Assembly: GCA_021790195.1 (NCBI GenBank)
Contig: JAJYIF010000001.1
Coordinates: 124,001-188,000, forward strand
Length of the DNA stretch: 64,000 nucleotides
Direction: 5' to 3'
Origin: Nitrospirota bacterium
Lineage (GTDB): Bacteria; Nitrospirota; Thermodesulfovibrionia; Thermodesulfovibrionales; UBA9159
The translations under genes and the position numbers were made by a program. The notes under the pieces were generated by a model that worked only from the letters and a program-made list of their open reading frames with translations, had not been told where the DNA came from and did no database searches. Below, in pieces: positions 1 through 64,000 of the stretch (position 1 is its first letter; each line of letters opens with the position of its first letter).

Positions 1-380
1 GAAGAGTTATTGGAGCACCTGTTGAGAGTGGCCGTCCACGCCACAACAGGACTTCCAGGGGTTGAGGTATTGACCTTTACCGTATAGAACTGCGTGACTC
101 CCGTCAGGTTCTCGGAGCCTGCAATGATGACATTTCCCTGTGAATCCACGACAGTGGCCGCGGGAATTTGCTGCCCTGCTTTAGAGTCCCTGACCTGCCC
201 TATTACGTCTCCACCAACGCCGTAAGCCGGAAGGGCAAAACCGCCTGACATGGACAAGACGAGAACAAGAAAAGATAACCACAGAGGCACAGAGACACGG
301 AGACTTAAACTTGCCCCTCTTGCACGTATCATTCCCCGTAGTGTCTCTTTGTTCGTGTGTATTTTCGGACAGCCCGCCAT
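1..380 (-). CDS. Secreted protein with carboxypeptidase-regulatory-like fold, 3' end missing
   Basis: The frame is open from ATG at 380-378 to the window edge, giving about 126 residues. AGGAATC just upstream is a possible ribosome binding site. A hydrophobic stretch (WLSFLVLVLSMSGGFA) followed by ALPAYG looks like a signal peptide, but it sits about 35 residues in, so the true start may be a later GTG or TTG. After cleavage, VIGQVRDSKAGQQIPAATVV and DSQGNVI resemble the beta-sandwich carboxypeptidase regulatory-like domain found in surface and adhesion proteins. The residues before the signal peptide are encoded by a low-complexity repeat (277-304), which also suggests they may not be translated. 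It lies downstream of the giant cytochrome on the same strand. Function is otherwise unknown. Confidence 0.55.
   Translation of the reverse strand, partial: MAGCPKIHTNKETLRGMIRARGASLSLRVSVPLWLSFLVLVLSMSGGFALPAYGVGGDVIGQVRDSKAGQQIPAATVVDSQGNVIIAGSENLTGVTQFYTVKVNTSTPGSPVVAWTATLNRCSNNS
277..304. repeat. Short-period degenerate repeat (CTCTGTG type)
   Basis: On the minus strand this reads as variations of a 7-8 base word (CCGTGTCT, CTGTGCCT, CTGTGG). A similar tract lies at 33576-33606, next to another gene start. It is inside the N-terminal coding region of the partial gene above. Confidence 0.5.
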
Positions 381-394
381 ATTGATTCCTACCT

Positions 395-478
395 CATTTC
401 CTTCTTAAACTTCTTAACCCGTTCACCCTCTTGACCTGTTTGACCTTTTTCACCTTCTTGATCTTTGCCCCTATATCT
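395..478. repeat. Degenerate 9-bp period repeat between two genes
   Basis: On the minus strand, units close to AAGGTSAAN follow each other about eight times (for example AAGGTGAAA, AAGGTCAAA, CAGGTCAAG, AGGGTGAAC). The tract fills the space between the stop codon of the giant cytochrome at 480 and the start of the partial gene at 380. No terminator hairpin is obvious there. Confidence 0.55.
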
Positions 479-479
479 C

Positions 480-3400
480 TTACCACGGCGTCTTATTATT
501 CCATTGCTGGTTGTCCGGCCAGCCGCCCGATCCGTTGGCGTTTGAGCTGCCATGGCATATGGCTGTGCTGTAACCGCCAAATGCGTTGTTCCACCAGCCG
601 TAAGGGAACCTTCCGAACTGATACTGCCGACTCCATCCTCCGTTGCTTAAGGCGCTTCCCCCGGATGCCACACGGCCTCTGTGCTTATAATCAAGACAGT
701 CGGTCTGGAGCAGTCTGGGAAGGCCTGAATTATGGGGTTGATGGCACTTTGAACACGGGTAAGAATGTTCCCTGTTGGCGCCCCAGCCTTTAACTGTCTC
801 ATGGACCCGGTCAAGGGTCTTGAAAGCCTGGTTCTGATTTATCCCGTCCGTCAAGGTAGGCTTTGGATGACAGTTCAAGCACAGTCCGGCGAACTTGCTG
901 TCATCCTCTCTTATTCGGTTTAGATTATTGACCGAGTCTTTAGCGCTCAGGTCGACGCTGTTGAATGTATTCCTGTCGGTCCTCCATACGCCGGCCGGCT
1001 GGGGGTTCGATTTCTGCGGATAAGGTCTCGGATACCAACTGTTCCAGTAATTCTCGTAGTTCTGGAAACCGGTCTTTCCGTTGTATCCGTCATTTTGCAT
1101 GGGAGGAAGATCTTCTTTATAAGGAGAAGTGAGCCATGTCCCCTTCAGAAGCGGCACGCCGTATGCCTGATTTGAGCCGAGGGTCGGGCTGACTCCGTGC
1201 GGGTCATGGCACGGCGTGCAAAGACCGTTTATCGTTGCCGCATATGGCACAACCTTATAGGTATCTCCCGAACTCACAGGATTCGAGAATGCATCAACAT
1301 TAAGAGTGGGCGGACTTACGGAGCTTGAGGTAATCTTCCTTACCTGACCGATGTTTGCCCCGGTCTGCATATAAAGATAATAATTGGTCCACTTGTTAGC
1401 GGTCCAGGACGTCTTTGACGAGTCGGTCAATGTCGTAGTCGAACCGCCCGACGCAGTGCCAGAATCCTTTGTCAAATCAGGGGTCTCTGCCTTCAGATGT
1501 CCTCCAAGGATAGTGTTCCTGCTCGCCCTGTAGCTGTAAAGCGACTGGGACGCCTTCACCCCCTGCCCGAAACGGGAAGTGTCCCTGAATCCCATAACGG
1601 GATTATTAATATTTATGCCGAAGGTCTCGGAATACCCCCACGGGATCCCCTTTGTGCTCCATATGCCGCCTCCGTTCTGGCAGTCGGTCTGGTTCGTGTA
1701 TTGAGTGAGACTGCACGCGGGTTTCAAAACCATAGCGTTCTCATGACAATCAAAGCACTGACCCGCGCCCGCCCCGTAAGGGTTGACTCCCGTCTGGCTG
1801 GGATTGGACGAGGCCTTATAATCCATAGCGTAGCCCCCCCTGCTCGCAACGGTCTCTTTGAGATTGCCGCCGTAGGGACCGGAGCTTGTGCATACCCCGC
1901 CAGTTCCGCAGTCTGAATCTTGAGAGCAGGAGCTATAGTTGTTCGTACATTTCTTGGGTCCGTAGGCAGTCGTATAACTCGATGTCTTCCCAACAAGCGT
2001 TGAGCCGTGAGAACTGTGGCAATCAAAACACTGGACGTTGTGCGTGGCCGCCCTCATATTCTTGCCGGTGAGATCGCCGTCAAGACCGGTCCCCCCGGTG
2101 CTGTCCCATCCGCCCTGATTGGCCACTGCATTTCCATGGGCCGAGTATGCCTTCGTAAAGTTTTTCTTGGCAGCATTGGTTTGGTCGGTATACTTGCCCC
2201 ATGTTGTAGTGCCCGTCTGCGAATAACGAGCGGCGATGCTCTGTCTGTCCCAGGCATACTGCCTCGGCACCTTGCAGTCGCTTATCCAGGCAGGCTTGGA
2301 CCATACGCCGTGGATCCACTGTCCGCCAGCATTCTGACAATGCGTCTGATCGACATATCCCGACTTGGTGCAATAATAAACAGCCTCGCAGGATGCCTGG
2401 TCGTGATAACCGGGCTTATTGCAGTAATAAGGACCGTTTATGCACTCATCTTTCGTCAGATAGAATGGGTTACTGCAATATGCAAAGGCGTTCGTATCGT
2501 TGTTCTGATCGCTGTGGCAACCGAGGCAGTGACCGGTGGTCTTTTCAACTTCGTCTCTCTCTCTGCCCCATATCCCGGCAACCCAGCCGTAGCCTGCAGC
2601 CTCACAGTCTGCCTGAGTGGCATACAAATTATTGCTGCAGCTGTAAGAGGACGTACAACTGTCCTGGGTGTTATGTGACGCGTTGCCGTCGCTGCAGACA
2701 TAATTATCGTTGCCCACAAAGAGTGCAGTGAACGTAGCTGCAGTGACAGGACCGTTTGCGGGGTTTGTATTGTATGTTGTCGGCCTTGTACCGGAGCCCC
2801 ATATTACAAGATCGACCGGCGCACCTGGCGTACTCATATGGGTCTTGTAGTTATACCCTGAATGATAGGTCGGATCCATAAGACCCAGCGGTGTTGACTC
2901 CCAGTGGCATATATAACAGTGTCTGTTCGTCAGGGTGACGCCCTGGACATGATGCGAGCTTGCCGCACTTCCCTGCATCTGCCCCATGACATCTATTCTT
3001 TTACCTATGCCTATGTGGCATTTTGTGCAGTCCCTCGGAAGGCTGAAGCCAGTATGCCTCGGTATGGGCTTGTTCAAATGACAGGTGTCGCACTCCAGGC
3101 CGGAAGAATGGCTGTCCGTAAACTTGTGCTGATGGCAGGAGGTGCATACCTTGCCGTCATTATGACCGTCTCCGCTGGCGTTCGTCCAGTGTTTCGCCTC
3201 CACCACCACCTTATTGCTGCCGTCGTAAAGGGTCTGGTGACATACATTGCATATGCCGTTATATGGCGGCGAAGTCTTTGCATAATCGCCCTTGTGAGTC
3301 TTCCCCGTAAAGGAAACATCCGCCGTCGTTACAGGTTTCCCGAAAACGCCGTCGGAAGAAGTAGTCACGCCGCCCTGAGAGGCGCCGGTCGGTTTGCTGT

Positions 3401-6400
3401 GAATCATATAAATGTTGTTGTCGCCGTGCGGGTCGTGGCAGTCCCAGCAGAATTTGCCTCCCCTCGTGGTACCGGACGGATAGCCGCTGCCGTCAGTTCT
3501 TGCCGCCCATGTGAAGCCGCCGTTTACACATGCAGGCTGACTTGTGTAATTGGTATCGATACACACGCTGTTTGTCGCATCCCATGAGAGGCCGTTGTTC
3601 ATGCATTCAGACGCGGTCTTAGTGTTGGTGCATACGCCGTGCGCCCAGCCCTTCGCGCTGCCGCTCGACGGCGTATTCATGAAATAGTTATAGTGCTTGT
3701 ACCCATAATGGAAAGAAGAAGCTTTCGCCTTGAGAGCGGTCACAAAATACTGAGAGCCCTGACCGCCGTCATAACCGAGTTTGTATTTGTCTCCCGTGTG
3801 GCAGCTTGTACACTGCCCTTCGCTGTCGTCGTCATGACACTTAAGACAAACTCCCATCCAGACATATTGGTTCCTGATGTCGTTCTTCCGTTCCGTCGTC
3901 CATGTCGTATTCACAGTCAGGCCGATGCTTTCGTTATGTCCCTTCTGAGCATATGTGGGATTATTATTGGAGTCGTGTCCGATGACCGCGCTGAAATAGC
4001 CGTCGTCAGAATCGTGACATCCGGCGGTCATGCATGTACCCACATCCGTCGTGCCGTTGGACTGACACACGAAACCATCCGCATTTGCGTGGGCGATGAT
4101 GTTGTTGGCGGGATCGGCGACCCCGTATTTCGTTGTAGTAGTTCCATCGGCATTCTTGAATACAACACCGGCTGCGGTCACCTGCGGGGAAAGGGACTCG
4201 GTCTGGTTATAGTGGCAGGCGCAGCACTCGCTCGCGTCGGCCTTCCGCTCCATATGGCAGTAGACGCACTCCTTTTCGAACCGCTTTCTGAACTGATCGT
4301 GCTTCTTGAGTCTGAAGGGGTTAGTGGAGTCAGTATGAAGGATGTTGTTATCATGGCAGTACCAGCAGGGGTTGGGCGCCGATTCAAAATTCGCCGCAGG
4401 GTTTTGCGACACCGGATACGGATTCAAGTACGGATCGCCGCTGCTTGAGGGCCTCCCGTGCCCGGTCGAAGACCATTCGTTGAGATTGATCATCGGCCTC
4501 TGGTCGTTATTGTAGGTGAAGTTGCCGTAGTAATCAACATCCGACGTGGTCGTTCCATGGCAGCCCTTGCAGAACGCATAACTGTCGCTGAGGGAGCCGC
4601 CCCATGCAGGGTTCATCGGACCTGACTGCGGCGAGGTGTGACACGGATTGGTACAAGACTTTCTACCTTTCGAGGGGTCCTGGTTCGGGTTGGAGCGCCC
4701 ATTATAAAACTTGTAGTTGACCGTATCCTGGAAGGTAACGTCCGGCATCCTGTTTACGTGGTAAGCAGCATTCACGTGTGCGGTCTCACCCATACTGCCC
4801 GAAGGAATCCCGTTAGAATGGCAGTCGGCGCATGCCCCTTTACCTGCGGTGCTATAATGGCAGGTACTGCAGGCAAAATTGTTCTGTATATGTCTCGGAT
4901 GGGAGTTCTCGCTGCCGGAGCCCGGTCCCTGGTTGGGAAACATGGGGGCCGCAGCCATCCATTCCTTCCCTACCGGCCAATCCACCGTGCCTTTGAGATT
5001 CTTGCATTTAGCGCCGTTATCGGGTCCGCTCGTCAGCCCCTCGCAGAATGAGCCGCTCCACGTGCCCCCGTTTGCTTCGCATGAATCCTGACTGATGCCG
5101 CTGCAGAGGGTCGGCAGGACCCGGTTGTTCGCTTGAACGGTCGTTCCGTCATGACAGCCGAATGAAACGTTGCCGTTTGTTTGGAGGCCGAAACAGCTTC
5201 CGAGCGGATGGCCATGACAGGAATTGCACTGCATACTCGGTCCGTTCCAGGGAGCAGGAGATACCACGGTGTAATTAATATTCTCTCTACCGTCACTATG
5301 ACAATAAATATTGGAACAGACTTTCGTTGTAGAGTCGTATGAGGGAGCCGGCATGCCGTCGATACCCCAGTTCTTGATCTGTGACGACTGCGTTGTATGT
5401 ATCTTTATATCCTTGACGGCATTTACATGCTTTGTCTTATTGACAATACTGCCGCCGGCATCCACCGTATCCGCGTGGCAATAGATGCAGGCGTATTTTC
5501 TGATCCACTGAGAGCCGATGAGACGCCGATGCCCGTTGGAACTCATAGTCAGGACAGGAGTATTGTCGGTCAGGCTGTTTACGCATGTCTCGACCCACCT
5601 CCCGCTCAGTCCGCCACTTTGACTGCTTTCACAGATACCCTGGATGAGACCGCTTCCCCGGCAGACGTGAAGCGTAGCATCCCAAGCGTATCCGTTACCC
5701 TCGCAGAGGCTCTGGGTAGTCGCACAATAAGTGTCCCAATAACCTCCCGCACTCGCGCAGTTGGCCTGAGTGTCGTCATTTGCCTGGAGCCCGGTGTTAG
5801 CGGATGACCGCCCCTTATGGCAGGAATAGCATTGCAAAGAGCCGCTCCCCCATTTGACCGGCTTGAACTCGTTCGACACAGTCTTTGACGGGTCGGCCGG
5901 ATTAGGCGCGGCCGGATTCGCGTTGCTGTGGCAGTAAAGACTAGCGCACCCCTCATAGGCTCTCGTCGTCCCGTCTGATGGCATGGCGGTTCCCGAAGCG
6001 ATATTGTACGCTGCGCCGGGCGATAAGATTATCCTGTTGTCCGCTGCATCGAATTTCCAATCTACATAACCGCTGACATGCCTGGATTTATCAGTTATCG
6101 TATATGAAGCTGGTCCCGTCCCGCCTACTATTCCGTTATGGCATAGCGTGCATGAGAAATTATATTCCGTAGACAGGGTATGTTTTGAATGCGATCCGCT
6201 CGCGGGTACGATTGTGTTTGTCGCCTCATGGCACGAGCCGCAGGGAGCAGTTCCCGAAATGAATGTTGGAGAGGCGTTCTTGCCGCTGCCCGGATAATTG
6301 CCGTGGCAATAAGTATTCGAGCATGTCCCGTTGCCGTAATTAAACGTATAATCATAGTTCGGCGGCGTGTCCACCGAATAAGTCGAGGGAACATAAGCAG

Positions 6401-7352
6401 CGCCGGTTGCACCGTCCTGGGTCGCTATCCCTGAGAATACTACTTCTACGGTCCTCGGGTTCGATGTCGTGTTCATATGCGTACCTTTATGACATACCCC
6501 GCAACCGAAACTGTAGGTCGTGCTTGTCGATTGAACAGATGTGTCCCCGTATGAAGCGCTTCCCGTGCCGAAATGGGCCGTCGATCCGCTCTGGCTCGTA
6601 TGTTTCTGCCCCCCCGCCGTCGGAGGCGCATTGTGACATCCGTTACAGCCGGGCTTGAAAGAGTTCTTATGGGAATGACAGGTCGAGCAATCGCTGCCGT
6701 TGTTGTGTATCATATTGCCGCCGTTCGAGGCATTCTGGGTAGCGTCGTAATTGTGATATTTGTTCTTGCTGTGGCAAACTTCGCAAACATTTGAAGAGGT
6801 AGTGGACGCTGTCCTTGAATCGTCGCCCAAGAGGCCGGGCGTTGAACCTGCCGTTCCCGACTTTACCCTGAAATCAACGCTGACCGAGTTCGTAGATCCC
6901 CAATTGAAGTTCCCTATCGGCAACGTGATGCTTTCTTTGATTAAGTATATGTTTTTCGTGCCATGCGCCGTGTGGCAGGTGGTGCAAAGAAAAGCTCCGT
7001 ACTTGCCGCCGGTAGTGCCCCAACCGTTGTTGGAGGACCATTTCCCGGGAGTCCAGTTATTGCTGTTATTTTCGCATGCTTCTTTGGTCTGATAGGCGGA
7101 ATCGGAACACGAACCAAGGATATTGGAGCTGTGTATCTTGATTGCATTCTCCCATTTCTCCTTATCATAGCCGGGCTCTCCCGGAGACGGTGTGTTCTGG
7201 TCGGTCCTGTGGCAGGTCTGGCACGTCTCTTCATTGGGACGTTTCAGCATATTGCCGTCTCCCGGACCTAAGGCCACAACAGGGGAAACGGAGAACAGAA
7301 AAAAAATCAAAATCGGCAAAATGAACAGATGCCTTGAGTCGCGAAATCGCAT
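480..7352 (-). CDS. Giant secreted multihaem c-type cytochrome (about 31-36 haems)
   Basis: The product has 2290 residues. It starts with a signal peptide (MRFRDSRHLF, a hydrophobic core, VVALGPGD) preceded by AGGAGGGTGG, a strong ribosome binding site. I count about 31 CxxCH motifs plus several extended ones (CSNTYCH, CASLYCH, CSNIYCH, CMTAGCH, CTNPCH) of the type seen in Geobacter-like cytochromes. Early CxxCH motifs resemble the CxxxxCH/CxxCH families; later ones include CDPHG-type doubled motifs. Between haem clusters are at least ten copies of a non-haem cysteine motif, roughly C-x(3-5)-Y-x-T-Q-x-x-C-x(3)-GG-x-W, probably disulfide-bonded. No C-terminal membrane anchor or sorting signal is visible. 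By family knowledge it should carry electrons in the periplasm or outside the cell; the partner is unknown. It is apparently transcribed alone, after a long AT-rich leader. Confidence 0.93.
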   Translation of the reverse strand: MRFRDSRHLFILPILIFFLFSVSPVVALGPGDGNMLKRPNEETCQTCHRTDQNTPSPGEPGYDKEKWENAIKIHSSNILGSCSDSAYQTKEACENNSNNWTPGKWSSNNGWGTTGGKYGAFLCTTCHTAHGTKNIYLIKESITLPIGNFNWGSTNSVSVDFRVKSGTAGSTPGLLGDDSRTASTTSSNVCEVCHSKNKYHNYDATQNASNGGNMIHNNGSDCSTCHSHKNSFKPGCNGCHNAPPTAGGQKHTSQSGSTAHFGTGSASYGDTSVQSTSTTYSFGCGVCHKGTHMNTTSNPRTVEVVFSGIATQDGATGAAYVPSTYSVDTPPNYDYTFNYGNGTCSNTYCHGNYPGSGKNASPTFISGTAPCGSCHEATNTIVPASGSHSKHTLSTEYNFSCTLCHNGIVGGTGPASYTITDKSRHVSGYVDWKFDAADNRIILSPGAAYNIASGTAMPSDGTTRAYEGCASLYCHSNANPAAPNPADPSKTVSNEFKPVKWGSGSLQCYSCHKGRSSANTGLQANDDTQANCASAGGYWDTYCATTQSLCEGNGYAWDATLHVCRGSGLIQGICESSQSGGLSGRWVETCVNSLTDNTPVLTMSSNGHRRLIGSQWIRKYACIYCHADTVDAGGSIVNKTKHVNAVKDIKIHTTQSSQIKNWGIDGMPAPSYDSTTKVCSNIYCHSDGRENINYTVVSPAPWNGPSMQCNSCHGHPLGSCFGLQTNGNVSFGCHDGTTVQANNRVLPTLCSGISQDSCEANGGTWSGSFCEGLTSGPDNGAKCKNLKGTVDWPVGKEWMAAAPMFPNQGPGSGSENSHPRHIQNNFACSTCHYSTAGKGACADCHSNGIPSGSMGETAHVNAAYHVNRMPDVTFQDTVNYKFYNGRSNPNQDPSKGRKSCTNPCHTSPQSGPMNPAWGGSLSDSYAFCKGCHGTTTSDVDYYGNFTYNNDQRPMINLNEWSSTGHGRPSSSGDPYLNPYPVSQNPAANFESAPNPCWYCHDNNILHTDSTNPFRLKKHDQFRKRFEKECVYCHMERKADASECCACHYNQTESLSPQVTAAGVVFKNADGTTTTKYGVADPANNIIAHANADGFVCQSNGTTDVGTCMTAGCHDSDDGYFSAVIGHDSNNNPTYAQKGHNESIGLTVNTTWTTERKNDIRNQYVWMGVCLKCHDDDSEGQCTSCHTGDKYKLGYDGGQGSQYFVTALKAKASSFHYGYKHYNYFMNTPSSGSAKGWAHGVCTNTKTASECMNNGLSWDATNSVCIDTNYTSQPACVNGGFTWAARTDGSGYPSGTTRGGKFCWDCHDPHGDNNIYMIHSKPTGASQGGVTTSSDGVFGKPVTTADVSFTGKTHKGDYAKTSPPYNGICNVCHQTLYDGSNKVVVEAKHWTNASGDGHNDGKVCTSCHQHKFTDSHSSGLECDTCHLNKPIPRHTGFSLPRDCTKCHIGIGKRIDVMGQMQGSAASSHHVQGVTLTNRHCYICHWESTPLGLMDPTYHSGYNYKTHMSTPGAPVDLVIWGSGTRPTTYNTNPANGPVTAATFTALFVGNDNYVCSDGNASHNTQDSCTSSYSCSNNLYATQADCEAAGYGWVAGIWGRERDEVEKTTGHCLGCHSDQNNDTNAFAYCSNPFYLTKDECINGPYYCNKPGYHDQASCEAVYYCTKSGYVDQTHCQNAGGQWIHGVWSKPAWISDCKVPRQYAWDRQSIAARYSQTGTTTWGKYTDQTNAAKKNFTKAYSAHGNAVANQGGWDSTGGTGLDGDLTGKNMRAATHNVQCFDCHSSHGSTLVGKTSSYTTAYGPKKCTNNYSSCSQDSDCGTGGVCTSSGPYGGNLKETVASRGGYAMDYKASSNPSQTGVNPYGAGAGQCFDCHENAMVLKPACSLTQYTNQTDCQNGGGIWSTKGIPWGYSETFGININNPVMGFRDTSRFGQGVKASQSLYSYRASRNTILGGHLKAETPDLTKDSGTASGGSTTTLTDSSKTSWTANKWTNYYLYMQTGANIGQVRKITSSSVSPPTLNVDAFSNPVSSGDTYKVVPYAATINGLCTPCHDPHGVSPTLGSNQAYGVPLLKGTWLTSPYKEDLPPMQNDGYNGKTGFQNYENYWNSWYPRPYPQKSNPQPAGVWRTDRNTFNSVDLSAKDSVNNLNRIREDDSKFAGLCLNCHPKPTLTDGINQNQAFKTLDRVHETVKGWGANREHSYPCSKCHQPHNSGLPRLLQTDCLDYKHRGRVASGGSALSNGGWSRQYQFGRFPYGWWNNAFGGYSTAICHGSSNANGSGGWPDNQQWNNKTPW

Positions 7353-7703
7353 AACTCTTTAGCCACCCTCCTACTGTTCAGCTACTTCAACAAAGCAATT
7401 ATTATGCCGTCAAGAACGTCGATATGTTAGCAGAAACATTTCTTGAAGTCACCTACCCGTTCGGGTGGGACTTATTTCATTTCTTTCAGAAAAACGTAAG
7501 CTTAGAATAATAGATGACATAAAATTGTAAATTAAGGCTATCTAATAGTCTCAATATTTAAGAATTTCAACAGAACGGGCCAATTGCAGACCTTCAGCAG
7601 GCTGAAGCAATCAATGAAGATTGGGTGAAATCACAACTATTTGCGTCTTATGCCCCAGGACGTAGAACCGATACACTTTAGATCAAAGGGTGGGACGAAC
7701 AAA
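7353..7703. other. Intergenic region upstream of the giant cytochrome
   Basis: 351 bases separate the DUF1634 gene from the cytochrome start. The part at 7500-7570 is AT-rich and may hold the cytochrome promoter, but no clear -35/-10 or -24/-12 pair was found. Two hairpins are visible: a six-pair one at 7592-7607 (CTTCAG/CTGAAG) and a longer one at 7446-7473. No convincing small gene is present. Confidence 0.6.
7446..7473 (-). promoter_or_regulatory. Leader hairpin upstream of giant cytochrome
   Basis: An outer stem AAGTC/GACTT encloses a CC/GG step and an inner stem ACCCG/CGGGT around a TT loop: about twelve pairs with two small bulges. It lies roughly 95 bases before the cytochrome start and no T-run follows on the minus strand, so it looks more like an mRNA leader element than an intrinsic terminator. 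It matches no riboswitch class that I recognise. Confidence 0.4.
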
Positions 7704-8099
7704 TCAATTATACAGATATCTGCCCACAAGACTAAACAAGAGTATTGTCAGCACAATCACACTGATAACAACATATGTGCGGTCCCTCTGTTTTGCGAAA
7801 GCAACGAGCAAGAAGACAACCCTGGCGACCGGGGTCATCATCAGGAGGAGGAGACCGAACTGGATTATGTCGCGGCTCCGGCGTAAAAAGACGTCTATTA
7901 TTATCTTATGAACATTGCGCAGATCCGATGGTTCGCCTGAAAAGATCCTGTACTGGGGGTAATCTGCCCCGTATCTTATCAGGTACAAGATCCCTCCAAG
8001 GAATACAATAATAGAGGCGATGATAACCCCGGAACGTAGAAGTTGCCCCACAACTAATTCTACGTATTCTTCAGTCCATTCCCTTTTGCTTCGCGCCAT
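7704..8099 (-). CDS. DUF1634 family membrane protein
   Basis: 131 residues with three hydrophobic segments (about 22-42, 78-98 and 108-128), matching the small DUF1634 family usually found beside TauE/SafE permeases. The ATG at 8099 directly follows the stop codon of the TauE gene with no gap, so the two are surely co-transcribed and probably translationally coupled. The neighbour suggests an accessory subunit of an anion exporter; the biochemical role of the family is not established. The C-terminus ends just after the third membrane segment. Confidence 0.85.
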   Translation of the reverse strand: MARSKREWTEEYVELVVGQLLRSGVIIASIIVFLGGILYLIRYGADYPQYRIFSGEPSDLRNVHKIIIDVFLRRSRDIIQFGLLLLMMTPVARVVFLLVAFAKQRDRTYVVISVIVLTILLFSLVGRYLYN

Positions 8100-8936
8100 T
8101 CAGATCCTCCCTGTCAATCCGTTATATATCATTTCAACGGCAAGAAGAAAAATGACCATGCTGAAGATCAGCCGCAGAAGACGGGTCTTCGCAGTAACCA
8201 ATATGCGCGCTCCCAGAAGTGCCCCCGTTAGAACGCCGAGCATCACTGGCATCGCGAGCCCCGGATCCACATAGCCGCGACTGAGATAAATTCCGACGCT
8301 CGCGGAAGCGGTTACTCCGATCATAAAGTTGCTCGTGGTAGTGGAGACCTTGAAAGGGATCCGCATGAAATGGTCCATGGCGAGAACCTTTACTGCGCCC
8401 GAACCGATCCCAAGGAGCCCCGAGATGGTCCCTGCTGAAAACATCAGGCCGAAACCGGCAGGCACCGCATGGACATGATAAGACCGGCGGCCCTGGGGCT
8501 CCGGAAAACTTCCGTCCAGTCTCAAGCGTGCGGCCATTGCATCGATACGGTCGTCGCCGGACCTGTCGCGCCTCCGCCGCAACGAGAGATAGGCGGAATG
8601 GATCAGGACTATGCCGAAGATTATCGCGAGCAGAGACGTATGCATGCGGATTGCCAGAAATGCGCCGAATACAGCGCCGAGAGTAGTAGCAATTTCAAGA
8701 AAGATCCCTATGCGTATATTGGTGTAACCCTCTTCGACGTAAGCCGAAGCGGCCCCTGAAGAAGTGGCGATCACCGAAACAAGCGACGCTCCGATCGCAT
8801 ATCTTATGTCCACGCCGAAAACCAGGGTAAGCAAAGGGACGACGACAACTCCGCCGCCGAGCCCGGTCAAGGCCCCCAGGAGGCCGGCGAAAAAGGAGCC
8901 GGCCCAGACAAGAGATGTAAACTCAAGCACACTCAT
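8100..8936 (-). CDS. TauE/SafE family sulfite/organosulfur exporter-like permease
   Basis: 278 residues, normal for the family. The N-terminal half contains the typical glycine-rich segment GLLGALTGLGGGVVVVPLL, and the repeat in the second half contains GTISGLLGIGSGAVKVL, giving the two pseudo-symmetric TauE halves with about eight membrane spans. Members export sulfite, sulfoacetate or related anions, or work in reverse; the substrate cannot be read from the sequence. It is the first gene of a two-gene unit with DUF1634 and is divergent from sppA. A minus-strand TATAAT at 9014-9019 is a possible -10 element. Confidence 0.88.
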   Translation of the reverse strand: MSVLEFTSLVWAGSFFAGLLGALTGLGGGVVVVPLLTLVFGVDIRYAIGASLVSVIATSSGAASAYVEEGYTNIRIGIFLEIATTLGAVFGAFLAIRMHTSLLAIIFGIVLIHSAYLSLRRRRDRSGDDRIDAMAARLRLDGSFPEPQGRRSYHVHAVPAGFGLMFSAGTISGLLGIGSGAVKVLAMDHFMRIPFKVSTTTSNFMIGVTASASVGIYLSRGYVDPGLAMPVMLGVLTGALLGARILVTAKTRLLRLIFSMVIFLLAVEMIYNGLTGRI

Positions 8937-9072
8937 GGACTTCTGGCTTCCAGGTCTGAGGACTATCGACGCCTCAAATTCCTTTTTGGGAAGATACGTT
9001 TCACGTTGTGATAATTATACCTCACTATCGCTAGAGACGCTCTATCTGATTTAAGTGTGTAATTTTCTCTGG

Positions 9073-9078
9073 TATAAT
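9073..9078 (+). promoter_or_regulatory. Putative -10 box of sppA, giving a near-leaderless mRNA
   Basis: A perfect TATAAT ends seven bases before the probable ATG at 9085. The -35 candidate (TTTAAG at 9050-9055, 17-bp spacing) is weak. If used, transcription would begin at or next to the start codon, in keeping with the absence of a Shine-Dalgarno sequence. Confidence 0.4.
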
Positions 9079-9084
9079 GATTTC

Positions 9085-10098
9085 ATGAAACAAGCATATC
9101 GGCGGGACGGACTCCTGATCAGACGCAATATATTCTTCCTTATCGCGGTTCTATGTCTCCTGATTATTTCCGGATGTTCCGGATTAAACATGTTGCGTCT
9201 GCCGGAGACCGAGCCGCTCGAAGAAAAAGTCCTTGAAGGAACAGGGAAGCCCAAGATACTACTTATAGATCTGGACGGTGTGATCTCCTTCAAGGAAGAG
9301 AGAGACCTCCTGGGCATGGGGACAAGGCCCTCCAAAGTCGCCTTCTTCCGCGAGGCGCTCCTTAAGGCTGAGGAGGACCCGCGGATATCGGGCGTGATCG
9401 TGAGAATCAATTCGCCCGGCGGGAGCGTTGCAGCAAGCGATGCGATCTACCACGAGATCATGAGCTTCAGGGAGAAGAAGAAAATACCGGTCCATGCCTT
9501 CATCATGGAGCTCGGCGCTTCGGGTGGTTACTTTGTGGCGTCGGCTGCAGACCGTATTGTGGCAAGCCCCACCGCCATCACCGGCAGCATAGGCGTAATA
9601 GCCATGAAGCTCAATATAGAGAGGCTCCTTTCCAAGATCGGGGTCTCGGAAGAAACATATAAATCTGCCCCCAAGAAGGATTTCTGGTCGCCTTTCAGGC
9701 CGAGCACTCCCGAGGAAAAAAGGATGTTTCAGGACATAATCGACAAGTTGTACGCCCGCTTCCTCGAGGTCGTCTACGCAAGCAGAAAGAAGGTGCTTAC
9801 TGAAAAAGAGGTCAGGACGCTTGCCGACGGAAGGGTGCTTGTTTCGGGTGAGGCGCTCAAGGCCGGACTGATCGACGGGGTCGCCTATCTGGATGAGGAG
9901 ATAGCACAGATGAAGAAGGATCTCCATATTGAACGGGCAAGGGTGGTCACCTATGTTCGTCCGAAAACTTATAAATCGAACATATATTCGGAATCTCCCG
10001 GATTGCCCCTGCTTACACAGATAAATCTTCTCTCGATAAACTCTGAGGACCTCTCGCCTTTTTCGGGTGTGCGGTTCATGTATTACTGGAACCCTTAA
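9085..10098 (+). CDS. sppA: Signal peptide peptidase SppA-like S49 serine protease (lipoprotein)
   Basis: 337 residues from ATG 9085; an upstream in-frame ATG at 9055 would put ten extra residues before the signal sequence and is less likely. A hydrophobic segment ends in LLIISGC, a lipobox with Cys31, so the protein is probably a lipoprotein. The S49 core follows: VRINSPGGSV, then GASGGYF with the expected nucleophile Ser146, and the lysine of LLSKIG (Lys184) as the general base, a Ser-Lys dyad. The length fits the single-domain 36K SppA type that degrades signal-peptide remnants in the membrane. It heads a run of same-strand envelope genes (lipoprotein, MlaC-like, CPBP protease). Confidence 0.9.
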   Translation: MKQAYRRDGLLIRRNIFFLIAVLCLLIISGCSGLNMLRLPETEPLEEKVLEGTGKPKILLIDLDGVISFKEERDLLGMGTRPSKVAFFREALLKAEEDPRISGVIVRINSPGGSVAASDAIYHEIMSFREKKKIPVHAFIMELGASGGYFVASAADRIVASPTAITGSIGVIAMKLNIERLLSKIGVSEETYKSAPKKDFWSPFRPSTPEEKRMFQDIIDKLYARFLEVVYASRKKVLTEKEVRTLADGRVLVSGEALKAGLIDGVAYLDEEIAQMKKDLHIERARVVTYVRPKTYKSNIYSESPGLPLLTQINLLSINSEDLSPFSGVRFMYYWNP

Positions 10099-10137
10099 CG
10101 TCTTGGAAAGACTAACCTTAGCCGCCGGAGGAATATC

Positions 10138-10746
10138 ATGAAGAACGGAAGCAGGCTGTGCCGGAGTTTTCTTATAGCCATCGGCATTCTTATCCTTGCC
10201 TCGTGCGCTACGACGAAGCTGACCACCGTATGGAAAGACGAGAATTTTCATGGGACGATCGGAAAGGTCGTGGTGGTTGGGGCCTTCAGGGAACCTTCGA
10301 TCAGGAATTTCTTCGAGGACGAATTTGTAAGACAACTGAAGTCCCGTGGCGTCGATGCCGTGGCCAGTTATACAATTGTGCCGATAGGTGAATTGAAACG
10401 GAAAGGTTTCCTGATGACCGAGATCAGGAGGTCCGGGGCTGACGCGGCGCTTGTGACGAGGTTGGTGGATAAGAAGACCGTGGGGAGCTACGTCCCGGGG
10501 GAGGTGTACGTTGTCCCGAACTATTATCGCCGCTGGGGACCGTACTTCGACTATATATATCAGCCCGGCTACATGGTCAGGGAAGAATATGCGTATGCCG
10601 AAACCAATGTCTACGACACTAAGGATGAGAAGCTGATCTGGGCGGCCCGTTCCCGGACGCTTATGTCCGGCAGCCGCCGTGACCTTATCAAATCATTCGT
10701 CAGGACCATGACCGACGAAATGGCGTCAGATAAGTTGATTAAATAG
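10138..10746 (+). CDS. Outer-membrane or periplasmic lipoprotein, DUF4136-like
   Basis: 202 residues preceded by GGAGGAATATC and an ATG. The signal peptide ends in ILILASC, a clear lipobox (cysteine near residue 22). The mature part begins TTKLTTVWKDENF and contains a beta/alpha region with KVVVVGAF and the C-terminal segment YAETNVYDTKDEKLIWAARS, resembling the DUF4136-type and related lipoproteins that assess envelope components. No catalytic motif is seen. It follows sppA by 39 bases and precedes the MlaC-like gene by 6 bases, so the three probably form one transcript. Function unknown. Confidence 0.8.
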   Translation: MKNGSRLCRSFLIAIGILILASCATTKLTTVWKDENFHGTIGKVVVVGAFREPSIRNFFEDEFVRQLKSRGVDAVASYTIVPIGELKRKGFLMTEIRRSGADAALVTRLVDKKTVGSYVPGEVYVVPNYYRRWGPYFDYIYQPGYMVREEYAYAETNVYDTKDEKLIWAARSRTLMSGSRRDLIKSFVRTMTDEMASDKLIK

Positions 10747-10752
10747 GGACTC

Positions 10753-11442
10753 TTGCGAAAGAATATCATGCCTGGGAGCCTGAAGAACTTTCGTGACAGG
10801 GCAGGATATTGCGGGGCGGTACTCGCAACAATCTGCTTCTTGCTCTTCTTTCCGGCGCAATTTGCTTATGCCGGCGAGCCGACCGAGCAGATGAAACAGT
10901 CTATAGACAGCGTCCTTGCGGTTCTGAAGAACAAGGCACTCAAGGGGCACGGAAAGACCGCCGAGAGAAGGGCGGCTATCAGGAAGATAGTATACGGCCG
11001 GTTTGACTTCCGGGAGATGTCCAAACGCGCGCTCTCTTTTCACTGGAGGAAAAGGACCCCTCAAGAGCGCAAGGAGTTCGTGTCCCTCTTCGCCAGGCTC
11101 CTTGAAGCGGCGTATATCGAAAAGATCGAAAGATATAGCGGCGAAAAGATCGTGTATGTCGATGAATCGGTGGATGACGGATACGCTGAAGTGAGAACAA
11201 AGGTTATAACCGGGACGGGCTCAGCGATACCGATAAATTATCTGCTTCTCAGGGAAGGAGCGAAATGGATGGTATACGACGTGAAGATTGAGGGGATAAG
11301 TCTGATAGAAAACTACCGGACCCAGTTCGAGGAGATTATAAGTTCCAGCTCGTACAAAGATCTGGTCAAAAAATTGAAGGAAAAGGTGAACTCAATAAAA
11401 ATCAGCCGGAAGACAGGGCCATTCTTCATTGCGCCTGCATAG
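10753..11442 (+). CDS. MlaC/Ttg2D-like periplasmic phospholipid-binding protein
   Basis: 229 residues with a signal peptide ending in QFAYA-GEP. The body shows the MlaC pattern: a helical start (EQMKQSIDSVLAVL), YGRFDFREMSKRAL, WRKRTPQERKEFVSLFARLL, and the C-terminal YDVKIEGISLIENYRTQF motif typical of the family. MlaC carries phospholipids between the outer-membrane MlaA complex and the inner-membrane MlaFEDB transporter; none of those partners is in this window. The start is uncertain: TTG at 10753 has AGGGA upstream, and ATG at 10768 is the alternative. Confidence 0.87.
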   Translation: MRKNIMPGSLKNFRDRAGYCGAVLATICFLLFFPAQFAYAGEPTEQMKQSIDSVLAVLKNKALKGHGKTAERRAAIRKIVYGRFDFREMSKRALSFHWRKRTPQERKEFVSLFARLLEAAYIEKIERYSGEKIVYVDESVDDGYAEVRTKVITGTGSAIPINYLLLREGAKWMVYDVKIEGISLIENYRTQFEEIISSSSYKDLVKKLKEKVNSIKISRKTGPFFIAPA

Positions 11443-11487
11443 CAGAGATGTTTATGGCTGCAGGAGATAGACGAAGGCGGAATTCTT

Positions 11488-12219
11488 ATGTCTGAAGATC
11501 TGAACAGTCTCGCGGCTGAGAAGTGGCCCTCTTCCCCGGCCGGCAAGAACCAGCTGATAGAACTCTCGGTATTCCTCTTCCTTATCCTTCCATCTCTGGT
11601 CTTTTCATTCTTCATCGCGGGGCAGGGGAATGTGAACTTTGTGCTTATATCAAGTTCAACCATTTTGCGGGATCTTTCTCTGGTAAGCCTGATTCTCTTC
11701 TTTATCTGGCGCAACAGGGAACAGGTAAGCGCTATCGGGTGGACCACAAGAAACTTTTGGGGGGAAATCGGCCTGGGAATAGTGCTGTTCATCCCTTCCT
11801 TCTTTGCCGCCGGTGCGCTTGAAAGCTCACTTCACAGGGCAGGACTTTCAGCCCCCTCGACCCAGCTGCCCGCATTAGTGAGCGAAAAAGGCTTAACAGA
11901 GTTTTTGCTGGCTTTTCTTATGGTGGTCGTTGTCGCCTTTGCAGAGGAGACTATCTTCCGCGGATATCTCATGCTTCGCTTCAGGTCCATTACTTCAAGC
12001 CCTGTCGCGGCAGTGTTTCTATCGGCAGTGATATTCTCCCTCGGGCACGGCTACGAAGGGACGGCAAGCGTAGTTACCATAGGCTTTCTGGGGGCTTTCT
12101 GGGCCCTTATTTATTTATGGCGGAGAAGCCTGACCTCTCTCTTCGTAATGCATTTTCTTCAGGATTTCATCGGTATTGTGCTTATACCCTTGCTAAAGCA
12201 ACTCAAGTCCGTTCATTAA
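11488..12219 (+). CDS. CPBP family intramembrane metalloprotease (CAAX/Abi type)
   Basis: 243 residues with about seven hydrophobic segments. The family motifs are present and ordered: EETIFRGYLMLRF (Glu153, Glu154, Arg158), SLGHGYEG (His187) and VMHFLQDF (His222), which together build the metal-binding active site of glutamic/CAAX-type intramembrane proteases. Bacterial members do not usually prenylate; roles include bacteriocin self-immunity and processing of membrane peptides. It follows the MlaC-like gene by 45 bases and may be the last gene of the sppA group. Confidence 0.85.
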   Translation: MSEDLNSLAAEKWPSSPAGKNQLIELSVFLFLILPSLVFSFFIAGQGNVNFVLISSSTILRDLSLVSLILFFIWRNREQVSAIGWTTRNFWGEIGLGIVLFIPSFFAAGALESSLHRAGLSAPSTQLPALVSEKGLTEFLLAFLMVVVVAFAEETIFRGYLMLRFRSITSSPVAAVFLSAVIFSLGHGYEGTASVVTIGFLGAFWALIYLWRRSLTSLFVMHFLQDFIGIVLIPLLKQLKSVH

Positions 12220-12271
12220 CCGGCATACTGCATCGTTTCAGAAGAATTTCTTTCCCCTGGTAGCCCATCCC

Positions 12272-12289
12272 TATAATGCTTGATATAAT
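12272..12289 (+). promoter_or_regulatory. Promoter region of the RND efflux operon (two TATAAT boxes)
   Basis: Two perfect TATAAT hexamers, at 12272-12277 and 12284-12289, lie about 100 bases before the probable start of the outer-membrane efflux gene. Neither has a strong -35 at 17 bases. They are the best promoter candidates between the CPBP gene and the efflux operon. Confidence 0.4.
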
Positions 12290-12390
12290 TGTCTTAAAAC
12301 GGTATCAAAAAGGATTGATAGAATGGGAATTAAAATCGGAATTGTCCGATGCTGTTTTATAGGATTATGGCTGCTGTTGCAGGTGACATA

Positions 12391-13929
12391 ATGAATAGGC
12401 ATTCCGCGCCCTGCGCTAAAATAGATTTCAGGGGCCTAACTGTTGCGATCATTGCAGCGGTTGTCGTACCTTCTCTGATCGGTTGCACCCTGGGCCCGGA
12501 TTTCCACCGGCCCGAAGCGCCCGCTGCCGACAAGTACATGCGGTCGCCTCTTCCCGGAGAAACGGCCTCCGCGCCCGTATCAGGCGGAGGGGCCCAGCGC
12601 TTCGACTTCGGCAAGGATATTCCCGCCCAGTGGTGGACGCTTTTTCATTCCAAAGCCCTGGACAGGCTGATCCGTCAGGCGCTGATTGACAGTCCGACAC
12701 TTGCGGCAGCGCAGGCAGCGCTCCGTCAGGCCCAGGAGAACCTGACTGCTCAGCGCGGCGTGGTTCTCTACCCTTCGGCGGATGCGACAGCCTCGGCAGC
12801 GCGCCAGAAATTTTCCGGGGCTTCCACTGGACAACCCGGACAGGGTGAGATACTTACTCTCTATAACGCATCGGTGGACGTTTCATACATGCTCGACCTT
12901 TTCGGGAGCGGCAGGCGCGAGCTTGAGGCCTTGAGGTCCCAGGTCGACTACGAGCGCTTCCAGATCGAGGGCGTGTATCTGACGCTTACCTCCAATATCG
13001 TCACCGCCGCAGTGAAGGAGGCCTCCCTGCGAGCCCAGATCCGTTCTACCCTTGACATTGTGGCAGACCAGAAGAAACAGCTTGAGGTGGTAGAGCGCCA
13101 GTTCCAGCTGGGCGGTGCGTCTCGCTCCGATGTGCTGGCACAGCGGGCGCAGCTCGCGCAAACACGGGCAACGCTTCCGCCCCTTGATAAGGCGCTTGCG
13201 CAGACCCGCCATCTTCTCGCGGTGCTTGCAGGCAAACTGCCTGGCGAGGCGGTCCTTCCGGAGTTTTATCTAGACAATCTCAAATTGCCCGATGAACTGC
13301 CCATAAGCCTGCCTTCGTCTCTGGCGCGCCAGCGACCGGACGTACGCGCCTCCGAAGAGCTGCTGCACGCAGCAAGTGCCCAGATCGGAGTGGCAACAGC
13401 GAACCTTTACCCCCAGATAACGTTATCCGGAAGCTACGGCTCCGAGACGACCCGCATAGAACATCTTTTCGGGAGTGGCACTTCTGTCTGGAATCTCGGC
13501 GCAGGCCTCTTACAGCCCCTTTTCCACGGAGGTGAGCTGAGGGCCAAGCGTCGTGCGGCCTTCGCGGCATACGACCAGGCTGAGGCCCAGTACCGGGAGA
13601 CGGTCCTCCTGGCCTTTCAAAATGTGGCTGACGTGCTGAAGGCGCTGGAAGATGACGCCAGAACACTAAAGGCACAGGCCGAGGCCGAGGCTGCTGCGCA
13701 CGACACGCTCGATCTTGTAGAAAAGCAGTTTAACCTGGGTGCGGTCAGCTACCTTTCGCTTCTTAATGCCCAGCGACAGTACCGTCTGGCGCACTTCTTA
13801 CTCGTTCAGGCACAGGCTGCACGCTTTGCCGACACCGCTGCGCTCTTCCAGGCACTCGGTGGAGGGTGGTGGAACCGGGAAGGAAACGGCAGCGGCGGCA
13901 CGGAGAGCACTGCCGCTGCCAAGGATTAA
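12391..13929 (+). CDS. RND efflux outer-membrane lipoprotein, NodT/OprM family
   Basis: 512 residues from ATG 12391, chosen over ATG 12349 because AGGTGA stands five bases upstream. The signal peptide ends in PSLIGC, the lipobox, followed by TLGPDFHRPEAP, the standard N-terminus of OprM/NodT factors. Two OEP repeats follow; QWWTLFHSKALDRLIRQAL and ERQFQLGGASRSDVLAQRAQ in the first half and EKQFNLGAVSYLSLLNAQ in the second are family hallmarks. The protein forms the trimeric outer-membrane channel of a tripartite pump. The adaptor and pump genes follow directly on the same strand (28 and 11 bases apart). Confidence 0.94.
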   Translation: MNRHSAPCAKIDFRGLTVAIIAAVVVPSLIGCTLGPDFHRPEAPAADKYMRSPLPGETASAPVSGGGAQRFDFGKDIPAQWWTLFHSKALDRLIRQALIDSPTLAAAQAALRQAQENLTAQRGVVLYPSADATASAARQKFSGASTGQPGQGEILTLYNASVDVSYMLDLFGSGRRELEALRSQVDYERFQIEGVYLTLTSNIVTAAVKEASLRAQIRSTLDIVADQKKQLEVVERQFQLGGASRSDVLAQRAQLAQTRATLPPLDKALAQTRHLLAVLAGKLPGEAVLPEFYLDNLKLPDELPISLPSSLARQRPDVRASEELLHAASAQIGVATANLYPQITLSGSYGSETTRIEHLFGSGTSVWNLGAGLLQPLFHGGELRAKRRAAFAAYDQAEAQYRETVLLAFQNVADVLKALEDDARTLKAQAEAEAAAHDTLDLVEKQFNLGAVSYLSLLNAQRQYRLAHFLLVQAQAARFADTAALFQALGGGWWNREGNGSGGTESTAAAKD

Positions 13930-13957
13930 CGATATCCTTATACGGAGGATCTTATAG

Positions 13958-15085
13958 ATGATAAAGCGCATGGTGATCATGCTTGTGGCTATCGGCATCC
14001 TGTTCGGCGCGATATTCGGCTATCATGCCGAAAAATCCAGAATGATGAAGAAATCAATGGCCTCTTTCCAGCCGCCTCCCGCTACCGTGACCGCGATGAA
14101 GGCCGAATACCAATCCTGGCAGCCGGAGCTCAAGTCAGTCGGCACCTTGCGTGCGGTCCGCGGCGTGGACGTGACCAGCGAGGTCTCGGGGCTCGTAACC
14201 GCTGTGCTCTGCAAGTCGGGAGCTGATGCGAAGGAGGGGCAGGTGCTCGTGCAGCTCAACGCCGACTCCGATATCGCCCATCTGCACTCGCTCCAGGCGC
14301 AGGCGGAACTGGCGAATACCGTTTACGAACGGGACAAGAAACAATTTGAAGTGCAGGCGATAAGCCAGGCAACGCTCGATTCCGACGCCTCAGACCTGAA
14401 GAATAAGCGCGCCCTCGTAACCGAACAGGCGGCGTTGGTGGAAAAGAAGACGATTCGGGCGCCATTTGCGGGACGGCTCGGCATCAGCACGGTCAACCCC
14501 GGCCAGTATATCAATCCCGGCGACAAGATCGTCACCCTGCAGGCGCTCGATTCGATCTATGCCGACTTCTATCTGCCCCAGCAGGATTTCTCGCGCATTT
14601 CCCGCGGACAGGCGGTTATCGCCACTACCGATACATATCCCGGCCGCACCTTTACGGGCAGGATAACGACGATCAATCCAAAGGTGGACCCCGCAACGCG
14701 CAACTTTCAGGTTGAGGCGACCTTCGCCAATCCGGAGCACAGGCTACTTCCGGGGATGTACGTCTCCGTTCAGGTAAAAGCAGGGGCCCGGCAGCAATAC
14801 CTGACTCTACCCCAGACAGCGGTGACCTTCAATCCTTACGGCGAGACAGTCTTTGTCGTGGAGAGCGGAAAAGGACCGGAGGGAAAAGAGGTCTTTACCG
14901 TGAGACAGACGTTCGTCACCACGGGCCCCACGCGCGGCGACCAGATAGCTATTCTCAAGGGCGTAAAAGAGGGAGAAGTCGTGGTCACGAGCGGGCAGCT
15001 CAAGCTGAAGAACGGCAGCAGCGTTGTCATCAATAATGCTGTTTCACCGAGCAACGAGGCGGCGCCGGCGCCGAAGGACGAGTAG
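13958..15085 (+). CDS. RND efflux periplasmic adaptor, MFP/HlyD family
   Basis: 375 residues with ATG 13958 behind GGAGGATCT. One N-terminal membrane or signal segment (about 3-22) precedes a lipoyl-like domain (SEVSGLVTAVLCKSGADAKE, GQVLVQLNAD), a helical hairpin (about 100-145), the second half of the lipoyl domain (IRAPFAGRLGISTVNPGQYI) and beta-barrel plus membrane-proximal domains (TYPGRTFTGRITTINPKVD; VTSGQLKLKNGSSVVI). It links the inner-membrane pump to the NodT channel. No lipobox is present, unlike MexA. The best match is to MexH/MdtA-like adaptors; the substrate is unknown. Confidence 0.93.
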   Translation: MIKRMVIMLVAIGILFGAIFGYHAEKSRMMKKSMASFQPPPATVTAMKAEYQSWQPELKSVGTLRAVRGVDVTSEVSGLVTAVLCKSGADAKEGQVLVQLNADSDIAHLHSLQAQAELANTVYERDKKQFEVQAISQATLDSDASDLKNKRALVTEQAALVEKKTIRAPFAGRLGISTVNPGQYINPGDKIVTLQALDSIYADFYLPQQDFSRISRGQAVIATTDTYPGRTFTGRITTINPKVDPATRNFQVEATFANPEHRLLPGMYVSVQVKAGARQQYLTLPQTAVTFNPYGETVFVVESGKGPEGKEVFTVRQTFVTTGPTRGDQIAILKGVKEGEVVVTSGQLKLKNGSSVVINNAVSPSNEAAPAPKDE

Positions 15086-15096
15086 GGGAAGTCCAA

Positions 15097-18000
15097 ATGC
15101 GCTTTACCGATCTCTTCATACGCCGGCCGGTTCTCGCCACAGTGGTGAGTCTCCTGGTCCTGGTTCTGGGACTTCGTTCCATGGAGACGCTGCCGATCCG
15201 GGAGTTTCCCGAGACGCAGAACGCGGTTGTGACAGTCTCGACCACCTATTACGGGGCGGACCCCGCTCTTGTTTCCGGCTTCATCACCACTCCTCTTGAA
15301 AACTCGATGGCCCAGGCAAACGGCATCGACTATCTCACCTCTTCCAGCACCCAGGGCGTGAGTACCATCCAGGCGTACCTGCGGCTGAACTATGACTACA
15401 ACAAGGCCCTGACCGAGATCAACACGAAGGTGAATGCGGTGCTCAATCAATTGCCCAGGGAGTCCCAGCAGCCGGTGATCAGCGTCGCCGTCGGCGAAAC
15501 GATCGACTCGATGTACATCGGCTTCAACAGCGATGTGTTGCCCACCAACAAGATCACCGACTACCTTATCCGGGTGGTCCAGCCCAAGCTTCAGGCGGTC
15601 GAGGGCGTTCAGCTCGCCGAGATCCTCGGAGGCAAGCAGTTTGCCCTCCGGGCGTGGCTCGATCCGCAGAAGATGGCGGCTTTCGGAGTGACCGGCACCG
15701 ACGTGAACAGCGCCCTCGCTGCAAACGACTTCATCTCGGCGGTGGGACGCACCAAAGGGCAGATGGTGACAATGGAACTAACCGCTGCCACCGGGCTGCA
15801 TACGGTGGACGAGTTCCGCAACCTCGTGATAAAGCAGCAGAACGGGGCGATAATTCGCCTGGGCGACGTGGCCAACGTCACCCTAGGCGCCGAAGACTAC
15901 GATACCGCCGTCGCCTTCGACGGAAAGAGCGCGGTGTACATCGGCATCCAGGTCGCACCGGATGCAAACCTCTTGACGGTTATCAAGAATGTGCGGAACG
16001 TGTTCCCCTCCATCCAGGAGCAACTGCCGGAGGGGCTTGGCGGGCGCATTGTCTACGATGCAACCAAATACGTAAACAGCTCGATCGATGAGGTTATCCG
16101 CACAATTGTGGAGGCGCTTTTGATCGTGACGCTGGTGATCTTCCTCTCCCTGGGCTCTCTGCGGTCGGTGATCATCCCCACCATCGCCATACCTCTTTCC
16201 CTGATCGGGGCTTTTTTTATCATGCTGGTCCTCGGGTATTCCATCAACCTCCTGACTCTCCTTTCTCTTGTTCTTGCGATCGGACTCGTGGTCGACGACG
16301 CGATTATCGTCGTCGAAAACGTGCACCGCCACATGGAAGAAGGCACGTCGCCTCTCGATGCCGCGATCCGGGGCGCGCGTGAGCTTGCCGGTCCGATTAT
16401 TGCAATCTCGGTGGTGCTGGTGGCGGTTTACGTTCCAATCGGCTTCATGGGCGGACTGACCGGCGCGCTCTTTACAGAATTCGCCTATACGCTCGCAGGC
16501 GCGGTAGCGGTCTCGGCGGTCATAGCACTTACGCTTTCCCCTATGATGTCCTCCCGCTTCCTGAAGACGGCAGGCGGAAGCCGATTTGGCAATTTCATAG
16601 ACAGCCAGTTCGGCCTTTTGCGTCGCGGTTACAGCAAACTGCTCCATGGAGCTCTCGACTATCTGCCGGTCGTAGGACTGTTTGCGGTGATCATCCTCGT
16701 CAGCATCTATTTCCTCTACAAAAACTCCAAGAGCGAGCTCGCTCCGGACGAGGACCAGGGGATCGTCATCACGCTCCTGACCGGCGCGCCGGATGCCACT
16801 CTTCAGCAGACACAGATGAATTCGAGGCAGGTCTACAAGATCGTAAGCAGCTATCCCGAAACAGACCATGTATTTCAGCTCGACGGTATCAGCGGACTCA
16901 ACTCGGGCATCGCCGGCATGGTGCTCAAACCCTGGGACAAGCGAAAGCGCACTTCGATGCAGCTTCAGCCCGTAGTGCAAGGGCAGCTGGGCAGTATCGC
17001 CGGAGTGCGGTGCGTGGCATTCCTCCGGCCGCCGCTTCCGGGTGGAGGCCGAGGGCTGCCTGTTCAGTTCGTGATCGGCACGACCGAATCCTTCGACCGG
17101 CTGAATACCGCCTCCCAGGCGCTCATGGACAAGGCGCGCGCCAGCGGCATGTTCGCTTTTGTGGACACCGATCTGAAGATCGACAAGCCGCAGACAACCG
17201 TCGAGTTCGACCGCGACAAGGCGGCGCAGCTCGGTCTGAACATGCTGGATGTCGGAAGCTCTCTGGGCTCGATGCTCGGAGGAGGGTACGTCAACTACTT
17301 CAGTCTCGCCGGACGGTCCTACAAGGTGATCCCGCAGGTTATGCAGAGGGACAGGCTCAATGCCGATCAGCTGCGGCATTACTACATCAATACCGCCTCC
17401 GGCGCATCGATCCCGTTTTCGACCATCGCACACCTCAAGACAGAGGTAGTGCCTGAATCTCTCAACCACTTCCAGCAGCTCAATTCCGCCACCATCTCGG
17501 CGGTGCCGGTGCCCGGCATCACTCTCGGTCAGGCATTGACCACGATGGATGCCCTGGGCAAACAAGTGCTCCCTCAGGGTTACAGCGTGGATTACGCCGG
17601 CCAGTCGCGTCAGTACATGCAGGAGTCGAGCGCGTTGCTTGTCACCTTCTTTTTCGCAATGATCATCATTTTTCTCGCCCTTGCAGCGCTGTTCGAGAGC
17701 TTCCGCGATCCCCTCATAGTGCTCGTGAGCGTGCCCATGTCTATCTGTGGCGCGATGATATTCATAAGCCTCGGGGTCGGAGGAGCGAGTCTGAACATCT
17801 ACACGGAAGTAGGGCTTGTGACGCTGATCGGCCTTATCAGCAAGCACGGCATTCTGATTGTGCAGTTTGCCAACGATCTTCAGAGAGAGGGCAAGGGCAA
17901 GCGCGAGGCAATAGAATCAGCTGCCGCCATCCGTCTCAGGCCGATATTGATGACGACGGCCGCGATGGTGTTAGGCGTAGTGCCCCTTGTGACTGCGACA

Positions 18001-18156
18001 GGGGCAGGAGCTGCCGGCCGCTTCAACATGGGGCTGGTGATCATGACCGGAATCTCAATCGGCACGCTGTTCACCCTTTTTGTGGTGCCGGCCATGTACA
18101 TGATCCTCGGCGCGGAGCACCAGAAGTTAACGGAAACAAAACAAGAGTCAATTTAG
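15097..18156 (+). CDS. RND multidrug efflux pump, HAE-1-like inner-membrane subunit
   Basis: 1019 residues, a full-length RND pump. It starts with MRFTDLFIRRPVLATVVSLL; the first large periplasmic loop includes PLENSMAQANGIDYLTSSS. TM4 carries the proton-relay aspartates (GLVVDDAIIVVENVHRHMEE). The second half ends with GAGAAGRFNMGLVIMTGISI and a C-terminal TM12 and short tail. The motif set is that of the HAE (drug) branch rather than the heavy-metal branch. It sits 11 bases after the adaptor gene and forms a complete tripartite system with the two genes before it. Drug specificity is not predictable, and no local regulator gene is linked. Confidence 0.94.
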   Translation: MRFTDLFIRRPVLATVVSLLVLVLGLRSMETLPIREFPETQNAVVTVSTTYYGADPALVSGFITTPLENSMAQANGIDYLTSSSTQGVSTIQAYLRLNYDYNKALTEINTKVNAVLNQLPRESQQPVISVAVGETIDSMYIGFNSDVLPTNKITDYLIRVVQPKLQAVEGVQLAEILGGKQFALRAWLDPQKMAAFGVTGTDVNSALAANDFISAVGRTKGQMVTMELTAATGLHTVDEFRNLVIKQQNGAIIRLGDVANVTLGAEDYDTAVAFDGKSAVYIGIQVAPDANLLTVIKNVRNVFPSIQEQLPEGLGGRIVYDATKYVNSSIDEVIRTIVEALLIVTLVIFLSLGSLRSVIIPTIAIPLSLIGAFFIMLVLGYSINLLTLLSLVLAIGLVVDDAIIVVENVHRHMEEGTSPLDAAIRGARELAGPIIAISVVLVAVYVPIGFMGGLTGALFTEFAYTLAGAVAVSAVIALTLSPMMSSRFLKTAGGSRFGNFIDSQFGLLRRGYSKLLHGALDYLPVVGLFAVIILVSIYFLYKNSKSELAPDEDQGIVITLLTGAPDATLQQTQMNSRQVYKIVSSYPETDHVFQLDGISGLNSGIAGMVLKPWDKRKRTSMQLQPVVQGQLGSIAGVRCVAFLRPPLPGGGRGLPVQFVIGTTESFDRLNTASQALMDKARASGMFAFVDTDLKIDKPQTTVEFDRDKAAQLGLNMLDVGSSLGSMLGGGYVNYFSLAGRSYKVIPQVMQRDRLNADQLRHYYINTASGASIPFSTIAHLKTEVVPESLNHFQQLNSATISAVPVPGITLGQALTTMDALGKQVLPQGYSVDYAGQSRQYMQESSALLVTFFFAMIIIFLALAALFESFRDPLIVLVSVPMSICGAMIFISLGVGGASLNIYTEVGLVTLIGLISKHGILIVQFANDLQREGKGKREAIESAAAIRLRPILMTTAAMVLGVVPLVTATGAGAAGRFNMGLVIMTGISIGTLFTLFVVPAMYMILGAEHQKLTETKQESI

Positions 18157-18336
18157 CCCTTCCCAGCGTCTGCCGCCATGACCCTCGAGCAGGGGCGGAA
18201 ATCATGCGGCTTTAAGGTCCCATCGAGAATCGTCTTGTCGCCCGAAAATACCCCGATAAGGTGATTTACTCTTTTCTTTCTTAGCGATATTATAGCAATG
18301 CGACGAGGGAGCTAATGTGAGTGAAGCCTTGGGGGA

Positions 18337-18936
18337 ATGATCTTGAGGAAGAGGGACAGGCTCAGCCGCAGATCAATCAGGTTGAGGGATTTTGATTATT
18401 CACAGACAGGTGCATATTTTGTGACGTTGTGCGCTTGGAACAAGGAATGTCTTTTCGGAGATGTTGTCGACAATGAAATGAGGCTCAATGATTTCGGACG
18501 AATTGTTGTGCGTGAATGGTCCCGCACGCATGAAATCAGAAAGGAAATAGCATTGGACGAATTTTGCGTAATGCCGAACCACATTCATGGGATCATTTCA
18601 ATCGTAGGGGCAAACGGTTGTTCGCCCGAAATATGTTCGCCCGGAACACCGCGTGTCCAACATATCGTAGGGGCGAACGGTTGTTTGTCCGAACCGTCAG
18701 GGCGATCGGCCGAATCGCCCCTACGGATGAAATCGAAATCGGTATCGTCGTTCATCGCCGGGTACAAATCGTCCGTCACAAAACAAATCAACGAAATCCG
18801 CCATACCCCCGGGACACCCGTCTGGCAGCGGAATTATTACGAACGTGTCATCCGTAATGAAGATGAATTATGCAGGATAAGACAATACATCAGAAACAAC
18901 CCGTTGAAATGGAAGTCCGATAATGAATATCCGTAG
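18337..18936 (+). CDS. REP-associated tyrosine transposase (RAYT, Y1_Tnp)
   Basis: 199 residues. N-terminal RLRDFDYSQTGAYFVTLCAW is the RAYT signature; CVMPNHIHGIIS supplies the HUH metal-binding histidines, and the tyrosine of SSFIAGYKSSVTKQIN is the expected nucleophile. RAYTs nick REP palindromes as single-copy, domesticated IS200-like proteins. Unusually, two REP copies lie inside the reading frame (18604-18725), adding about 40 residues (IVGANGCSPE, IVGANGCLSEPSGR) between the HUH and tyrosine motifs without breaking the frame. The stop codon TAG at 18934-18936 is itself part of the next REP. The insert may affect activity. It stands just before the cas operon. Confidence 0.85.
   Translation: MILRKRDRLSRRSIRLRDFDYSQTGAYFVTLCAWNKECLFGDVVDNEMRLNDFGRIVVREWSRTHEIRKEIALDEFCVMPNHIHGIISIVGANGCSPEICSPGTPRVQHIVGANGCLSEPSGRSAESPLRMKSKSVSSFIAGYKSSVTKQINEIRHTPGTPVWQRNYYERVIRNEDELCRIRQYIRNNPLKWKSDNEYP
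18604..18725 (+). repeat. Two REP palindromes inside the RAYT gene
   Basis: Each begins with GTAGGGGC. The first (18604-18628) folds as GGGCAAA against TTCGCCC with one mismatch. The second has eleven-base arms, CGTAGGGGCGA at 18666-18676 and TCGCCCCTACG at 18715-18725, enclosing smaller hairpins. Both are translated in frame as part of the RAYT. Confidence 0.8.
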
Positions 18937-19045
18937 GGGCGAATGCCTGTTCGCCCCGTATTGCGAACGGCAGTTCGCCCGGTGTCACGGTTTTCGGTTG
19001 TGCCATACCGTAGGGGCAAACGGCTGTTTGCCCGGAGCACAGTGT
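18932..19045 (+). repeat. REP cluster between RAYT and cas3
   Basis: At least three hairpins lie here: GGGGCGAA/TTCGCCCC (18936-18943 with 18950-18957), GCGAAC/GTTCGC (18963-18968 with 18973-18978) and GGGCAAA/TTTGCCC (19014-19020 with 19027-19033). All share the GTAGGGGCRAA core with the copies inside the RAYT gene. The first supplies the RAYT stop codon. Confidence 0.8.
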
Positions 19046-19138
19046 TCGCCCGCCGTAATGATTGCCGTGGTTCGTATTTGTATTGTATTACGGCATAACG
19101 CAGGCATTCGGTGGTATAACAAACACAGACAAGGAACA

Positions 19139-21781
19139 ATGAAACCATATTTCAGGTATTGGGGGAAAGCGGAAAAGGACGGGCCGGGATATCACCTTCT
19201 TCCGTATCACTGTCTGGATGTGGCGGCAGTGGCCGCAGCCTGGTGGGATTCGAGTCCAACAATTCGCAGAGCTTTCTTACCCAATAATGATTTGACAACC
19301 GATACTGCCCGTGCGTGGATGCTTTTCTTTATATCTTTGCACGATTATGGCAAGTTCGACATACGGTTTCAGTTTCGGGCCAAAGAGGTATGGCAGTTGT
19401 TATATCCTGATGCCGGGACTTATAAGTCTCTTCCATCATTTGCTGAATGCAAAAGTTATTTCCACGGCAGTGGCGGGCTTTTCTGGTTCAGACAGGATAA
19501 CTTGGAAATGCTGGGTTTGCAGCCGGAAGATTCAGACAACTCGCTGAGTTTTCTCGACGATCTGTCGGAGAGTGATTCAAGCAAGTGGCAATCATGGAAG
19601 ACATGGGCTGAAGCAGTGACAGGTCATCATGGGCATATCAGACGTTCTGAATATACTGCGGATGCTTCACTGTCGGTCCTATGTGATCCGCTACTCGCAA
19701 AAGCAGACCGGCTGACAAGGCAAGACTGGCTCAGGGCACTTGAAAAGAAATTTCTTATCCCTGCCGGACTTTCTTTGAATGACAGCCCTCCGGAATGTTC
19801 TCCTCTTTTGGCCGGCTTTTGCTCTGTAGCTGATTGGATGGGGTCACGCTGCACACCGGACAGCTTCCCGTACTGTCAGGAACCGCTGAACATTGATACT
19901 TATTTTGAGACGCGGAGAGATGAAGATGCACGCCGTATCCTCGAATTATCCGGTGTTGTGGGCAAGTCACGTTCATATGTCGGCGTCAGCACACTCCTCA
20001 AGCCAGGGCAGCAGCCGCATTCGATGCAAACATTGATCGACGATTTGCCCTTAAAACCCGCTTTGACAATAATCGAGGCCCCAACTGGAAGCGGCAAGAC
20101 CGAGGCAGCGCTGGCTTATGCGTGGCGGCTGATAGCTGCAGGGTTGGCAGATTCAATTGTCTTTGCCCTTCCAACACAAGCAACTGCTAATGCAATGCTC
20201 GGCCGTCTCGAACGGATCGCCATACTCCTTTTTGAAGATCATCCGAATGTTCTGCTTGCTCACGGGTCCGCAAGATTCAACGACAAATTTATTGATCTTA
20301 AACATGCCGCATTAAGCAATCATGAAGAGGAAGACGGCTGGGCCCAGTGCAGCGAGTGGCTTGCACAGAGCCGTAAGAGAATATTTCTCGGTCAGATCGG
20401 GGTTTGCACGATTGATCAAGTGCTGATCTCAGTGCTACCGGTGAAGCATCGCTTCGTAAGGGGCTTCGGAATAGGACGCAGTGTATTGATAGTGGATGAA
20501 GTCCATGCATATGACTCTTATATGTACGGACTGCTTGAAGAGGTATTGAGGCAACAAAAGGTTGCCGGAAGTTCTGCAGTTCTTCTGTCAGCAACGCTTC
20601 CCGAATGCCAAAAGCAAAAACTTTGCGAAGCATGGGGAACTGAATTGGAATATCGGAGCGATGAAACTTCTTATCCACTTGTCACGTCGATTTCTGATTA
20701 TGAAATGATTCCTTTCAAGCTTGCCGATGATCAGCAGCCCCAGACGTGGTCTATAAATCTTGAGCCTATAAGCATACCTGACATGCTGCCGGACGATGGA
20801 CTCACAAAAAGAATCGTTGTGGCAGCGCAAGCAGGAGCGCAGGTTGCAATAGTTTGCAATCTGGTGAATGACGCGCAGCGGTTGGCTCAAATGCTGCGTC
20901 TTGAATATCCCAACATCCCGGTAGACTTATTTCATGCCCGTTATTGTTTCATCCACCGGAAGGAAAAGGAGCTATCAGTCATCAGCCATTTTGGACCCGA
21001 CGGCGACCGCAAGAAAGGGCGAATTCTTGTGGCCACGCAGGTTATTGAGCAATCCCTCGATCTTGATTTTGACTGGACCATAACCCAGCTCTGTCCAGTA
21101 GACCTTCTTTTTCAGCGCATAGGAAGATTGCACCGTCATAAGAGAGACATCCGTCCGTTTGGATTTGAGCATCCCTTATGCACCATTCTTTTGCCAGAGG
21201 GCATCAGATATGGAGATCATGAATACATTTATGCCAATAGCCGGGTTTTATGGCGCACACAAAAGATACTGTTTACAACTCATGACAGCAGAGTGGTATT
21301 TCCTGAAGCTTACCGCACATGGATCGAGGCTGTTTATATGGATGAGCCATGGGGCGAAGAGCCGGATCAGATCAATGAGAAGTATGAAAAGTTCATGACG
21401 GATTTTTCTGTCAGCAGATACAAGGCGCTGCAAATGATTCATACTGCGGCCAACCCAATGTCTGATACAGATGAGATTGTTACGGCTGTCACGCGTGACG
21501 GCGATATGAATATAACCGTATTGCCGTTCTGCGCTAATTCTGTAGGCACTATGTTAATGGATGGAACCATTCTGGAAACTGTTGATGAATATAAGCGACT
21601 TGAGGTCCTGTCGCTAAACAGCATTGGAGTACCCAAGTCATGGGAACACTATCTGGGCGGCAAGGATGAAGAAGGGAGGTTCAGACTCGAGATGAAGAAG
21701 GAAGGAGATAGTTTTACAGCCATATCGAAGGGTAAGACTTTCTACTATCACAAAGACATAGGAATGGAGATGAAGAAATGA
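19139..21781 (+). CDS. cas3: CRISPR-associated helicase-nuclease Cas3 (type I-E)
   Basis: 880 residues from ATG 19139, which has AAGGA three bases upstream. The frame stays open back to 18923, but that extension translates REP DNA (TVGANGCLPG) and is rejected. The HD nuclease domain is N-terminal (His24 in PYHCLDV; His68-Asp69 in SLHDYGKFD). The superfamily 2 helicase follows: Walker A APTGSGKTEAALAYA, the DEVH box LIVDEVHAYDS, and motif VI-like LLFQRIGRLHRHKRD. Cas3 is recruited by Cascade to the R-loop and degrades target DNA from 3' to 5'. It is the first gene of the operon and overlaps cse1 by four bases (ATGA). Spot GC content here is near 40%, below its neighbours. Confidence 0.97.
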   Translation: MKPYFRYWGKAEKDGPGYHLLPYHCLDVAAVAAAWWDSSPTIRRAFLPNNDLTTDTARAWMLFFISLHDYGKFDIRFQFRAKEVWQLLYPDAGTYKSLPSFAECKSYFHGSGGLFWFRQDNLEMLGLQPEDSDNSLSFLDDLSESDSSKWQSWKTWAEAVTGHHGHIRRSEYTADASLSVLCDPLLAKADRLTRQDWLRALEKKFLIPAGLSLNDSPPECSPLLAGFCSVADWMGSRCTPDSFPYCQEPLNIDTYFETRRDEDARRILELSGVVGKSRSYVGVSTLLKPGQQPHSMQTLIDDLPLKPALTIIEAPTGSGKTEAALAYAWRLIAAGLADSIVFALPTQATANAMLGRLERIAILLFEDHPNVLLAHGSARFNDKFIDLKHAALSNHEEEDGWAQCSEWLAQSRKRIFLGQIGVCTIDQVLISVLPVKHRFVRGFGIGRSVLIVDEVHAYDSYMYGLLEEVLRQQKVAGSSAVLLSATLPECQKQKLCEAWGTELEYRSDETSYPLVTSISDYEMIPFKLADDQQPQTWSINLEPISIPDMLPDDGLTKRIVVAAQAGAQVAIVCNLVNDAQRLAQMLRLEYPNIPVDLFHARYCFIHRKEKELSVISHFGPDGDRKKGRILVATQVIEQSLDLDFDWTITQLCPVDLLFQRIGRLHRHKRDIRPFGFEHPLCTILLPEGIRYGDHEYIYANSRVLWRTQKILFTTHDSRVVFPEAYRTWIEAVYMDEPWGEEPDQINEKYEKFMTDFSVSRYKALQMIHTAANPMSDTDEIVTAVTRDGDMNITVLPFCANSVGTMLMDGTILETVDEYKRLEVLSLNSIGVPKSWEHYLGGKDEEGRFRLEMKKEGDSFTAISKGKTFYYHKDIGMEMKK

Positions 21782-23352
21782 ACTTGTTAAAAGATGACTG
21801 GATTCCAGTTCGACCGCTTCAGTCCGGCAGCGCGGAAAAGATTTCATTGCGGCAGCTACTTTGCAGCGACAAGCAATGGGAAGTCTGCCTGCCGAGAGAC
21901 GATATGGAGCTTGCGACGATCCAATTATTGATATGTCTTACACAGACGCTTTTCATTCCTCAGACGATTTCGGAGTTGAAACAGCGCATAGCGAAACCGC
22001 TTGCCGAGAAAGACTTTGAGGAAGGCATAAAGCCGCCGTACTGTAACTGGTTTCAACTCGACCATCCCGATTGGCCGTTTATGCAGAGGAAGGGCGCAAG
22101 AAGCATTACGCAAATGGCTAAACTTATGACCGGAGTCGATAGTGCGACCAATTGCTGTTTTGTAAACGAACCAGGCTTAGCCACACAGCTTTGCGGGGGA
22201 TGTGCGGCTATTGCTTTGTTTAATCTGGCATCTTGTTCGCCAAGTTTCGGCGGCGGTTTTAAGCCGAGCCTTAGGGGGCCAGCAACACCAATAACAACAC
22301 TGATACAAGGTCGGCATTTACGCGAAACGATCTGGTTAAATGTGCTCCATGAATCAGAAGTGAAACGAATTATGCCTTGGCATCGTCAGGCAAGATATCA
22401 GAAACCAACCTGGGTCGAGCCGATTGTGGCAGATGCCAGAATAGCAGCTCAGCAAATTGGACTTATGCGCGGCTTGTTGTGGCAACCGGCATATGTCGAG
22501 CTTACACCATCGAATGCAGAAGGCGTATGTTCTTGTTGTGGATATCGAAGCAAACAAGTCTACATTAATTTCAATAAGGACAAGTTCAAATATACGGTCG
22601 AAGGCAAGTGGCCTCATCCACATTCGTCACTGATAGTCACTCAAAAGAAAGGGGAGCTTCAAGAGGAACATGTGTCCTTTAAAACTTCGACTGCCCCATC
22701 ATGGACACAACTTGCTCGCTTTGTGGTTCAACGGCAAATTGATACCGACAACAAGGAGGGTCAACAACCGGCTGCTGTCGTATTGCAAGTGCAGCAACTT
22801 TATGCTCAACAGGCTCAAAAGCTTCATTTGTTGGTCGGCGGATACCTGAATCGAGCGGGCCAGGCTTCTGTTCTTGGCAGGCGGCATGAAGTCTTTACGC
22901 TAAATCATGGGTGGAACAAACATACTGAGGTAGTACGGGAAATTGTGGACGCGGGACTCGGGTACAAGGATGCACTATCTAAGTCACTATGGGTATTTGC
23001 TAACGGGCTGAAGGAATCAAAAGGTAATGACAGCAATAAAATCAAAGGGCTTGGAGAGAAACTGAAGCTTCATGATATCGCTACACGCCAGTTCTATCGC
23101 AGATCGGAACCTGTAGTGCAAGACACCTTAGCCCGGATAGACTTCGCTGACCCTGCGCCAAGGATGGCTATGATGCGGAGGTCTTTAAATACTACGGTAA
23201 CAGAGCTTTTTGCAGAGTTGGTCCGTCCGTACCTACAAGACCCTGAATTGATAAAGACGATGGCTATTGCCAGGAGGACACTTGACAAACATTTAAGGAA
23301 CCTCGAACTACAACAGAATAAAGGAGGGAGTAATGGAGCAACGACTGCCTGA
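21778..23352 (+). CDS. cse1: Cascade large subunit Cse1 (CasA/Cas8e)
   Basis: 524 residues, typical of Cse1 (about 500). N-terminal NLLKDDWIPVRPLQSG is the standard family opening (LL.D.WIPV). A CSCCGYRS pair around residues 248-255 resembles a metal-binding knuckle. The C-terminal four-helix bundle carries the usual basic, leucine-rich helices. The subunit recognises the PAM and recruits Cas3. Its start overlaps the cas3 stop by four bases, and its end overlaps cse2 by 20 bases, where the ribosome binding site AAAGGAGGGAG of cse2 lies. Confidence 0.95.
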   Translation: MNLLKDDWIPVRPLQSGSAEKISLRQLLCSDKQWEVCLPRDDMELATIQLLICLTQTLFIPQTISELKQRIAKPLAEKDFEEGIKPPYCNWFQLDHPDWPFMQRKGARSITQMAKLMTGVDSATNCCFVNEPGLATQLCGGCAAIALFNLASCSPSFGGGFKPSLRGPATPITTLIQGRHLRETIWLNVLHESEVKRIMPWHRQARYQKPTWVEPIVADARIAAQQIGLMRGLLWQPAYVELTPSNAEGVCSCCGYRSKQVYINFNKDKFKYTVEGKWPHPHSSLIVTQKKGELQEEHVSFKTSTAPSWTQLARFVVQRQIDTDNKEGQQPAAVVLQVQQLYAQQAQKLHLLVGGYLNRAGQASVLGRRHEVFTLNHGWNKHTEVVREIVDAGLGYKDALSKSLWVFANGLKESKGNDSNKIKGLGEKLKLHDIATRQFYRRSEPVVQDTLARIDFADPAPRMAMMRRSLNTTVTELFAELVRPYLQDPELIKTMAIARRTLDKHLRNLELQQNKGGSNGATTA

Positions 23353-23794
23353 TTTTATGGAAGTCTATACGGCATGGGCTCAATTGCAGCAGGGACCAAA
23401 AGCTGAGTTGAAACGCGCTGTCGAACCTGAGGACATGATCGTAGTTCCGGCATTTTACCGGCTGTTTAGCGGGAGAGCAGGAACCGAATGGGAAAAACAA
23501 GCATTCCAGCGCATGATCTTTTGCCTGCCGTGTATCACACACACGGAAAACAATGTCAAACTTGGGGCTGCGCTGGCGAGAGGTGGCAAAAACGGCAAGC
23601 CCGTGGGCGAGAAGCGGCTTTTTCAGGTGATTCGATCAAGCCCGCCCAATGACATGATCCAATTGCGCCGGATATTAAAGATGGTCGAGCCCGTAGCAAA
23701 CTGGCCAATGACGGCAAAGCAGCTTTGGTACTGGAATGATAGAAGTAAACGCGACTTACTGGAAGATTTCTTTTTAAATAAAGCGAACAATTAA
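23333..23794 (+). CDS. cse2: Cascade small subunit Cse2 (CasB/Cas11)
   Basis: 153 residues, normal for Cse2. The helical protein includes the family segment [21 protein letters not shown] and the C-terminal part [20 protein letters not shown]. Two copies form the belly of Cascade and stabilise the displaced DNA strand. The start at 23333 is supported by a strong GGAGGG sequence inside cse1. A 22-base gap with GGAGGAG precedes cas7. Confidence 0.94.
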
Positions 23795-23816
23795 ACCGAT
23801 ACGGGAGGAGAACACA

Positions 23817-24914
23817 ATGGATAGAAACTTTATCAATTTTCATGTTTTAATCTCTCACAGTCCGTCATGTCTAAATCGTGATGACATGAATATGCAGAAG
23901 TCAGCGATATTTGGCGGCAAGAGGCGGGTAAGAATTTCTAGTCAGAGTCTTAAAAGAACAATGCGCAAGAGTGACTACTACAATCAGCATTTAGGTGAAG
24001 CGAGTACACGTACCAAAAAACTCAGCGATCTCAAAGATATTGTAGTAAAACGTTTATCTGACCGCTATAAATCTGATCTTGTTATAAAAGCGCTGACGGT
24101 AATTGCCGGTAAAGATATGAAAGCAGATGTTGCAGTCGAAGGTGATGCCGTAGCTCCATGGGCGGTTGAGGAGGTAGCCTGGTATTGCGAACAGGTCACA
24201 AAGCATGGCGATGATGAGAAGAATCTTCTCAAACAGCTCAAGAGCGAAACTGAGGCTATGCGTGGAGCGCTGGCTTCCGGTATTGATATTGCGCTTTCCG
24301 GTCGAATGGCAACATCCGGCCTTATGAGTGAACTTGGAAAAGTCGATGGCGCGTTAGCCGTCGCTCATGCTATTACCACACACACTGTTGATGCCGACAT
24401 CGACTGGTTTACTGCTGTTGATGACTTGCAGGAATTAGGCTCAGGCCATCTGGACACGCAGGAATTTTCGAGCGGGGTCTTTTATCGGTATGCAAGTCTC
24501 AATATTGCACAAATGCAAGAGAACCTGGGCAATGCTCCTCGGGAAAAAGTCTTAGAGATAGCGGCGCATGTTCTCCACATGCTGGCAACGGAAGTGCCAT
24601 CAGCGAAACAGCAAAGCTTTGCCGCTCACAATCTCGCTGATCTTGCAATGGTGTCCTTCTCTGATATTCCCGTGTCGTTGGCAAACGCATTTGAAGAGCC
24701 GGTAAAAGCTTCCTCCGGCGGCGGATTCCTTAAGCCTTCTATTGAGGCATTTCATAAATACTGGGAGAACGTCCACGCAGGATATGGCTTAAATGAAAAT
24801 TGTTCCGAAGTTATTCTCGGTGAGCTGACTTCTCCTAACGGTGTAACGAAGGCTAAGAATTTGGAGGCATTAGAGTCATGGGTGAAGAATAACGGACAGG
24901 AGCAAAGAATATGA
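23817..24914 (+). CDS. cas7e: Cascade backbone subunit Cas7e (CasC/Cse4)
   Basis: 365 residues. N-terminal [20 protein letters not shown] and [20 protein letters not shown] are the RAMP-type signature of Cas7e (the LNRD..G.PK....G...R.RISSQ pattern). Six copies polymerise along the crRNA spacer in known complexes, with thumbs that kink the guide every sixth base. The internal [14 protein letters not shown] and [21 protein letters not shown] segments are also typical. It overlaps cas5 by four bases. Confidence 0.96.
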
Positions 24915-25567
24915 AGGAGTTTCTCATCATAAAGCTGCATGGCCCCATTCAGGCATGGGGTGAGCATACATTTGAAGGGCTGCGGCCATCGGCAAACTTC
25001 CCAACCCGCAGCGGAGTGTTGGGACTGCTCGGCGCATGTCTTGGCATCAGACGCAATGATCCGGAGCGACTTCAGCAATTAGCCGATAGCATCGGGATAG
25101 CAGTGAGGGTCGATGAAAGAGATTTTCACGTCGTCAAGATCAGTGATTACCATACGGTTAAAAATGCTCGGGCTGATTACATCGGGAAAGAAGAACCGCA
25201 CGAGACAATACAGACATGGCGGGAATACCTTCTTGATGCTCACTTCAGCATTGCGTTATGGAGTCACGCCGGAGCAGCAATAGCACTTGATAACCTTGAA
25301 GCGGCGATAAGGAAGCCGTTCTTTACCCCGTATCTTGGGCGGCGCAGTTGCCCGCTCACCCGACCGTTGTTTGAAAGTCGTTTAAGAGCTGCCGATTCGC
25401 AAGAGGCATTGAGGAGTATTGCGCCTCATAAAGGAACAATATACAGCGAAGAAGTGGACGAAACGATGCGTAAATTCCGTGTGCGCGATGTGCCCCTTGT
25501 TCGGCAGCCTCGCCAGTTTGCAGCGCGAAACCTCTATGTATACGGAGGTGACCATGTACCTGAGTAG
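24911..25567 (+). CDS. cas5e: Cascade subunit Cas5e (CasD)
   Basis: 218 residues. N-terminal [20 protein letters not shown] is the Cas5 opening, followed by [21 protein letters not shown], the glycine-rich loop that is a family hallmark. Cas5e caps the 5' handle of the crRNA and contacts Cse1. The gene starts in the ATGA overlap with cas7 and its end overlaps the cas6 start by 14 bases. Confidence 0.95.
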
Positions 25568-26153
25568 AATCCTTCTTGCGGGAACCATGTGCCGTAATCC
25601 GTATGAGATCCATAGGACGTTGTGGAAACTATTCCCGGAAGACGCACAGGCAGAGCGTGATTTCCTTTTCTGTTTGGAGAAATCTGAAAGAACAGGCGCC
25701 TTGATATGGATGCAGTCTGAACGAAGACCGGCGGTATCTCACAACGGAGCGAAAATACTCGGCTGCAAGGAATATCAGTTAAAGCTGCAAAAAGACCAGC
25801 GGTTACGCTTTTTGCTTGTTGCCAATCCGGTCAAGACAATCGATGATGAAAACGGTCGGACTACCGAAAAAGGAGATATTAAGAAATGCAGGGTCCCGCT
25901 CATTCGTGAGGAAGAGCAGCGGGATTGGCTCAGTCGCAAACTCAAACCGGCAGCCGAACCGGAGGAACTCCTCATTGATCCGCGTCACCCGCTTTATTTC
26001 AGAAAGTCGGGGATGTCCGGCAAGATTAAGCCGGTTGTTTTTCAGGGTATTCTGAAAGTGGCCAAGCCAGATGCTCTTGTTGAATTAATAGGGAGCGGCA
26101 TCGGCCCCGCCAAGGCCTTCGGCTGCGGGCTGATGATGGTGAGGCGGGTATGA
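25554..26153 (+). CDS. cas6e: crRNA-processing endoribonuclease Cas6e (CasE)
   Basis: 199 residues from ATG 25554, which has GGAGGTG upstream; a longer frame from 25419 would overlap cas5 heavily and is not used. [20 protein letters not shown] and LWKLFPEDAQAERDFLFCLE are the family N-terminus, with the conserved His of the HR.LW..F motif (HRTLWKLF). The C-terminal glycine-rich GIGPAKAFGCGLMMVRRV is the RNA-binding loop. It cuts below the repeat hairpin, leaving the eight-base handle ATGAACCG. It is the last effector gene before the Bro-N gene. Confidence 0.95.
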   Translation: MYLSRILLAGTMCRNPYEIHRTLWKLFPEDAQAERDFLFCLEKSERTGALIWMQSERRPAVSHNGAKILGCKEYQLKLQKDQRLRFLLVANPVKTIDDENGRTTEKGDIKKCRVPLIREEEQRDWLSRKLKPAAEPEELLIDPRHPLYFRKSGMSGKIKPVVFQGILKVAKPDALVELIGSGIGPAKAFGCGLMMVRRV

Positions 26154-26178
26154 CAGCAAAGAAGCGAGAGGAGGCTGA

Positions 26179-27017
26179 ATGACGAATACGCAATTAGCTG
26201 TCTTTGAGGGCAAGAAGATTCGTAGATATTGGGACGAAAATAACGAGAAGTGGTATTTCTCCATTGTCGATATTGTTGATATCCTTACAGGGAGTCCGAA
26301 TGCAAGAAGCTACTGGAAGGTACTGAAGAACAGGTTAAAGAAAGAGGGAAGCGAGGTGGTTACACTTTGTAACCACCTAAAAATGCAGGCTACGGACGGG
26401 AAATACTATCTGACTGATTCGGCTGACACTGAGACCATGTTCAGGATCATTCAGTCTATCCCCTCACCGAATGCAGAGCCCTTTAAACTATGGCTTGCCC
26501 GCGTGGTATATGAGCGTGTTGAAGAGGCTGAGAATCCGGAGATTGCGATAGACCGCGCAATGAATCTGTATATCAAGAAGGGTTATTCGCCTGACTGGAT
26601 TAATATGCGTCTTAAAAGCATCGAGATCCGCAAGGCACTTACTGACGAATGGCACAAGCGAGGAGTAAAGGGCAAGGACAAATTTGCGACCCTGACCGAT
26701 GACATCACATTTGCATGGGCAGGCATGACCACTAAACAGTACAAAACGCATAAGGACTTGAAGAAAGAGAGTCTGAGTGACAACATGACCAATCTTGAGC
26801 TGGTCTTGAATATGCTCGCCGAGGCAAGCACGACCGAAATTTCGGATGTCAAAAAGCCTGAGACATTCCATGAAAACAGAAAGATCGCTCGGGAAGGCGG
26901 CAAGGTTGCGGGAAAAGCGCGAAAAGAAATCGAGACGCGCACTGGCAGGAAGGTTATTTCCAAAGAGAACTACCTCACCGTGCCGGAAAGCCGGAAGAGG
27001 CTGGAGAGGAAGAAGTA

Positions 27018-27018
<1 letters not shown>
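26179..27018 (+). CDS. Bro-N / DinD-like antirepressor-family protein inside the cas operon
   Basis: 279 residues with GAGGAGG before the ATG. The N-terminal Bro-N domain (about 1-110) shows IRRYWDENNEKWYFSIVDIV, the usual VVDIL..S..P..YW..LK pattern (ILTGSPNARSYWKVLKNRL) and a C-terminal part with RKIAREGGKVAGKARKEIE, as in stand-alone BRO family or DNA-damage-inducible D-like proteins. Bro-N domains occur in phage antirepressors and bind DNA. It lies 25 bases after cas6e and its stop overlaps the cas1 ATG by one base, so it is certainly part of the operon. This is not a known subunit of type I-E systems; a regulatory role or recent insertion are both possible. Confidence 0.88.
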
Positions 27019-28236
<1,218 letters not shown>

Positions 28237-28292
28237 GCCGGTAGAATTTTGCTCTTTGACAACTGACTGAAATTTCGAGACTTTTGAGAAGT
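28237..28292 (+). promoter_or_regulatory. Short CRISPR leader
   Basis: 56 bases lie between the cas2 stop and the first repeat. It contains TTGACA at 28256-28261 with a weak -10 (GAGACT, 28278-28283). The leader is short for type I-E (commonly over 60 bases), so its upstream part may reach into the cas2 coding region. Confidence 0.5.
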
Positions 28293-28687
28293 ATGTTCCC
28301 CACACACGTGGGGATGAACCGTTTTCGCCGACTGTCTCGTCGATGTAGTGCCGATGTTCCCCACACACGTGGGGATGAACCGCCCCTTGACCTCTATGGA
28401 GTCCGTGTGGACTAATGTTCCCCACACACGTGGGGATGAACCGGGCGTTGGTATCACTGAGCGTCGAGCCGGCAAATGTTCCCCACACACGTGGGGATGA
28501 ACCGATGCTATAGACCGAGCCTGATTATCTGCAAAAATGTTCCCCACACACGTGGGGATGAACCGCCGCACAGCGTTCGAGTCCCGAATCCATAACCATG
28601 TTCCCCACACACGTGGGGATGAACCGACATGGGCGTAGTGATAAGGGTATTTGCAATAATGTTCCCCACACACGTGGGGATGAACCG
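28293..28687 (+). CRISPR. Type I-E CRISPR array, 7 repeats and 6 spacers
   Basis: Seven identical 29-base repeats start at 28293, 28354, 28415, 28476, 28537, 28598 and 28659. All six spacers are exactly 32 bases. Each repeat is ATGTT, then a stem CCCCAC, loop ACAC, stem GTGGGG, and the tail ATGAACCG, which would become the 5' handle after Cas6e cleavage. No repeat is degenerate, not even the last, so the array is either young or recently trimmed. No spacer has an obvious match elsewhere in this window. Confidence 0.98.
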
Positions 28688-28709
28688 GCGTCCTATTTGC
28701 GTGCATGTA

Positions 28710-28723
28710 TATCAATTGTGATA
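28710..28723 (+). promoter_or_regulatory. Palindrome overlapping the dinJ-yafQ promoter, probable operator
   Basis: TATCA and TGATA arms surround ATTG. The element overlaps TACAAT at 28722-28727, a probable -10 with TTGCGT at 28697-28702 (19-base spacing). RelB/DinJ-type antitoxins bind such palindromes over their own promoter. Confidence 0.45.
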
Positions 28724-28750
28724 CAATAAGAATATGGAAGGAGGTGTCAC

Positions 28751-29011
28751 GTGGCAAAGACGGCAATGATAACGACAAGAGTTGACCCTGGTTTAAAGAG
28801 CTCCGCCGAAAAGGTATTGCACAAGCTTGGGATCAGCACGACAGAAGCGATAAATCTGTTTCTGTCGCAGGTGAGACTGCGCAAGGGGCTGCCTTTTGAT
28901 GTGAAAATACCTAACAAGACCACCCTTAAGGCCATGAAGGACGCTGAAGAGGGGCGGAACCTTACTGAGAGCGAAGACGCCGAGGACATGTTCAGAAAGC
29001 TGGGCATATAA
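28751..29011 (+). CDS. dinJ: DinJ/RelB family antitoxin
   Basis: 86 residues from GTG 28751 behind GGAGGTG. The ribbon-helix-helix N-terminus is clear (MITTRVDPGLKSSAEKVLHK, then LGISTTEAINLFLSQV), followed by a longer C-terminal tail for toxin neutralisation (about 50-86). It represses its own operon in related systems. It stands only 63 bases after the last CRISPR repeat and two bases before the toxin gene. Confidence 0.92.
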   Translation: MAKTAMITTRVDPGLKSSAEKVLHKLGISTTEAINLFLSQVRLRKGLPFDVKIPNKTTLKAMKDAEEGRNLTESEDAEDMFRKLGI

Positions 29012-29013
29012 GG

Positions 29014-29292
29014 ATGCTGAAACCCCGGCATACCCGGCAATTCAAGAAGGACATAAAGAAGATTGAGGAGTCGGGCGATAAGGACATGGAGAAGCTTAAG
29101 ACCATCGTACGAAAGCTTGTGGACGGCAAACCGCTTGAAAGCAAATGCCTCGATCATCCACTTGCGGGTAATTTAAGGGGGCATAGGGGCTGTCATATAG
29201 AACCGGATTGGATTTTGCTTTATCGAGCAGACAAAAACAGGCAGGAGATTACCTTTGTCCGCACAGGCAGCCATTCCGATCTGTTTGGATGA
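29014..29292 (+). CDS. yafQ: YafQ-type RelE superfamily mRNA interferase toxin
   Basis: 92 residues. The catalytic residues of E. coli YafQ align: His48 (CLDHPL), His61 and Asp65 (CHIEPDW), His87 (GSHSDLF) and the final Phe. The LAGNLRGHRGCHIEPDWILLY block is highly characteristic. YafQ cuts mRNA on the ribosome after in-frame codons. No frameshift or loss of key residues is seen, so the pair is probably functional. The start is two bases after the antitoxin stop. Confidence 0.94.
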   Translation: MLKPRHTRQFKKDIKKIEESGDKDMEKLKTIVRKLVDGKPLESKCLDHPLAGNLRGHRGCHIEPDWILLYRADKNRQEITFVRTGSHSDLFG

Positions 29293-29395
29293 AAAAATAT
29301 GGGCAAACGAAACGCCTGAAAGCCGCAAAAAGGCACTTGAAATCTCCGCTCATCTCCTGTACTTCCGGCGACAGCAGTTCCAGCCCTTTCTGATT

Positions 29396-32300
29396 TCAAG
29401 CGGCATCTTTCCCGAACTTGCCGTACCTGAGCGCCAGGGAGGGCAATACGAGAAGGTTCAAGGCCGTCGATGAGATAAGACCGCCGAGGATAACGATAGC
29501 CATAGGGCCTTCTATCTCCCTGCCTGCGGTGCCGCTGCCGATGGCAAGGGGAAGCAAGCCGAAGGCTGTGACAAGCGCTGTCATGAGGATCGGCACGAGC
29601 CTTTCCGATGCCCCCCGCAGGACAGCCTCCGACCCCCACGGTATTCCTTCGACAGAGACAAGGTGTTCATAATGCGAGATGAGCATTATGGAATTGCGGA
29701 GGGTGATCCCGAAGATAGTGACAAAGCCCACCATCGACCCGAGAGACAGCACTCCCCCGGAGGCCAGCGCTACGAGCACTCCGCCCACAAGGGCAAAGGG
29801 CAGGTTCAAAAGAACGAGGAGCACATTGCGATGATTACGCAGAACAACCGACAGGAGCAGGATTATGCCGACACCCGCAAGAAGGGAGCGCAACATCAGG
29901 TCTCTTCCGGATTTTGTCGCTGCCTCTTCGGCCCCGGCAAACTCGAAATAAGTGCCGGCAGGGAAAGCGACAGTGTCCCTTATCTTCTTCCTGGCGTCGG
30001 AAACAAAAGAGCCCACTGCGCGGTTTGTCACATTACAGGTCACCGTCTGGACCCGTCTTGCGTCATTGTGGAGGATTACGTACCGGCCGGATGTCTCATA
30101 GATGTCCGCAAGGTCCTGAAGACTGACGTACGCGCCGGCAGGACTTCGAAGGGACAATCCGCTGAGGTCAGAAATGCTGTTCCGGTCATGCGGGTTGAGA
30201 ATTACCGAAACATCGAAGACCCTGTCCCCGTCATAGACCCGCCCCACAACATCGCCCTGATATGCCGTGCGGACGGCGTCGAGCACGCCGATACTGTTGA
30301 ATCCCCAGCGGGCAAGGGCATCTTTTCTGAGCTTGACCACTGCCTGCGGGGCCCCTGACACAGACTGCACCTGCACCGCCGAAGCCCCGGGGACGGCAGC
30401 GAGGGCGCCTGCGACCTCCCGTCCCACACGGTCCAGCGTGTCGAGATCATTGCCGAAGATATTGACCGCCACCGAGGCGGTATAGCCTGAAATGGTCTCC
30501 TCGATGCGTTCCGCAAGGAATGTCTTTATGGAATAAGTCACCCCGGGAAATTGCTCCATGACTTTGCGGACCTGGGCAGGTGAAAATACTGTCTGTCCCC
30601 CGGAGGACGGCTTGAGATTCACATCGATCTCGGTGGAGCCGATCCCCCTTGTAGATGCCCCTTCTTCGGCGTTTCCCGTCTTCTGGGAAACGATGCGGAC
30701 AAACGGCAGTTTGAGAAGCTCTAGGGTCACCTGGCGGCTTACCCGCAGGGATTCCCCGAGCGACGTCCCCGGGATCATCGTCACATGGACGATAAAGTCT
30801 CCCTCACGGAACTGGGGCAGGAACTCGCTTCTGAGAAAAGGGACGGACGCCAGACCGACAAGGACAAAGACAATGACAGAGACCGCCACAATGCGCGGGT
30901 GATTCTCGATCCTCAGAAGGAGCGATTCATAACCCTGCCGCAGCCGCCCCACCAACGGCTGCTCCTTCTCCGCCTTTTCGTCGCGTCCGAGGAGGATCAG
31001 GCAAAGCGCGGGTGTGACCGTCAGCGCCACGCACAAAGAACCGAGGATGGCCAGTACGTAGGCGACTCCTAGCGGAGAAAAGATCCTTCCCGCCAGTCCG
31101 GACATGGTCAGCACCGGAAGAAAAACCAGTATCACGGAAAACGTAGCGTATACCACGGCGCCCCTGACTTCCATCGACGCGTCGAGCGCTACCCGCAGGA
31201 CCGGACGCGGGGAGTCAGAGCGACGGTTCTCGCGGAGGCGCCGCAAAATATTCTCTGTGTCGATTACCGCGTCATCCACAACTTCCCCGACGGCGATCGC
31301 AAGCCCTCCCATTGTCATAGTATTGAGGCTGAACCCGAGATGTTCGAGGATCGTAATAGCGGCCAACAGGGAGAGCGGGATCGCTGTGCAGGACACTGCC
31401 GCGGCCCGGAGGTTGTATAGGAAAAGAAACAGGATTATTATGACGAGGACCGCTCCTATCGCAAGCGACGTTTCCACATTTCTCAGGGCCGTATGGATAA
31501 AATCGGCCGGGCGGAAGAGGTCCGGATAAATCTCAATGCCTTGTTTGTCAAGCGCCGGCCGGAGCTCTTTCACCGCCTCATCGAGATTGCGTGTGACCTC
31601 AAGCGTATTGCTCCCATACTGGGCCGTAATGAGCAAGACCACAGCCTGGCGCCCGTTGATAGCTCCTGCGCCGATAGGGGGAGGAGGGGCCGTGGTCACT
31701 TCCGCCACGTCTCTCAGAGTGACGTTCCCTCCGTCGCGGTGGACGAGGACAGTGCGCGAGAGCTCTTCCGGGGTCAGAGATTGCCCTTCTGTCTGAAGAC
31801 CGATGCGTTGGTTCTCGGTATCGATGAAGCCCGCGCCCCTTACTCCGGTTGCCTTGCGGGCGGCCGCCAGGACGTCCTCTATCGACAGGTTATACTTGAT
31901 CAGGTCGCCGGGCCTCACCTGGACCTGCAGCTGCCTCACCTCGCCCCCGTAAACCTGGACCTGGGCGACGCCACGGGAAGCCAGAAGACGCGGCTTCACG
32001 GTCCAGTCGGCGACGGTCCTCAGGTCCATCAACGAGAGCCTCGTCGAGGCCAGCCCCATCTGCATTACGGTGCTTGTCGAGGAGGTGAGCGGCGTCATGA
32101 AGGGCACGACGCCCTCGGGCAGTTGTCCCGCCAATGATGAAAGGCCCTCAGCGACCATCTGCCGGGCAAGATAAATGTCGCTGTTGGGGCGAAACCTGAC
32201 GGTTATTGCCGATAGCCCCTGGAAGGATTTCGATTGAAGAGATTCAATGCCCTGCACGCTCAGGATAGCGTTCTCGATCGGCTTTGTGACTAGCAGCTCC

Positions 32301-32503
32301 ACCTGTTCCGGAGAAAAGCCCGGGGCGCCCGCTCTGATAGAGACCTGTGGCGGGGCGAACTCCGGAAACACGTCGTACTTCGCATTTGAGAGTGTATAGA
32401 TGCCGTACACCAGGAACATGGTTGCCAATGCGATGATGACTCCCTTGAATCGCAGCGAGAAGAGGACGACGGCGCTCAATATCCCCCTTTTCACATCGTT
32501 CAT
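29396..32503 (-). CDS. Heavy-metal efflux RND pump, CusA/CzcA family
   Basis: 1035 residues, full length. The N-terminal region has the HME pattern (SNAKYDVFPEFAPPQVSIRA, PGFSPEQVELLVTKPIENAI). TM4 contains the acidic residues GEVVDDAVIDTENILRRL, where the family has D...D...E; the order differs from CzcA and CusA, so the metal cannot be assigned (Cu/Ag or divalent cations). Typical HME segments SQKTGNAEEGASTRGIGSTE and GYTASVAVNIFGNDLDTLDR are present. The gene is third of a CBA-order operon, three bases after the adaptor. Its 3' end converges with the YafQ gene. Confidence 0.92.
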   Translation of the reverse strand: MNDVKRGILSAVVLFSLRFKGVIIALATMFLVYGIYTLSNAKYDVFPEFAPPQVSIRAGAPGFSPEQVELLVTKPIENAILSVQGIESLQSKSFQGLSAITVRFRPNSDIYLARQMVAEGLSSLAGQLPEGVVPFMTPLTSSTSTVMQMGLASTRLSLMDLRTVADWTVKPRLLASRGVAQVQVYGGEVRQLQVQVRPGDLIKYNLSIEDVLAAARKATGVRGAGFIDTENQRIGLQTEGQSLTPEELSRTVLVHRDGGNVTLRDVAEVTTAPPPPIGAGAINGRQAVVLLITAQYGSNTLEVTRNLDEAVKELRPALDKQGIEIYPDLFRPADFIHTALRNVETSLAIGAVLVIIILFLFLYNLRAAAVSCTAIPLSLLAAITILEHLGFSLNTMTMGGLAIAVGEVVDDAVIDTENILRRLRENRRSDSPRPVLRVALDASMEVRGAVVYATFSVILVFLPVLTMSGLAGRIFSPLGVAYVLAILGSLCVALTVTPALCLILLGRDEKAEKEQPLVGRLRQGYESLLLRIENHPRIVAVSVIVFVLVGLASVPFLRSEFLPQFREGDFIVHVTMIPGTSLGESLRVSRQVTLELLKLPFVRIVSQKTGNAEEGASTRGIGSTEIDVNLKPSSGGQTVFSPAQVRKVMEQFPGVTYSIKTFLAERIEETISGYTASVAVNIFGNDLDTLDRVGREVAGALAAVPGASAVQVQSVSGAPQAVVKLRKDALARWGFNSIGVLDAVRTAYQGDVVGRVYDGDRVFDVSVILNPHDRNSISDLSGLSLRSPAGAYVSLQDLADIYETSGRYVILHNDARRVQTVTCNVTNRAVGSFVSDARKKIRDTVAFPAGTYFEFAGAEEAATKSGRDLMLRSLLAGVGIILLLSVVLRNHRNVLLVLLNLPFALVGGVLVALASGGVLSLGSMVGFVTIFGITLRNSIMLISHYEHLVSVEGIPWGSEAVLRGASERLVPILMTALVTAFGLLPLAIGSGTAGREIEGPMAIVILGGLISSTALNLLVLPSLALRYGKFGKDAA

Positions 32504-32505
32504 CG

Positions 32506-33525
32506 CTAATCCTCTTCTTCATGCCGGCCCGGCAGGGATTCCATCGAGAGGAGAGTCTGAGCTCCCTTCACCACAATGAGTTCTCCGGCCGTGAACCCTC
32601 TGACTACAAGGTATCCGTCCTTTAGCGGATACTCCGTGGGAACAGGGCGGCGCACAAAACGGGTTTCGGATTCCTGAACATAGGCCCATGCCTGCCCGTT
32701 CCGCCGGACGATGGCCGAAGACGGCACAGAAACACCCTTAATTCCGGGACCGGCGGCCAAGCGCGCCTCGATGCTCATCCCGGGGACAAGACGTGTCCTG
32801 TTCGAAGAGCTGAGATATATGAAGCTTTCCCCCTGTATATGCGGATCGGTCGACAGTGCCCTCGTAACAAACCTCGCCTGCAGAGGTTTCCCTCCCGGCG
32901 GCTCGATCCCGATTTCCCGGGGGGCCTGAGAGACATGCACGCCTGGAGGAAGGGTGACACTGACCAGAGCGTCCCCGCCATCGATCAAACGGCTGAACTC
33001 TGACGAGCCTTTGAAGATCCTCTCCGAGAGGGCCTTACCCCACTGCGCCGAAGCGGACTGTTTGATGGTTTGGAGCCTTCCTTCTGCTGCGTATACATCA
33101 GCTTCACTCGAAGTCAGCGCCGCGCGTGCCGCCTGCAAGGCCTTATCCGAAACATTGCGGTTGTCCTCATTCAGCTTCCTCAGTCTTTCGTATTCCTTAC
33201 GGGAGGCGTCGAGCACGGCCCCGGCCTTTTCAGAAGAAGACTGCGCTGCCAGGTAGCTGTTTCTGATATCTATCAAGGCATCGGGCCGAAGCACGGCCCC
33301 GTACGACTGAAACTCCTGCCGGTAGAAAACATCCTTGAGGCGTTCGACGACAAGACCTGATTTTTCCTGCTCGGACTCATTGAGTGTAAGGACGGCCTCA
33401 CCATGCCGTATTATTGCCTTAGCCGAAGTTTTCGGCCTGACCTTTTCCTCTTCGCCCTTCTTGCAGCCCGGCAAGAAAAACAGAGGGACCGTGATAAGGA
33501 GCAAAATAACCAACATGATTTTCAC
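32506..33525 (-). CDS. Metal RND efflux periplasmic adaptor (CusB/CzcB-like lipoprotein)
   Basis: About 339 residues from GTG 33525 (MKIMLVILLLITVP...FLPGC), where a lipobox cysteine follows. ATG 33516 is the alternative; the frame continues upstream through a low-complexity repeat and into the CusC gene, which I reject as coding. The helical hairpin (about 95-155) and barrel segments (VSVTLPPGVHVSQAPREIGI; RLVPGMSIEARLAAGPGIKG; ELIVVKGAQTLLS) are those of RND adaptors. No His/Met-rich N-terminal metal domain is seen. It lies between the channel and pump genes. Confidence 0.88.
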   Translation of the reverse strand: MKIMLVILLLITVPLFFLPGCKKGEEEKVRPKTSAKAIIRHGEAVLTLNESEQEKSGLVVERLKDVFYRQEFQSYGAVLRPDALIDIRNSYLAAQSSSEKAGAVLDASRKEYERLRKLNEDNRNVSDKALQAARAALTSSEADVYAAEGRLQTIKQSASAQWGKALSERIFKGSSEFSRLIDGGDALVSVTLPPGVHVSQAPREIGIEPPGGKPLQARFVTRALSTDPHIQGESFIYLSSSNRTRLVPGMSIEARLAAGPGIKGVSVPSSAIVRRNGQAWAYVQESETRFVRRPVPTEYPLKDGYLVVRGFTAGELIVVKGAQTLLSMESLPGRHEEED

Positions 33526-33575
33526 TGCTGAGGCCGCGGACAAAGACAGCCCTGAATTTCTTGAGGAATAGTTTC

Positions 33576-33606
33576 CTATCTCTGCGTATCTGTGCCTCTG
33601 TGGTTT
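33576..33606. repeat. Short-period degenerate repeat (CTCTGTG type)
   Basis: Words TCTCTGCG, TATCTGTG, CCTCTGTGG follow each other on the plus strand, just upstream of the adaptor gene start (minus strand). It is the same family as the tract at 277-304. Confidence 0.5.
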
Positions 33607-33637
33607 CACGTTTATTCTCCTCTTAATGGCTGCTACG

Positions 33638-35032
33638 CTACCTCGTCTTCTCCGATAACGTCGCAGGCGCCGGCCCCACGGGAAAAAGCGGCCTGCGAAC
33701 TGCGTCCTCGAGTGCGCCAAGACCCTCCTGGGCTGATATGAAGGAGTCGAAGCGTGAGATCTCCGAGGCGGAGAATTCCAATCCTGCCTCTTCAAGCGCA
33801 AGGCGGTCCGACTCCCCCATATCGAATCTGCGCTGAATTAACTGAAGGCGGCTTCTTTCCGCTGACACAAGAGAATCGGCGACCTTCAGTCTTTTCAGAG
33901 TTTCGTCGTATGCGACCCCAGCCTTATCTATCTCTTCGATAACGCTGGCCTGCAGGGCCGCGAACTTTGATGCCGATTCTTTCCTGCGGGCCTCCGCCTC
34001 TTCGATTGGACCCTCGTTTCTGTTGAAGACCGGAAGCCCGACTGTGAGGCCGAGTGACCACTTATTGTCTCCCTGGTCCCATTCGTAGCCGGGGCCGAGA
34101 TGAATGTCGGGATATTGTTTGGCTATTTCAAGCTGGAGGGCAGACTGGGAGGCATCGTATTCCGAGAGAGCAGCCAGTATGTCCGGCCGGCCTGACAATG
34201 CCTGCCTCCTGATGTCCTTCAGGTCTGCGACCTCAATGACCTTGTCAAAGGAATCGAAGGAGATCCGGATTCCCTCAAGCGCCCTTGCCGGCACTCCAAG
34301 CGCACCAGCCAGAGATACCCGCGCCTCTGCTATTTGTTTTTGCGTCCCGGCAAGGAGAAGGCGGGTTTTATTAACATCAAGCTCGGACTGGGACTCTTCG
34401 AAGCTGGAAGACTCCCCCACCGCCGCTCTCTGTCTGAAGATGCCGGCTATCCTCAGCCGGACAGCAAGCTGCTCCTTTAAGAACTTCTCCATGTCCATGA
34501 CGGAATAAAGGGCCAAAAGGTCCTTCCTGAGACGACTCCGCACCTGCCAGGCAGCCTCGGCCACATTCAGCCGGGCAGCCTCCGACAGATGCTCGGCCTT
34601 TTGAATGCGATATCCTCTCTTTCCAGCTGTCTCAATGGGGATATCCAGCGACATGCCGGCAGTCCAGGGAGAGAGGGTCCCGCCACCGGTTGCAGAATGG
34701 TGCTGGCCCAGAAATGACACGGATGGATTGGGACGTCCTCCCGCGGTTATGATCCCGGCCCTGGCTACACCCCAACCGGCGCGGGCCACATCCATCTCGG
34801 GATTGTAATAGAGAGCGGCCATCGCCAGCGTCTCGAAATCCCATCTGTCCGGAGGCCACGGCTCGAATTTCTTATCGAGACCGGTCTCCAGGAATTGCCT
34901 GAGTCCGCCGCCCTCAAGAGTGCGCGCCTCGAAATCCGATGCCGTCCGAGACGGCGATAAGGGCCTGGATTGAAAGGTCGCGCACCCGCAGATAAGTGCA
35001 AATATGATGAGAGTGAAGACATGTTTCGCCAT
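33638..35032 (-). CDS. TolC/CusC-like outer-membrane efflux lipoprotein
   Basis: 464 residues. Signal peptide MAKHVFTLIIFALICGC ends in a lipobox. Two OEP repeats follow, with YNPEMDVARAGWGVARAGII and ERSRLQLIQRRFDMGESDRL as recognisable coiled-coil and hinge parts. The highly conserved NPxMxxAR/DxxxAxA region suits the CzcC/CusC branch. It is the first gene of the metal pump operon and ends 112 bases before the adaptor, with the degenerate repeat in that gap. A 16-pair hairpin separates it from the upstream protease gene. Confidence 0.9.
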   Translation of the reverse strand: MAKHVFTLIIFALICGCATFQSRPLSPSRTASDFEARTLEGGGLRQFLETGLDKKFEPWPPDRWDFETLAMAALYYNPEMDVARAGWGVARAGIITAGGRPNPSVSFLGQHHSATGGGTLSPWTAGMSLDIPIETAGKRGYRIQKAEHLSEAARLNVAEAAWQVRSRLRKDLLALYSVMDMEKFLKEQLAVRLRIAGIFRQRAAVGESSSFEESQSELDVNKTRLLLAGTQKQIAEARVSLAGALGVPARALEGIRISFDSFDKVIEVADLKDIRRQALSGRPDILAALSEYDASQSALQLEIAKQYPDIHLGPGYEWDQGDNKWSLGLTVGLPVFNRNEGPIEEAEARRKESASKFAALQASVIEEIDKAGVAYDETLKRLKVADSLVSAERSRLQLIQRRFDMGESDRLALEEAGLEFSASEISRFDSFISAQEGLGALEDAVRRPLFPVGPAPATLSEKTR

Positions 35033-35044
35033 CGTCCTGATGAA

Positions 35045-35084
35045 AGGGAGGGAAGGATTATGATGCTTTAATCCTTCCCTCCCT
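35045..35084 (-). terminator. Perfect 16-bp hairpin behind the Do protease gene
   Basis: Arms AGGGAGGGAAGGATTA (35045-35060) and the exact complement (35069-35084) flank an eight-base loop. On the minus strand only a short TT follows, so termination may be partial. It sits 5 bases after the stop of the protease gene and 13 bases before the channel gene start. Confidence 0.65.
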
Positions 35085-35088
35085 CATT

Positions 35089-36555
35089 CTATTGCCCGCT
35101 CTCCGTCTGCTTTATAGTGACGTAAATGTGTCCGCCATTCCTGTATAGCAGGAGGAGGACAGTATCCGAAGGTCCTATTTTTGAGACAGTGCTCTCATAG
35201 TCCTTTAACCCCTTTATTGGTTTTCGGTCTATTTCCTCTATCACATCATTCTTTGAAACGAGACCGTACGAAGGACTTTCCTCGGTGACATGTACCACAA
35301 GGACGCCTTCCACGTCCGCGGGGATATTCAGGGCCGCCCTCAGATCCGGCGTAAGCTCCTGGACCTGGACCCCTTTCAAGACATTATCGTGCTCGACTTT
35401 GGCGACCATCTTCTTATGCGGGAATTCTCCCACGGTTACGGAAAGCGTTTCCTCCTTGCCGTGTCTGATCACTTTTGCCTGCACAGTTTTCCCCGGCGCG
35501 GTATTGGCCACCATGTTCCTCAGACCGGTCGTGTCCTCCACTGGCTTTCCATCAAATTCAATAATCACGTCTCCCCGTTTCAGTCCTGACTTTGAGGCAG
35601 GGCCGTCCTTCATAACGTCCGTAATGAGGGCGCCTTTTGTCGTCTTCGCTCCGAAGGACTTCGCGAGTCCCGGACTAAGGTTCTGTATAGTCACACCGAG
35701 CCAGCCGCGGATGACCTTGCCGTACTTGATGATACTCTGCGCCACCGAATTCGCAAGGTCTGAGGGAATCGCAAACCCGATACCCATGTATCCGCCGCTC
35801 GTAGAGAATATCGCCGAATTTATGCCCACCAGCTCGCCGCTTGCATTGACGAGCGCCCCTCCGGAATTGCCCGGGTTGATCGCCGCGTCGGTCTGTATAA
35901 AGTCCTCATAGGCCGATATTCCGATATTTGCCCTCCCCACGGCGCTGACAATGCCCATAGTGACTGTATGGCTCAGACCGAAGGGATTTCCTATCGCAAG
36001 AACAATGTCGCCTGTCTTGAGTTTTGCCGAATCCCCCATCTTGATTGCGGGCAGGTCGGTAGCGTCAATCTTGACCACGGCGATGTCCGTCTGGGGATCA
36101 TCGCCCACTACTTTTCCCTTGAATTCCCTCTTGTCGAAGAGTATGACCTTTATCTCCTCGGCGTCCTTGATCACGTGGTAATTGGTCAGAATATAACCGT
36201 CTTTAGATACGATCACCCCGGAACCGAGCGCCGAGGACTTGAACTTCTTCGGGATGCCGGGATGGTCGAATTGGTCGCCGAAAAACTTCTTGAAGAAGGG
36301 GTTATTGAAGAAATCCCCGGAAGGATGCTCCTTCATCGTAATCATGGTAGTTGTGGAGATGTTCACGACCGAGGGACTTGACGCAGTCGCAACCTCCGAG
36401 AGGTAATTGCTCATCTTGTTGAGGAAATCCTTTGCCTCCGGCGAGATCTCTTTGGCAAAGGCCGTCTCCTGAACCAGTGACAGAGAGACCAGGAGACAGA
36501 CGAAAAACATAAGAAATATCTTTAGCCCATTCTTTCTGATAACAGCGGTTTCCAT
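35089..36555 (-). CDS. Do/HtrA-type periplasmic serine protease with two PDZ domains
   Basis: 488 residues with an N-terminal signal or membrane segment (about 11-33). The trypsin fold has the catalytic triad His127 (TNYHVIK), Asp157 (QTDIAVVKI) and Ser231 (NPGNSGGAL). PDZ domains span about 270-370 (GWLGVTIQNLSPGLAKSFGA) and 385-485 (EEIDRKPIKGLKDYESTVSK). DegP/DegQ proteins degrade or refold misfolded envelope proteins. The gene lies 34 bases downstream of the monohaem cytochrome gene, and a second Do protease is on the other side of that. Confidence 0.94.
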   Translation of the reverse strand: METAVIRKNGLKIFLMFFVCLLVSLSLVQETAFAKEISPEAKDFLNKMSNYLSEVATASSPSVVNISTTTMITMKEHPSGDFFNNPFFKKFFGDQFDHPGIPKKFKSSALGSGVIVSKDGYILTNYHVIKDAEEIKVILFDKREFKGKVVGDDPQTDIAVVKIDATDLPAIKMGDSAKLKTGDIVLAIGNPFGLSHTVTMGIVSAVGRANIGISAYEDFIQTDAAINPGNSGGALVNASGELVGINSAIFSTSGGYMGIGFAIPSDLANSVAQSIIKYGKVIRGWLGVTIQNLSPGLAKSFGAKTTKGALITDVMKDGPASKSGLKRGDVIIEFDGKPVEDTTGLRNMVANTAPGKTVQAKVIRHGKEETLSVTVGEFPHKKMVAKVEHDNVLKGVQVQELTPDLRAALNIPADVEGVLVVHVTEESPSYGLVSKNDVIEEIDRKPIKGLKDYESTVSKIGPSDTVLLLLYRNGGHIYVTIKQTESGQ

Positions 36556-36589
36556 TGCAATTCTCCTTTAACGCCGCGGCGCGGGGCGA

Positions 36590-36922
36590 TTACTTGAAAG
36601 TCTTCAGTATGTATTCGGCGATCGCCTTCGCGTCCTTTTCGGAGATGACGTTCTTGCCGAATTTTACCATGCCCGGTCCGGGGTTCCTCATTAATTTAAT
36701 GATGTCTCCTTCCGTCTTGACGTTATTCGCCTCCCGGTCCTTCGGGTTGAGCGTCTTGGTGACCGTGACAACGTTCCCTCCGTTCGGATGACATTTGCTG
36801 CAGTGTTTCATGAACAGCTTTTCCCCGAGGCCCTGCTTCGCAGCCCCCTTTGCCGGAACCCCGGTTACCGCAAGAAGACATACTGCCGTCAAGACAAGAA
36901 GTATCAACGCTGACCTTTTCAT
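36590..36922 (-). CDS. Small monohaem c-type cytochrome (class I)
   Basis: 110 residues with GGAGAATGC before the ATG and a signal peptide ending near GVPAKGA. One CSKCH (Cys41-His45) binds haem; the C-terminal methionine ligand may be the Met of NPGPGMVKFG. The C-terminal helix DAKAIAEYILKTFK is typical of class I cytochromes. It is a likely soluble periplasmic electron carrier. Its position between two Do proteases in one operon is unusual. Confidence 0.9.
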   Translation of the reverse strand: MKRSALILLVLTAVCLLAVTGVPAKGAAKQGLGEKLFMKHCSKCHPNGGNVVTVTKTLNPKDREANNVKTEGDIIKLMRNPGPGMVKFGKNVISEKDAKAIAEYILKTFK

Positions 36923-36936
36923 GCATTCTCCTTCAT

Positions 36937-38370
36937 TTAAGACGTTTTAACTGTGATATAAAAGCTCTGGCCGCCTCTCTTTATGAGAAAGAGGACCGGC
37001 TTGCCCTTTCCGGTTTTTTGTATTGCAGAGTCATAACCATTGATGTCCCTTACGGGCGCACGGTTGACCTCCCTTATGACATCGCCGACCTTTATCCCGG
37101 CATCGTCGGCAGGACTGCCGGGCCGCACCTCGACGACAACCACGCCGCTCCTGTCCCTCAACTGAAGCTCGCTCATGATCTGAGGAGTAATACTCTGGAC
37201 GGTCAGGCCGAGCCCTTCGGGAAGCGCCCTAGATGAAGTCGGGATTTTACCTGACGGCATCTCGGCTATTGTGATATTGAAGGTCAGCTCCTTTGAGTCG
37301 CGGACCACCTTCACCGCGACCGTCTTTCCGACCTGGGTTTCAGCAACCTCAAAAGGAAGGTCTCCAACCTTCTTTATGTCCTTTCCGTCAAAAGAGACGA
37401 TCACGTCACCGCGCTTTATGCCCGCCTTGTCCGAGGGTCCGCCGGGCACCACATCTGAGACGAGCGCCCCTTTCGCCTCTTTCAGCCCGAGCGCCTTTGC
37501 TAACTCCGGCGTTATGCTCTGGATGGACACCCCTATCCACCCCCTTATTACCTTCCCTTTCTCCCTCAGCTGGGGTATGATCTTCTTCGCCATATTGCTG
37601 GGGATCGCAAAGCCGATACCCTGTCCCGAAGGGATGATGGCTGTGTTTATGCCGATCACCTCCCCGCTCATGTTTATCAGCGGACCGCCGCTGTTGCCCG
37701 GGTTAATCGGGGCGTCCGTTTGTAGAAAATTGTCATAGGGCCCCGACCCGATGACGCGGCCCGTTGCGCTGATTATGCCTTGTGTGACAGTTTCCTCAAG
37801 TCCGAAAGGGTTGCCGATTGCCAGCACCCAGTCTCCTACCCTCTGCTGGTCGGAATCTCCGAGGGTAAGGGCGGGCAGGTCCTTAAAGAATGATGAGATC
37901 TTGATGAGGGCCAGGTCGGTCTTGGGGTCCCTTCCTATGACCTTTGCCTCATATTCCCTGCCGTCGGCGAGCTTGACCTTTATCTGGTCCGCGCCGTCGA
38001 CTACATGGTTATTGGTAATGATGTATCCGTCCTTGTCGATTATGAACCCCGACCCTAGGCTCTGCTTCTTCAACTCCTGGTCCGGTATCTCGCCAAAGAA
38101 CCTGTGGAAGAAATCCCCGAAGGGGCCTCCCTCTCCAGGCCCGAAGAAATGCCTGAAGGGACTGCCAGGCACTTTAACTATCGAGGTAGAGCTGATGTTC
38201 ACAACAGCAGGCTTCGTTTTTGCCACTAGGTCGGCGAAGGACTTCGGCAAGCCCACGACCGTATATTCCCCCCCCATCTTTCCGCAGCCCGACTGAAGGG
38301 TAATGAAACCCAGAAGGAGAACCGAAAAAAGGATGAAAGAAGCCGCATAGAGAGTCCCTCGAATCTTCAT
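36937..38370 (-). CDS. Do/HtrA-type serine protease, probable lipoprotein, two PDZ domains
   Basis: 477 residues preceded by GGAGGTGTTAG. The N-terminal segment ends in FITLQSGC, which could be a lipobox. Triad: His122 (TNNHVVD), Asp152 (PKTDLALIK) and Ser227 (NPGNSGGPL). PDZ domains follow (GWIGVSIQSITPELAKALGL; VVVEVRPGSPADDAGIKVGD). It shares the family with the product of 35089-36555 but has a different N-terminus, so the pair may act at different membranes. First gene of a three-gene minus-strand operon. Confidence 0.94.
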   Translation of the reverse strand: MKIRGTLYAASFILFSVLLLGFITLQSGCGKMGGEYTVVGLPKSFADLVAKTKPAVVNISSTSIVKVPGSPFRHFFGPGEGGPFGDFFHRFFGEIPDQELKKQSLGSGFIIDKDGYIITNNHVVDGADQIKVKLADGREYEAKVIGRDPKTDLALIKISSFFKDLPALTLGDSDQQRVGDWVLAIGNPFGLEETVTQGIISATGRVIGSGPYDNFLQTDAPINPGNSGGPLINMSGEVIGINTAIIPSGQGIGFAIPSNMAKKIIPQLREKGKVIRGWIGVSIQSITPELAKALGLKEAKGALVSDVVPGGPSDKAGIKRGDVIVSFDGKDIKKVGDLPFEVAETQVGKTVAVKVVRDSKELTFNITIAEMPSGKIPTSSRALPEGLGLTVQSITPQIMSELQLRDRSGVVVVEVRPGSPADDAGIKVGDVIREVNRAPVRDINGYDSAIQKTGKGKPVLFLIKRGGQSFYITVKTS

Positions 38371-38581
38371 CTAACACCTCCTTAGTAATATTTAAAGGTG
38401 GAAACGACTCGTTGTTTCCTTTATAAGGTCCCTGAATAAAGAAAGCCTTACGGGGACTTTTAAGCGATATCCTTTATCAAATAGTATCTCTTTGTCCGTA
38501 GTTGTCAAGATGGAGATATTATCCGGTGACTGTAAAGAACCTCTTTTCGGTGGTACACTTTGAATAAAGGAGGACAATAAG

Positions 38582-38818
38582 ATGCATTGGCGCATTGTCG
38601 AACATGGAATGGAGTTTGGCTGGCTCTTCATCTTCGCCTTCACGGTCCTTGCAATACTCGGCATCATTTATCTGATGAGTCTGATTTCCGGCAAGAAAGA
38701 GAAGCATGGCGAGTCGCCGGTCCATATTCTCAAGAGGCGGTACGCAAAAGGGGAGATCACCAGGGAGGAGTTCGAAAGGATGAAGGCCGAGATTACAGGA
38801 CAAATATGTCCGAAATAA
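38582..38818 (+). CDS. Small SHOCT-domain membrane protein
   Basis: 78 residues with AAAGGAGGAC before the ATG. One membrane helix (about 12-34) is followed by a C-terminal SHOCT motif (HILKRRYAKGEITREEFERM), a short helix-turn-helix-like oligomerisation motif. These proteins are usually small, poorly characterised envelope factors. It is divergent from the Do protease operon and precedes the universal stress protein gene by 79 bases. Confidence 0.85.
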   Translation: MHWRIVEHGMEFGWLFIFAFTVLAILGIIYLMSLISGKKEKHGESPVHILKRRYAKGEITREEFERMKAEITGQICPK

Positions 38819-38897
38819 GGCGGCGGGGTCTCGCAGCTCCGAGATCTTCCGAAGATATGCGTTTTACTGTTAAATCAGGGGAAAGGAGAGACTTGAT

Positions 38898-39749
38898 ATG
38901 AGCGCAGCAGAGTTTTGTCCCATCGGCAGAGTCGAAAAATTGCTTCTGGCGGCCGACCGTTCGGAGTATAGCGAGGGAGCGGTAAGAGAGGCGATAAGAA
39001 TCGCCGAGAAGTGCTCGAGCCGGCTCTACGTGATTACGGTAGTCGAAATGAATCCCGAGTACGAGACGTTCGGCACCAACGTTACGCAGGGGCTTGAGAG
39101 GGAGGCGGCGGAATACTTTGCTTATCTGAAAAAGATGGCCGCCGAGAAAGGGGTATCCTGCGAGACGATTCTTCGCGAGAGCGGAGAACCTTATCGGCTT
39201 ATTGTCGATGAAGCCGCCGGGAAGGGCATCGACATGATAATTATGGGCAGGCGGGGACGCAAAGGGCTGGAGAAAGTCTTGATGGGCAGCACCGTTGCAA
39301 AAGTCATAGGCCATGCTCCCTGCAATGTCTTGGTAGTCCCGAGGGCCGCGCGGGTTGAATTCAAGAATATACTTATCGCGACCGACGGCTCCGAATACGC
39401 CGGCGACGCAGCGTCAACTGCTATTGAGATTGCGAAGGACAACGGCAGCCATGTTATTGTCCTGTCTGCCTACTTTCTGGACAACGAACTGGCTACCGCA
39501 GAGTCAAACGTCAAACGCGTCCTTGAAATTGCTCAACAAAAGGGGGTCGAAGCGGAAGTTGCCACCCCAAGGGGCAAACCCTACGATGCGATAATAGAAA
39601 CAGCGGGCGGCAGGGCCGTCGACCTGATAGTGATGGGCGCTTATGGAAAAACAGGCCTGAAGAAACTGCTCATGGGAAGCTCGACCGAGAAGGTCATCGG
39701 GCTTGCCGGATGCGCGGTCATGGTCGCCAGGCGCGTCACAGCTGGCTGA
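38898..39749 (+). CDS. Tandem universal stress protein (two UspA domains)
   Basis: 283 residues with two UspA repeats (about 10-150 and 151-283). Each has the ATP-binding GxxG-x9-GS motif: MGRRGRKGLEKVLMGSTVAK and MGAYGKTGLKKLLMGSSTEK. The N-terminal motifs KLLLAADRSEYSEGAV and NILIATDGSEYAGDAA are standard. It precedes the H+-ATPase gene by 57 bases and is likely co-expressed under energy or stress limitation. Confidence 0.94.
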   Translation: MSAAEFCPIGRVEKLLLAADRSEYSEGAVREAIRIAEKCSSRLYVITVVEMNPEYETFGTNVTQGLEREAAEYFAYLKKMAAEKGVSCETILRESGEPYRLIVDEAAGKGIDMIIMGRRGRKGLEKVLMGSTVAKVIGHAPCNVLVVPRAARVEFKNILIATDGSEYAGDAASTAIEIAKDNGSHVIVLSAYFLDNELATAESNVKRVLEIAQQKGVEAEVATPRGKPYDAIIETAGGRAVDLIVMGAYGKTGLKKLLMGSSTEKVIGLAGCAVMVARRVTAG

Positions 39750-39806
39750 GCAGCGCATATCGGGGACCTAAGTCAAAGGCTGATCGGGTATTCCTTGAGT
39801 TCTAAA

Positions 39807-42221
39807 ATGACAAGCACAGCCGAATACAAGAAGCTCTCGCTTGAGGAGTCTCTGGCGGTTCTGGAGACTTCCCGTGACGGTCTTTCCGGATCCGAAGCCG
39901 CGAAACGTCTTCAGATTTTCGGCTATAACGAGATCGCAGAGAAAAAGAAGAATCCGTTCCTTGATTTTCTGCTTCGCTACTGGGGACCGATGCCGTGGCT
40001 GCTCGAACTCGCGATGGCGCTGTCGTTTGTACTGAGACATTATCTCGAGGGGACGATAATCTTTGTCTTACTGACCGTAAATGCAGTGATAGGCCAGATG
40101 CATTCGCGCGGCTCTCAAAGGGCTGTGGAACTGCTCAAGAAGAAGCTGGCGGTCAAGGCCAAAGTACTGCGTGACGGCGGGTGGACCATAATCGAGGCAA
40201 AGGAGGTCGTGCCCGGAGACATCCTCGCGGTCGGGCTCGGGGACATCATACCCGCCGACGCCAAGATTTTCGGCGGCGAGCTCTCCGTCGATCAATCGGC
40301 CCTGACCGGCGAGTCAATGCCTGTGGAGATACGGCAATCCGACGTAATCTATTCAGGTTCCGTAGTAAGGCGCGGCGAGACCGGTTGTGTGGTGGTAAAT
40401 ACCGGGGTAAACACATACTTCGGCAAGACCGCCGAGCTGGTCAGGACGGCGAAGCCGAAGTCCCATCAGACAGAGGTAATGATGGCCATAGTCAGATATA
40501 TGATGTTTCTTGGGCTGACCGCATTGACCCTCATTCTGGCATACGGCCTGATCACTAAGCTTGAGGCCCATGTCGTTACGGTACTCACCCTGGCGGTGAT
40601 CTTCTTGATGGGCGCGGTGCCCGTGGCCCTTCCGGCGGTGCTTACGATAGTCCAGTCAGTCGGGGCCATGGAGCTAGCGAAAAAGGGCGCCCTTGTTACG
40701 AGACTCGATTCCATCGAGGACGCCGCTTCAATAGACGTCCTTTGTTTCGACAAGACCGGCACGATAACCCAAAACAAATTATCGGTTGCGGAAAGTGTGC
40801 CGTTTTCGGGTCACACAAAGGAGGATGTGGTCGCTACGGCTGCTCTGGCCTCGCAAGAGGAAGGGATGGATGTCATAGACCTGGCCGTGATCGGGTATGC
40901 CAGGAGTTTAAGGATCGATTTCAGACCTTACAAAAGGATCTCTTTTACGCCCTTCGATCCGGCAACCAAAAGGGCAGAGGCGGTAATCAGTCTCGCTGAA
41001 GAACGTTTCAGGGCTGTTAAAGGAGCGGCCCAGATAATCATGTCCATGTGTCGTGGAATTGATGAAAAGGACGTCCAAAGGGCGACCCAGATGATAGAGG
41101 GATTTTCGCGCAAGGGGTACAGAACTATAGCCGTCGCCCGCTCCGAAGGCGGCGACCCGGACAATCTGAGGCTTGTCGGGCTGCTGCCCCTTTCTGACCC
41201 GCCCAGGCCGGACTCTAAAGAGATGATAGAACAGGCACGGAAGCTCGGGATAAGACCGATAATGCTGACCGGGGACAACATAGCCATCGCCAGGGAGATA
41301 GCGCTTCAGGCCGGGATCGGGGGTAACATTATCAGGATGGCGGACATTGCGGGATTGAGCGAGGACGGGCAGCTTCAGGCTGTCGGGAATAGCGACGGGT
41401 TTGCCGAAATATATCCGGAGGACAAGTATAAGATCGTAAGTCTACTGCAGTCCAGGGGGCACATGGTGGGGATGACCGGTGACGGTGTCAACGATGCGCC
41501 TGCCCTAAAGCAGGCGGAGATGGGGATAGCCGTAAGCAATGCTACCGATGTTGCAAAGGCCTCGGCCAGCGTGGTCCTGACGGAACCCGGCATAAGCGTC
41601 ATTATAAGGGCCATAACCATTAGCAGACAAACCTATCAACGAATGCTGACATGGGTCATAAACAAGGTCACAAAAGTTATAGAATTCGTCGGTCTGCTTA
41701 CGGCGAGTTTCTTTCTGCTCCACGACATTGTGCTTTCCCTTCTCGGGATGTCGCTGCTCGTGTTCGCAAACGATTTCGTGTCCATGTCCCTTGCGACCGA
41801 CCATGTCGAATACACGCCTAATCCGAACAAATGGAACGTCAGGAACATCATACTCGCCTCGCTGGTCCCGGCCATGCTCTTTGTTATTGGAGACATATTC
41901 GTGATTCTTGTCGGCGCTAAATATCTCCTCCTGGGCAGGGCCGGAATCCGGACCCTGGCAATGCTTATTCTTGTATTTAACAGCCAGTTCAGGGTCCTTA
42001 TCGTAAGAGAGAGAAGGCACTTCTGGTCGTCGATGCCGAGCGGGCAAATGCTTATTTTGACTGTGGCCACGCTGATTTCTTTTGTTATGCTCGGCGTATA
42101 TGGCAACTTCATCCCGACTCTCGCCATGTATCAGGTCGCAGGCGTTTTGATGTTCTCAGCAGCACTCGCGCTCTGTATCGAATTCCCTAAGTTTTACGTA
42201 TTCCGAAGGTTCAAATTATAA
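39807..42221 (+). CDS. P3A-type plasma-membrane H+-ATPase
   Basis: About 804 residues from ATG 39807; TTG 39795 is an alternative start. The N-terminal P-ATPase repeat (LSGSEAAKRLQIFGYNEIAE), the actuator loop with DQSALTGESMPV (TGES), the phosphorylation motif CFDKTGTITQNKLSV (Asp about 315) and the hinge MVGMTGDGVNDAPALKQAEM are present. Length and the absence of long C-terminal regulation fit prokaryotic P3A proton pumps rather than Ca2+ or Cu+ pumps. It uses ATP to export protons and hold pH or charge balance. The gene follows the universal stress protein gene. Confidence 0.93.
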   Translation: MTSTAEYKKLSLEESLAVLETSRDGLSGSEAAKRLQIFGYNEIAEKKKNPFLDFLLRYWGPMPWLLELAMALSFVLRHYLEGTIIFVLLTVNAVIGQMHSRGSQRAVELLKKKLAVKAKVLRDGGWTIIEAKEVVPGDILAVGLGDIIPADAKIFGGELSVDQSALTGESMPVEIRQSDVIYSGSVVRRGETGCVVVNTGVNTYFGKTAELVRTAKPKSHQTEVMMAIVRYMMFLGLTALTLILAYGLITKLEAHVVTVLTLAVIFLMGAVPVALPAVLTIVQSVGAMELAKKGALVTRLDSIEDAASIDVLCFDKTGTITQNKLSVAESVPFSGHTKEDVVATAALASQEEGMDVIDLAVIGYARSLRIDFRPYKRISFTPFDPATKRAEAVISLAEERFRAVKGAAQIIMSMCRGIDEKDVQRATQMIEGFSRKGYRTIAVARSEGGDPDNLRLVGLLPLSDPPRPDSKEMIEQARKLGIRPIMLTGDNIAIAREIALQAGIGGNIIRMADIAGLSEDGQLQAVGNSDGFAEIYPEDKYKIVSLLQSRGHMVGMTGDGVNDAPALKQAEMGIAVSNATDVAKASASVVLTEPGISVIIRAITISRQTYQRMLTWVINKVTKVIEFVGLLTASFFLLHDIVLSLLGMSLLVFANDFVSMSLATDHVEYTPNPNKWNVRNIILASLVPAMLFVIGDIFVILVGAKYLLLGRAGIRTLAMLILVFNSQFRVLIVRERRHFWSSMPSGQMLILTVATLISFVMLGVYGNFIPTLAMYQVAGVLMFSAALALCIEFPKFYVFRRFKL

Positions 42222-42353
42222 ACCGGATTGCGCACTCTGCAAGAAACTTCTTCCTCAAGGTACTAAGAAATAAGTTCCGTTAACATGACGAACCAGGAAT
42301 ATGGGACAGAGCGAACAGGATCTCCAGACCGTGTTAAGCTATTAATGCAGAAG

Positions 42354-42374
42354 AGCGCCGCGGCCTGCGGCGCT
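42354..42374. terminator. Hairpin between convergent genes
   Basis: AGCGCCGC and GCGGCGCT flank a five-base loop in the 205-base gap between the ATPase gene and the NHL gene, whose ends face each other. There is no T-run on either side, so it would be a factor-dependent or weak bidirectional terminator. Confidence 0.45.
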
Positions 42375-42426
42375 GTTCTGTCCTCTGCGACTTGTGTGAT
42401 TCTGTGGTATCAGGCGTCTTCTAAAA

Positions 42427-43335
42427 TCAAGGGTTTTCTGTCGAATAGATCTGGACGCGGTTGTTGTTTCTGTCCGCCACAAACATATCTCCGTTTTCGT
42501 TGACGCATACATCGGTGGGATAATAAACCTCGTCTGTCCGCCATCCCAGCCTTAACTGACGGCCCTTGAAGGAGCCGTCGAGGCCGAGCATGACAATCCC
42601 CCCTCCGGTGCGGTCTACAACATAGATGTTCCCCTTCGTGTCCGTAGTCATGGCGACCGGGAAATTCATATATTCCTTCATGCTTTTTGTCAGGGGAGAA
42701 AAAGTATTGGAGTCTTTCGGCGCCGAGTAAATGACAGCCTTCACGCTGTCGAGAAGCAGTATATCGCCACGGGTGTTTACGGTAATGTCCGACATGAAGC
42801 CGTAATCCTTCGGGAACTCGATCTGCCTCCGGAACTTGCCGTCCGGATTTAGTATCACGACGCGGCCCGAATAGATATCAAGGATATATATATTGTCGCC
42901 GGCGTCCAGCGCGACGCCTTTGGGGTCCATAGTCTGCGCGTCCGGAAGGTCCGCAGGCGCGAGGAACTCCACAAAGGTCCCGTCCGGCTTCAGATGCAGT
43001 ATGCGGTGCTGTTTTTCATCAGGGACGAAAAGGTCTCCCTTCGAATTCCTCCTCACTTTGAAGGGGTATCCCATCTGGGAAACTTTGATCTCCTTGCCGC
43101 CGGTCAGGTTTTCGTTCTTATAGCCGTAAACAAGAAGCCTGTCATTCCCCGAATCACTCACGATCAGGGTGTCGCCGGTGCAGGCAAGCCCGCCGGGTTG
43201 ACTGATGCTGACCCCCTTATCGTCGGTATACACCGTAGTTATGTAACGCGCCTTGAACGCCTCGGCGCCGAAGGCGCTTGCGGGAAGAGCAAGCGCCGCC
43301 AACAGAAGGAGCAGTCCTGATAGCTTTCTTATCAT
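42427..43335 (-). CDS. Secreted NHL-repeat beta-propeller protein (3' end of the nanowire locus)
   Basis: 302 residues with a signal peptide (LLLLAALALPASAFG). The body is a run of NHL blades with repeated GVALDAGDNIYILDIYSGRV and DVCVNENGDMFVADRNNNRV patterns, forming a six-bladed propeller. NHL proteins act as scaffolds or binding platforms; in the OmcS region of Geobacter, as I recall, such genes also occur. It follows the 16-haem cytochrome by four bases and ends the eight-gene operon that begins with the YncE-like gene. Confidence 0.88.
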   Translation of the reverse strand: MIRKLSGLLLLLAALALPASAFGAEAFKARYITTVYTDDKGVSISQPGGLACTGDTLIVSDSGNDRLLVYGYKNENLTGGKEIKVSQMGYPFKVRRNSKGDLFVPDEKQHRILHLKPDGTFVEFLAPADLPDAQTMDPKGVALDAGDNIYILDIYSGRVVILNPDGKFRRQIEFPKDYGFMSDITVNTRGDILLLDSVKAVIYSAPKDSNTFSPLTKSMKEYMNFPVAMTTDTKGNIYVVDRTGGGIVMLGLDGSFKGRQLRLGWRTDEVYYPTDVCVNENGDMFVADRNNNRVQIYSTENP

Positions 43336-43339
43336 ATCA

Positions 43340-44614
43340 TCACCTCTTGTATTCCTTATGGCATTGGATGCACAGCTCCGTTATTGTGGGGAAAGGTATC
43401 ATCGTCTTGTACGGGGTGCCGTGCGCCCTGTGACAGCTAAGACACATCAAGGTATTGTTCTTGTTCCTCGGGTCGGTGTACTTCGGCCCTATGGGATGGG
43501 TCGAGTGTTTCTGCCACTCGTGGCAGGAACCGCACAGGTTTATGACGGAAGTCTGGTTAAACAGCATCAGGTTGTCCGAGGCATGAGGCGCATGACACGC
43601 CATGCATTTGCCGTCCTTTATCGGCTCGTGCTTGGTCACCGACTTCTCCTGTCTCTCGATAGTGTCCGAATGGCACTTCCCGCAAAGCTTCAGCATGGGG
43701 GCATTGAGGAGATTCGTCTCTTTCGAGGCATGGGGCGTGTGGCATATAAGGCATCCGCCCTTGGTGTAGAACGGCCAATGCAACTGGTTTTTCCCCAGGG
43801 CATCGTCCACCATGTTGCTGTGACAGCTTCTGCAGAGCTCGAAAACCGGCTTCTTAAGGGCCAACGGGTTCTGAGAAGTCGTGCTTTCATGGCACTGCCC
43901 GCACATCTTGCTCTCCACGGGAGGATGCACATTGTCAAAAAGCATACCGGCCCTGTTGGAGCCGTGCGGGTTGTGACAGAGTATGCATTTGGCGTTCCCG
44001 ACAGGATAGCCCATGTGCTTCGATGCGAAGATCGGCGCGTTTATATTGTGGCAGCCCTTGCAAAGATCGGGCACGTCGTTTTTCAATAAATGCTCCGCGC
44101 CCGGGGAGGCGTGGGGACTATGGCAGTTTATGCAGCCTTTTTCGACCGGGTCGTGTTTGAACCTGACCGAGGCGACTTTCTGCGCCATGTCCTTGTGGCA
44201 CCCGAAGCACAGGTCGTTACCGGATTTGAGCAGATTGAACTTGTTGTCGGAGGCGTGGGGATCGTGACAGTTCACGCACTTGCCTTCACGCGCCACCTTG
44301 TGTACGCTTCGGGCATTCGACGGTACAATGTCCTTGTGACATTTGAAGCATATCTTGCTGGTGTCCGCAGCCAATTGCTTGGGGTGGTTGGACGTATGAG
44401 GATCATGGCAGCCCGTGCATTGCCCGATCTTCACGGGAGTATGGACGAAGGGCTTGCTCAGCTTTTCCTGAATGTCCACATGACAGCCCAGGCATATCTT
44501 GCCGTGGGCGCCCGGCTTCAGATGGAATACGTTCTCCTGCGCATATGCCGGAACACTCAAAAAGAGCGCCGCAGAAGAAGCGGTCAAAAGAAGGATTCTA
44601 TATAACAGTTTCAT
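43340..44614 (-). CDS. Periplasmic or exported cytochrome c with 16 haems
   Basis: 424 residues. Signal peptide ends at VPAYAQEN. I count 16 CxxCH motifs, mostly as doubled CxxCH units with the CHDPHTS/CHSPHAS pattern and intervening KHDPVEKG-like segments, so the protein is a long haem wire. The last motif CIQCH lies at the C-terminus (HKEYKR). It follows the 26-haem cytochrome by 13 bases and is surely in the same operon. It may carry electrons from the inner membrane towards the outer-membrane parts. Confidence 0.93.
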   Translation of the reverse strand: MKLLYRILLLTASSAALFLSVPAYAQENVFHLKPGAHGKICLGCHVDIQEKLSKPFVHTPVKIGQCTGCHDPHTSNHPKQLAADTSKICFKCHKDIVPSNARSVHKVAREGKCVNCHDPHASDNKFNLLKSGNDLCFGCHKDMAQKVASVRFKHDPVEKGCINCHSPHASPGAEHLLKNDVPDLCKGCHNINAPIFASKHMGYPVGNAKCILCHNPHGSNRAGMLFDNVHPPVESKMCGQCHESTTSQNPLALKKPVFELCRSCHSNMVDDALGKNQLHWPFYTKGGCLICHTPHASKETNLLNAPMLKLCGKCHSDTIERQEKSVTKHEPIKDGKCMACHAPHASDNLMLFNQTSVINLCGSCHEWQKHSTHPIGPKYTDPRNKNNTLMCLSCHRAHGTPYKTMIPFPTITELCIQCHKEYKR

Positions 44615-44627
44615 ACCGTTCTCCTCT

Positions 44628-46601
44628 CTATTTCTTCTCGACTATATGGCAGTCGTCGCACGATCTTCCCCCGAATGGAGGATGGACATTCGTCTTGAAG
44701 AACTTGGGGTCCTTCGAGGCGTGCGGGTCGTGACAGCGCACACAGTTCATCACCGACGGATCGATATTGATATGGGCATTGCTGAAGGAAGCCGCCTTGA
44801 GGTCATGACACTGCCCGCAGACATCCGCCATCGGCTGCAGGAGCAGACGCGCCTGGGCCGAATAATGCGGACTGTGACAGGTGAGACAGTCGCTTGCGGC
44901 CGGCGGATGGTTCTTCTCTTTGCCCATCCTCTCTTTCAGGTCTTTGTGACAGGCCAGACACATGTCCGGGCCCTCCACCAGGAGGAGCTTGCTCAATTTA
45001 GACTTGTGCGGGTTATGGCACTTTGTGCACTCCCCGGACTCAAAGGGAGGATGCTTGCTCTTCGCCTGGGCCAGCCCTGTAGCGAGATCAGTGTGGCACT
45101 GCAGGCAGAGGACGTTCTGTTTATCCAGCAAGACGCCTTCCTGCGCGCTGCCGTGGGGATCATGGCAGTTCAGACACAACCCGTCCACAAAGGGCTCGTG
45201 GTTTGTGCCGCCCGGTATCTGTTTCATGAAATCGCTGTGGCACTGAACACAGAGCTTTGCGTCCTCGGCCTTGAGGAACTTCGAATTGTCCGCGCCGTGG
45301 CCGTCATGGCAGGCTGTGCAGAGGCCGCTCGAGACCGGTTTATGGACATAAGCCTTGAAGAATTTCGCCTCGGCGTTCGTGTGGCACGAGTAACAAACCT
45401 TGTCGATCCTGTCCTTGAAGATGTATTTGTATCCTGACCCATGAGGATTGTGACAGGCGACGCATGTCTCTTTGGCGAACGGAGGATGGGTATCTTTGAA
45501 TTTCTGCTCTTTTACTTTCGAATGGCATTGGAAGCACAGCTCTCCGACGCTCACATTAAGCATGTTCTTGTTCTTGGCGGCGTGCGGCCTGTGGCACGAG
45601 AGACAGCCCTTCTCGCTCTTTACCGGCGCATGGGCGAACGAAACCGCCGCTCCCTTATCCGAGTGGCAGCTCACGCAGAGATCGTCGATTCTCTGTAGGA
45701 GCAGCCTGTTGTTATCAGAATCATGAGGGTTATGACATGAAAGACACATCCCCTCTTTAAACGGGACATGCTCAATTGTGCCTCCCTGCTTAAGCGTCGC
45801 TTCATCGTGGCACTGGAAGCAGAGCGCGCTTCCGCTCTGGGTCAGTTCGAAAGGCTTGGGCGAAGAAGGAGGATTGTGGCACGCATCGCAGCTAGAGGTC
45901 GAAACGGGGTTATGTAGGCTCGTCTTGAGGAGTTTGGGCTGTTCGGACGAGTGAGGGTCATGGCAAACAAGACACGATTTGGTCTCTACCGGATAGTCTT
46001 CGTGGGCCTTCTTAAACGCCGCCTGCTTGCTGTCGTGGCAGCCGAGGCAGAGCTCTATGGAAGGTTTTGTAAGGAGGTCCTTTTCTTTGGAGCCGTGGGA
46101 GAGATGACAGGCCCTGCAGCCCTCGGTCAAAAGGACCTTATGGACGACCTTCTTTTCATAATTCTCCTTCTTGTGGCACTGATAGCATACTTCCCTTCCC
46201 TCGGCCTTCAAGAGATAGGCCGATTGAGACGCATGCGGATTGTGGCACTGGGTGCACTTTCCCTTCGTGACCGCAGTATGGACATTAGGCAGGTTCAGCC
46301 CGAGTTTATCCTTTGCATGGCACGAATAGCAGAGATCATTCCCCTCTTTCTTGAGGATAAGCTTGGGCACTATGCCGTGGCGGAGGTGGCAGTCCTCGCA
46401 CTTTTTGTCTTTCACCGGGGCGTGAATGTCCTTCATGGACATATAGGTCTCGGTAAATTTCTTATGGCAGTCGAGGCAGCCCTTGCTCACGAATTTCCTC
46501 TCGGCAGTCAGAGAGGAGTGGACCCCTAAGAAGAGGCCGGACAAAAGAACGGCCGTAAAGAGCACAATAATCTTGTTATTCCTTTTCACTGAGCTGAACA
46601 T
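44628..46601 (-). CDS. Periplasmic or exported cytochrome c with 26 haems
   Basis: 657 residues from ATG 46601, preferred because of the AAAGGG upstream; ATG 46619 would give an ATGA overlap with the prolyl isomerase stop and cannot be excluded. A hydrophobic N-terminal segment (IIVLFTAVLLSGLFLGVHSS) is the signal. I count 26 CxxCH motifs in regular doubled units (CHNPHAS, CHDPHSS, CHDGHGA). A 26-haem cytochrome, as I recall, also stands beside omcS in Geobacter sulfurreducens (GSU2495). It should form a long electron wire. Confidence 0.93.
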   Translation of the reverse strand: MFSSVKRNNKIIVLFTAVLLSGLFLGVHSSLTAERKFVSKGCLDCHKKFTETYMSMKDIHAPVKDKKCEDCHLRHGIVPKLILKKEGNDLCYSCHAKDKLGLNLPNVHTAVTKGKCTQCHNPHASQSAYLLKAEGREVCYQCHKKENYEKKVVHKVLLTEGCRACHLSHGSKEKDLLTKPSIELCLGCHDSKQAAFKKAHEDYPVETKSCLVCHDPHSSEQPKLLKTSLHNPVSTSSCDACHNPPSSPKPFELTQSGSALCFQCHDEATLKQGGTIEHVPFKEGMCLSCHNPHDSDNNRLLLQRIDDLCVSCHSDKGAAVSFAHAPVKSEKGCLSCHRPHAAKNKNMLNVSVGELCFQCHSKVKEQKFKDTHPPFAKETCVACHNPHGSGYKYIFKDRIDKVCYSCHTNAEAKFFKAYVHKPVSSGLCTACHDGHGADNSKFLKAEDAKLCVQCHSDFMKQIPGGTNHEPFVDGLCLNCHDPHGSAQEGVLLDKQNVLCLQCHTDLATGLAQAKSKHPPFESGECTKCHNPHKSKLSKLLLVEGPDMCLACHKDLKERMGKEKNHPPAASDCLTCHSPHYSAQARLLLQPMADVCGQCHDLKAASFSNAHINIDPSVMNCVRCHDPHASKDPKFFKTNVHPPFGGRSCDDCHIVEKK

Positions 46602-46615
46602 CCCTTTTCCCTTTC

Positions 46616-48361
46616 TCATAGCTGTTCGCAATTACTGAGATAGACCTCGACCTTGTAATGGGTCGTAAGCTTCCCGGCCCAATCGTCAAGGTCTTTCGTC
46701 ATCTTTTCGTTAAGAATTTTCTTATTGATCATCCCTTTGACACTATCCAGAGGCTGGGCAACGGGCGGGGCGATTTCCTGCACATAGATGACGTAATAGT
46801 ATCCGTCAGGGCTTTCATAGAGCTTAAAGTCGCCGGATTTTGCGTCTTCGATCGCCTTGCGGGCCCCTTGAGGCAGCTCAGCCGTGAACATAGAGGCGCC
46901 ATCAAAGACCATAAGTCCGTCAGTCTTCTTGACCTGACCTTCGGCGTTGTCGCGCACCCACTGGAAGTCCGCGCCCTTCTCTAATTTATCTATTGCATCA
47001 TCGGCGGCCTTTCTCTTCGTGAAAACGAGGCTGCTCAGCTTCACCTTCTTAAGACTCGTGTAGTCGCTCTTGTGCTTTTCATAATATGCCTTGACCTCGT
47101 CGTCCTTCACCTTTACTTCGGGGGAAATGACCTTCGTAATAAACAATCCGAAGAGCAGGGAATTCTCATAATCCCTAAGCCTGTCCTTGTACTCTTTGGT
47201 CTTGTCGATCCCCTGCCTGACCGCCTCTCCTTCGAGCACCCTCTTCTGAACGACCTCTTCCATGGTCGGAAACTTCTGCGCATTCACCTGCTTGTCCTTT
47301 ATCGACTCCTCGATGCCGTGGAAGAATTTACCTTTGAGGACCTCAGAAAACTCGGCCACCGTCACGGGCTTTTCGCCCTTGACCCTGATCAGGACCCTCT
47401 TGTCCTTCATAAACTTCCCGAAGCCCGGCTTCTTTGCCTCGTAATCGAGGCTGTTGAAGACCTTCTTGTCGACCATCACATATTTCTTGATCAGGCCCGT
47501 CAGATACTTTTTGAAAGCATTCGTCTTGTCTAATTCAAGCACTTCCTGCTCCGTCTGTTCCTTGACCTTCGGGTCGTCCGGATAGCTTATATCTTCGAGT
47601 TTCAGAATCGTGTAGCCGGACTCGACCTTTATAACGGGGCTGACCGAGCCGGTCTTCATGGAAGAAACGACCTTCTCGACCTCGGGCTGGAGGTCCTTGT
47701 TCTTGATGAACTTTCCTTCGAGCTCCCCGCTCGCTTCCTTTTTTTCTATGGCCTCCTTTGCCACCTTCGCGAAATCCTTGCCCGCCTTGATCTCCTTCTC
47801 CATCTTCTTTGCGGGCTCTTCCTTCCCGAAAAAAATGGACGCTATCTTGTATTGTTTTATCGCGTCCTTGTATTTCTTTTCCACTTCGGACTTGTTCACC
47901 TTTACGTCCTTGATGTGCTGTTCCCTGAGCATTTCCCTCAGGAGGGTCTTTGAATGGAGACTCACCGCCTTCTTGTACTCCGGCAGCTCGTCGAAACCCA
48001 TGTTGCGTGTCTCGGCCAGGATCAACCTTGTATTGATCATACGCTTCAATATATCGCAATAGTCCTTCTTGCCCGCCTTTTCCTTCTTTTCTGACATCTC
48101 CTCATGCGAGCGGGCGAGCATCTCGGTCAGCTCTTTCAGGGTGATCGGCTCACCGCTAACCGAAGCGACAGGCGTATCCGAAAAGAGAGGAGAGAAAACA
48201 GGGACGTTCAGAGTGACCCTTTCCTCGGAAAGTCTGGGGGCCGCAGCCGCAGCCGCCTTACCGTTCGGCTTGTCCGGTTTCTGATCGTCCGCGAAGCCGG
48301 TCGCGGCGCAGAGAAATATGCTAATCAAGACTGCCTTAAATACCATCGAAAAATATTTCAC
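46616..48361 (-). CDS. Periplasmic parvulin-type peptidyl-prolyl isomerase (SurA/PpiC-like)
   Basis: 581 residues from GTG 48361 behind GGAGGAAAC. Signal peptide SIFLCAATGFADD. An N-terminal SurA-like helical region (about 60-170) precedes a parvulin domain (GELEGKFIKNKDLQPEVEKV, SPVIKVESGYTILKLEDISY) and a second, more divergent one (KADDAIDKLEKGADFQWVRD, DGYYYVIYVQEIAPP). These isomerases help fold outer-membrane and secreted proteins. Its stop overlaps the following cytochrome start region, suggesting that it assists folding of haem proteins or the barrel of this locus. Confidence 0.87.
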   Translation of the reverse strand: MKYFSMVFKAVLISIFLCAATGFADDQKPDKPNGKAAAAAAPRLSEERVTLNVPVFSPLFSDTPVASVSGEPITLKELTEMLARSHEEMSEKKEKAGKKDYCDILKRMINTRLILAETRNMGFDELPEYKKAVSLHSKTLLREMLREQHIKDVKVNKSEVEKKYKDAIKQYKIASIFFGKEEPAKKMEKEIKAGKDFAKVAKEAIEKKEASGELEGKFIKNKDLQPEVEKVVSSMKTGSVSPVIKVESGYTILKLEDISYPDDPKVKEQTEQEVLELDKTNAFKKYLTGLIKKYVMVDKKVFNSLDYEAKKPGFGKFMKDKRVLIRVKGEKPVTVAEFSEVLKGKFFHGIEESIKDKQVNAQKFPTMEEVVQKRVLEGEAVRQGIDKTKEYKDRLRDYENSLLFGLFITKVISPEVKVKDDEVKAYYEKHKSDYTSLKKVKLSSLVFTKRKAADDAIDKLEKGADFQWVRDNAEGQVKKTDGLMVFDGASMFTAELPQGARKAIEDAKSGDFKLYESPDGYYYVIYVQEIAPPVAQPLDSVKGMINKKILNEKMTKDLDDWAGKLTTHYKVEVYLSNCEQL

Positions 48362-48401
48362 GTTTCCTCCATATGTCCAAATCTTCAGTCTCAGACAGAT
48401 T

Positions 48402-49517
48402 CTATTTGATCGCCATTTCCGTAACCGCCCGCGTCATCTCGGACGAGAGAGAAAAGGCGGTGTTGATCTTGCCGCTGTCAAAAAAGAACACCCCGTCGCT
48501 TCCTTCGTTATAGCTGTTTGAGGACCAGACGATTTCCTTGCTTTTCCTGTCGAAGATCAGGGCGGAAAAGTCGACCCTTGGAACGCCGAGGGGGCCCTGA
48601 TAATCCTCGTAATCAAAAACGTATCCCGCAACGATCAGGTCCACGTTGAGAGTGTTGAAAATGACGTCCGCATTGGTCAGGGAAAGACCCTGCTCCAGGA
48701 TGACCCTGTACTGAAGCAGCTTCTGTCTTATAAGACCTATGTCTTTCACGTCGAGGTTCTTGAATTTCGTAAGATAGTCCATAAACATCAGCTGCATCAT
48801 ATCTCCGGCATATCTCCTCTGGCTCCTGTTATAAAACGGCAGGACGGCCACAGAGTATTTCTCGGATGCGCTCAGCTCGGGCGAGCGGTATGACACCTTC
48901 GGCCTGAACCTCTTCGAAAACGATCCAGGTGACTTCCCCGTATGCGAGAGGGTCGCGGCGAGGGAATTAATAAGGGTCTGGAGCGCATTCTCGCGAAGGA
49001 CCGCAGGGCTCTCGATAAGCCCGAGCTCTAGGAACCCGGGAGAATCATCCCCTGACAGCCCGGTCCCGTCCATCCATAGGACCCTTGGGGACGGCCCTGT
49101 CGAGACCAGACGCGAGACCATGGAGATCCTGGGCGGCGTTGTCACGTTATAAAGTTCCAGTTCTGTTATAAGCACAGCATCGACGCCAATCTCTTTCTTG
49201 AAGGCCTTCGCGGTCTCCTCGTCTATGCCCCCGACGTAACGTACCCTGCGCTCCGCCATAAAATCCTCAAGACTCTTTTCGTCGATAACGGACAGGCCCG
49301 CCTCCTCCAGTTTCTTGATAATAGATTCCCTCATCTCCTTCAACGGAGCCGGGCTCATGCTCATGTTCTCTATCGGAAAAACAGCCACCCTTAAATCCTT
49401 TCCCTTCAAAATACCCTCGCTCGTGCCGGCGACCCTCAGATCAGCGCACCCGGCAAGGACGGCGAGAGCAACGACCAAAGCCAAGACCTTACATAAAGAG
49501 TTTATCGATGAGGTCAT
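48402..49517 (-). CDS. CsgG/FlgO-like lipoprotein with two tandem domains
   Basis: 371 residues. Signal peptide ends in LAVLAGC (lipobox). Two similar alpha/beta units follow: about 40-150 (LRVAVFPIENMSMSPAPLKE, GIDEETAKAFKKEIGVDAVL) and about 235-360 (YSVAVLPFYNRSQRRYAGDM, LNVDLIVAGYVFDYEDYQ), like the TolB/CsgG N-terminal fold. CsgG itself forms an outer-membrane secretion pore; this protein lacks an obvious barrel hairpin, so pore formation is not shown. The start overlaps the end of the upstream lipoprotein gene by 29 bases. Confidence 0.78.
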   Translation of the reverse strand: MTSSINSLCKVLALVVALAVLAGCADLRVAGTSEGILKGKDLRVAVFPIENMSMSPAPLKEMRESIIKKLEEAGLSVIDEKSLEDFMAERRVRYVGGIDEETAKAFKKEIGVDAVLITELELYNVTTPPRISMVSRLVSTGPSPRVLWMDGTGLSGDDSPGFLELGLIESPAVLRENALQTLINSLAATLSHTGKSPGSFSKRFRPKVSYRSPELSASEKYSVAVLPFYNRSQRRYAGDMMQLMFMDYLTKFKNLDVKDIGLIRQKLLQYRVILEQGLSLTNADVIFNTLNVDLIVAGYVFDYEDYQGPLGVPRVDFSALIFDRKSKEIVWSSNSYNEGSDGVFFFDSGKINTAFSLSSEMTRAVTEMAIK

Positions 49518-50115
49518 TGGCGGCCTTCACTGTAATATCGTTCATCGGCTTGCCTCCGCCTCCAAAAAGGCGGTCCCAGAAGCTGATACCGCCTTCCGTG
49601 GCAGATGCCGACCACACAACCCTGCCTGTTTCCGTTTCAATCATTTGCAGGCTAAGCGATATCACGTTTGAAGAGGAGTTCCCTGACCTCACCTCTCCGT
49701 ATTCCTTGAGGACCCCCAGGATCACCGCATTGGCTGAAATCGCACCCGCGATCTTCTTGATCTCCTCCGTTGTAGGCGTCGCGGGAGTCGTCGTACCCGA
49801 CCTCAGGATCCCGCGGGTCACCTCTCCTGTAGGGATGACATAGACGGCACCCGTGGCCTGAAGCAAATTCATGAACACGTCCCTCACCCTTTCAGCGGCC
49901 GACTGGTCCCTCGTAAGGTTTGTGAAGGGAAGCACGGCAACGGTCTTGATGGCTCCAAAATCCATATTAGGGTCTTTGTAGACATCCGTGGCCCCCTTGA
50001 CTGAGGCGCATGAAGCGAGGCAAGCGACTACGATGATTGATAAGATCCTGGTCAACGATGTTTTCACGACTACCCTTTGAATAGTTTTTACTTTAGCAAT
50101 TATATAATTTATCAT
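49489..50115 (-). CDS. CsgG/GNA1162-like lipoprotein
   Basis: 208 residues from ATG 50115, which has GGAGGG eight bases upstream; ATG 50136 is less well supported. The signal peptide ends in VACLASC. The sequence KTVAVLPFTNLTRDQSAAER and the later VSLSLQMIETETGRVVWSAS pattern fit the DUF799/GNA1162 and CsgG-like lipoproteins. Together with its neighbour it may form a lipoprotein complex in the outer membrane. It follows the barrel gene by 51 bases. Confidence 0.78.
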   Translation of the reverse strand: MINYIIAKVKTIQRVVVKTSLTRILSIIVVACLASCASVKGATDVYKDPNMDFGAIKTVAVLPFTNLTRDQSAAERVRDVFMNLLQATGAVYVIPTGEVTRGILRSGTTTPATPTTEEIKKIAGAISANAVILGVLKEYGEVRSGNSSSNVISLSLQMIETETGRVVWSASATEGGISFWDRLFGGGGKPMNDITVKAANDLIDKLFM

Positions 50116-50166
50116 ATTTGCGTCCCTCCGTTCCATATGTCGTATGTGGCCTCCCTAGAATGATCC

Positions 50167-52353
50167 TCACAGCAGCACCCTCAGCGTTCCCGTAAGGATA
50201 TTAGAATTAGACGACTGCACTATTGAGCTCGAAGTAAGACGCAGATACGTGATCTGCAAGGTAGTTTTTTCGCTTATTTTCCAGGTCAGGCTAGGACTCA
50301 GCGTTCTATCCTTCGAGTTGGTATCGGACCTGAAATTGTCGTTATACAGGAAATTCAACTGAAGGGACCCGTCCGGAAAAGGCGACCAGTTTATGCCGTA
50401 ATTGCTGAGATAGTAGGATTTCGCGCCGGTCTGGTGAACGACCCCGAATTCCGCGACGATGTAAACGGTCTCAAACGGCCTGTAGGTTGCGCCCGCGTCG
50501 AACCTGTCGAAGAGTGTATGGTCGGTCCCCTCTATGCCCGGCCCAGTCCTCGATGTATTATTCAGGGAATAATTAAGGTTCAGGGTCACGGTCCTGTGAG
50601 GAACGGCTGTCGCGCCAAGGACAGCGGTGGTGCTTGTATTTTTTACCCCTTTGTCATCGGTGTTGGAGCTCCAGCCCACGGAGGCGTTGGCGTTTATCCC
50701 CCTGTACAACTCCGCAGAATTATTGAGTACGACGGCGTTGCTGTCATTTGTCCTTCCCGGCAACTGCGATATCTGCCCGCTGTAAACAAGGGTATGGCGC
50801 AATGTCCTGAAGGGAACAGCGGTAACGGACGCAGAATAGATATAGTCAACTCTCGAACCGTTTATGTCGTACCCGTCGTTGCGCGAAAAACGGGCCATGC
50901 CTGAGAAGACGCGGCTGAAGGTATGGGCGGCGGTAAGTCCGTTGGAAATGGTATACCTCGTAAAAGAGGAGGCGCCGGTCCCGCTGGAGTTCGTCAAGTA
51001 GAGAGAGAAGTCATAATAGAGGGAGGGCACATCCAGAATCTTCGTCCTGACGTTCATATTGTAAAGGTGGTTGATCTGCGTGTTCGTCCCGCTCACCTGG
51101 GAGGCGGGCTTCTTGATAAAGGTCTGGAACTCGGTGACAAAGATGTCCGGGAAATTCGTTGCGCCTTCGATCCCTGTCGAAAGCGGCTTTACGACGACCT
51201 TCATGTACCGTGTCGTCACGTTCGGAAAGTTAAGATCGAAGCGGTTCTGGAAAGGGCCGAAGGGGGCCGAGGACAGGCTCTGGAAGAAAGTCCAGTTCTG
51301 GTTGTCCGAGCTTATATAGATGTCCCAGGAGAAGGAGCTCGCTATCTGGGCAGGGAGCGCCCTGTCGACCCAGACGTAGAGCTCGTTGACCTCGGTGGCA
51401 TTGAAGAAATCGACCCCTATGTTCCTCGGCCTTGTATCTCCACCCACTATCGGGGGCAGTCCTATGTTTATGCCGCTGCTCGCCGTCAGATTGCCGTCTA
51501 TCAGCGCCGGGTTTGCGGAAAGGGCGCCCTGAATCGGCAGGTCCGTAATGAGCGACAGGCCGGCGAAGGGAAAGAGCTGCACGCCCACGAAGCCTTTGCC
51601 GCTCTGGGAAGTGTCCGTCGTGCGCAGGGCGAACGAATAGTTTGCGTTGACGAAGACCCTGTTGAAGAAGACGTTAGAATATGTAGCGATGGCGTTGTGC
51701 AGATAGGACGTGACATCGAGGTCGTTTAGCTTGTCTCTGAGGTCGTTGTAAGTGAGCTGGTAGTTCAGATCGAGCCCCCTCATCGCTGTATACTTCGAGC
51801 TCAGGAGAAGGTTGTCGTTCGTGATGTCCTGGAGTTCATGGGCCTTGTCGAAGGTGTTTGTGTTCGTATATTGGACATTGAGGGTCGGGAGTCCCTCCGG
51901 TCTCCATCCCAGCCTTGCGTGATAGTCCTCATTTACAAGGGTGGAGCTAGGAGAGCCGGAGGCTGTGGTCTTCTCTTCCCTCCTGTTATAGCCCGCCATG
52001 ACATTATAGAGCCTTGTGTTCAACTGCAGGTCGGCGTACGGGTTTATGGTGGTGTCAGTAGACTTTATCCTTGAATTCGTCGTGTTCAGCGTTGCCTGGT
52101 CCCACTCAAAAATCCCTCCGGCCAGAAGCCGCAGGTTTGGGAATATGGATTTATCAAGGGTCAGGTTATACTTCTGGTCGAAATCATGCGAGTTGAGCTT
52201 GGTCGTATTCCCCGATGAGTCTGTGGTCTTGCTGTCAAAAATAGAGTAGTCCAATTCTATAAGCCCGCCGATCGAATCGGCGAGAGCCCCGCCTGCCGAC
52301 ACATGTAAAAAAAAAAGTGAAAAAATGATTAAAAAGGCGAGGCGCTTCTTCAT
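50167..52353 (-). CDS. Large outer-membrane beta-barrel protein with discoidin-like insert
   Basis: 728 residues with a signal peptide (FLIIFSLFFLHVSAGGALAD). The rest is alternating amphipathic beta-strands with aromatic ends, such as LNVQYTNTNTFDK, LTLNLNYSLNN and FLYNDNF, ending in a beta-signal-like TLRVLL. Residues about 310-415 differ and resemble an F5/8-type C (discoidin-like) domain (FFNATEVNELYVWVDRALPA, SWDIYISSDNQNWTFFQSL, RYMKVVVKPL). Being between the YncE gene and the lipoproteins in a cytochrome operon, it could be a porin of a porin-cytochrome conduit or the exit channel for the filament. The barrel is clear; the function is inferred. Confidence 0.8.
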   Translation of the reverse strand: MKKRLAFLIIFSLFFLHVSAGGALADSIGGLIELDYSIFDSKTTDSSGNTTKLNSHDFDQKYNLTLDKSIFPNLRLLAGGIFEWDQATLNTTNSRIKSTDTTINPYADLQLNTRLYNVMAGYNRREEKTTASGSPSSTLVNEDYHARLGWRPEGLPTLNVQYTNTNTFDKAHELQDITNDNLLLSSKYTAMRGLDLNYQLTYNDLRDKLNDLDVTSYLHNAIATYSNVFFNRVFVNANYSFALRTTDTSQSGKGFVGVQLFPFAGLSLITDLPIQGALSANPALIDGNLTASSGINIGLPPIVGGDTRPRNIGVDFFNATEVNELYVWVDRALPAQIASSFSWDIYISSDNQNWTFFQSLSSAPFGPFQNRFDLNFPNVTTRYMKVVVKPLSTGIEGATNFPDIFVTEFQTFIKKPASQVSGTNTQINHLYNMNVRTKILDVPSLYYDFSLYLTNSSGTGASSFTRYTISNGLTAAHTFSRVFSGMARFSRNDGYDINGSRVDYIYSASVTAVPFRTLRHTLVYSGQISQLPGRTNDSNAVVLNNSAELYRGINANASVGWSSNTDDKGVKNTSTTAVLGATAVPHRTVTLNLNYSLNNTSRTGPGIEGTDHTLFDRFDAGATYRPFETVYIVAEFGVVHQTGAKSYYLSNYGINWSPFPDGSLQLNFLYNDNFRSDTNSKDRTLSPSLTWKISEKTTLQITYLRLTSSSIVQSSNSNILTGTLRVLL

Positions 52354-52363
52354 ATCGGCGCCC

Positions 52364-53833
52364 TTATCTCTCTCCCATAAGGGTCACCCAATAAGGGTCT
52401 TCCCCCACATCGAACCTGCCGAGGACCTTCTTGCTCGTAAGGTTCAGGACACTGATGGTGTCCCGGCCCACAACATACAGATTGTTCTCGTCGCCGTCTA
52501 TAGTCATATAAGTAGTACCTTGTCCGGACTTCATGAAATCCATGGGCAGAAGAGAAAATGGGTCATAAATATCTATAGTATCGGAATCCTTTCTTCCGAT
52601 ATAGATAAAATCCGACTGCGTATCGACCTTGATCGCCGTCACCCCAAAGCCAAGATATACCTTGTTCAGGACCGACAGGGAGGCTGGGTCGATCACGGAC
52701 ATATAGGGAGAAAACTGGTGTATCACGTACAGCCTGTCCCCTTTCCTGTTAAACTGACCTCTGAGCGGCATCGATTCCGTCCCGATCGTTGTGACGACCG
52801 CCTTGTTCCCGATATCTATTACCGTGATCGAATTGGAAAGCATATTGAAAACATAAGCCCTCTTGCCGTCGGGCGATATCAGGATAGAGTTGGGTCCGTT
52901 GCCCACACTTATCCTGTTCGTCTCCATGTAGGAGGCGGTGTCTATCACGCTGACGGTATTCGATCCCGAGTCTACGCAGAGGAGAGTGCGTCCGTCAGGG
53001 GTAAGCGCCAGCTCCTGCGGACTGTCGCCGACGGTAAGTCTCACCCGCTGGATAACGTCCTGGGTTATGACGTCGCTGACCTGGATCGTGTCGTCGCCCG
53101 AAAGAGCGGTATAGAGCCTCCTCGCCCTCTGGTCCAGGGCCATTCCCTTTGGGCTGCTCCTTGTCGCCATGACCCCGACCGCCTGGATCCCTTTTTTATC
53201 GAACACCGTGACATTGTTCTGTCCCGGATTGCTTACAAACCCGAGGACTCCCGTGACGGGTTTCCCCGGTATAAAGACACTGAAGACCGGACTGAAACTG
53301 AACTCGTCCTTTACCGACTGCGCGTACTTGAAATTCATATTCAGGAGAAGGGCCTTTTGTTTAGAGATCTGAAACGGCGACTCGATCTTTACCGGCGCCT
53401 CGGGTGTCGCCATCGCCGACTCGCCCTCTTCGCCCTGAAGGAATGCCTTGCCCGTCTTGAAAAACAGTCCCGAGTAGCTGCCGGGCGGCAGGACGCCGCT
53501 CGCGACAAGCCTCTGTCTCGGTTCCTGCTCCCACTTAAACTCCTTAACATAAAGGTTCAGAGGATATTCGCTCCCGTCCGTCTTGACTGCAGAGACACTT
53601 TCGATAAAAAACCTGAGTCTCTGGGCCTCCTGGGGTATCGGCTGGAGATAGACATAGACCTCGCCGTCCTCCTCAAGCGGGGGCTTCACAGACAAGGGCT
53701 TTGCCTCGCAGGCCGAAAGAAACAAAAGCGCAAGCGGAACAAGAACTGCGGCCTTCGACAATAATTTTTTATAATTTAATGCGCCTCGTATTGCCAATCT
53801 TTTCTGTGCCGGACAACCGGATCTTCTTTTCAT
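52364..53833 (-). CDS. YncE-like beta-propeller lipoprotein with DUF4382-like N-terminus
   Basis: 489 residues from ATG 53833; ATG 53869 is alternative. A hydrophobic segment ends in LLFLSAC (lipobox). The N-terminal domain (about 45-180, GEVYVYLQPIPQEAQRLRFF, LPPGSYSGLFFKTGKAFL) resembles DUF4382-like beta-sandwiches. The C-terminal part is a seven-bladed YncE-type propeller with repeats VIDTASYMETNRISVGNGPN and ILISPDGKRAYVFNMLSNSI. A sigma-70-like promoter lies between it and the omcS terminator. First gene of the eight-gene operon; barrel gene follows at ten bases. Confidence 0.82.
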   Translation of the reverse strand: MKRRSGCPAQKRLAIRGALNYKKLLSKAAVLVPLALLFLSACEAKPLSVKPPLEEDGEVYVYLQPIPQEAQRLRFFIESVSAVKTDGSEYPLNLYVKEFKWEQEPRQRLVASGVLPPGSYSGLFFKTGKAFLQGEEGESAMATPEAPVKIESPFQISKQKALLLNMNFKYAQSVKDEFSFSPVFSVFIPGKPVTGVLGFVSNPGQNNVTVFDKKGIQAVGVMATRSSPKGMALDQRARRLYTALSGDDTIQVSDVITQDVIQRVRLTVGDSPQELALTPDGRTLLCVDSGSNTVSVIDTASYMETNRISVGNGPNSILISPDGKRAYVFNMLSNSITVIDIGNKAVVTTIGTESMPLRGQFNRKGDRLYVIHQFSPYMSVIDPASLSVLNKVYLGFGVTAIKVDTQSDFIYIGRKDSDTIDIYDPFSLLPMDFMKSGQGTTYMTIDGDENNLYVVGRDTISVLNLTSKKVLGRFDVGEDPYWVTLMGER

Positions 53834-53840
53834 TAAACCA

Positions 53841-53869
53841 ATCTTATCCGATATTCTCCCCTGTTTCAA
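53841..53869 (-). promoter_or_regulatory. Probable sigma-70 promoter of the eight-gene operon
   Basis: TTGAAA (plus-strand 53864-53869) and TAAGAT (53841-53846) are 17 bases apart on the minus strand. Transcription would start about one base before the ATG at 53833, suggesting a leaderless mRNA. Confidence 0.5.
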
Positions 53870-53891
53870 GAATCACATCAAGAATAACGGG

Positions 53892-53922
53892 AAAAAGGAA
53901 GGCCGGCATTTGCCGGCCTTCC
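53892..53922 (-). terminator. Strong rho-independent terminator behind omcS
   Basis: Eleven-base arms GGAAGGCCGGC (53897-53907) and GCCGGCCTTCC (53912-53922) surround a four-base loop, followed on the minus strand by TTTTT (53892-53896). It separates the omcS transcript from the YncE operon. Confidence 0.9.
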
Positions 53923-53957
53923 CTCATGAGACCACACAAAAGATATTGGAGGGGAAA

Positions 53958-55346
53958 TTAGTCTTTTGCGTGGCACTTGTTGCAGAGCTGTCTCTGATAG
54001 GTCGCGTATATTGTCGCGGGCCTCTCATAGAAAGATCTCTGCACCTGGGCCTGGGTATAACCCATGTTGTACTGTCCGCCCTGCGCCTCTGTGGTGGCGG
54101 CGTCGATGCCCGGATATATGCCGCCGAGGGTGAGGAATTCAGCGCCGGTGTTCCACCTTGTGGACTGCGGCCATGCAGATGCATGCGCCCTGTGGCAGGA
54201 GAGGCACATCACGTTTGTGTTGTTGCCCGGAGTCGGTCCCTGTGTCTTGGACCCGTCATTCACTGCATCAGCGGCAAGAGCTGCATAGTTTGTCTGATTA
54301 AGCGTGAGGTTCTCCTCATACGGAACCATGGAGGTGTATGAAGTCGCCTGGGTGCCTGTCAGATTGCCGGAATATACATAGGCGTTGTACTTCTGTGCTA
54401 TGCTTACGCCGTTTGCATCCGTATTGTCGAGAGAAGCAGCCGCGTCGTTTCCGGTCGGGTGCTCAAGCGTTGTCGGGTAGTTCGGGTTGTGGATCTGGGT
54501 GTGGCAGTTTGCGCACCACTCGGACATACCGCTTCCATATGCGACCCTGGTGTCTGTAGTGGCCTCAGACCTGTTGTAGGTCGAAGGCGCAAAGGCAAAA
54601 GGAGAAGGGTTCGTAAACGCCAAGCCCATTCCCGCAACTGAATCAGGCTCATAACCGACGCCTGCGAGGAGTCTGTAAACGCCGACCGCCTCACCGGCTC
54701 CGCCGTTTCCGTTGGTTGTCGGCAGTTCGGTCCCATAAGAACCGGAGCCGATGATCGGGCCGACGTTCGTGCCGATAGCGGACACAACAGACTGGTAGCT
54801 GCTGTTGATCCTGTATTTGCCGTGGGGATCATGGCAGCTAGAGCAATAAAGGTTCGCTACCGGGTATGTCCCGCCCGGGGCCGTGGTGTAGGCTGACTGG
54901 GCAGTCAGACCGAAGTCTGCAGCAACGATGTTATGGCCGTGGAAGTTGCCCGGGTTGGAAACAGGCGAACCATAGGAGGTCGTCGCGCTCGTCGTGAGCT
55001 TCAGCCATGAGAAGTCTCCGCCCGGGGTCATGTCGCCGGGTACGAAGCCCGCAGCCGGCGTGCCTGTCGAGGACAGGATGTGATAGCCGCTGAAGGAGGT
55101 GTTGCTTGCGTGGCAGTTAAGACAGGTCGAGCTCTGGTCGCTGCCTTTCAAAAGATAAGTATGACCGTTGAACTGGACCGCGCCGCCGGTAGTTGATACG
55201 GCGGTGTTGTGCAATGAGTTGTGCATGGTGTGGCATCCTTCGCAATACGCGACGCCGCCGTCATGGTATGCATAGGCAGAGCCCGCAAACCCGAGGGCCA
55301 GAACCGCAACTGCGATGATGACCAAACTTGCTTTTAATCCTTTCAT
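53958..55346 (-). CDS. omcS: OmcS-type hexahaem cytochrome, extracellular nanowire subunit
   Basis: 462 residues with GGAGGAAAGAA before the ATG. Signal peptide ends AGSAYA; mature protein begins YHDGGVAYCEGCHTMHNS. Six CxxCH motifs lie at Cys35, 75, 168, 278, 381 and 455. The sequence matches G. sulfurreducens OmcS, recalled from memory, along its whole length: GDFSWLK, TTAPGGTYP, CSSCHDPHGKYR, STYNRSEATTDTRVAYG, MSEWCANCHTQIHN, CLSCHRAHAS and the end RQLCNKCHAKD. OmcS subunits polymerise into filaments in which stacked haems conduct electrons over micrometres; the C-terminal haem contacts the next subunit. The conserved spacing supports the same filament here. It follows an NHL gene and is closed by a strong terminator, so high expression is expected. 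Confidence 0.95.
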   Translation of the reverse strand: MKGLKASLVIIAVAVLALGFAGSAYAYHDGGVAYCEGCHTMHNSLHNTAVSTTGGAVQFNGHTYLLKGSDQSSTCLNCHASNTSFSGYHILSSTGTPAAGFVPGDMTPGGDFSWLKLTTSATTSYGSPVSNPGNFHGHNIVAADFGLTAQSAYTTAPGGTYPVANLYCSSCHDPHGKYRINSSYQSVVSAIGTNVGPIIGSGSYGTELPTTNGNGGAGEAVGVYRLLAGVGYEPDSVAGMGLAFTNPSPFAFAPSTYNRSEATTDTRVAYGSGMSEWCANCHTQIHNPNYPTTLEHPTGNDAAASLDNTDANGVSIAQKYNAYVYSGNLTGTQATSYTSMVPYEENLTLNQTNYAALAADAVNDGSKTQGPTPGNNTNVMCLSCHRAHASAWPQSTRWNTGAEFLTLGGIYPGIDAATTEAQGGQYNMGYTQAQVQRSFYERPATIYATYQRQLCNKCHAKD

Positions 55347-55366
55347 TTCTTTCCTCCATTACTCTG

Positions 55367-55406
55367 AATCCTCTATTTAAGGATTGCTTTCACCGGCAAG
55401 GCCGGT
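55367..55406 (-). promoter_or_regulatory. Structured leader upstream of omcS
   Basis: Two hairpins are encoded between the NHL stop and the omcS start: ACCGG/CCGGT around CAAGG (55392-55406) and AATCCT/AGGATT around a seven-base loop (55367-55385). The second ends 20 bases before the ATG. GCAATC words flank the first. It matches no known class: the GEMM-type riboswitch known upstream of some Geobacter cytochromes is not recognisable here. Confidence 0.45.
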
Positions 55407-55481
55407 TTCCTGCGAAATAAAGATTGCCTTTGAGTTGCTCCTTCTCCTTCTGTGATCACCTCCTTCTCACCCCTCCAAACT

Positions 55482-56438
55482 CTATTCATAATTGATCCCG
55501 AAAACGCTGACTCCCCTGTTCATGCTCTGGGTCACATAAAGTTTTCCGTCCTGATACGCGATCTCCTTAGGAGCGATTAGCTCGCCGGGACCGAGACCCC
55601 TCTGGCTGAATTGTGTGATGAATCTATAGTCCTTATCGAAGACAAGCACTGCGGACTTGAGCACATCCGCCACGTAAAGGTTCCCCTTGTCGTCCTCCGT
55701 GATCCCTGAAATGACGTTAAATTTCCCAGGCGCGCCGCCCTTCTGACCGAAGGCGGCCAGCTTCCCGTCGGGAGAATACTTGAATGCTTTGAAAACCACC
55801 GGGACCGTAAACAGCATGTTCCCGTCCTTGTCAAGACTGAAACCTGAGATCTCGATGTCGTATCTCTTCTTACCTTCGAGGTTAAGGACGGAGAATAGGT
55901 CATAACTCTTCTCAAAGAGTCCTTTGGAGTCGGCCAGGACCACCCTCATGGAGCCTTTGTCCACCAAGTAGATATGCCCGCCGCGGTAAAGTATCTCGGT
56001 CGGCCTGAACTCCTTTTCAAGTCCCGCCGGGAGGTTCCTGATATTTATCCTGGAAACCAGCTCACCCCTGAAGTTGGCCAGCAGCACGGAGTATTTCGAA
56101 TGATAGTCATAAGAGAGGACAAGGATGTTGCCTTTGTCGTCGAGCGTCACATCATAAATAATGCCGAGACTGTTGTCATCGCCGAAGGTATAGACTTCCA
56201 TGCCTTCCTGGTTGAAGATCCTCACCGAATTGTCCGCTACATCGGTTACGTAGATCTCCCCCATCTTGTTGTCCGTAAAGACGTTGACCCAGCCATAGGG
56301 CACAACGCCGCTGAAGTTGGAAAGGCTATAGAGATAAGATGTGCGGACGTTTTCCGCCTCGGCACTAGCGCAAAAGGCTGTCAGGACAAGAGCGAGAGCT
56401 GCGGAAACTGCAGGATGCTTTTTTAGTGTGCTTCTCAT
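55482..56438 (-). CDS. Secreted NHL-repeat beta-propeller protein upstream of omcS
   Basis: 318 residues; AAGGAAG precedes the ATG. Signal peptide LALVLTAFCASAEAE. Six NHL blades with patterns such as GWVNVFTDNKMGEIYVTDVA and GITEDDKGNLYVADVLKSAV. It is followed by omcS after 135 bases and is probably in the same transcript. NHL genes beside omcS, as I recall, also occur in Geobacter, so a role in filament assembly or anchoring is plausible but unproven. A sigma-54-like site overlaps its upstream region. Confidence 0.87.
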   Translation of the reverse strand: MRSTLKKHPAVSAALALVLTAFCASAEAENVRTSYLYSLSNFSGVVPYGWVNVFTDNKMGEIYVTDVADNSVRIFNQEGMEVYTFGDDNSLGIIYDVTLDDKGNILVLSYDYHSKYSVLLANFRGELVSRINIRNLPAGLEKEFRPTEILYRGGHIYLVDKGSMRVVLADSKGLFEKSYDLFSVLNLEGKKRYDIEISGFSLDKDGNMLFTVPVVFKAFKYSPDGKLAAFGQKGGAPGKFNVISGITEDDKGNLYVADVLKSAVLVFDKDYRFITQFSQRGLGPGELIAPKEIAYQDGKLYVTQSMNRGVSVFGINYE

Positions 56439-56837
56439 GGCGCTTCCTTAAGAGCAAGCCATATGCCAGGAAGGGCCGATACAAAAAGTTTAATAAGAAC
56501 GGGATGTTACAGAACGATGGAGCTTTTCAAGACATGCATAAACGGTTAAATTACCAGGTAGGGTTGGTGAGTTTACCAGGCGGAAAAGTAATCTCCGGCT
56601 ACAATAAAAATGATCCCGGGAACTACGCGGCGGGAAGAATAACGGCTCCGCGTGATAAACCTTTTTTTCGTGCTCGCAAATCTTCACCCCGTAAACCTGC
56701 CGACTGAAAAGGTGAAAATCCTTTTCTTAGTGGGTAATTTCGCTGACTCTCGTCATATGGCCCATGCGTCGGCATCCTTAACTCCTTGAAAATATGTCTT
56801 TTCCCCGTGGTATGCTATTTGCTTGGTGATGTCCCGG
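56439..56837. other. Divergent intergenic region with sigma-54-like site
   Basis: About 400 bases between the NHL gene (minus) and the CheY-like gene (plus). It holds the sigma-54-like site at 56453-56469, a six-pair stem ACGCGG/CCGCGT (56625-56630 with 56648-56653) followed eight bases later by seven T, and a weak plus-strand promoter (TTGAAA near 56786, TATGCT 56811-56816). No convincing gene. Confidence 0.55.
56453..56469 (-). promoter_or_regulatory. Sigma-54-like -24/-12 element before NHL-omcS
   Basis: On the minus strand CTGGCATATGGCTTGCT matches the consensus YTGGCACGRNNNTTGCW at GG and GC with the exact spacing; three variable positions differ. The predicted start is near 56442, four bases before the NHL ATG, which would cut off the AAGGAAG ribosome binding site, so a chance match is possible. 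An NtrC-family activator is encoded nearby. Confidence 0.5.
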
Positions 56838-57221
56838 ATGAAGAAGATATTGATCGTCGATGATGAGGAGTTGATTCTCTGGGGCCTGTCCAAGACAATC
56901 AAAAATCTCGGCAATGTCGACAAAGAGATAAAGACAGTCAATAACGGTAAAGACGCTGTCGCTGAGATCGATACCTGCATGTACGACCTCTGTTTTCTTG
57001 ATATCCACATACCCGAAGGCGACGGGATAGACCTTATGAGGAGAATAAAGAAGGTCTCTCCGCGCACGAAGATAGTGATGATGACCTCGTACGATTTAGA
57101 CGATATCACAAGGAAGGAGATCCAGGAGAACGCCTATCACTTTGTCCCCAAACCCTTCAACCTGCCACAGGTGAGGGAGATAGTCGAAAGCGCCTTAAGC
57201 GTAAATAATTCCGTCCGCTAA
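56838..57221 (+). CDS. CheY-like single-domain response regulator
   Basis: About 127 residues from ATG 56838 (ATG 56829 is also possible). KKILIVDDEELILWGLSKTI and CFLDIHIPEGDGIDLMRRIK provide the acidic pocket and phospho-acceptor Asp; MMTSYDLDD has the switch Thr/Ser, and the Lys of VPKPFN is conserved. No output domain is present. It is convergent with the NtrC-family gene, whose stop lies seven bases away, and may be a phosphorelay partner of the haem kinase. Confidence 0.9.
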   Translation: MKKILIVDDEELILWGLSKTIKNLGNVDKEIKTVNNGKDAVAEIDTCMYDLCFLDIHIPEGDGIDLMRRIKKVSPRTKIVMMTSYDLDDITRKEIQENAYHFVPKPFNLPQVREIVESALSVNNSVR

Positions 57222-57228
57222 GAAAGTT

Positions 57229-58617
57229 TTATTCAAGCCCGAACTTCTTGATCTGGTACCTGAAAGAGTCATAACTGATATTCAATAACTTGGCCGCGAG
57301 TGTTTTATTGTTCTTTGCCCTTTCGAGGGCCTGCATTATGAGGTCTTTTTCGAGATCGTCCAGGGAAATGCCGTTCTCCGGAAGAATGAATCTCCCTTCG
57401 AATTTCCCACCCGGAATGAGTCCCGGCGTGACTACCTCCCTCGGCAGGTGCTCAGCCATCACGGTTGTTGCGCTTTCGAGCACAACGATCCTTTCCACCA
57501 CATTCCTGAGTTCTCTCACATTTCCGGGCCACTTGTAGGAGATCATAAGCTTTTCAGCTTCAGGGGAAAGGTCTCTTATCGTTCTGTTCCCATACTTTTC
57601 GGCAAACCTGTTGAGATAATATTTCGAGATTGCCGGAATGTCGTCTCTCCGTTCCCGCAGGGGAGGGATGAATAGCGAGAAGACATTCAGACGGTAGAAG
57701 AGGTCCGTCCTGAACTCGCCCTTTTCCACAGCCTCGGAGATGTCCTTGTTCGTAGTGGCGATTACCGTAACGTCCACAGGGATCTCCTTCTGACCGCCGA
57801 TCCGTCGTATCGTCCTCTCCTCAAGGACGCGCAGCAGCTTGCTTTGAAGGCTGAGCTTCATGTCGCCTATTTCGTCGAGGAGTATTGTCCCTCCGTTTGC
57901 GAGCTCGAACATGCCTTTCTTTTCGGTCCTCGCATCGGTGAAGGCGCCTTTTTCAAAGCCGAAGAGCTCGCTCTCGAGAAGGTTTTCAGGAAGGGCCGTG
58001 CAGTTGATCGCGATGAAAGGCGTGCAGCCCTTGCCGGGATCGCAGTTGATAATGCCGTGTATATAACGCGCGACCAGCTCCTTGCCTGTGCCGCTTTCAC
58101 CCGTGATGAGGATCATGGAGACACCTGAACGGGCCATCTTCTCAGCCTTCTTCTTGAGCTCATTTATGGCTTCCGATTCCCCGACTATCTCTTTTTCGAA
58201 GGCGTCCGAGTAGAACTTTCTGAGGTAGTTGACCTCCTGCTTCAGGCTCCCTTTCTCAATGATATTCTTTACGACAATCTTCACCTCATCTATATTGAAG
58301 GGCTTGGTCAGATAATCGGCGGCCCCGAGCTTCATGCATTTGATGGCGGTCTCAACGTGGTCGTTCGCCGTCAGCATGACAACCTCCGTATCGATCCTGC
58401 TCCTCTTTATCTCTTCGAGTATCTCGATGCCGCTCGTGCCGGGAAGGTTCATATCGAGCAATACAACGTCCGGAGGCCACGATCCGACCTTGTCCGCAAC
58501 AGCGATGAAAGACTGAGATTCCGAGCCGACCTCATAGCCTTCGCCCTTCAGTGCCCTCGAGAGCATCGCCACAATAAGTTCGTCATCATCGATGAGAAAG
58601 ACCTTCCCCTTCTTCAT
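57229..58617 (-). CDS. NtrC-family sigma-54-dependent response regulator
   Basis: 462 residues. Receiver domain 1-120 with phospho-acceptor Asp55 and Lys105; AAA+ domain about 145-380 with Walker A GESGTGKE (173-180) and Walker B GGTILLDEIGD; C-terminal helix-turn-helix (about 425-462, KNNKTLAAKLLNISYDSFRY). The sigma-54 contact loop reads GAFTDA (225-230) rather than GAFTGA; a D at that position is seen in other members. Its start overlaps the kinase stop by four bases, giving a clear two-component pair. It is the obvious candidate activator for the sigma-54-like site upstream of NHL-omcS. Confidence 0.95.
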   Translation of the reverse strand: MKKGKVFLIDDDELIVAMLSRALKGEGYEVGSESQSFIAVADKVGSWPPDVVLLDMNLPGTSGIEILEEIKRSRIDTEVVMLTANDHVETAIKCMKLGAADYLTKPFNIDEVKIVVKNIIEKGSLKQEVNYLRKFYSDAFEKEIVGESEAINELKKKAEKMARSGVSMILITGESGTGKELVARYIHGIINCDPGKGCTPFIAINCTALPENLLESELFGFEKGAFTDARTEKKGMFELANGGTILLDEIGDMKLSLQSKLLRVLEERTIRRIGGQKEIPVDVTVIATTNKDISEAVEKGEFRTDLFYRLNVFSLFIPPLRERRDDIPAISKYYLNRFAEKYGNRTIRDLSPEAEKLMISYKWPGNVRELRNVVERIVVLESATTVMAEHLPREVVTPGLIPGGKFEGRFILPENGISLDDLEKDLIMQALERAKNNKTLAAKLLNISYDSFRYQIKKFGLE

Positions 58618-60449
58618 GCCTGCCTCGCCTCCCGGGCCTGACTCAGCGGGATGCTGAGCTCGAAGGTCGCCCCTTTGCCCTCGTTGTTGTACACTTTTAT
58701 GGTCCCGCCGTGCTGCTCGACAAGACGCTTGGTGATCGCCAGGCCGAGACCGGTCCCCTTGGGTTTAGTAGTGAAGAATGGCTGGAAGATCTTGTCTATC
58801 TCCTTCTGCTCGATCCCCTTCCCGGTATCGGAGATATTTATGCGGATCACCCGGCCGGGTTCGTCGTAAGACGTCTGCGCCATCAGTGTCCCGCCCTCCG
58901 CCATGGAATCGCCTGCATTAAGCAGAATATTCATAAAGACCTGCTGCAGCTGTTGGGGGTCGGCCATCAGCTCGGGGAGGTGTTCGTCAAAGTTTCTTAC
59001 GATGGCGACGGGCCTCGACTTGGATGACAAGGAGGTATTCTGGAACGAAAAAGCAAGGGCGGTATTAAGGACTTTATTAATGTTCACAGATGTGAACTGG
59101 GGCCTCGGGGGCCTTGCGAAATTGAGGAGGTCCTTCAGAAGGGACTCTATTCTCTTTATCTCTCCGACCACCTTCATCAGGATCTTCCTGTCCTCTTCCG
59201 GCACAGCGGCCTCCTCGGATAGCACCTCCATCGAGGCCTTGATGCCTGTCAGGGGGTTCTTGATTTCGTGGGCTAATCCCGCTGCCAGCTCCCCGACCAC
59301 CCTCATCTGCTCCACCCTCTGCAGCGCCTCCTCGGCCTCCTTGCGCTCGGAGATGTCGCGGTCAAAGGCCAGCACATACTTGTGATCGCTCAATTCGAGT
59401 AGTCCCGCGCTGATCTCCACCGGGAAAACAATGCCGTCTTTCTTCCTGTGGAGTATCTCTGTATGTATCCACTCCCCTTTCAACATGCGCTCCACCCGCT
59501 GCGGCGCCCTCTCAGCTGCCTCAGGGCTATCGAGATCGGTGATCTTGAGACCGAGCAGCTCTCCCACGGTGTAGCCGTGCATCCTTGCCGCGGCCTGGTT
59601 CGCCGCCACGATCCGCAGCCTGTTTTCTCCCTCCGCGTCGATAATAAAGATCGCGTCTCCCGCCCTTTCAAAGAGGGCGCGATACCGTTTCTCGCTTTCT
59701 TCTATCTTGTACATCTGCTCCTTGAGGGAACCGGCCATTTCGTTGAAGGACTCGGCCACCTCACCGAACTCATCTTTCAGCGCCGCGACCCGGAAATCCA
59801 GATCGCCGCCCTTTAGCCTCCTTGTGGCGTTAAGAAGTGCGCCCACCGGTTTCGTGAAACCTCTTATGAAGATAAAACCCAACCCCGCGGCAAGAAACGG
59901 CCCCGATGCAACGAGGACAAAGAGTATGATTTTCGTATGGGCGATCTGGTCGAGGGCGGATTCGGTCTTCCCGGTAAGCTTATTCGTCGTTATGGCTATC
60001 ATTGTGTCGATCTGCCTGATCAAATCCTCTCCGGTCTTGAAAGCGGCGTCCTCCTCGCCCTCCAGTCTTACCTCGTTCGCCCTTATGGTCAGCACCCTGC
60101 TCAACGCCTCTTTGTACTCGCCTATATGGCTTTTCAGATCCCTGAGCCTTTGCAAAACCGTAGGCGTGTGATGGCAGTCAAAACACACGTCCACCGCTCC
60201 TTCCATATTCGTCACATCCGTTACGATTGTGTCGACCCCCCTCGCGTAGCGCGTGCCCTTGAGGCCAAGGTCGGACTGGACCCTCTTGATCCGTATGAGC
60301 AGGTGCTCCCTCAGTATCTCGACCTGATGGAGCTTTATGAGGTTGTCAAGCTCCGAGGTTGTCTTCTGGATGGTAATAATAATGTAGATGCCCGCCGCAA
60401 GAGACAGCAGAGAGGAAATGCCGAGGATCCATATTACCTTCTTCTTCAT
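58614..60449 (-). CDS. Sensor histidine kinase with periplasmic c-type haem site
   Basis: 611 residues. Membrane segments at about 7-27 and 174-197 enclose a helical periplasmic domain with one CFDCHH motif (Cys89-His93), a c-type haem site as in redox sensors of Geobacter. A HAMP domain (about 195-245), PAS domain (253-365), HisKA with GLAHEIKNPL (His394) and a HATPase domain (ISDTGKGIEQKEI, GTGLGLAITKRLVEQHGG) follow. It probably senses periplasmic redox state. It starts in the TAATG overlap with the PhnD-like gene. Confidence 0.94.
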   Translation of the reverse strand: MKKKVIWILGISSLLSLAAGIYIIITIQKTTSELDNLIKLHQVEILREHLLIRIKRVQSDLGLKGTRYARGVDTIVTDVTNMEGAVDVCFDCHHTPTVLQRLRDLKSHIGEYKEALSRVLTIRANEVRLEGEEDAAFKTGEDLIRQIDTMIAITTNKLTGKTESALDQIAHTKIILFVLVASGPFLAAGLGFIFIRGFTKPVGALLNATRRLKGGDLDFRVAALKDEFGEVAESFNEMAGSLKEQMYKIEESEKRYRALFERAGDAIFIIDAEGENRLRIVAANQAAARMHGYTVGELLGLKITDLDSPEAAERAPQRVERMLKGEWIHTEILHRKKDGIVFPVEISAGLLELSDHKYVLAFDRDISERKEAEEALQRVEQMRVVGELAAGLAHEIKNPLTGIKASMEVLSEEAAVPEEDRKILMKVVGEIKRIESLLKDLLNFARPPRPQFTSVNINKVLNTALAFSFQNTSLSSKSRPVAIVRNFDEHLPELMADPQQLQQVFMNILLNAGDSMAEGGTLMAQTSYDEPGRVIRINISDTGKGIEQKEIDKIFQPFFTTKPKGTGLGLAITKRLVEQHGGTIKVYNNEGKGATFELSIPLSQAREARQA

Positions 60450-61357
60450 TACTCATTCATATAGTCATATGTGGAAAGATTGATGCCGGCTTCCCTTGCA
60501 TAATCGGCCACTGACTTATAATCCCTATCCGTTGTTTCAATAAACCTGCGCGCGCCAAAGGCCGCCAATATCTTGGCGCCTTCAGGGTCATTCTGCATCG
60601 ACAAGAGCGCATCTTTCAGTTCTTCCTTAAGCGTCTTGTCAAGGTCCTTCCTGACGGCCAGACCGTTTTCGGGGACATCAGGGGATCTTTCAAGGACAAC
60701 AAGATCCCTATTTATCCTGGGGTCTTCCTTCGCAAGTCTTTCGTAGACCGTATTCTTTGCCGCGCCCACATCGGCCTTCTTGTTGAGAACGTCGTATATT
60801 GCGTCTTCATGGGTCCCGGTAAAGTAGGCCTCCTTCAGATACGCCTTATAATTCCTAATACCGTGTTTGCAAAAATATTCTATGGGAAGCAGATATCCCG
60901 CGGTAGTGGCCTTGTCCACGAAAGCAAACCTTTTCCCCTTCATGTCCTCCGCCGTTCTGATGCCGCTGTCCTTCCTGACAAAGATCAACCCGTGATACGT
61001 CGATGTTCCGTCGATGCTTTTGGGCCTTGCAAGGACCTCGACTCCGAGCTTTGCGTGGGCGAGGGTATAAGTGAAACTTCCGAAAAAGGCCCCGTCCATG
61101 CCGCTCGAGACAAAATTATCAATGATATTGCCGTAGCTGGGAAGGACCTTCAATACTATCTTCATTCCGATCTTCCCTGAAAGATAGTCGGCAATGGGCT
61201 TATATCTGTCAAGCTGGTCGAATATGTGCTCTTCAGGAATAAGTCCGATGACGAGCTTCTTCTCTTCGACCGTTTTTTGCGGGACCGGCGTTTCTTTCCT
61301 GCTGCAGGCTGCTGTGAGTGCCAGACAAACGAAAACTGCTGCAAATATTCTAAACAT
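60449..61357 (-). CDS. PhnD-like periplasmic binding lipoprotein (sensor component)
   Basis: 302 residues. Signal peptide ends in LALTAAC (lipobox). VIGLIPEEHIFDQLDRYKPI, FFGSFTYTLAHAKLGVEVLA and GTSTYHGLIFVRKDSGI match the PhnD (phosphonate/phosphate/thiamine-like) binding family. No ABC permease or ATPase gene lies nearby; instead the kinase and NtrC genes follow with overlaps of one and four bases. It is therefore probably a ligand-binding part of the sensing system rather than of a transporter. The ligand is unknown. Confidence 0.9.
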   Translation of the reverse strand: MFRIFAAVFVCLALTAACSRKETPVPQKTVEEKKLVIGLIPEEHIFDQLDRYKPIADYLSGKIGMKIVLKVLPSYGNIIDNFVSSGMDGAFFGSFTYTLAHAKLGVEVLARPKSIDGTSTYHGLIFVRKDSGIRTAEDMKGKRFAFVDKATTAGYLLPIEYFCKHGIRNYKAYLKEAYFTGTHEDAIYDVLNKKADVGAAKNTVYERLAKEDPRINRDLVVLERSPDVPENGLAVRKDLDKTLKEELKDALLSMQNDPEGAKILAAFGARRFIETTDRDYKSVADYAREAGINLSTYDYMNE

Positions 61358-61365
61358 CTATATTA

Positions 61366-61395
61366 ATTCTAATTAGATTCGCGGGCTTATTTCAA
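61366..61395 (-). promoter_or_regulatory. Probable sigma-70 promoter of the PhnD-kinase-NtrC operon
   Basis: On the minus strand TTGAAA (61390-61395) and TAGAAT (61366-61371) are 18 bases apart. The predicted start is about two bases before the ATG at 61357, so the mRNA would be leaderless. Confidence 0.5.
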
Positions 61396-61436
61396 GGGCC
61401 GCCGAAAGGACAAATGTTCTGCTAAATGTTTGCCTT

Positions 61437-61467
61437 GCTTTGCGTTCTTGGCGTTCTTTGCGCGAGA
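61437..61467. repeat. Short-period degenerate repeat (TTTGCGTTC type)
   Basis: Words TTTGCGTTC, TTGGCGTTC and TTTGCGCGA follow one another on the plus strand, between the PhnD-like gene and tRNA-Val. The tract resembles those at 277-304 and 33576-33606 in character but with a different word. Confidence 0.45.
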
Positions 61468-61487
61468 CTGCTTTATATGGGATAAAA

Positions 61488-61562
61488 TGGTAGGCGATGC
61501 TGGGATTGAACCAGCGACCTCTCCCGTGTGAAGGGAGCGCTCTCCCACTGAGCTAATCGCCC
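61488..61562 (-). tRNA. tRNA-Val (anticodon CAC)
   Basis: 75 bases with the 3' CCA encoded (61488-61490). The acceptor stem GGGCGAT pairs with ATCGCCT (one G-U pair); D arm GCTC/GAGC, anticodon stem CTCCC/GGGAG with loop TTCACAC giving anticodon CAC, and T arm GCTGG/CCAGC with TTCAATC complete the cloverleaf. It reads GTG codons. Confidence 0.96.
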
Positions 61563-61589
61563 GACCCGTAAATTATAAACCAACGAAAA

Positions 61590-61745
61590 GGTGAAGGTAA
61601 AGACAGGTTAGGGTTGAGATTGGGGTTAAGGAAATATGAAGATGATAAACCAACTCGGTCTTTGTCTCATCCTTCGCCTTCGCCTTTACCTCAACCTGCT
61701 TTTTCTATTTTCTAAACCTTGACCTTAGTCTTAACCTTGATTTAG
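61590..61745. repeat. Degenerate 6-bp period repeat with inverted halves
   Basis: The left half contains GGTGAAGGTAA and GGTTAGGGTTGA-like words, the right half CCTTCGCCTTCGCCTTTACC and AACCTTGACCTTAGTC-like words. The halves are loosely complementary and could form a long imperfect hairpin. It fills the space between tRNA-Val and the UDP-glucose dehydrogenase stop. Confidence 0.6.
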
Positions 61746-61759
61746 TCTCGTCCCGTCTC

Positions 61760-63061
61760 TTACGGTCTTCCGACACAATAATACTTGAAACCGAGTTTCT
61801 TCATCTTCTCCGGTTCGTATATATTCCTGAAATCAAAAAAGAACCCCTGTCTCATAATCCCTTTTATCTTCTCGATGTCAAGGTTCCTGAACTGGTTCCA
61901 TTCAGTCACGATGACGAGGGCATCTGCGCCCCTTGCGGCCTCGTAAGGGTCTTTGCAATAAGCGACCTCCGGGAACAGCATCCTGGCCCCTTCCATGGCC
62001 GCAGGGTCGTAAGCTCTGAGCTTTGCCTTTGCCTCTGAAAGTCTTTGAATCAGAGAAAGGGAAGGCGCCTCCCTCAGGTCGTCCGTATTGGGCTTAAAGG
62101 ACAGCCCGAGGACGGCCAAGGTCTTACCCTTGAGATCTCCCATCGCAAGGCTTATCTTCTCAAATACTATGTCCCGCTGCTTCTCATTGGCGGATATGGC
62201 CGCCTTAAGGATTCCCATCTCGACTCCCCGCTCCTCGGCGAGCTTGAGAAGGGCCCTCGTGTCCTTCGGAAAACAGGAACCCCCGAAACCCGGACCGGCA
62301 TGGAGGAACTTGGAGCCTATCCTCTGGTCGAGCCCCATGCCTTTTGCAACGACATTTACATCGGCGCCCACCTTTTCACACAGGTTTGCGACTTCGTTGA
62401 TGAAAGATATCTTTGTAGCGAGGAAGGAGTTTGCGACATATTTTATGAGCTCGGCGGTCTCCACGTCCGTTATCACAAAAGGGGTCTCGATAAGATAGAG
62501 AGGCTTATACAGGTCTTTCATTATGGCCACTGCCTGCTGGCTCTTCGTGCCGATCACGACCCTGTTGGGCCTCATAAAATCTTCTATGGCAGCGCCTTCT
62601 CTGAGAAACTCCGGATTAGAGACCACGTCAAAACTGCTTCGCTCCTTCAGGTTCTTCGATATTATCTCTGATATCCTCTTTCCGGTCCCAACGGGGACAG
62701 TGCTTTTAGTGACGACCACTTTATAGCCGTCCATGTGGCGGGCTATCTCCCGCGCGACCTCATCGATGTATCTCAGGTCTGCAGAACCGTCTCCCCTTGG
62801 CGGAGTGCCCACTGCTATGAAAACCACGAGGGAATCCGAAACCGCCTCTTCTATCCTTGTCGTAAACCTGAGCCGGCCCTGCTTCACGTTCCTCTGGACA
62901 AGGTCATCGAGCCCCGGCTCATAAAATGGAACGACGCCCTTCTTCAGAGATTTGACCTTCTTTTCGTCCTTATCGACGCAGGTGACAAAAACCCCGAATT
63001 CGGCAAAACAGGCGCCGGTTACCAGGCCTACATATCCAGTCCCAATTATCCCTATGTGCAT
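61760..63061 (-). CDS. ugd: UDP-glucose 6-dehydrogenase
   Basis: 433 residues. N-terminal NAD-binding motif GTGYVGLVTGACFAEFG, the central GKRISEIISKNLKERSSFDV and VSNPEFLREGAAIEDFMRP motifs, and the catalytic cysteine in GFGGSCFPKDTRAL are all present, followed by the C-terminal UDP-binding domain (SFKPNTDDLREAPS). It oxidises UDP-glucose twice to UDP-glucuronate for exopolysaccharide or capsule. It is divergent from the glycosyltransferase-like gene at the window end, in keeping with a polysaccharide locus beyond the edge. Confidence 0.96.
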   Translation of the reverse strand: MHIGIIGTGYVGLVTGACFAEFGVFVTCVDKDEKKVKSLKKGVVPFYEPGLDDLVQRNVKQGRLRFTTRIEEAVSDSLVVFIAVGTPPRGDGSADLRYIDEVAREIARHMDGYKVVVTKSTVPVGTGKRISEIISKNLKERSSFDVVSNPEFLREGAAIEDFMRPNRVVIGTKSQQAVAIMKDLYKPLYLIETPFVITDVETAELIKYVANSFLATKISFINEVANLCEKVGADVNVVAKGMGLDQRIGSKFLHAGPGFGGSCFPKDTRALLKLAEERGVEMGILKAAISANEKQRDIVFEKISLAMGDLKGKTLAVLGLSFKPNTDDLREAPSLSLIQRLSEAKAKLRAYDPAAMEGARMLFPEVAYCKDPYEAARGADALVIVTEWNQFRNLDIEKIKGIMRQGFFFDFRNIYEPEKMKKLGFKYYCVGRP

Positions 63062-63268
63062 ATCCTATCCATCTATAACCCGCCTCAATAGTTTTTTATT
63101 ATGGCAAAAAAAGACCCCAAAGTAAACGCCTGTCATATTTCACACATTTCGAGCTCACCGGTTGGTTAACTTAAGGCCGGGGCAGGGCAAACCAGAATCA
63201 TATTGAAAGCGTGAAATCTTTGTGTCAAAATGTCGGCATGTTTTTGATGATGTTACCTGCGCGCCTTC

Positions 63269-64000
63269 ATGCATAACACTGAAGGCGCCGGCGGAAAAGT
63301 GCGACAAAAGATAGCGATAAGCGCCCTCGGCGACTGGAGTGCGCCGAGGGCTGAATTCATATCCTCGGTCCTCGCCTCGCAGATAACAGAAGCCTTCGAT
63401 CTCCTGCTGGTTGTGAGTGCCGATTGTGAACTTCCGGATATAGTCGCCGCATCGGGAGCAAAGATGCACAGATTGTCCGTAAAAGGCGGCGCTTTGCCTT
63501 TTCCGGATCTCATTACGGCCATAAAAGAGATCAGCGACATTTATCGGGAGTTCCCCTTTAACGTAGTTAACACAACCGGCGCGGAGGACCAAAGACTTTT
63601 TTGTTGCTGGTATCTGCTGCACAGGAGGCCTTTTCTGATCATCCGTACGTGGTTCGGCCCGGAGCTCATTTCCGATACGCCCTTCAACAGAATCATATTC
63701 AACCGACTGACCTCCGTAAACTTGTTCTTTAATCGGGACTCGGAAGATCTTATGCGCGATAAGCGTCCTTATGGCGCTCTGTTCCTGCATAACCCCTGCG
63801 TCCTCAACGATGCTTTCACGCTTTCACCTGTCGGTGCAGGTCTCCTTGAACACTGTTACCTCTCTTTGACTGCGCCTTCACGCCGTCACCCCGTCAGCGG
63901 AACAAAGACAGACTGGTCGGGCATCGAGGTCACCTACATTACCCATTTCTATCTGAACCAGGGGTCGCCAGACGCTCTCATGCGGCTGCTCCGGCGTTAT
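63269..64000 (+). CDS. Probable glycosyltransferase (GT4-like), 3' end beyond window
   Basis: The frame is open from ATG 63269 to the window edge, 244 residues, preceded by an in-frame stop at 63248. No clear ribosome binding site is seen. The N-terminal GGKVRQKIAISALGDW and a following pattern of short alternating hydrophobic strands (EAFDLLLVVSA, RPFLIIRTWFG) resemble the first half of GT-B glycosyltransferases that build polysaccharides; the family is not certain. Within the frame at 63811-63898 lies a degenerate repeat that is translated (DAFTLSPVGAG, APSRRHPVSG). Next to ugd, a polysaccharide role is likely. Confidence 0.55.
   Translation, partial: MHNTEGAGGKVRQKIAISALGDWSAPRAEFISSVLASQITEAFDLLLVVSADCELPDIVAASGAKMHRLSVKGGALPFPDLITAIKEISDIYREFPFNVVNTTGAEDQRLFCCWYLLHRRPFLIIRTWFGPELISDTPFNRIIFNRLTSVNLFFNRDSEDLMRDKRPYGALFLHNPCVLNDAFTLSPVGAGLLEHCYLSLTAPSRRHPVSGTKTDWSGIEVTYITHFYLNQGSPDALMRLLRRY
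63811..63898. repeat. Degenerate CTTTCACGC-type repeat inside a coding region
   Basis: TGCTTTCACG, CTTTCACCTG, GCGCCTTCACG and CCGTCACCCCGTC words follow each other with a period near eight. It lies in the reading frame of the partial glycosyltransferase without breaking it. Confidence 0.45.

Follow-up and report, generated by a model that had tools for sequence, protein, structure and literature searches.

An osc-type operon for a predicted OmcS wire in Nitrospirota, with an upstream putative haem-kinase and sigma54 regulatory module

Organization of the locus

The window, a 64-kb stretch of DNA, contains ten closely packed genes on the minus strand, running from position 56438 down to 42427 (table 1). 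Because the distances between adjacent genes are only -29 to 135 nt, the set is expected to behave as one transcription unit. The initial annotation had listed these ten same-strand genes, with cytochromes of 6, 26 and 16 haems, and its coordinates and CxxCH counts proved exact. Its span nevertheless stopped short, since four regulatory genes further upstream (56823–61357) are probably part of the same unit. These four, encoding a PhnD-like protein, a kinase, a sigma54 activator and a divergent receiver, were absent from that annotation.

Domain matches agreed with the annotation of two NHL propellers (NHL), a YncE propeller lipoprotein (YNCE/TIGR02276) and a prolyl isomerase (PpiC/SurA). Two lipoproteins had been called CsgG-like. 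This holds for the product of 49489–50136 (CsgG2; PF05643, PF13036), while that of 48402–49517 (CsgG1) gave no family match in Pfam or NCBIfam; its lipobox LAGC and conserved position suggest the same assignment. The predicted outer-membrane barrel keeps its position in 41 loci; the sole Pfam match of this 728-aa product is a weak one to F5/8 type C. Both large cytochromes gave matches to doubled-CxxCH domains (Pfam/NCBIfam), and their haem numbers are fixed: exactly 26 sites were counted in 22/22 homologues of the first longer than 600 aa, and 16 sites in 6/6 homologues of the second longer than 400 aa.

Table 1. Genes and promoter element of the operon and its upstream module, in window coordinates.
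Feature	Coordinates	Strand	Evidence
PhnD-like periplasmic binding lipoprotein, overlaps kinase start	60449..61357	-	PF12974, E 1.6e-64
Histidine kinase, periplasmic four-helix sensor with CxxCHH, HAMP-PAS-HisKA-HATPase	58614..60449	-	domains; model pLDDT 82.7
NtrC-type sigma54 response regulator	57229..58617	-	PF00072, PF00158, HTH_8
Single-domain receiver (REC), divergent from operon, ATG about 56838	56823..57221	+	PF00072
Sigma54 -24/-12 element TGGCATATGGCTTGCT	56453..56468	-	perfect match; 14 nt before ATG of first propeller
NHL-repeat propeller, first operon gene	55482..56438	-	Pfam NHL; ahead of omcS in the majority of collinear loci
OmcS-family hexahaem cytochrome, predicted wire subunit	53958..55346	-	signal peptide, six CxxCH; phmmer, ligand-type His, predicted fold
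YncE-type propeller lipoprotein (OscD position)	52364..53869	-	Pfam YNCE/TIGR02276, 7-bladed repeats; lipobox LSAC; synteny
Predicted outer-membrane barrel, 728 aa (position of one of OscE/F/G)	50167..52353	-	synteny in 41 loci; weak F5/8 type C
CsgG/LpoB/GNA1162-type lipoprotein (CsgG2)	49489..50136	-	PF05643, PF13036
Second lipoprotein of export set (CsgG1)	48402..49517	-	lipobox LAGC; synteny
SurA/PpiC-type prolyl isomerase (OscH position)	46616..48361	-	PF13145, PF00639; synteny
26-haem cytochrome (OscI/GSU2495 position)	44628..46631	-	26 CxxCH
16-haem cytochrome (GSU2494 position by order)	43340..44614	-	16 CxxCH
NHL-repeat propeller closing operon	42427..43335	-	Pfam NHL; same place in Geobacter-type L018, L020, L022

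The hexahaem cytochrome is an OmcS

The hexahaem protein had been annotated as OmcS-like. In a PDB sequence search it returned a single protein, OmcS of Geobacter sulfurreducens (6ef8), and phmmer aligned the two over their full length (query 27–462 to chain 1–407, E 1.6e-105). A 107-sequence alignment gave 206 identities in 400 aligned residues (51.5%), with all six CxxCH motifs present in order. Besides the histidines of these motifs, exactly six are near-universal in the alignment (104–107 of the 107 sequences), which is the number needed because histidine provides all 12 haem ligands of a subunit in the OmcS filament, one of them donated by the neighbouring subunit (PMC6584659). The alignment with OmcS proposed in the initial annotation as a check on the axial ligands thus found all 12 ligand-type histidines kept in the window protein, the six beyond CxxCH being H2, H16, H110, H147, H257 and H335 in 6ef8 numbering. 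The H16 position, which we take to be that of the inter-subunit ligand, is retained in 104/107 sequences.

Structure prediction, also proposed as a check, pointed the same way. An AlphaFold2 model built from 56 relatives, as a monomer without haems, reached a pLDDT of 83.9, and its sole significant PDB match in Foldseek was the OmcS filament subunit (6ef8; TM 0.88 by target length, E 7e-39). Residues 22–59 were modelled with low confidence. They correspond to the arm with which an OmcS subunit contacts its neighbour in the filament; this is compatible with a filament here but does not prove one.

By identity, ligand histidines and predicted fold, the protein is an OmcS. It shares with G. sulfurreducens OmcS (GSU2504; 6ef8, 6nef) the six ordered CxxCH, the six further histidines, the C-terminal LCNKCHAKD and the predicted fold; it differs in sequence (51.5% identity), in its loop lengths, in its Nitrospirota host and in that the wire is here predicted from the gene. 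From the sequence and the likeness to Geobacter we infer that the Nitrospirota protein would also form filaments. The same genome carries a second omcS, 62–64% identical, near the end of another contig; no osc genes were found across the 20 kb examined there.

The surrounding genes form an osc operon

In the osc (omcS-companion) operon, folding is assigned to OscH, secretion to OscE, F and G, and wire form to OscD, according to the account of Shen et al. 2025 given in PMC13194489. We compared the window with 72 other named loci (L004–L075) gathered by omcS similarity. The order barrel-CsgG2-CsgG1-prolyl isomerase was retained in 41 of the 72, the longer order omcS-YncE-barrel-CsgG2-CsgG1-prolyl isomerase in 36, and collinearity extended into the 26-haem cytochrome in 32. 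The collinear loci span Geobacteraceae, Anaeromyxobacter, Rokubacteria, Syntrophaceae, Desulfobulbaceae and other Nitrospirota. Among the markers used, the CsgG2 lipoprotein was the most specific for osc: a close homologue (>50% identity) occurred in 9/296 Nitrospirota genomes, in 9/9 about 4–5 kb from omcS on the same contig. The E-values and the synteny in 41 other loci exclude a chance origin of the gene set. Low identity with loss of distal histidines, a predicted monomeric globular fold and non-conserved neighbours, named in the initial annotation as findings that would speak against its reading, were not seen.

The gene set of the window is the known osc operon, present in several phyla, and not a newly inferred unit. 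The initial annotation had proposed a non-Geobacter nanowire system with an assembly kit; the complete set does lie outside Geobacterales, whereas the kit is not a new unit. The likeness covers the collinear propeller, barrel, two lipoproteins, prolyl isomerase, 26- and 16-haem cytochromes and terminal NHL gene. Two differences stand out: the operon has one OmcS-type gene where Geobacter has omcS, omcT and oscC, and none of the Geobacterales loci examined has the upstream c-haem kinase/sigma54 module. The osc roles in folding, export and wire form may be carried over to the window genes by analogy with the roles so described, and gene order suggests which of them correspond to OscE, F and G.

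An upstream module and an unusually placed sigma54 site

Directly upstream of the osc operon, the genes for the PhnD-like protein, the kinase and the sigma54 regulator are consecutive and overlapping. This trio, or the kinase-regulator pair alone, lies next to omcS in many distant loci. Homologues of the regulator with 54–59% identity adjoin omcS in other phyla, the PhnD-like gene is linked in L023, L040, L041, L050, L059, L067, L069, L071, L073 and L075, and homologues of the divergent receiver are kept in at least eight loci (L003, L016, L044, L059, L060, L062, L067 and L069). The kinase sensor was modelled as a four-helix bundle with CxxCHH between helices 2 and 3 (pLDDT 82.7). This motif is invariant in 13/13 homologues and is predicted to bind c-type haem. 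A predicted four-helix periplasmic sensor is shared with NarQ-type kinases, although the resemblance to NarQ is weak (Foldseek E 0.007), and a binding protein encoded together with a kinase recalls XylFII-LytS pairs; the window kinase differs from both in its CxxCHH and in having an NtrC-type sigma54 activator as partner.

The sole exact match to TGGCRY-N5-TTGCW in the 64-kb window is the element upstream of the first propeller. With this -24/-12 site and an NtrC-type activator both present, the operon is predicted to be sigma54-controlled. An exact sigma54-type site was found at this place in 10/44 loci, compared with 1% of random stretches, and such sites were enriched in the genome (25 versus 5 in the control). 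In loci with enough upstream sequence, the site occurred in 11/12 with the module and 2/25 without it (Fisher p 1e-6); when the module was counted as present only where the regulator was at least 50% identical, the figures were 9/10 and 4/27. Corrected for the tree, the association came down to four independent pairs, all in the same direction but not significant (p 0.125).

The site ends 12–15 nt before the start codon in 13 loci, the window included, whereas the sigma54 sites found ahead of a clear gene elsewhere in the window's genome are mostly about 32–51 nt from the start. Sigma54 transcription usually starts 11–12 nt past the -12 element, and with this spacing a near-leaderless transcript is predicted, with about 2–5 nt ahead of the first ATG. 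We dropped the missing Shine-Dalgarno sequence as support for this prediction because the first gene is not special in that respect: by crude start calls, other operon genes lack such sites nearly as often. Geobacter omcS is presumably under control of a GEMM (c-di-GMP/cGAMP) riboswitch. In the window, a tRNA was the only Rfam match, and we rejected GEMM control of this operon. We likewise set aside the idea that sigma54 governs omcS in G. sulfurreducens, since the RpoN regulon paper names neither omcS nor its neighbours.

Alternative explanations

The operon could have been misassembled or misbinned from a Geobacterales genome, and the osc sequences closest to it beyond Nitrospirota are indeed Geobacter-like. 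It lies, however, inside a 280-kb contig of a 3.3-Mb genome that is 96% complete. An omcS 91% identical, with the same upstream genes, is found in 'Nitrospirae bacterium DBS2-1.bin90' (L003). The closest osc relative in the tree, with support 99, is 'Nitrospirae bacterium B_NIT_04' (JACWAF; G120), a member of the order to which the window's genome belongs, and a relative from the same family (G225) carries an osc set too. We therefore regard misbinning as very improbable indeed. Because of the DBS2-1.bin90 omcS and the same-order relationship to B_NIT_04, the host is Nitrospirota and not Geobacterales, a placement the initial annotation had left conditional. A search of the assembly for rpoB and 16S genes, as an independent route to the placement, turned up neither. 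On the question of vertical descent or transfer, the tree does not group the osc sets of Nitrospirota into a single clade, but its deep branches are weak. A different reading of the genes themselves is a trans-outer-membrane conduit of porin and multihaem cytochromes (MtrCAB/Pcc-like), with the hexahaem protein as a non-polymerising terminal surface cytochrome. A large barrel does share one unit with 26- and 16-haem cytochromes, but it gave no Pfam match of the MtrB/PioB porin type, over its whole length the cytochrome is an OmcS, the H16 position being conserved as described above, and a chaperone and CsgG-like proteins are encoded in the set just as they are in osc. This makes a conduit unlikely.

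It is harder to dismiss the idea that the kinase, regulator and PhnD-like genes are mere neighbours that control something else, the osc operon being expressed in another way. Kinases of the same sensor family occur in 70/296 Nitrospirota genomes, mostly away from omcS, and the module-site association loses significance after tree correction. The same genes nevertheless adjoin omcS in several phyla, the sigma54 regulator has a conserved site for sigma54 beside it, and the divergent receiver too is retained, so that we find this explanation rather unlikely.

Proposed working of the system

We consider it quite probable that the locus is a complete osc-type operon making an extracellular OmcS wire in Nitrospirota under a haem-kinase/sigma54 switch. 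By analogy with work on Geobacter osc, the prolyl isomerase would act in the periplasm as a chaperone for the subunit once it carries its haems, export would fall to the barrel with the two CsgG-like lipoproteins, and the YncE propeller would set the form of the filament. Subunits would join head to tail, H42 of the window protein (OmcS H16) ligating a haem of the neighbouring subunit. Our own proposal is that the 26- and 16-haem cytochromes supply the wire with electrons. Outside the inner membrane, the PhnD-like protein and the c-haem kinase may sense a ligand or the redox state. The kinase would then phosphorylate the NtrC-type regulator, which would fire the sigma54 promoter and yield the transcript with only about 2–5 nt before the first ATG.

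Geobacter exports electrons through a haem-protein wire. The OmcS wire system appears to occur well beyond this genus, and since this Nitrospirota bacterium has a complete predicted wire together with the known genes for its assembly, export of electrons through cytochrome wires is worth seeking in that phylum. As to what switches on wire production outside Geobacter, the upstream module suggests an answer that can be tested.

A diverged OmcS-like branch with a CX5CH site

In another 17 Nitrospirota genomes CsgG2 is present only in a distant form, in most of them as two tandem copies and usually 6–10 kb from a weakly OmcS-like cytochrome. Of nine such regions taken, 8/9 hold a diverged system, and the G225 region holds an ordinary osc. 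In the eight diverged loci, genes for NHL, YncE, barrel, CsgG2, CsgG1, prolyl isomerase and 26-haem cytochrome follow in the same order, with the CsgG2 pair in seven of the eight. Their cytochromes, of roughly 330–450 aa, have five CxxCH and a further motif at the third site. We had taken them for pentahaem proteins, a view rejected once this site appeared in the alignment as C-x-G-x-x-G-C-H (CX5CH) in 17/20 sequences; the other three have plain CxxCH. CX5CH is predicted to be the attachment site of haem 3, and no mention of such a motif with haem was found in the literature searched. A profile comparison linked the diverged family to the OmcS alignment (E 4e-41), and its best PDB match was OmcS (E 1.4e-21).

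New here are the finding of this complete example in Nitrospirota, the haem-kinase/sigma54 module together with the unusual position of its promoter, and the branch with CX5CH; the osc unit itself was known. Taken jointly, the observations allow a broader reading, in which OmcS operons outside Geobacterales are switched by a c-haem kinase, a PhnD-like protein and a sigma54 activator through a leaderless promoter, and the same machine serves the second, CX5CH branch. We hold this only tentatively, as plausible rather than probable. With its own collinear osc set, the CX5CH branch predicts a further class of cytochrome filament and an unusual haem attachment site. The branch had been overlooked in the initial annotation; the family occurs in 8/39 named genomes, including Desulfobulbaceae and Desulfobacteraceae.

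Sigma54 elements around the operon start

A sigma54 -24/-12 element lies 12-15 nt ahead of the start codon of the first osc (omcS-companion) operon gene in the window and in 12 related loci, and the loci with this spacing span several phyla. The site-to-start-codon spacing predicts a near-leaderless sigma54 transcript of the operon. Immediately 5' of the divergent single-domain receiver gene, we also observed a sigma54-like site with one mismatch. Activator sites may lie in the approximately 340 bp that separate this site from the -24/-12 element.

A diverged osc-type branch

Eight Nitrospirota genomes (G219, G128, G190, G162, G107, G182, G282 and G156) carry a diverged osc-type operon (loci L134-L140 and L142), in most cases with a tandem pair of lipoproteins resembling CsgG2, the CsgG/LpoB/GNA1162-type member of the osc set. 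Of the 20 OmcS-like cytochromes of this branch, 17 carry CX5CH (CAGxxGCH) at haem site 3; the cytochrome family is also present in several Desulfobacterota. These cytochromes possibly represent an undescribed class of putative wires.

Many omcS-like genes were seen without osc genes in the locus sequence covered (L004, L034, L042, L043, L048, L061 and L068, among others); some of these genes are arranged in tandem.

Other features of the window and its assembly

Neither a 16S rRNA gene nor rpoB was found in the source assembly (G000, 96% complete), probably owing to assembly gaps. The HtrA/DegP-type pair lies about 4 kb from the osc operon end, and a BRO-N domain protein is encoded close to the CRISPR-Cas genes. 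The large multihaem protein contains 31 CxxCH and four CX4CH motifs, and its Pfam match is the Geobacter CxxxxCH motif.

Coordinates of features in the window
Feature	Position	Strand
Multihaem protein, 2290 aa	480-7352	-
RND-type efflux system (outer-membrane factor, pump genes)	12349-18156	+
Type I-E CRISPR-Cas genes (Cas3, Cse1, CT1975-like)	18923-27018	+
Second RND-type efflux system (outer-membrane factor, pump genes)	29396-35032	-
Two adjacent HtrA/DegP-type PDZ proteases	35089-36555, 36937-38370	-
Sigma54 -24/-12 element	56453-56468	-
Sigma54-like site	56808-56823	+

Follow-up and report, generated by a model that had tools for sequence, protein, structure and literature searches.

How does a filament of OmcS-type cytochromes leave the cell, and do genes encoded beside an OmcS homologue provide the exit? 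This question is raised by a minus-strand operon of a Nitrospirota bacterium, in which genes for a barrel and two CsgG-superfamily lipoproteins lie downstream of the gene for a six-heme OmcS homologue. The window analyzed here is the whole stretch of 64,000 nucleotides that contains this operon (assembly GCA_021790195.1, contig JAJYIF010000001.1, positions 124,001 to 188,000), and the host is an uncultured Nitrospira relative. An initial annotation had regarded the OmcS exit route as unsettled, and had proposed that the lipoproteins and the barrel form an exit apparatus. That view of the field was overtaken in 2025 by work on the osc cluster (Shen et al. 2025, as cited in PMC13194489), although a review from the same year still treats the OmcS secretion mechanism as speculative (PMC12307469).

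An osc-type gene set in Nitrospirota

The three open reading frames at the center of the locus were verified, with lengths of 728, 215 and 371 aa (Table 1). Neighboring genes are separated by 4 to 135 bp or overlap (F/G by 29 bp, H/I by 16 bp), and this tight spacing makes co-transcription of the barrel and lipoprotein genes with those of the cytochromes likely, as had been supposed. The promoter-like site TGGCATATGGCTTGCT is the sole exact sigma-54 consensus match on either strand of the window, where approximately 0.06 would be expected; since it would give a leader of only about 4 nt, its use as a promoter is uncertain.

Table 1. Features of the osc-type cluster, with positions in the window.
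Feature	Position	Strand	Basis
Sigma-54 promoter-like site TGGCATATGGCTTGCT before NHL1	56453..56468	-	exact consensus match
NHL1, secreted NHL/6-bladed propeller, first cluster gene	55482..56438	-	Pfam NHL, DUF5128
OmcS-like six-heme filament cytochrome	53958..55346	-	PDB 6ef8 match, 6 CxxCH
OscD-like beta-propeller lipoprotein	52364..53869	-	YNCE/YVTN propeller; lipobox LSAC
OscE-like outer-membrane beta-barrel, 28 predicted strands	50167..52353	-	AlphaFold, MtrB match
Discoidin-like insert of OscE barrel, codons 251-421	51091..51603	-	between model strands 11 and 12
OscF-like lipoprotein, one PelC/GNA1162-type domain	49489..50136	-	Pfam GNA1162-like, LpoB
OscG-like lipoprotein, two CsgG-superfamily domains in tandem	48402..49517	-	AlphaFold model
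OscH-like periplasmic PpiC/SurA-type prolyl isomerase	46616..48361	-	Pfam Rotamase_2, E=1.3e-27
OscI-like 26-heme cytochrome, DmsE/MtrA family	44628..46631	-	TIGR03508; 26 CxxCH
OscJ-like 16-heme cytochrome	43340..44614	-	16 CxxCH; TIGR03508 176 bits, below cut-off
NHL2, secreted NHL propeller, last cluster gene	42427..43335	-	Pfam NHL E=1.5e-22

The OmcS-like cytochrome matches solved OmcS (PDB 6ef8) over its full length (residues 27-462, E=1.6e-105), and the barrel and the two lipoproteins correspond to OscE, OscF and OscG, encoded in the "omcS companion" (osc) cluster; the Osc letters were assigned by gene order and locus tags, OmcS being the only Geobacter sulfurreducens sequence compared. 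The osc cluster was described in G. sulfurreducens and linked to OmcS secretion by Shen et al. (2025); in PMC13194489, which cites this work, OscE, OscF and OscG of Geobacter are assigned to OmcS secretion, OscH to folding and OscD to morphology. As in the GSU2494-GSU2505 region of G. sulfurreducens, the cluster comprises an OmcS-type cytochrome, a propeller, a barrel, two lipoproteins, a prolyl isomerase, 26- and 16-heme cytochromes and an NHL protein. It differs in having one OmcS-like gene instead of omcS/omcT/oscC, and upstream of it lie an NtrC-type regulator and, with it, a sensor kinase that binds heme. The G. sulfurreducens genome was not met among the 48 family genomes searched; the best OmcS match there, 72% identical to solved OmcS, belongs to a Geobacteraceae genome whose locus has all the genes in identical order, with 32-60% identity for D-H. 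The exit idea was thus right in outline, but it is not new.

Within the Nitrospirota genome no second osc cluster was found, as the OscF profile matched only F and G of this one. For the OmcS-like cytochromes of distant clusters, the one single-sequence PDB search that was tried gave no match, and a five-row profile of them matched OmcS.

Conservation of gene content and order

We then considered how widely this arrangement recurs. The order D-E-F-G-H-I(26 heme)-J(16 heme) is found in Geobacteraceae, Anaeromyxobacter, Nitrospirota and Acidobacteriota, and a scripted test recovered it in 17 of 20 full-length loci. In two of the remaining loci (L050 and L058) the sorting was thrown off by overlong ORF starts, and in the third (L049) G is found upstream, on the opposite strand. 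An OmcS homologue accompanies the osc genes in all 20, and lies upstream in 19. Among same-order genomes with the barrel, the same gene set and order were seen in 9/9 within contig reach; one locus in this set (L015) has neither F nor G as its contig ends after E, and another (L013) has neither I nor J. Moreover, as far as contig ends permit, the same gene set is present around F in 41/41 named loci that were retrieved with it, with NHL1 on the same strand in 28/41 (a count uncorrected for contig ends) and NHL2 in 31/41. L012 and L029, as well as L014 and L028, have contigs of equal length and were taken as the same genomes, so that tallies over L012-L061 hold two duplicates. Overall, the recurrence of this gene set and order is far beyond chance.

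This association bears on the proposal that the filament leaves by the type II/type IV pilus machinery, through a PilA-N pseudopilus and a secretin, with OscEFG merely anchoring or trimming filaments. Deletion of pilA-N abolishes extracellular OmcS (reviewed in PMC12307469), which also counts against exit through Osc proteins, and three secretins score over the cut-off in the window genome. Secretins are general, however, and the presence of OmcS homologues in every full-length osc locus fits a dedicated route instead; exit by the pilus machinery seems quite unlikely to us.

OscF and OscG are related to PelC

The initial annotation recognized two CsgG-fold lipoproteins, and this was borne out. 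OscF scores over the cut-off for Pfam GNA1162-like and LpoB, and by profile matches GNA1162 (4hrv, E=8.5e-7) and PelC (9h80, E=4.7e-6). OscG of the window alone has no Pfam match, but within its family (n=32) CsgG is matched in 12 and LpoB in 11 at E<=0.1. Its AlphaFold model (pLDDT 86.7, pTM 0.84) has two short CsgG-superfamily domains in tandem, of which the first aligns to GNA1162 (Z 12.4) and the second to PelC 5t10_C (Z 16.6, rmsd 2.2 Å, 137/138 residues), and OscG is also related to PelC by sequence profile. The structure alignment used 31/37 OscG ORFs, relatives of odd ORF length being dropped. Lipobox cysteines are present in the window genes (LAGC in OscG, Cys43 in OscF), and the lipid anchor of both proteins is missing in several relatives; in that tally 3 F and 7 G sequences are unclassified, one F sequence (L057) was scored as lacking a lipobox though its letters show one, and one G sequence (L041) was scored on a later motif. 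The first domain of OscG can also be aligned with TolB N-domains (Z 11-12); a soluble TolB-like function was rejected, as it accounts for neither the linkage to the barrel nor the PelC match.

CsgG has two long membrane-spanning beta-hairpins per subunit. If OscF and/or OscG oligomerized and inserted hairpins of their own, they would form an exit channel like that of curli, as had been suggested from the CsgG likeness. Membership of the same superfamily, with the CsgG matches in the OscG family and Z scores of up to 11.5 for CsgG chains, speaks for this proposal. Nevertheless, each OscG domain is only about 155 residues long, its strands do not exceed 11 residues and the loops inside it are no longer than about 15, and a CsgG-length membrane hairpin insertion is absent from both model domains, leaving no segment long enough for two such hairpins. 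The PelC alignment is far better than that to CsgG, which superposes at 5.4 Å, a separate barrel is encoded by the adjoining gene, and some relatives have no lipid anchors. None of CsgA, CsgB, CsgE or CsgF was named by a Pfam search of the ten cluster proteins. The OscG model and the closer match to PelC led us to drop the curli-type pore as the main reading, and we consider such a pore highly improbable.

The PelBC exopolysaccharide exporter (PelC ring PDB 5t0z, 5t10, 5t11, 9h80) is a closer comparison, since it shares the fold of OscF and OscG and likewise pairs lipoproteins with one outer-membrane barrel encoded next to them. According to PMC12141448, PelC forms a periplasmic ring of 12 subunits that docks beneath the PelB barrel, and PelB combines 16 strands with a TPR domain; OscE shows neither, and this counts against an exit role. 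Further differences are the tandem domains of OscG and the osc substrate, which is a protein. In the pel operon, PelB with its TPR domain is found together with Pel synthesis genes; no such synthesis genes occur among the osc neighbors, which are cytochromes, propellers and the prolyl isomerase. None of the papers listed by our literature search links PelC or a discoidin domain with OmcS, although Shen et al. (2025) may state such a link. In the only co-occurrence of PelC and OmcS there, PelC is a brand of silver paint.

The OscE barrel and its discoidin-like insert

The 728-residue barrel of the initial annotation is supported by an AlphaFold model (pLDDT 89.2, pTM 0.66) with 28 antiparallel strands, counted by eye on the DSSP line. 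By the standard barrel formula, 28 strands give a width of approximately 49-56 Å; the OmcS filament measures ca. 4 nm (PMC6584659). Among 991 chains aligned, the closest fold is MtrB (6r2q_B; Z 19.8, 451 residues, rmsd 9.4 Å), with LptD and TonB-dependent receptors close behind.

Between strands 11 and 12, at residues ~251-421, the model places the segment that had been called discoidin-like. Of the family, 11/35 members match Pfam F5/8C at E<=0.01 (best 1.7e-6); the window protein itself scores 23.4 bits, below the cut-off of 27.8. The structure alignment of the barrel used 34/42 ORFs, those of odd length being dropped. The insert measures 170-195 aa in 35/35 aligned sequences, and it is the best-conserved part of OscE (mean column identity 0.51 versus 0.43 and 0.44). 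It is predicted to be extracellular.

A porin-cytochrome conduit, the other idea put forward for this locus, gained weight from the MtrB match and from the neighboring OscI, a 26-heme protein that exceeds the DmsE/MtrA cut-off (TIGR03508, 390 bits vs 192) and matches chain A of the Mtr complex (6r2q_A, E=4.3e-23). Under this proposal, OscE would be an MtrB-type sheath receiving the MtrA-like end of OscI (or OscJ), and the complex would feed periplasmic electrons to the base of the OmcS filament instead of exporting protein. Moreover, across loci the barrel is accompanied by OscI and OscJ, which carry about 26 and 16 hemes, and no MtrB_PioB-family barrel was found in the genome. MtrAB(C) thus resembles the osc set in barrel size, best fold match and a neighboring MtrA/DmsE-family multiheme cytochrome. 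It differs in that OscI has 26 hemes instead of 10, that osc has extra lipoproteins, the insert and a chaperone, and that OscE lies outside Pfam MtrB_PioB (no match at E<=0.1). The MtrB superposition also has a large rmsd, and other big barrels (LptD, TonB-dependent receptors) score nearly as well. To our knowledge, conduits need neither PelC-like proteins nor a prolyl isomerase. Published Geobacter genetics, as cited in PMC13194489, favors secretion. Both parts of the proposal, the sheath and the electron feed, appear somewhat unlikely to us, but because OscI is an MtrA/DmsE-family protein, an MtrAB-like conduit stays a serious rival or a second function.

A model for filament exit

Altogether, the parts of the osc cluster resemble an exporter of sugar polymers and an electron-conduit barrel more closely than a curli pore, and we consider it reasonably probable that OscEFG is an outer-membrane exit module for an OmcS-type filament, with a PelC-type ring under an MtrB-sized barrel. 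A dedicated exit is the part of the earlier proposal that is retained, in view of the osc gene order, the sequence relationships and the Geobacter assignment cited above. Beyond the gene content, order, families and predicted folds established here for the osc cluster, we infer ring formation, the route through the barrel, topology and the role of the insert. OscH would keep the OmcS-like subunits competent, and OscF with the double-domain OscG would assemble at the periplasmic mouth of the barrel into a ring or collar of lipoproteins like that of PelC. The subunits would then travel through the collar and the 28-strand barrel, which is in principle wide enough for an OmcS-sized cytochrome, and the filament would grow outside the cell. 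The conserved insert on the outer face may serve as a lid, a filament dock or an anchor.

This exit model draws on the OmcS homology, the conserved order, the PelC relationship of F and G, the barrel width and the conservation of the insert. Against it stand the lumen of MtrB, the nearest fold of OscE, which is filled by a cytochrome and not by a secreted substrate, the missing lipid anchors in several relatives, the modest pTM of the barrel, and the speculative status that the 2025 review gives to OmcS secretion. It is also conceivable, though unlikely, that OscEFG is a hybrid machine in which one complex serves both exit and charging of the nanowire: the PelC-type ring under the MtrB-sized barrel would let OmcS out, the MtrA-like end of OscI would then dock permanently in the same barrel as an electrical feed, and the outer discoidin-like domain would hold the base of the filament.

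The exit of the filament and the entry of electrons into it are central to extracellular electron transfer. The osc set is present in Nitrospirota, and names can now be given to its parts, which include ring proteins of PelC type, a barrel of MtrB size whose conserved domain is predicted to face outward, and a 26-heme MtrA relative. With these parts, the curli analogy gives way to two sharper, testable models.

Identity and conservation of the cluster

Ten genes lie head to tail on the minus strand of the window, from 56438 to 42427, separated by no more than 135 bp and briefly overlapping at two junctions, in a genome of 3.3 Mb that is 96% complete. The open reading frames of the barrel and of the two lipoproteins were checked, and the coordinates proposed for them in the initial annotation were found to be correct. 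The six-heme cytochrome is a full-length match to the solved filament protein OmcS (E=1.6e-105).

Features of the window, with the ten cluster genes in their order from 56438 downwards
Feature	Coordinates	Strand	Remark
NHL propeller (NHL1)		-	first gene
Six-heme cytochrome (OmcS-like)		-	
YVTN/YNCE propeller lipoprotein (OscD)		-	
Barrel (OscE)	50167-52353	-	728 aa
Lipoprotein (OscF)	49489-50136	-	
Lipoprotein (OscG)	48402-49517	-	
PpiC-type prolyl isomerase (OscH)		-	
26-heme cytochrome (OscI)		-	
16-heme cytochrome (OscJ)		-	
Second NHL propeller (NHL2)		-	last gene
Exact sigma-54 consensus site	56453-56468	-	14 nt before NHL1 start codon
NtrC-type sigma-54 regulator	57229-58617	-	adjoins cluster
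Sensor histidine kinase	58614-60449	-	adjoins cluster; CxxCH heme-binding motif (CFDCHH)
PhnD-like substrate-binding lipoprotein	60449-61357		next to kinase and regulator; our own reading of the sequence

Conservation was evaluated in GTDB species genomes by one scan with the OscF-like protein as bait, which yielded 41 loci spanning Geobacter, Geotalea, Geomobilimonas, Anaeromyxobacter, Desulfobulbaceae, Desulfocapsa, Schekmanbacteria, Acidobacteriota, Nitrospirota and others. On the bait's strand, and uncorrected for contig ends, OscF was present in all 41 loci, OscE in 40, OscD in 39, OscG in 36, OscH and OmcS-like genes in 35 each, OscI and OscJ in 33 each, NHL2 in 31 and NHL1 in 28. A scripted test found the order D-E-F-G-H-I-J to be exact in 17 of the 20 loci with full flanks; two of the three failures were ORF-start artefacts, and in the third (L049) OscG lies upstream on the opposite strand. 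OmcS-like genes stand upstream of OscD in 19 of these 20, and nearly all complete copies of OscI and OscJ carry 26 and 16 CxxCH motifs, respectively.

In L096, a Geobacteraceae locus with an OmcS 72% identical to the solved protein, the order is NHL1, OmcS, a second OmcS-like gene, D, E, F, G, H, I, J and NHL2. This agrees with the G. sulfurreducens region as given in the relevant portions of two papers: PMC13194489 names omcS, omcT, oscC (GSU2501), oscI (GSU2495) and oscJ (GSU2494), and PMC3495685 lists GSU2497 as a lipoprotein and, by KN400 gene number, places a YVTN propeller between this gene and omcS. The same portion of PMC13194489, citing Shen et al. 2025, assigns OscH to folding, OscE, OscF and OscG to secretion, and OscD to morphology. 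The window cluster is an osc cluster, with the letters E, F and G given to the window genes by gene order.

Variants were also observed. Genomes of the same order (L016-L020) hold a distant version, whose proteins are about 21-40% identical to those of the window. Each has two OscF-type genes, and a profile of the several 5-6 heme cytochromes hits OmcS at 4.5e-21; this version is a candidate new nanowire type. Three acidobacterial-type loci (L031:1578-4571, L043:4111-7218 and L044:7236-10229) encode, between oscF and oscG, a membrane protein of about 1000 aa that looks like a spermidine-synthase-type enzyme by sequence. In Schekmanbacteria (L022), an OmcS-like gene sits between the barrel and oscF genes, and in the Anaeromyxobacter oryzae genome G064 (locus L047) two OscF matches, both strong, are spaced by about 28 kb (C1:4872888 and 4901347) and probably represent two osc clusters.

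Putative sigma-54 control

The exact sigma-54 site before NHL1 is the only one on either strand of the window, where about 0.06 would be expected from base composition. Across 50 loci (two duplicates), 13 exact sites were found; 9 of them precede an OmcS-like or NHL1 gene at a distance of 4-253 bp. When a single mismatch was tolerated, sites were 27 times as frequent in front of these genes as elsewhere (16/33,543 vs 30/1,684,289 positions), and they occurred there in 16 of 44 loci (L012 and L029 are the same genome). This strong enrichment in front of OmcS-like and NHL1 genes extends over several phyla, the loci concerned including L016, L018, L019, L022, L024, L039, L049, L052 and L056. Such sequence patterns suggest that nanowire clusters beyond Geobacter are under sigma-54 control, and redox-sensing control of the operon by the adjoining kinase and NtrC-type regulator is possible. 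Counting against sigma-54 control, the entire window showed no excess of sites under looser criteria (22 sites vs 26.9 expected), the window site would leave a leader of about 4 nt without a ribosome-binding site (counted by hand), L096 has no such site, and neither omcS nor its locus tag is named in the text of the article on the RpoN regulon of G. sulfurreducens.

OscF and OscG resemble PelC

OscF is a single domain over the cut-offs of both Pfam GNA1162-like and LpoB, and its family profile matches the solved structures of GNA1162 (8.5e-7) and PelC (4.7e-6; PelBC entry 9h80). OscG of the window by itself has no Pfam match; among its family members (n=32), matches at E<=0.1 were to CsgG (12), LpoB (11) and GNA1162-like (6), and the family profile hits PelC with its second half (3.8e-5) and, weakly, GNA1162 with its first (0.018). 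The AlphaFold model of OscG (pLDDT 86.7, pTM 0.84) consists of two copies of one fold, of which domain 2 superposes on PelC (Z 16.6, rmsd 2.2, 137 residues) and domain 1 on GNA1162 (Z 12.4); against CsgG, the model gave Z 11.5 and rmsd 5.4. With CsgG membrane hairpin lengths as yardstick, hairpins of this type are absent from the model, in which strands reach at most 11 residues and within-domain loops are too short. OscF and OscG are members of the CsgG superfamily, as initially annotated from their fold, yet they are built like PelC rather than CsgG, because of the PelC matches and the lack of room for CsgG hairpins in the OscG model. PelC is described, in the part of PMC12141448 concerned, as a twelve-subunit periplasmic ring with a 3.2 nm bore beneath the PelB barrel.

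The lipid anchor that had also been proposed is common but not universal among relatives: a lipobox-like Cys occurs in 32 of 38 classified OscF sequences (3 more unclassified) and 20 of 29 classified OscG sequences (7 more unclassified). Of the five OscF sequences clearly without a lipobox, four come from loci with Acidobacteria or Acidobacteriota in the title and one from a locus titled Vicinamibacterales. Elsewhere, the window genome encodes a separate, single CsgG-family protein (L064, G000:C21:69925-70482; E=1.8e-25), whose matched frame contains a TAA.

The OscE barrel and its conserved insert

In the AlphaFold model of OscE (pLDDT 89.2, pTM 0.66), we counted by eye 11 strands before the insert and 17 after it, that is 28, an even number. 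Outer-membrane barrels usually have both termini in the periplasm, and by this rule the insert, which follows strand 11, is predicted to lie on the outer face. The insert, assigned from sequence to F5/8C (discoidin) with moderate confidence, is 170-195 residues long in 35/35 aligned sequences. Outer loops of such proteins are usually their most variable part, whereas the insert is the best conserved one (mean column identity 0.51 vs 0.43 and 0.44 in the two halves of the barrel); it therefore likely has a partner that is itself conserved, in the simplest case the filament. A round 28-strand barrel would measure 49-56 Å across by the standard formula; OmcS filaments are ca. 4 nm, according to PMC6584659.

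A probable export apparatus

Among solved structures, MtrB is the best match of the barrel (Z 19.8, 451 residues, rmsd 9.4); TonB-dependent receptors, LptD and ushers come next. The main rival to export is a porin-cytochrome conduit, in favour of which OscI exceeds the DmsE/MtrA family cut-off (390 vs 192 bits) and hits chain A in the Mtr complex entry (4.3e-23), read as MtrA from the entry title, the table giving the chain another molecule name; moreover, no MtrB_PioB barrel was found in the window genome. Pilin-like machinery is retained as a third exit route, favoured by the pilA-N result as quoted in PMC12307469 and by three secretins in the window genome.

Export by OscE, OscF and OscG, first proposed as a nanowire exit apparatus, is probably the best reading, and it can be true together with the conduit. 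OscH would escort OmcS-like subunits, OscF and OscG would form a collar, presumably a ring, at the barrel mouth, OscE would provide the exit through its barrel, and the insert may cap or hold the filament. Some results argue against the physiological importance of OmcS filaments; OmcS is dispensable for growth in anode biofilms, as stated in the part of PMC13194489 on this point.

The PelC-type identity of OscF and OscG, the MtrB-sized 28-strand barrel with a conserved outer domain, and the relationship of OscI to MtrA are additions that we did not find in the literature searched, where Shen et al. 2025 is represented only through a citing paper. Overall, the barrel and lipoprotein set is real, well conserved and functionally coherent, and is a Nitrospirota representative of a machinery that was published in 2025.
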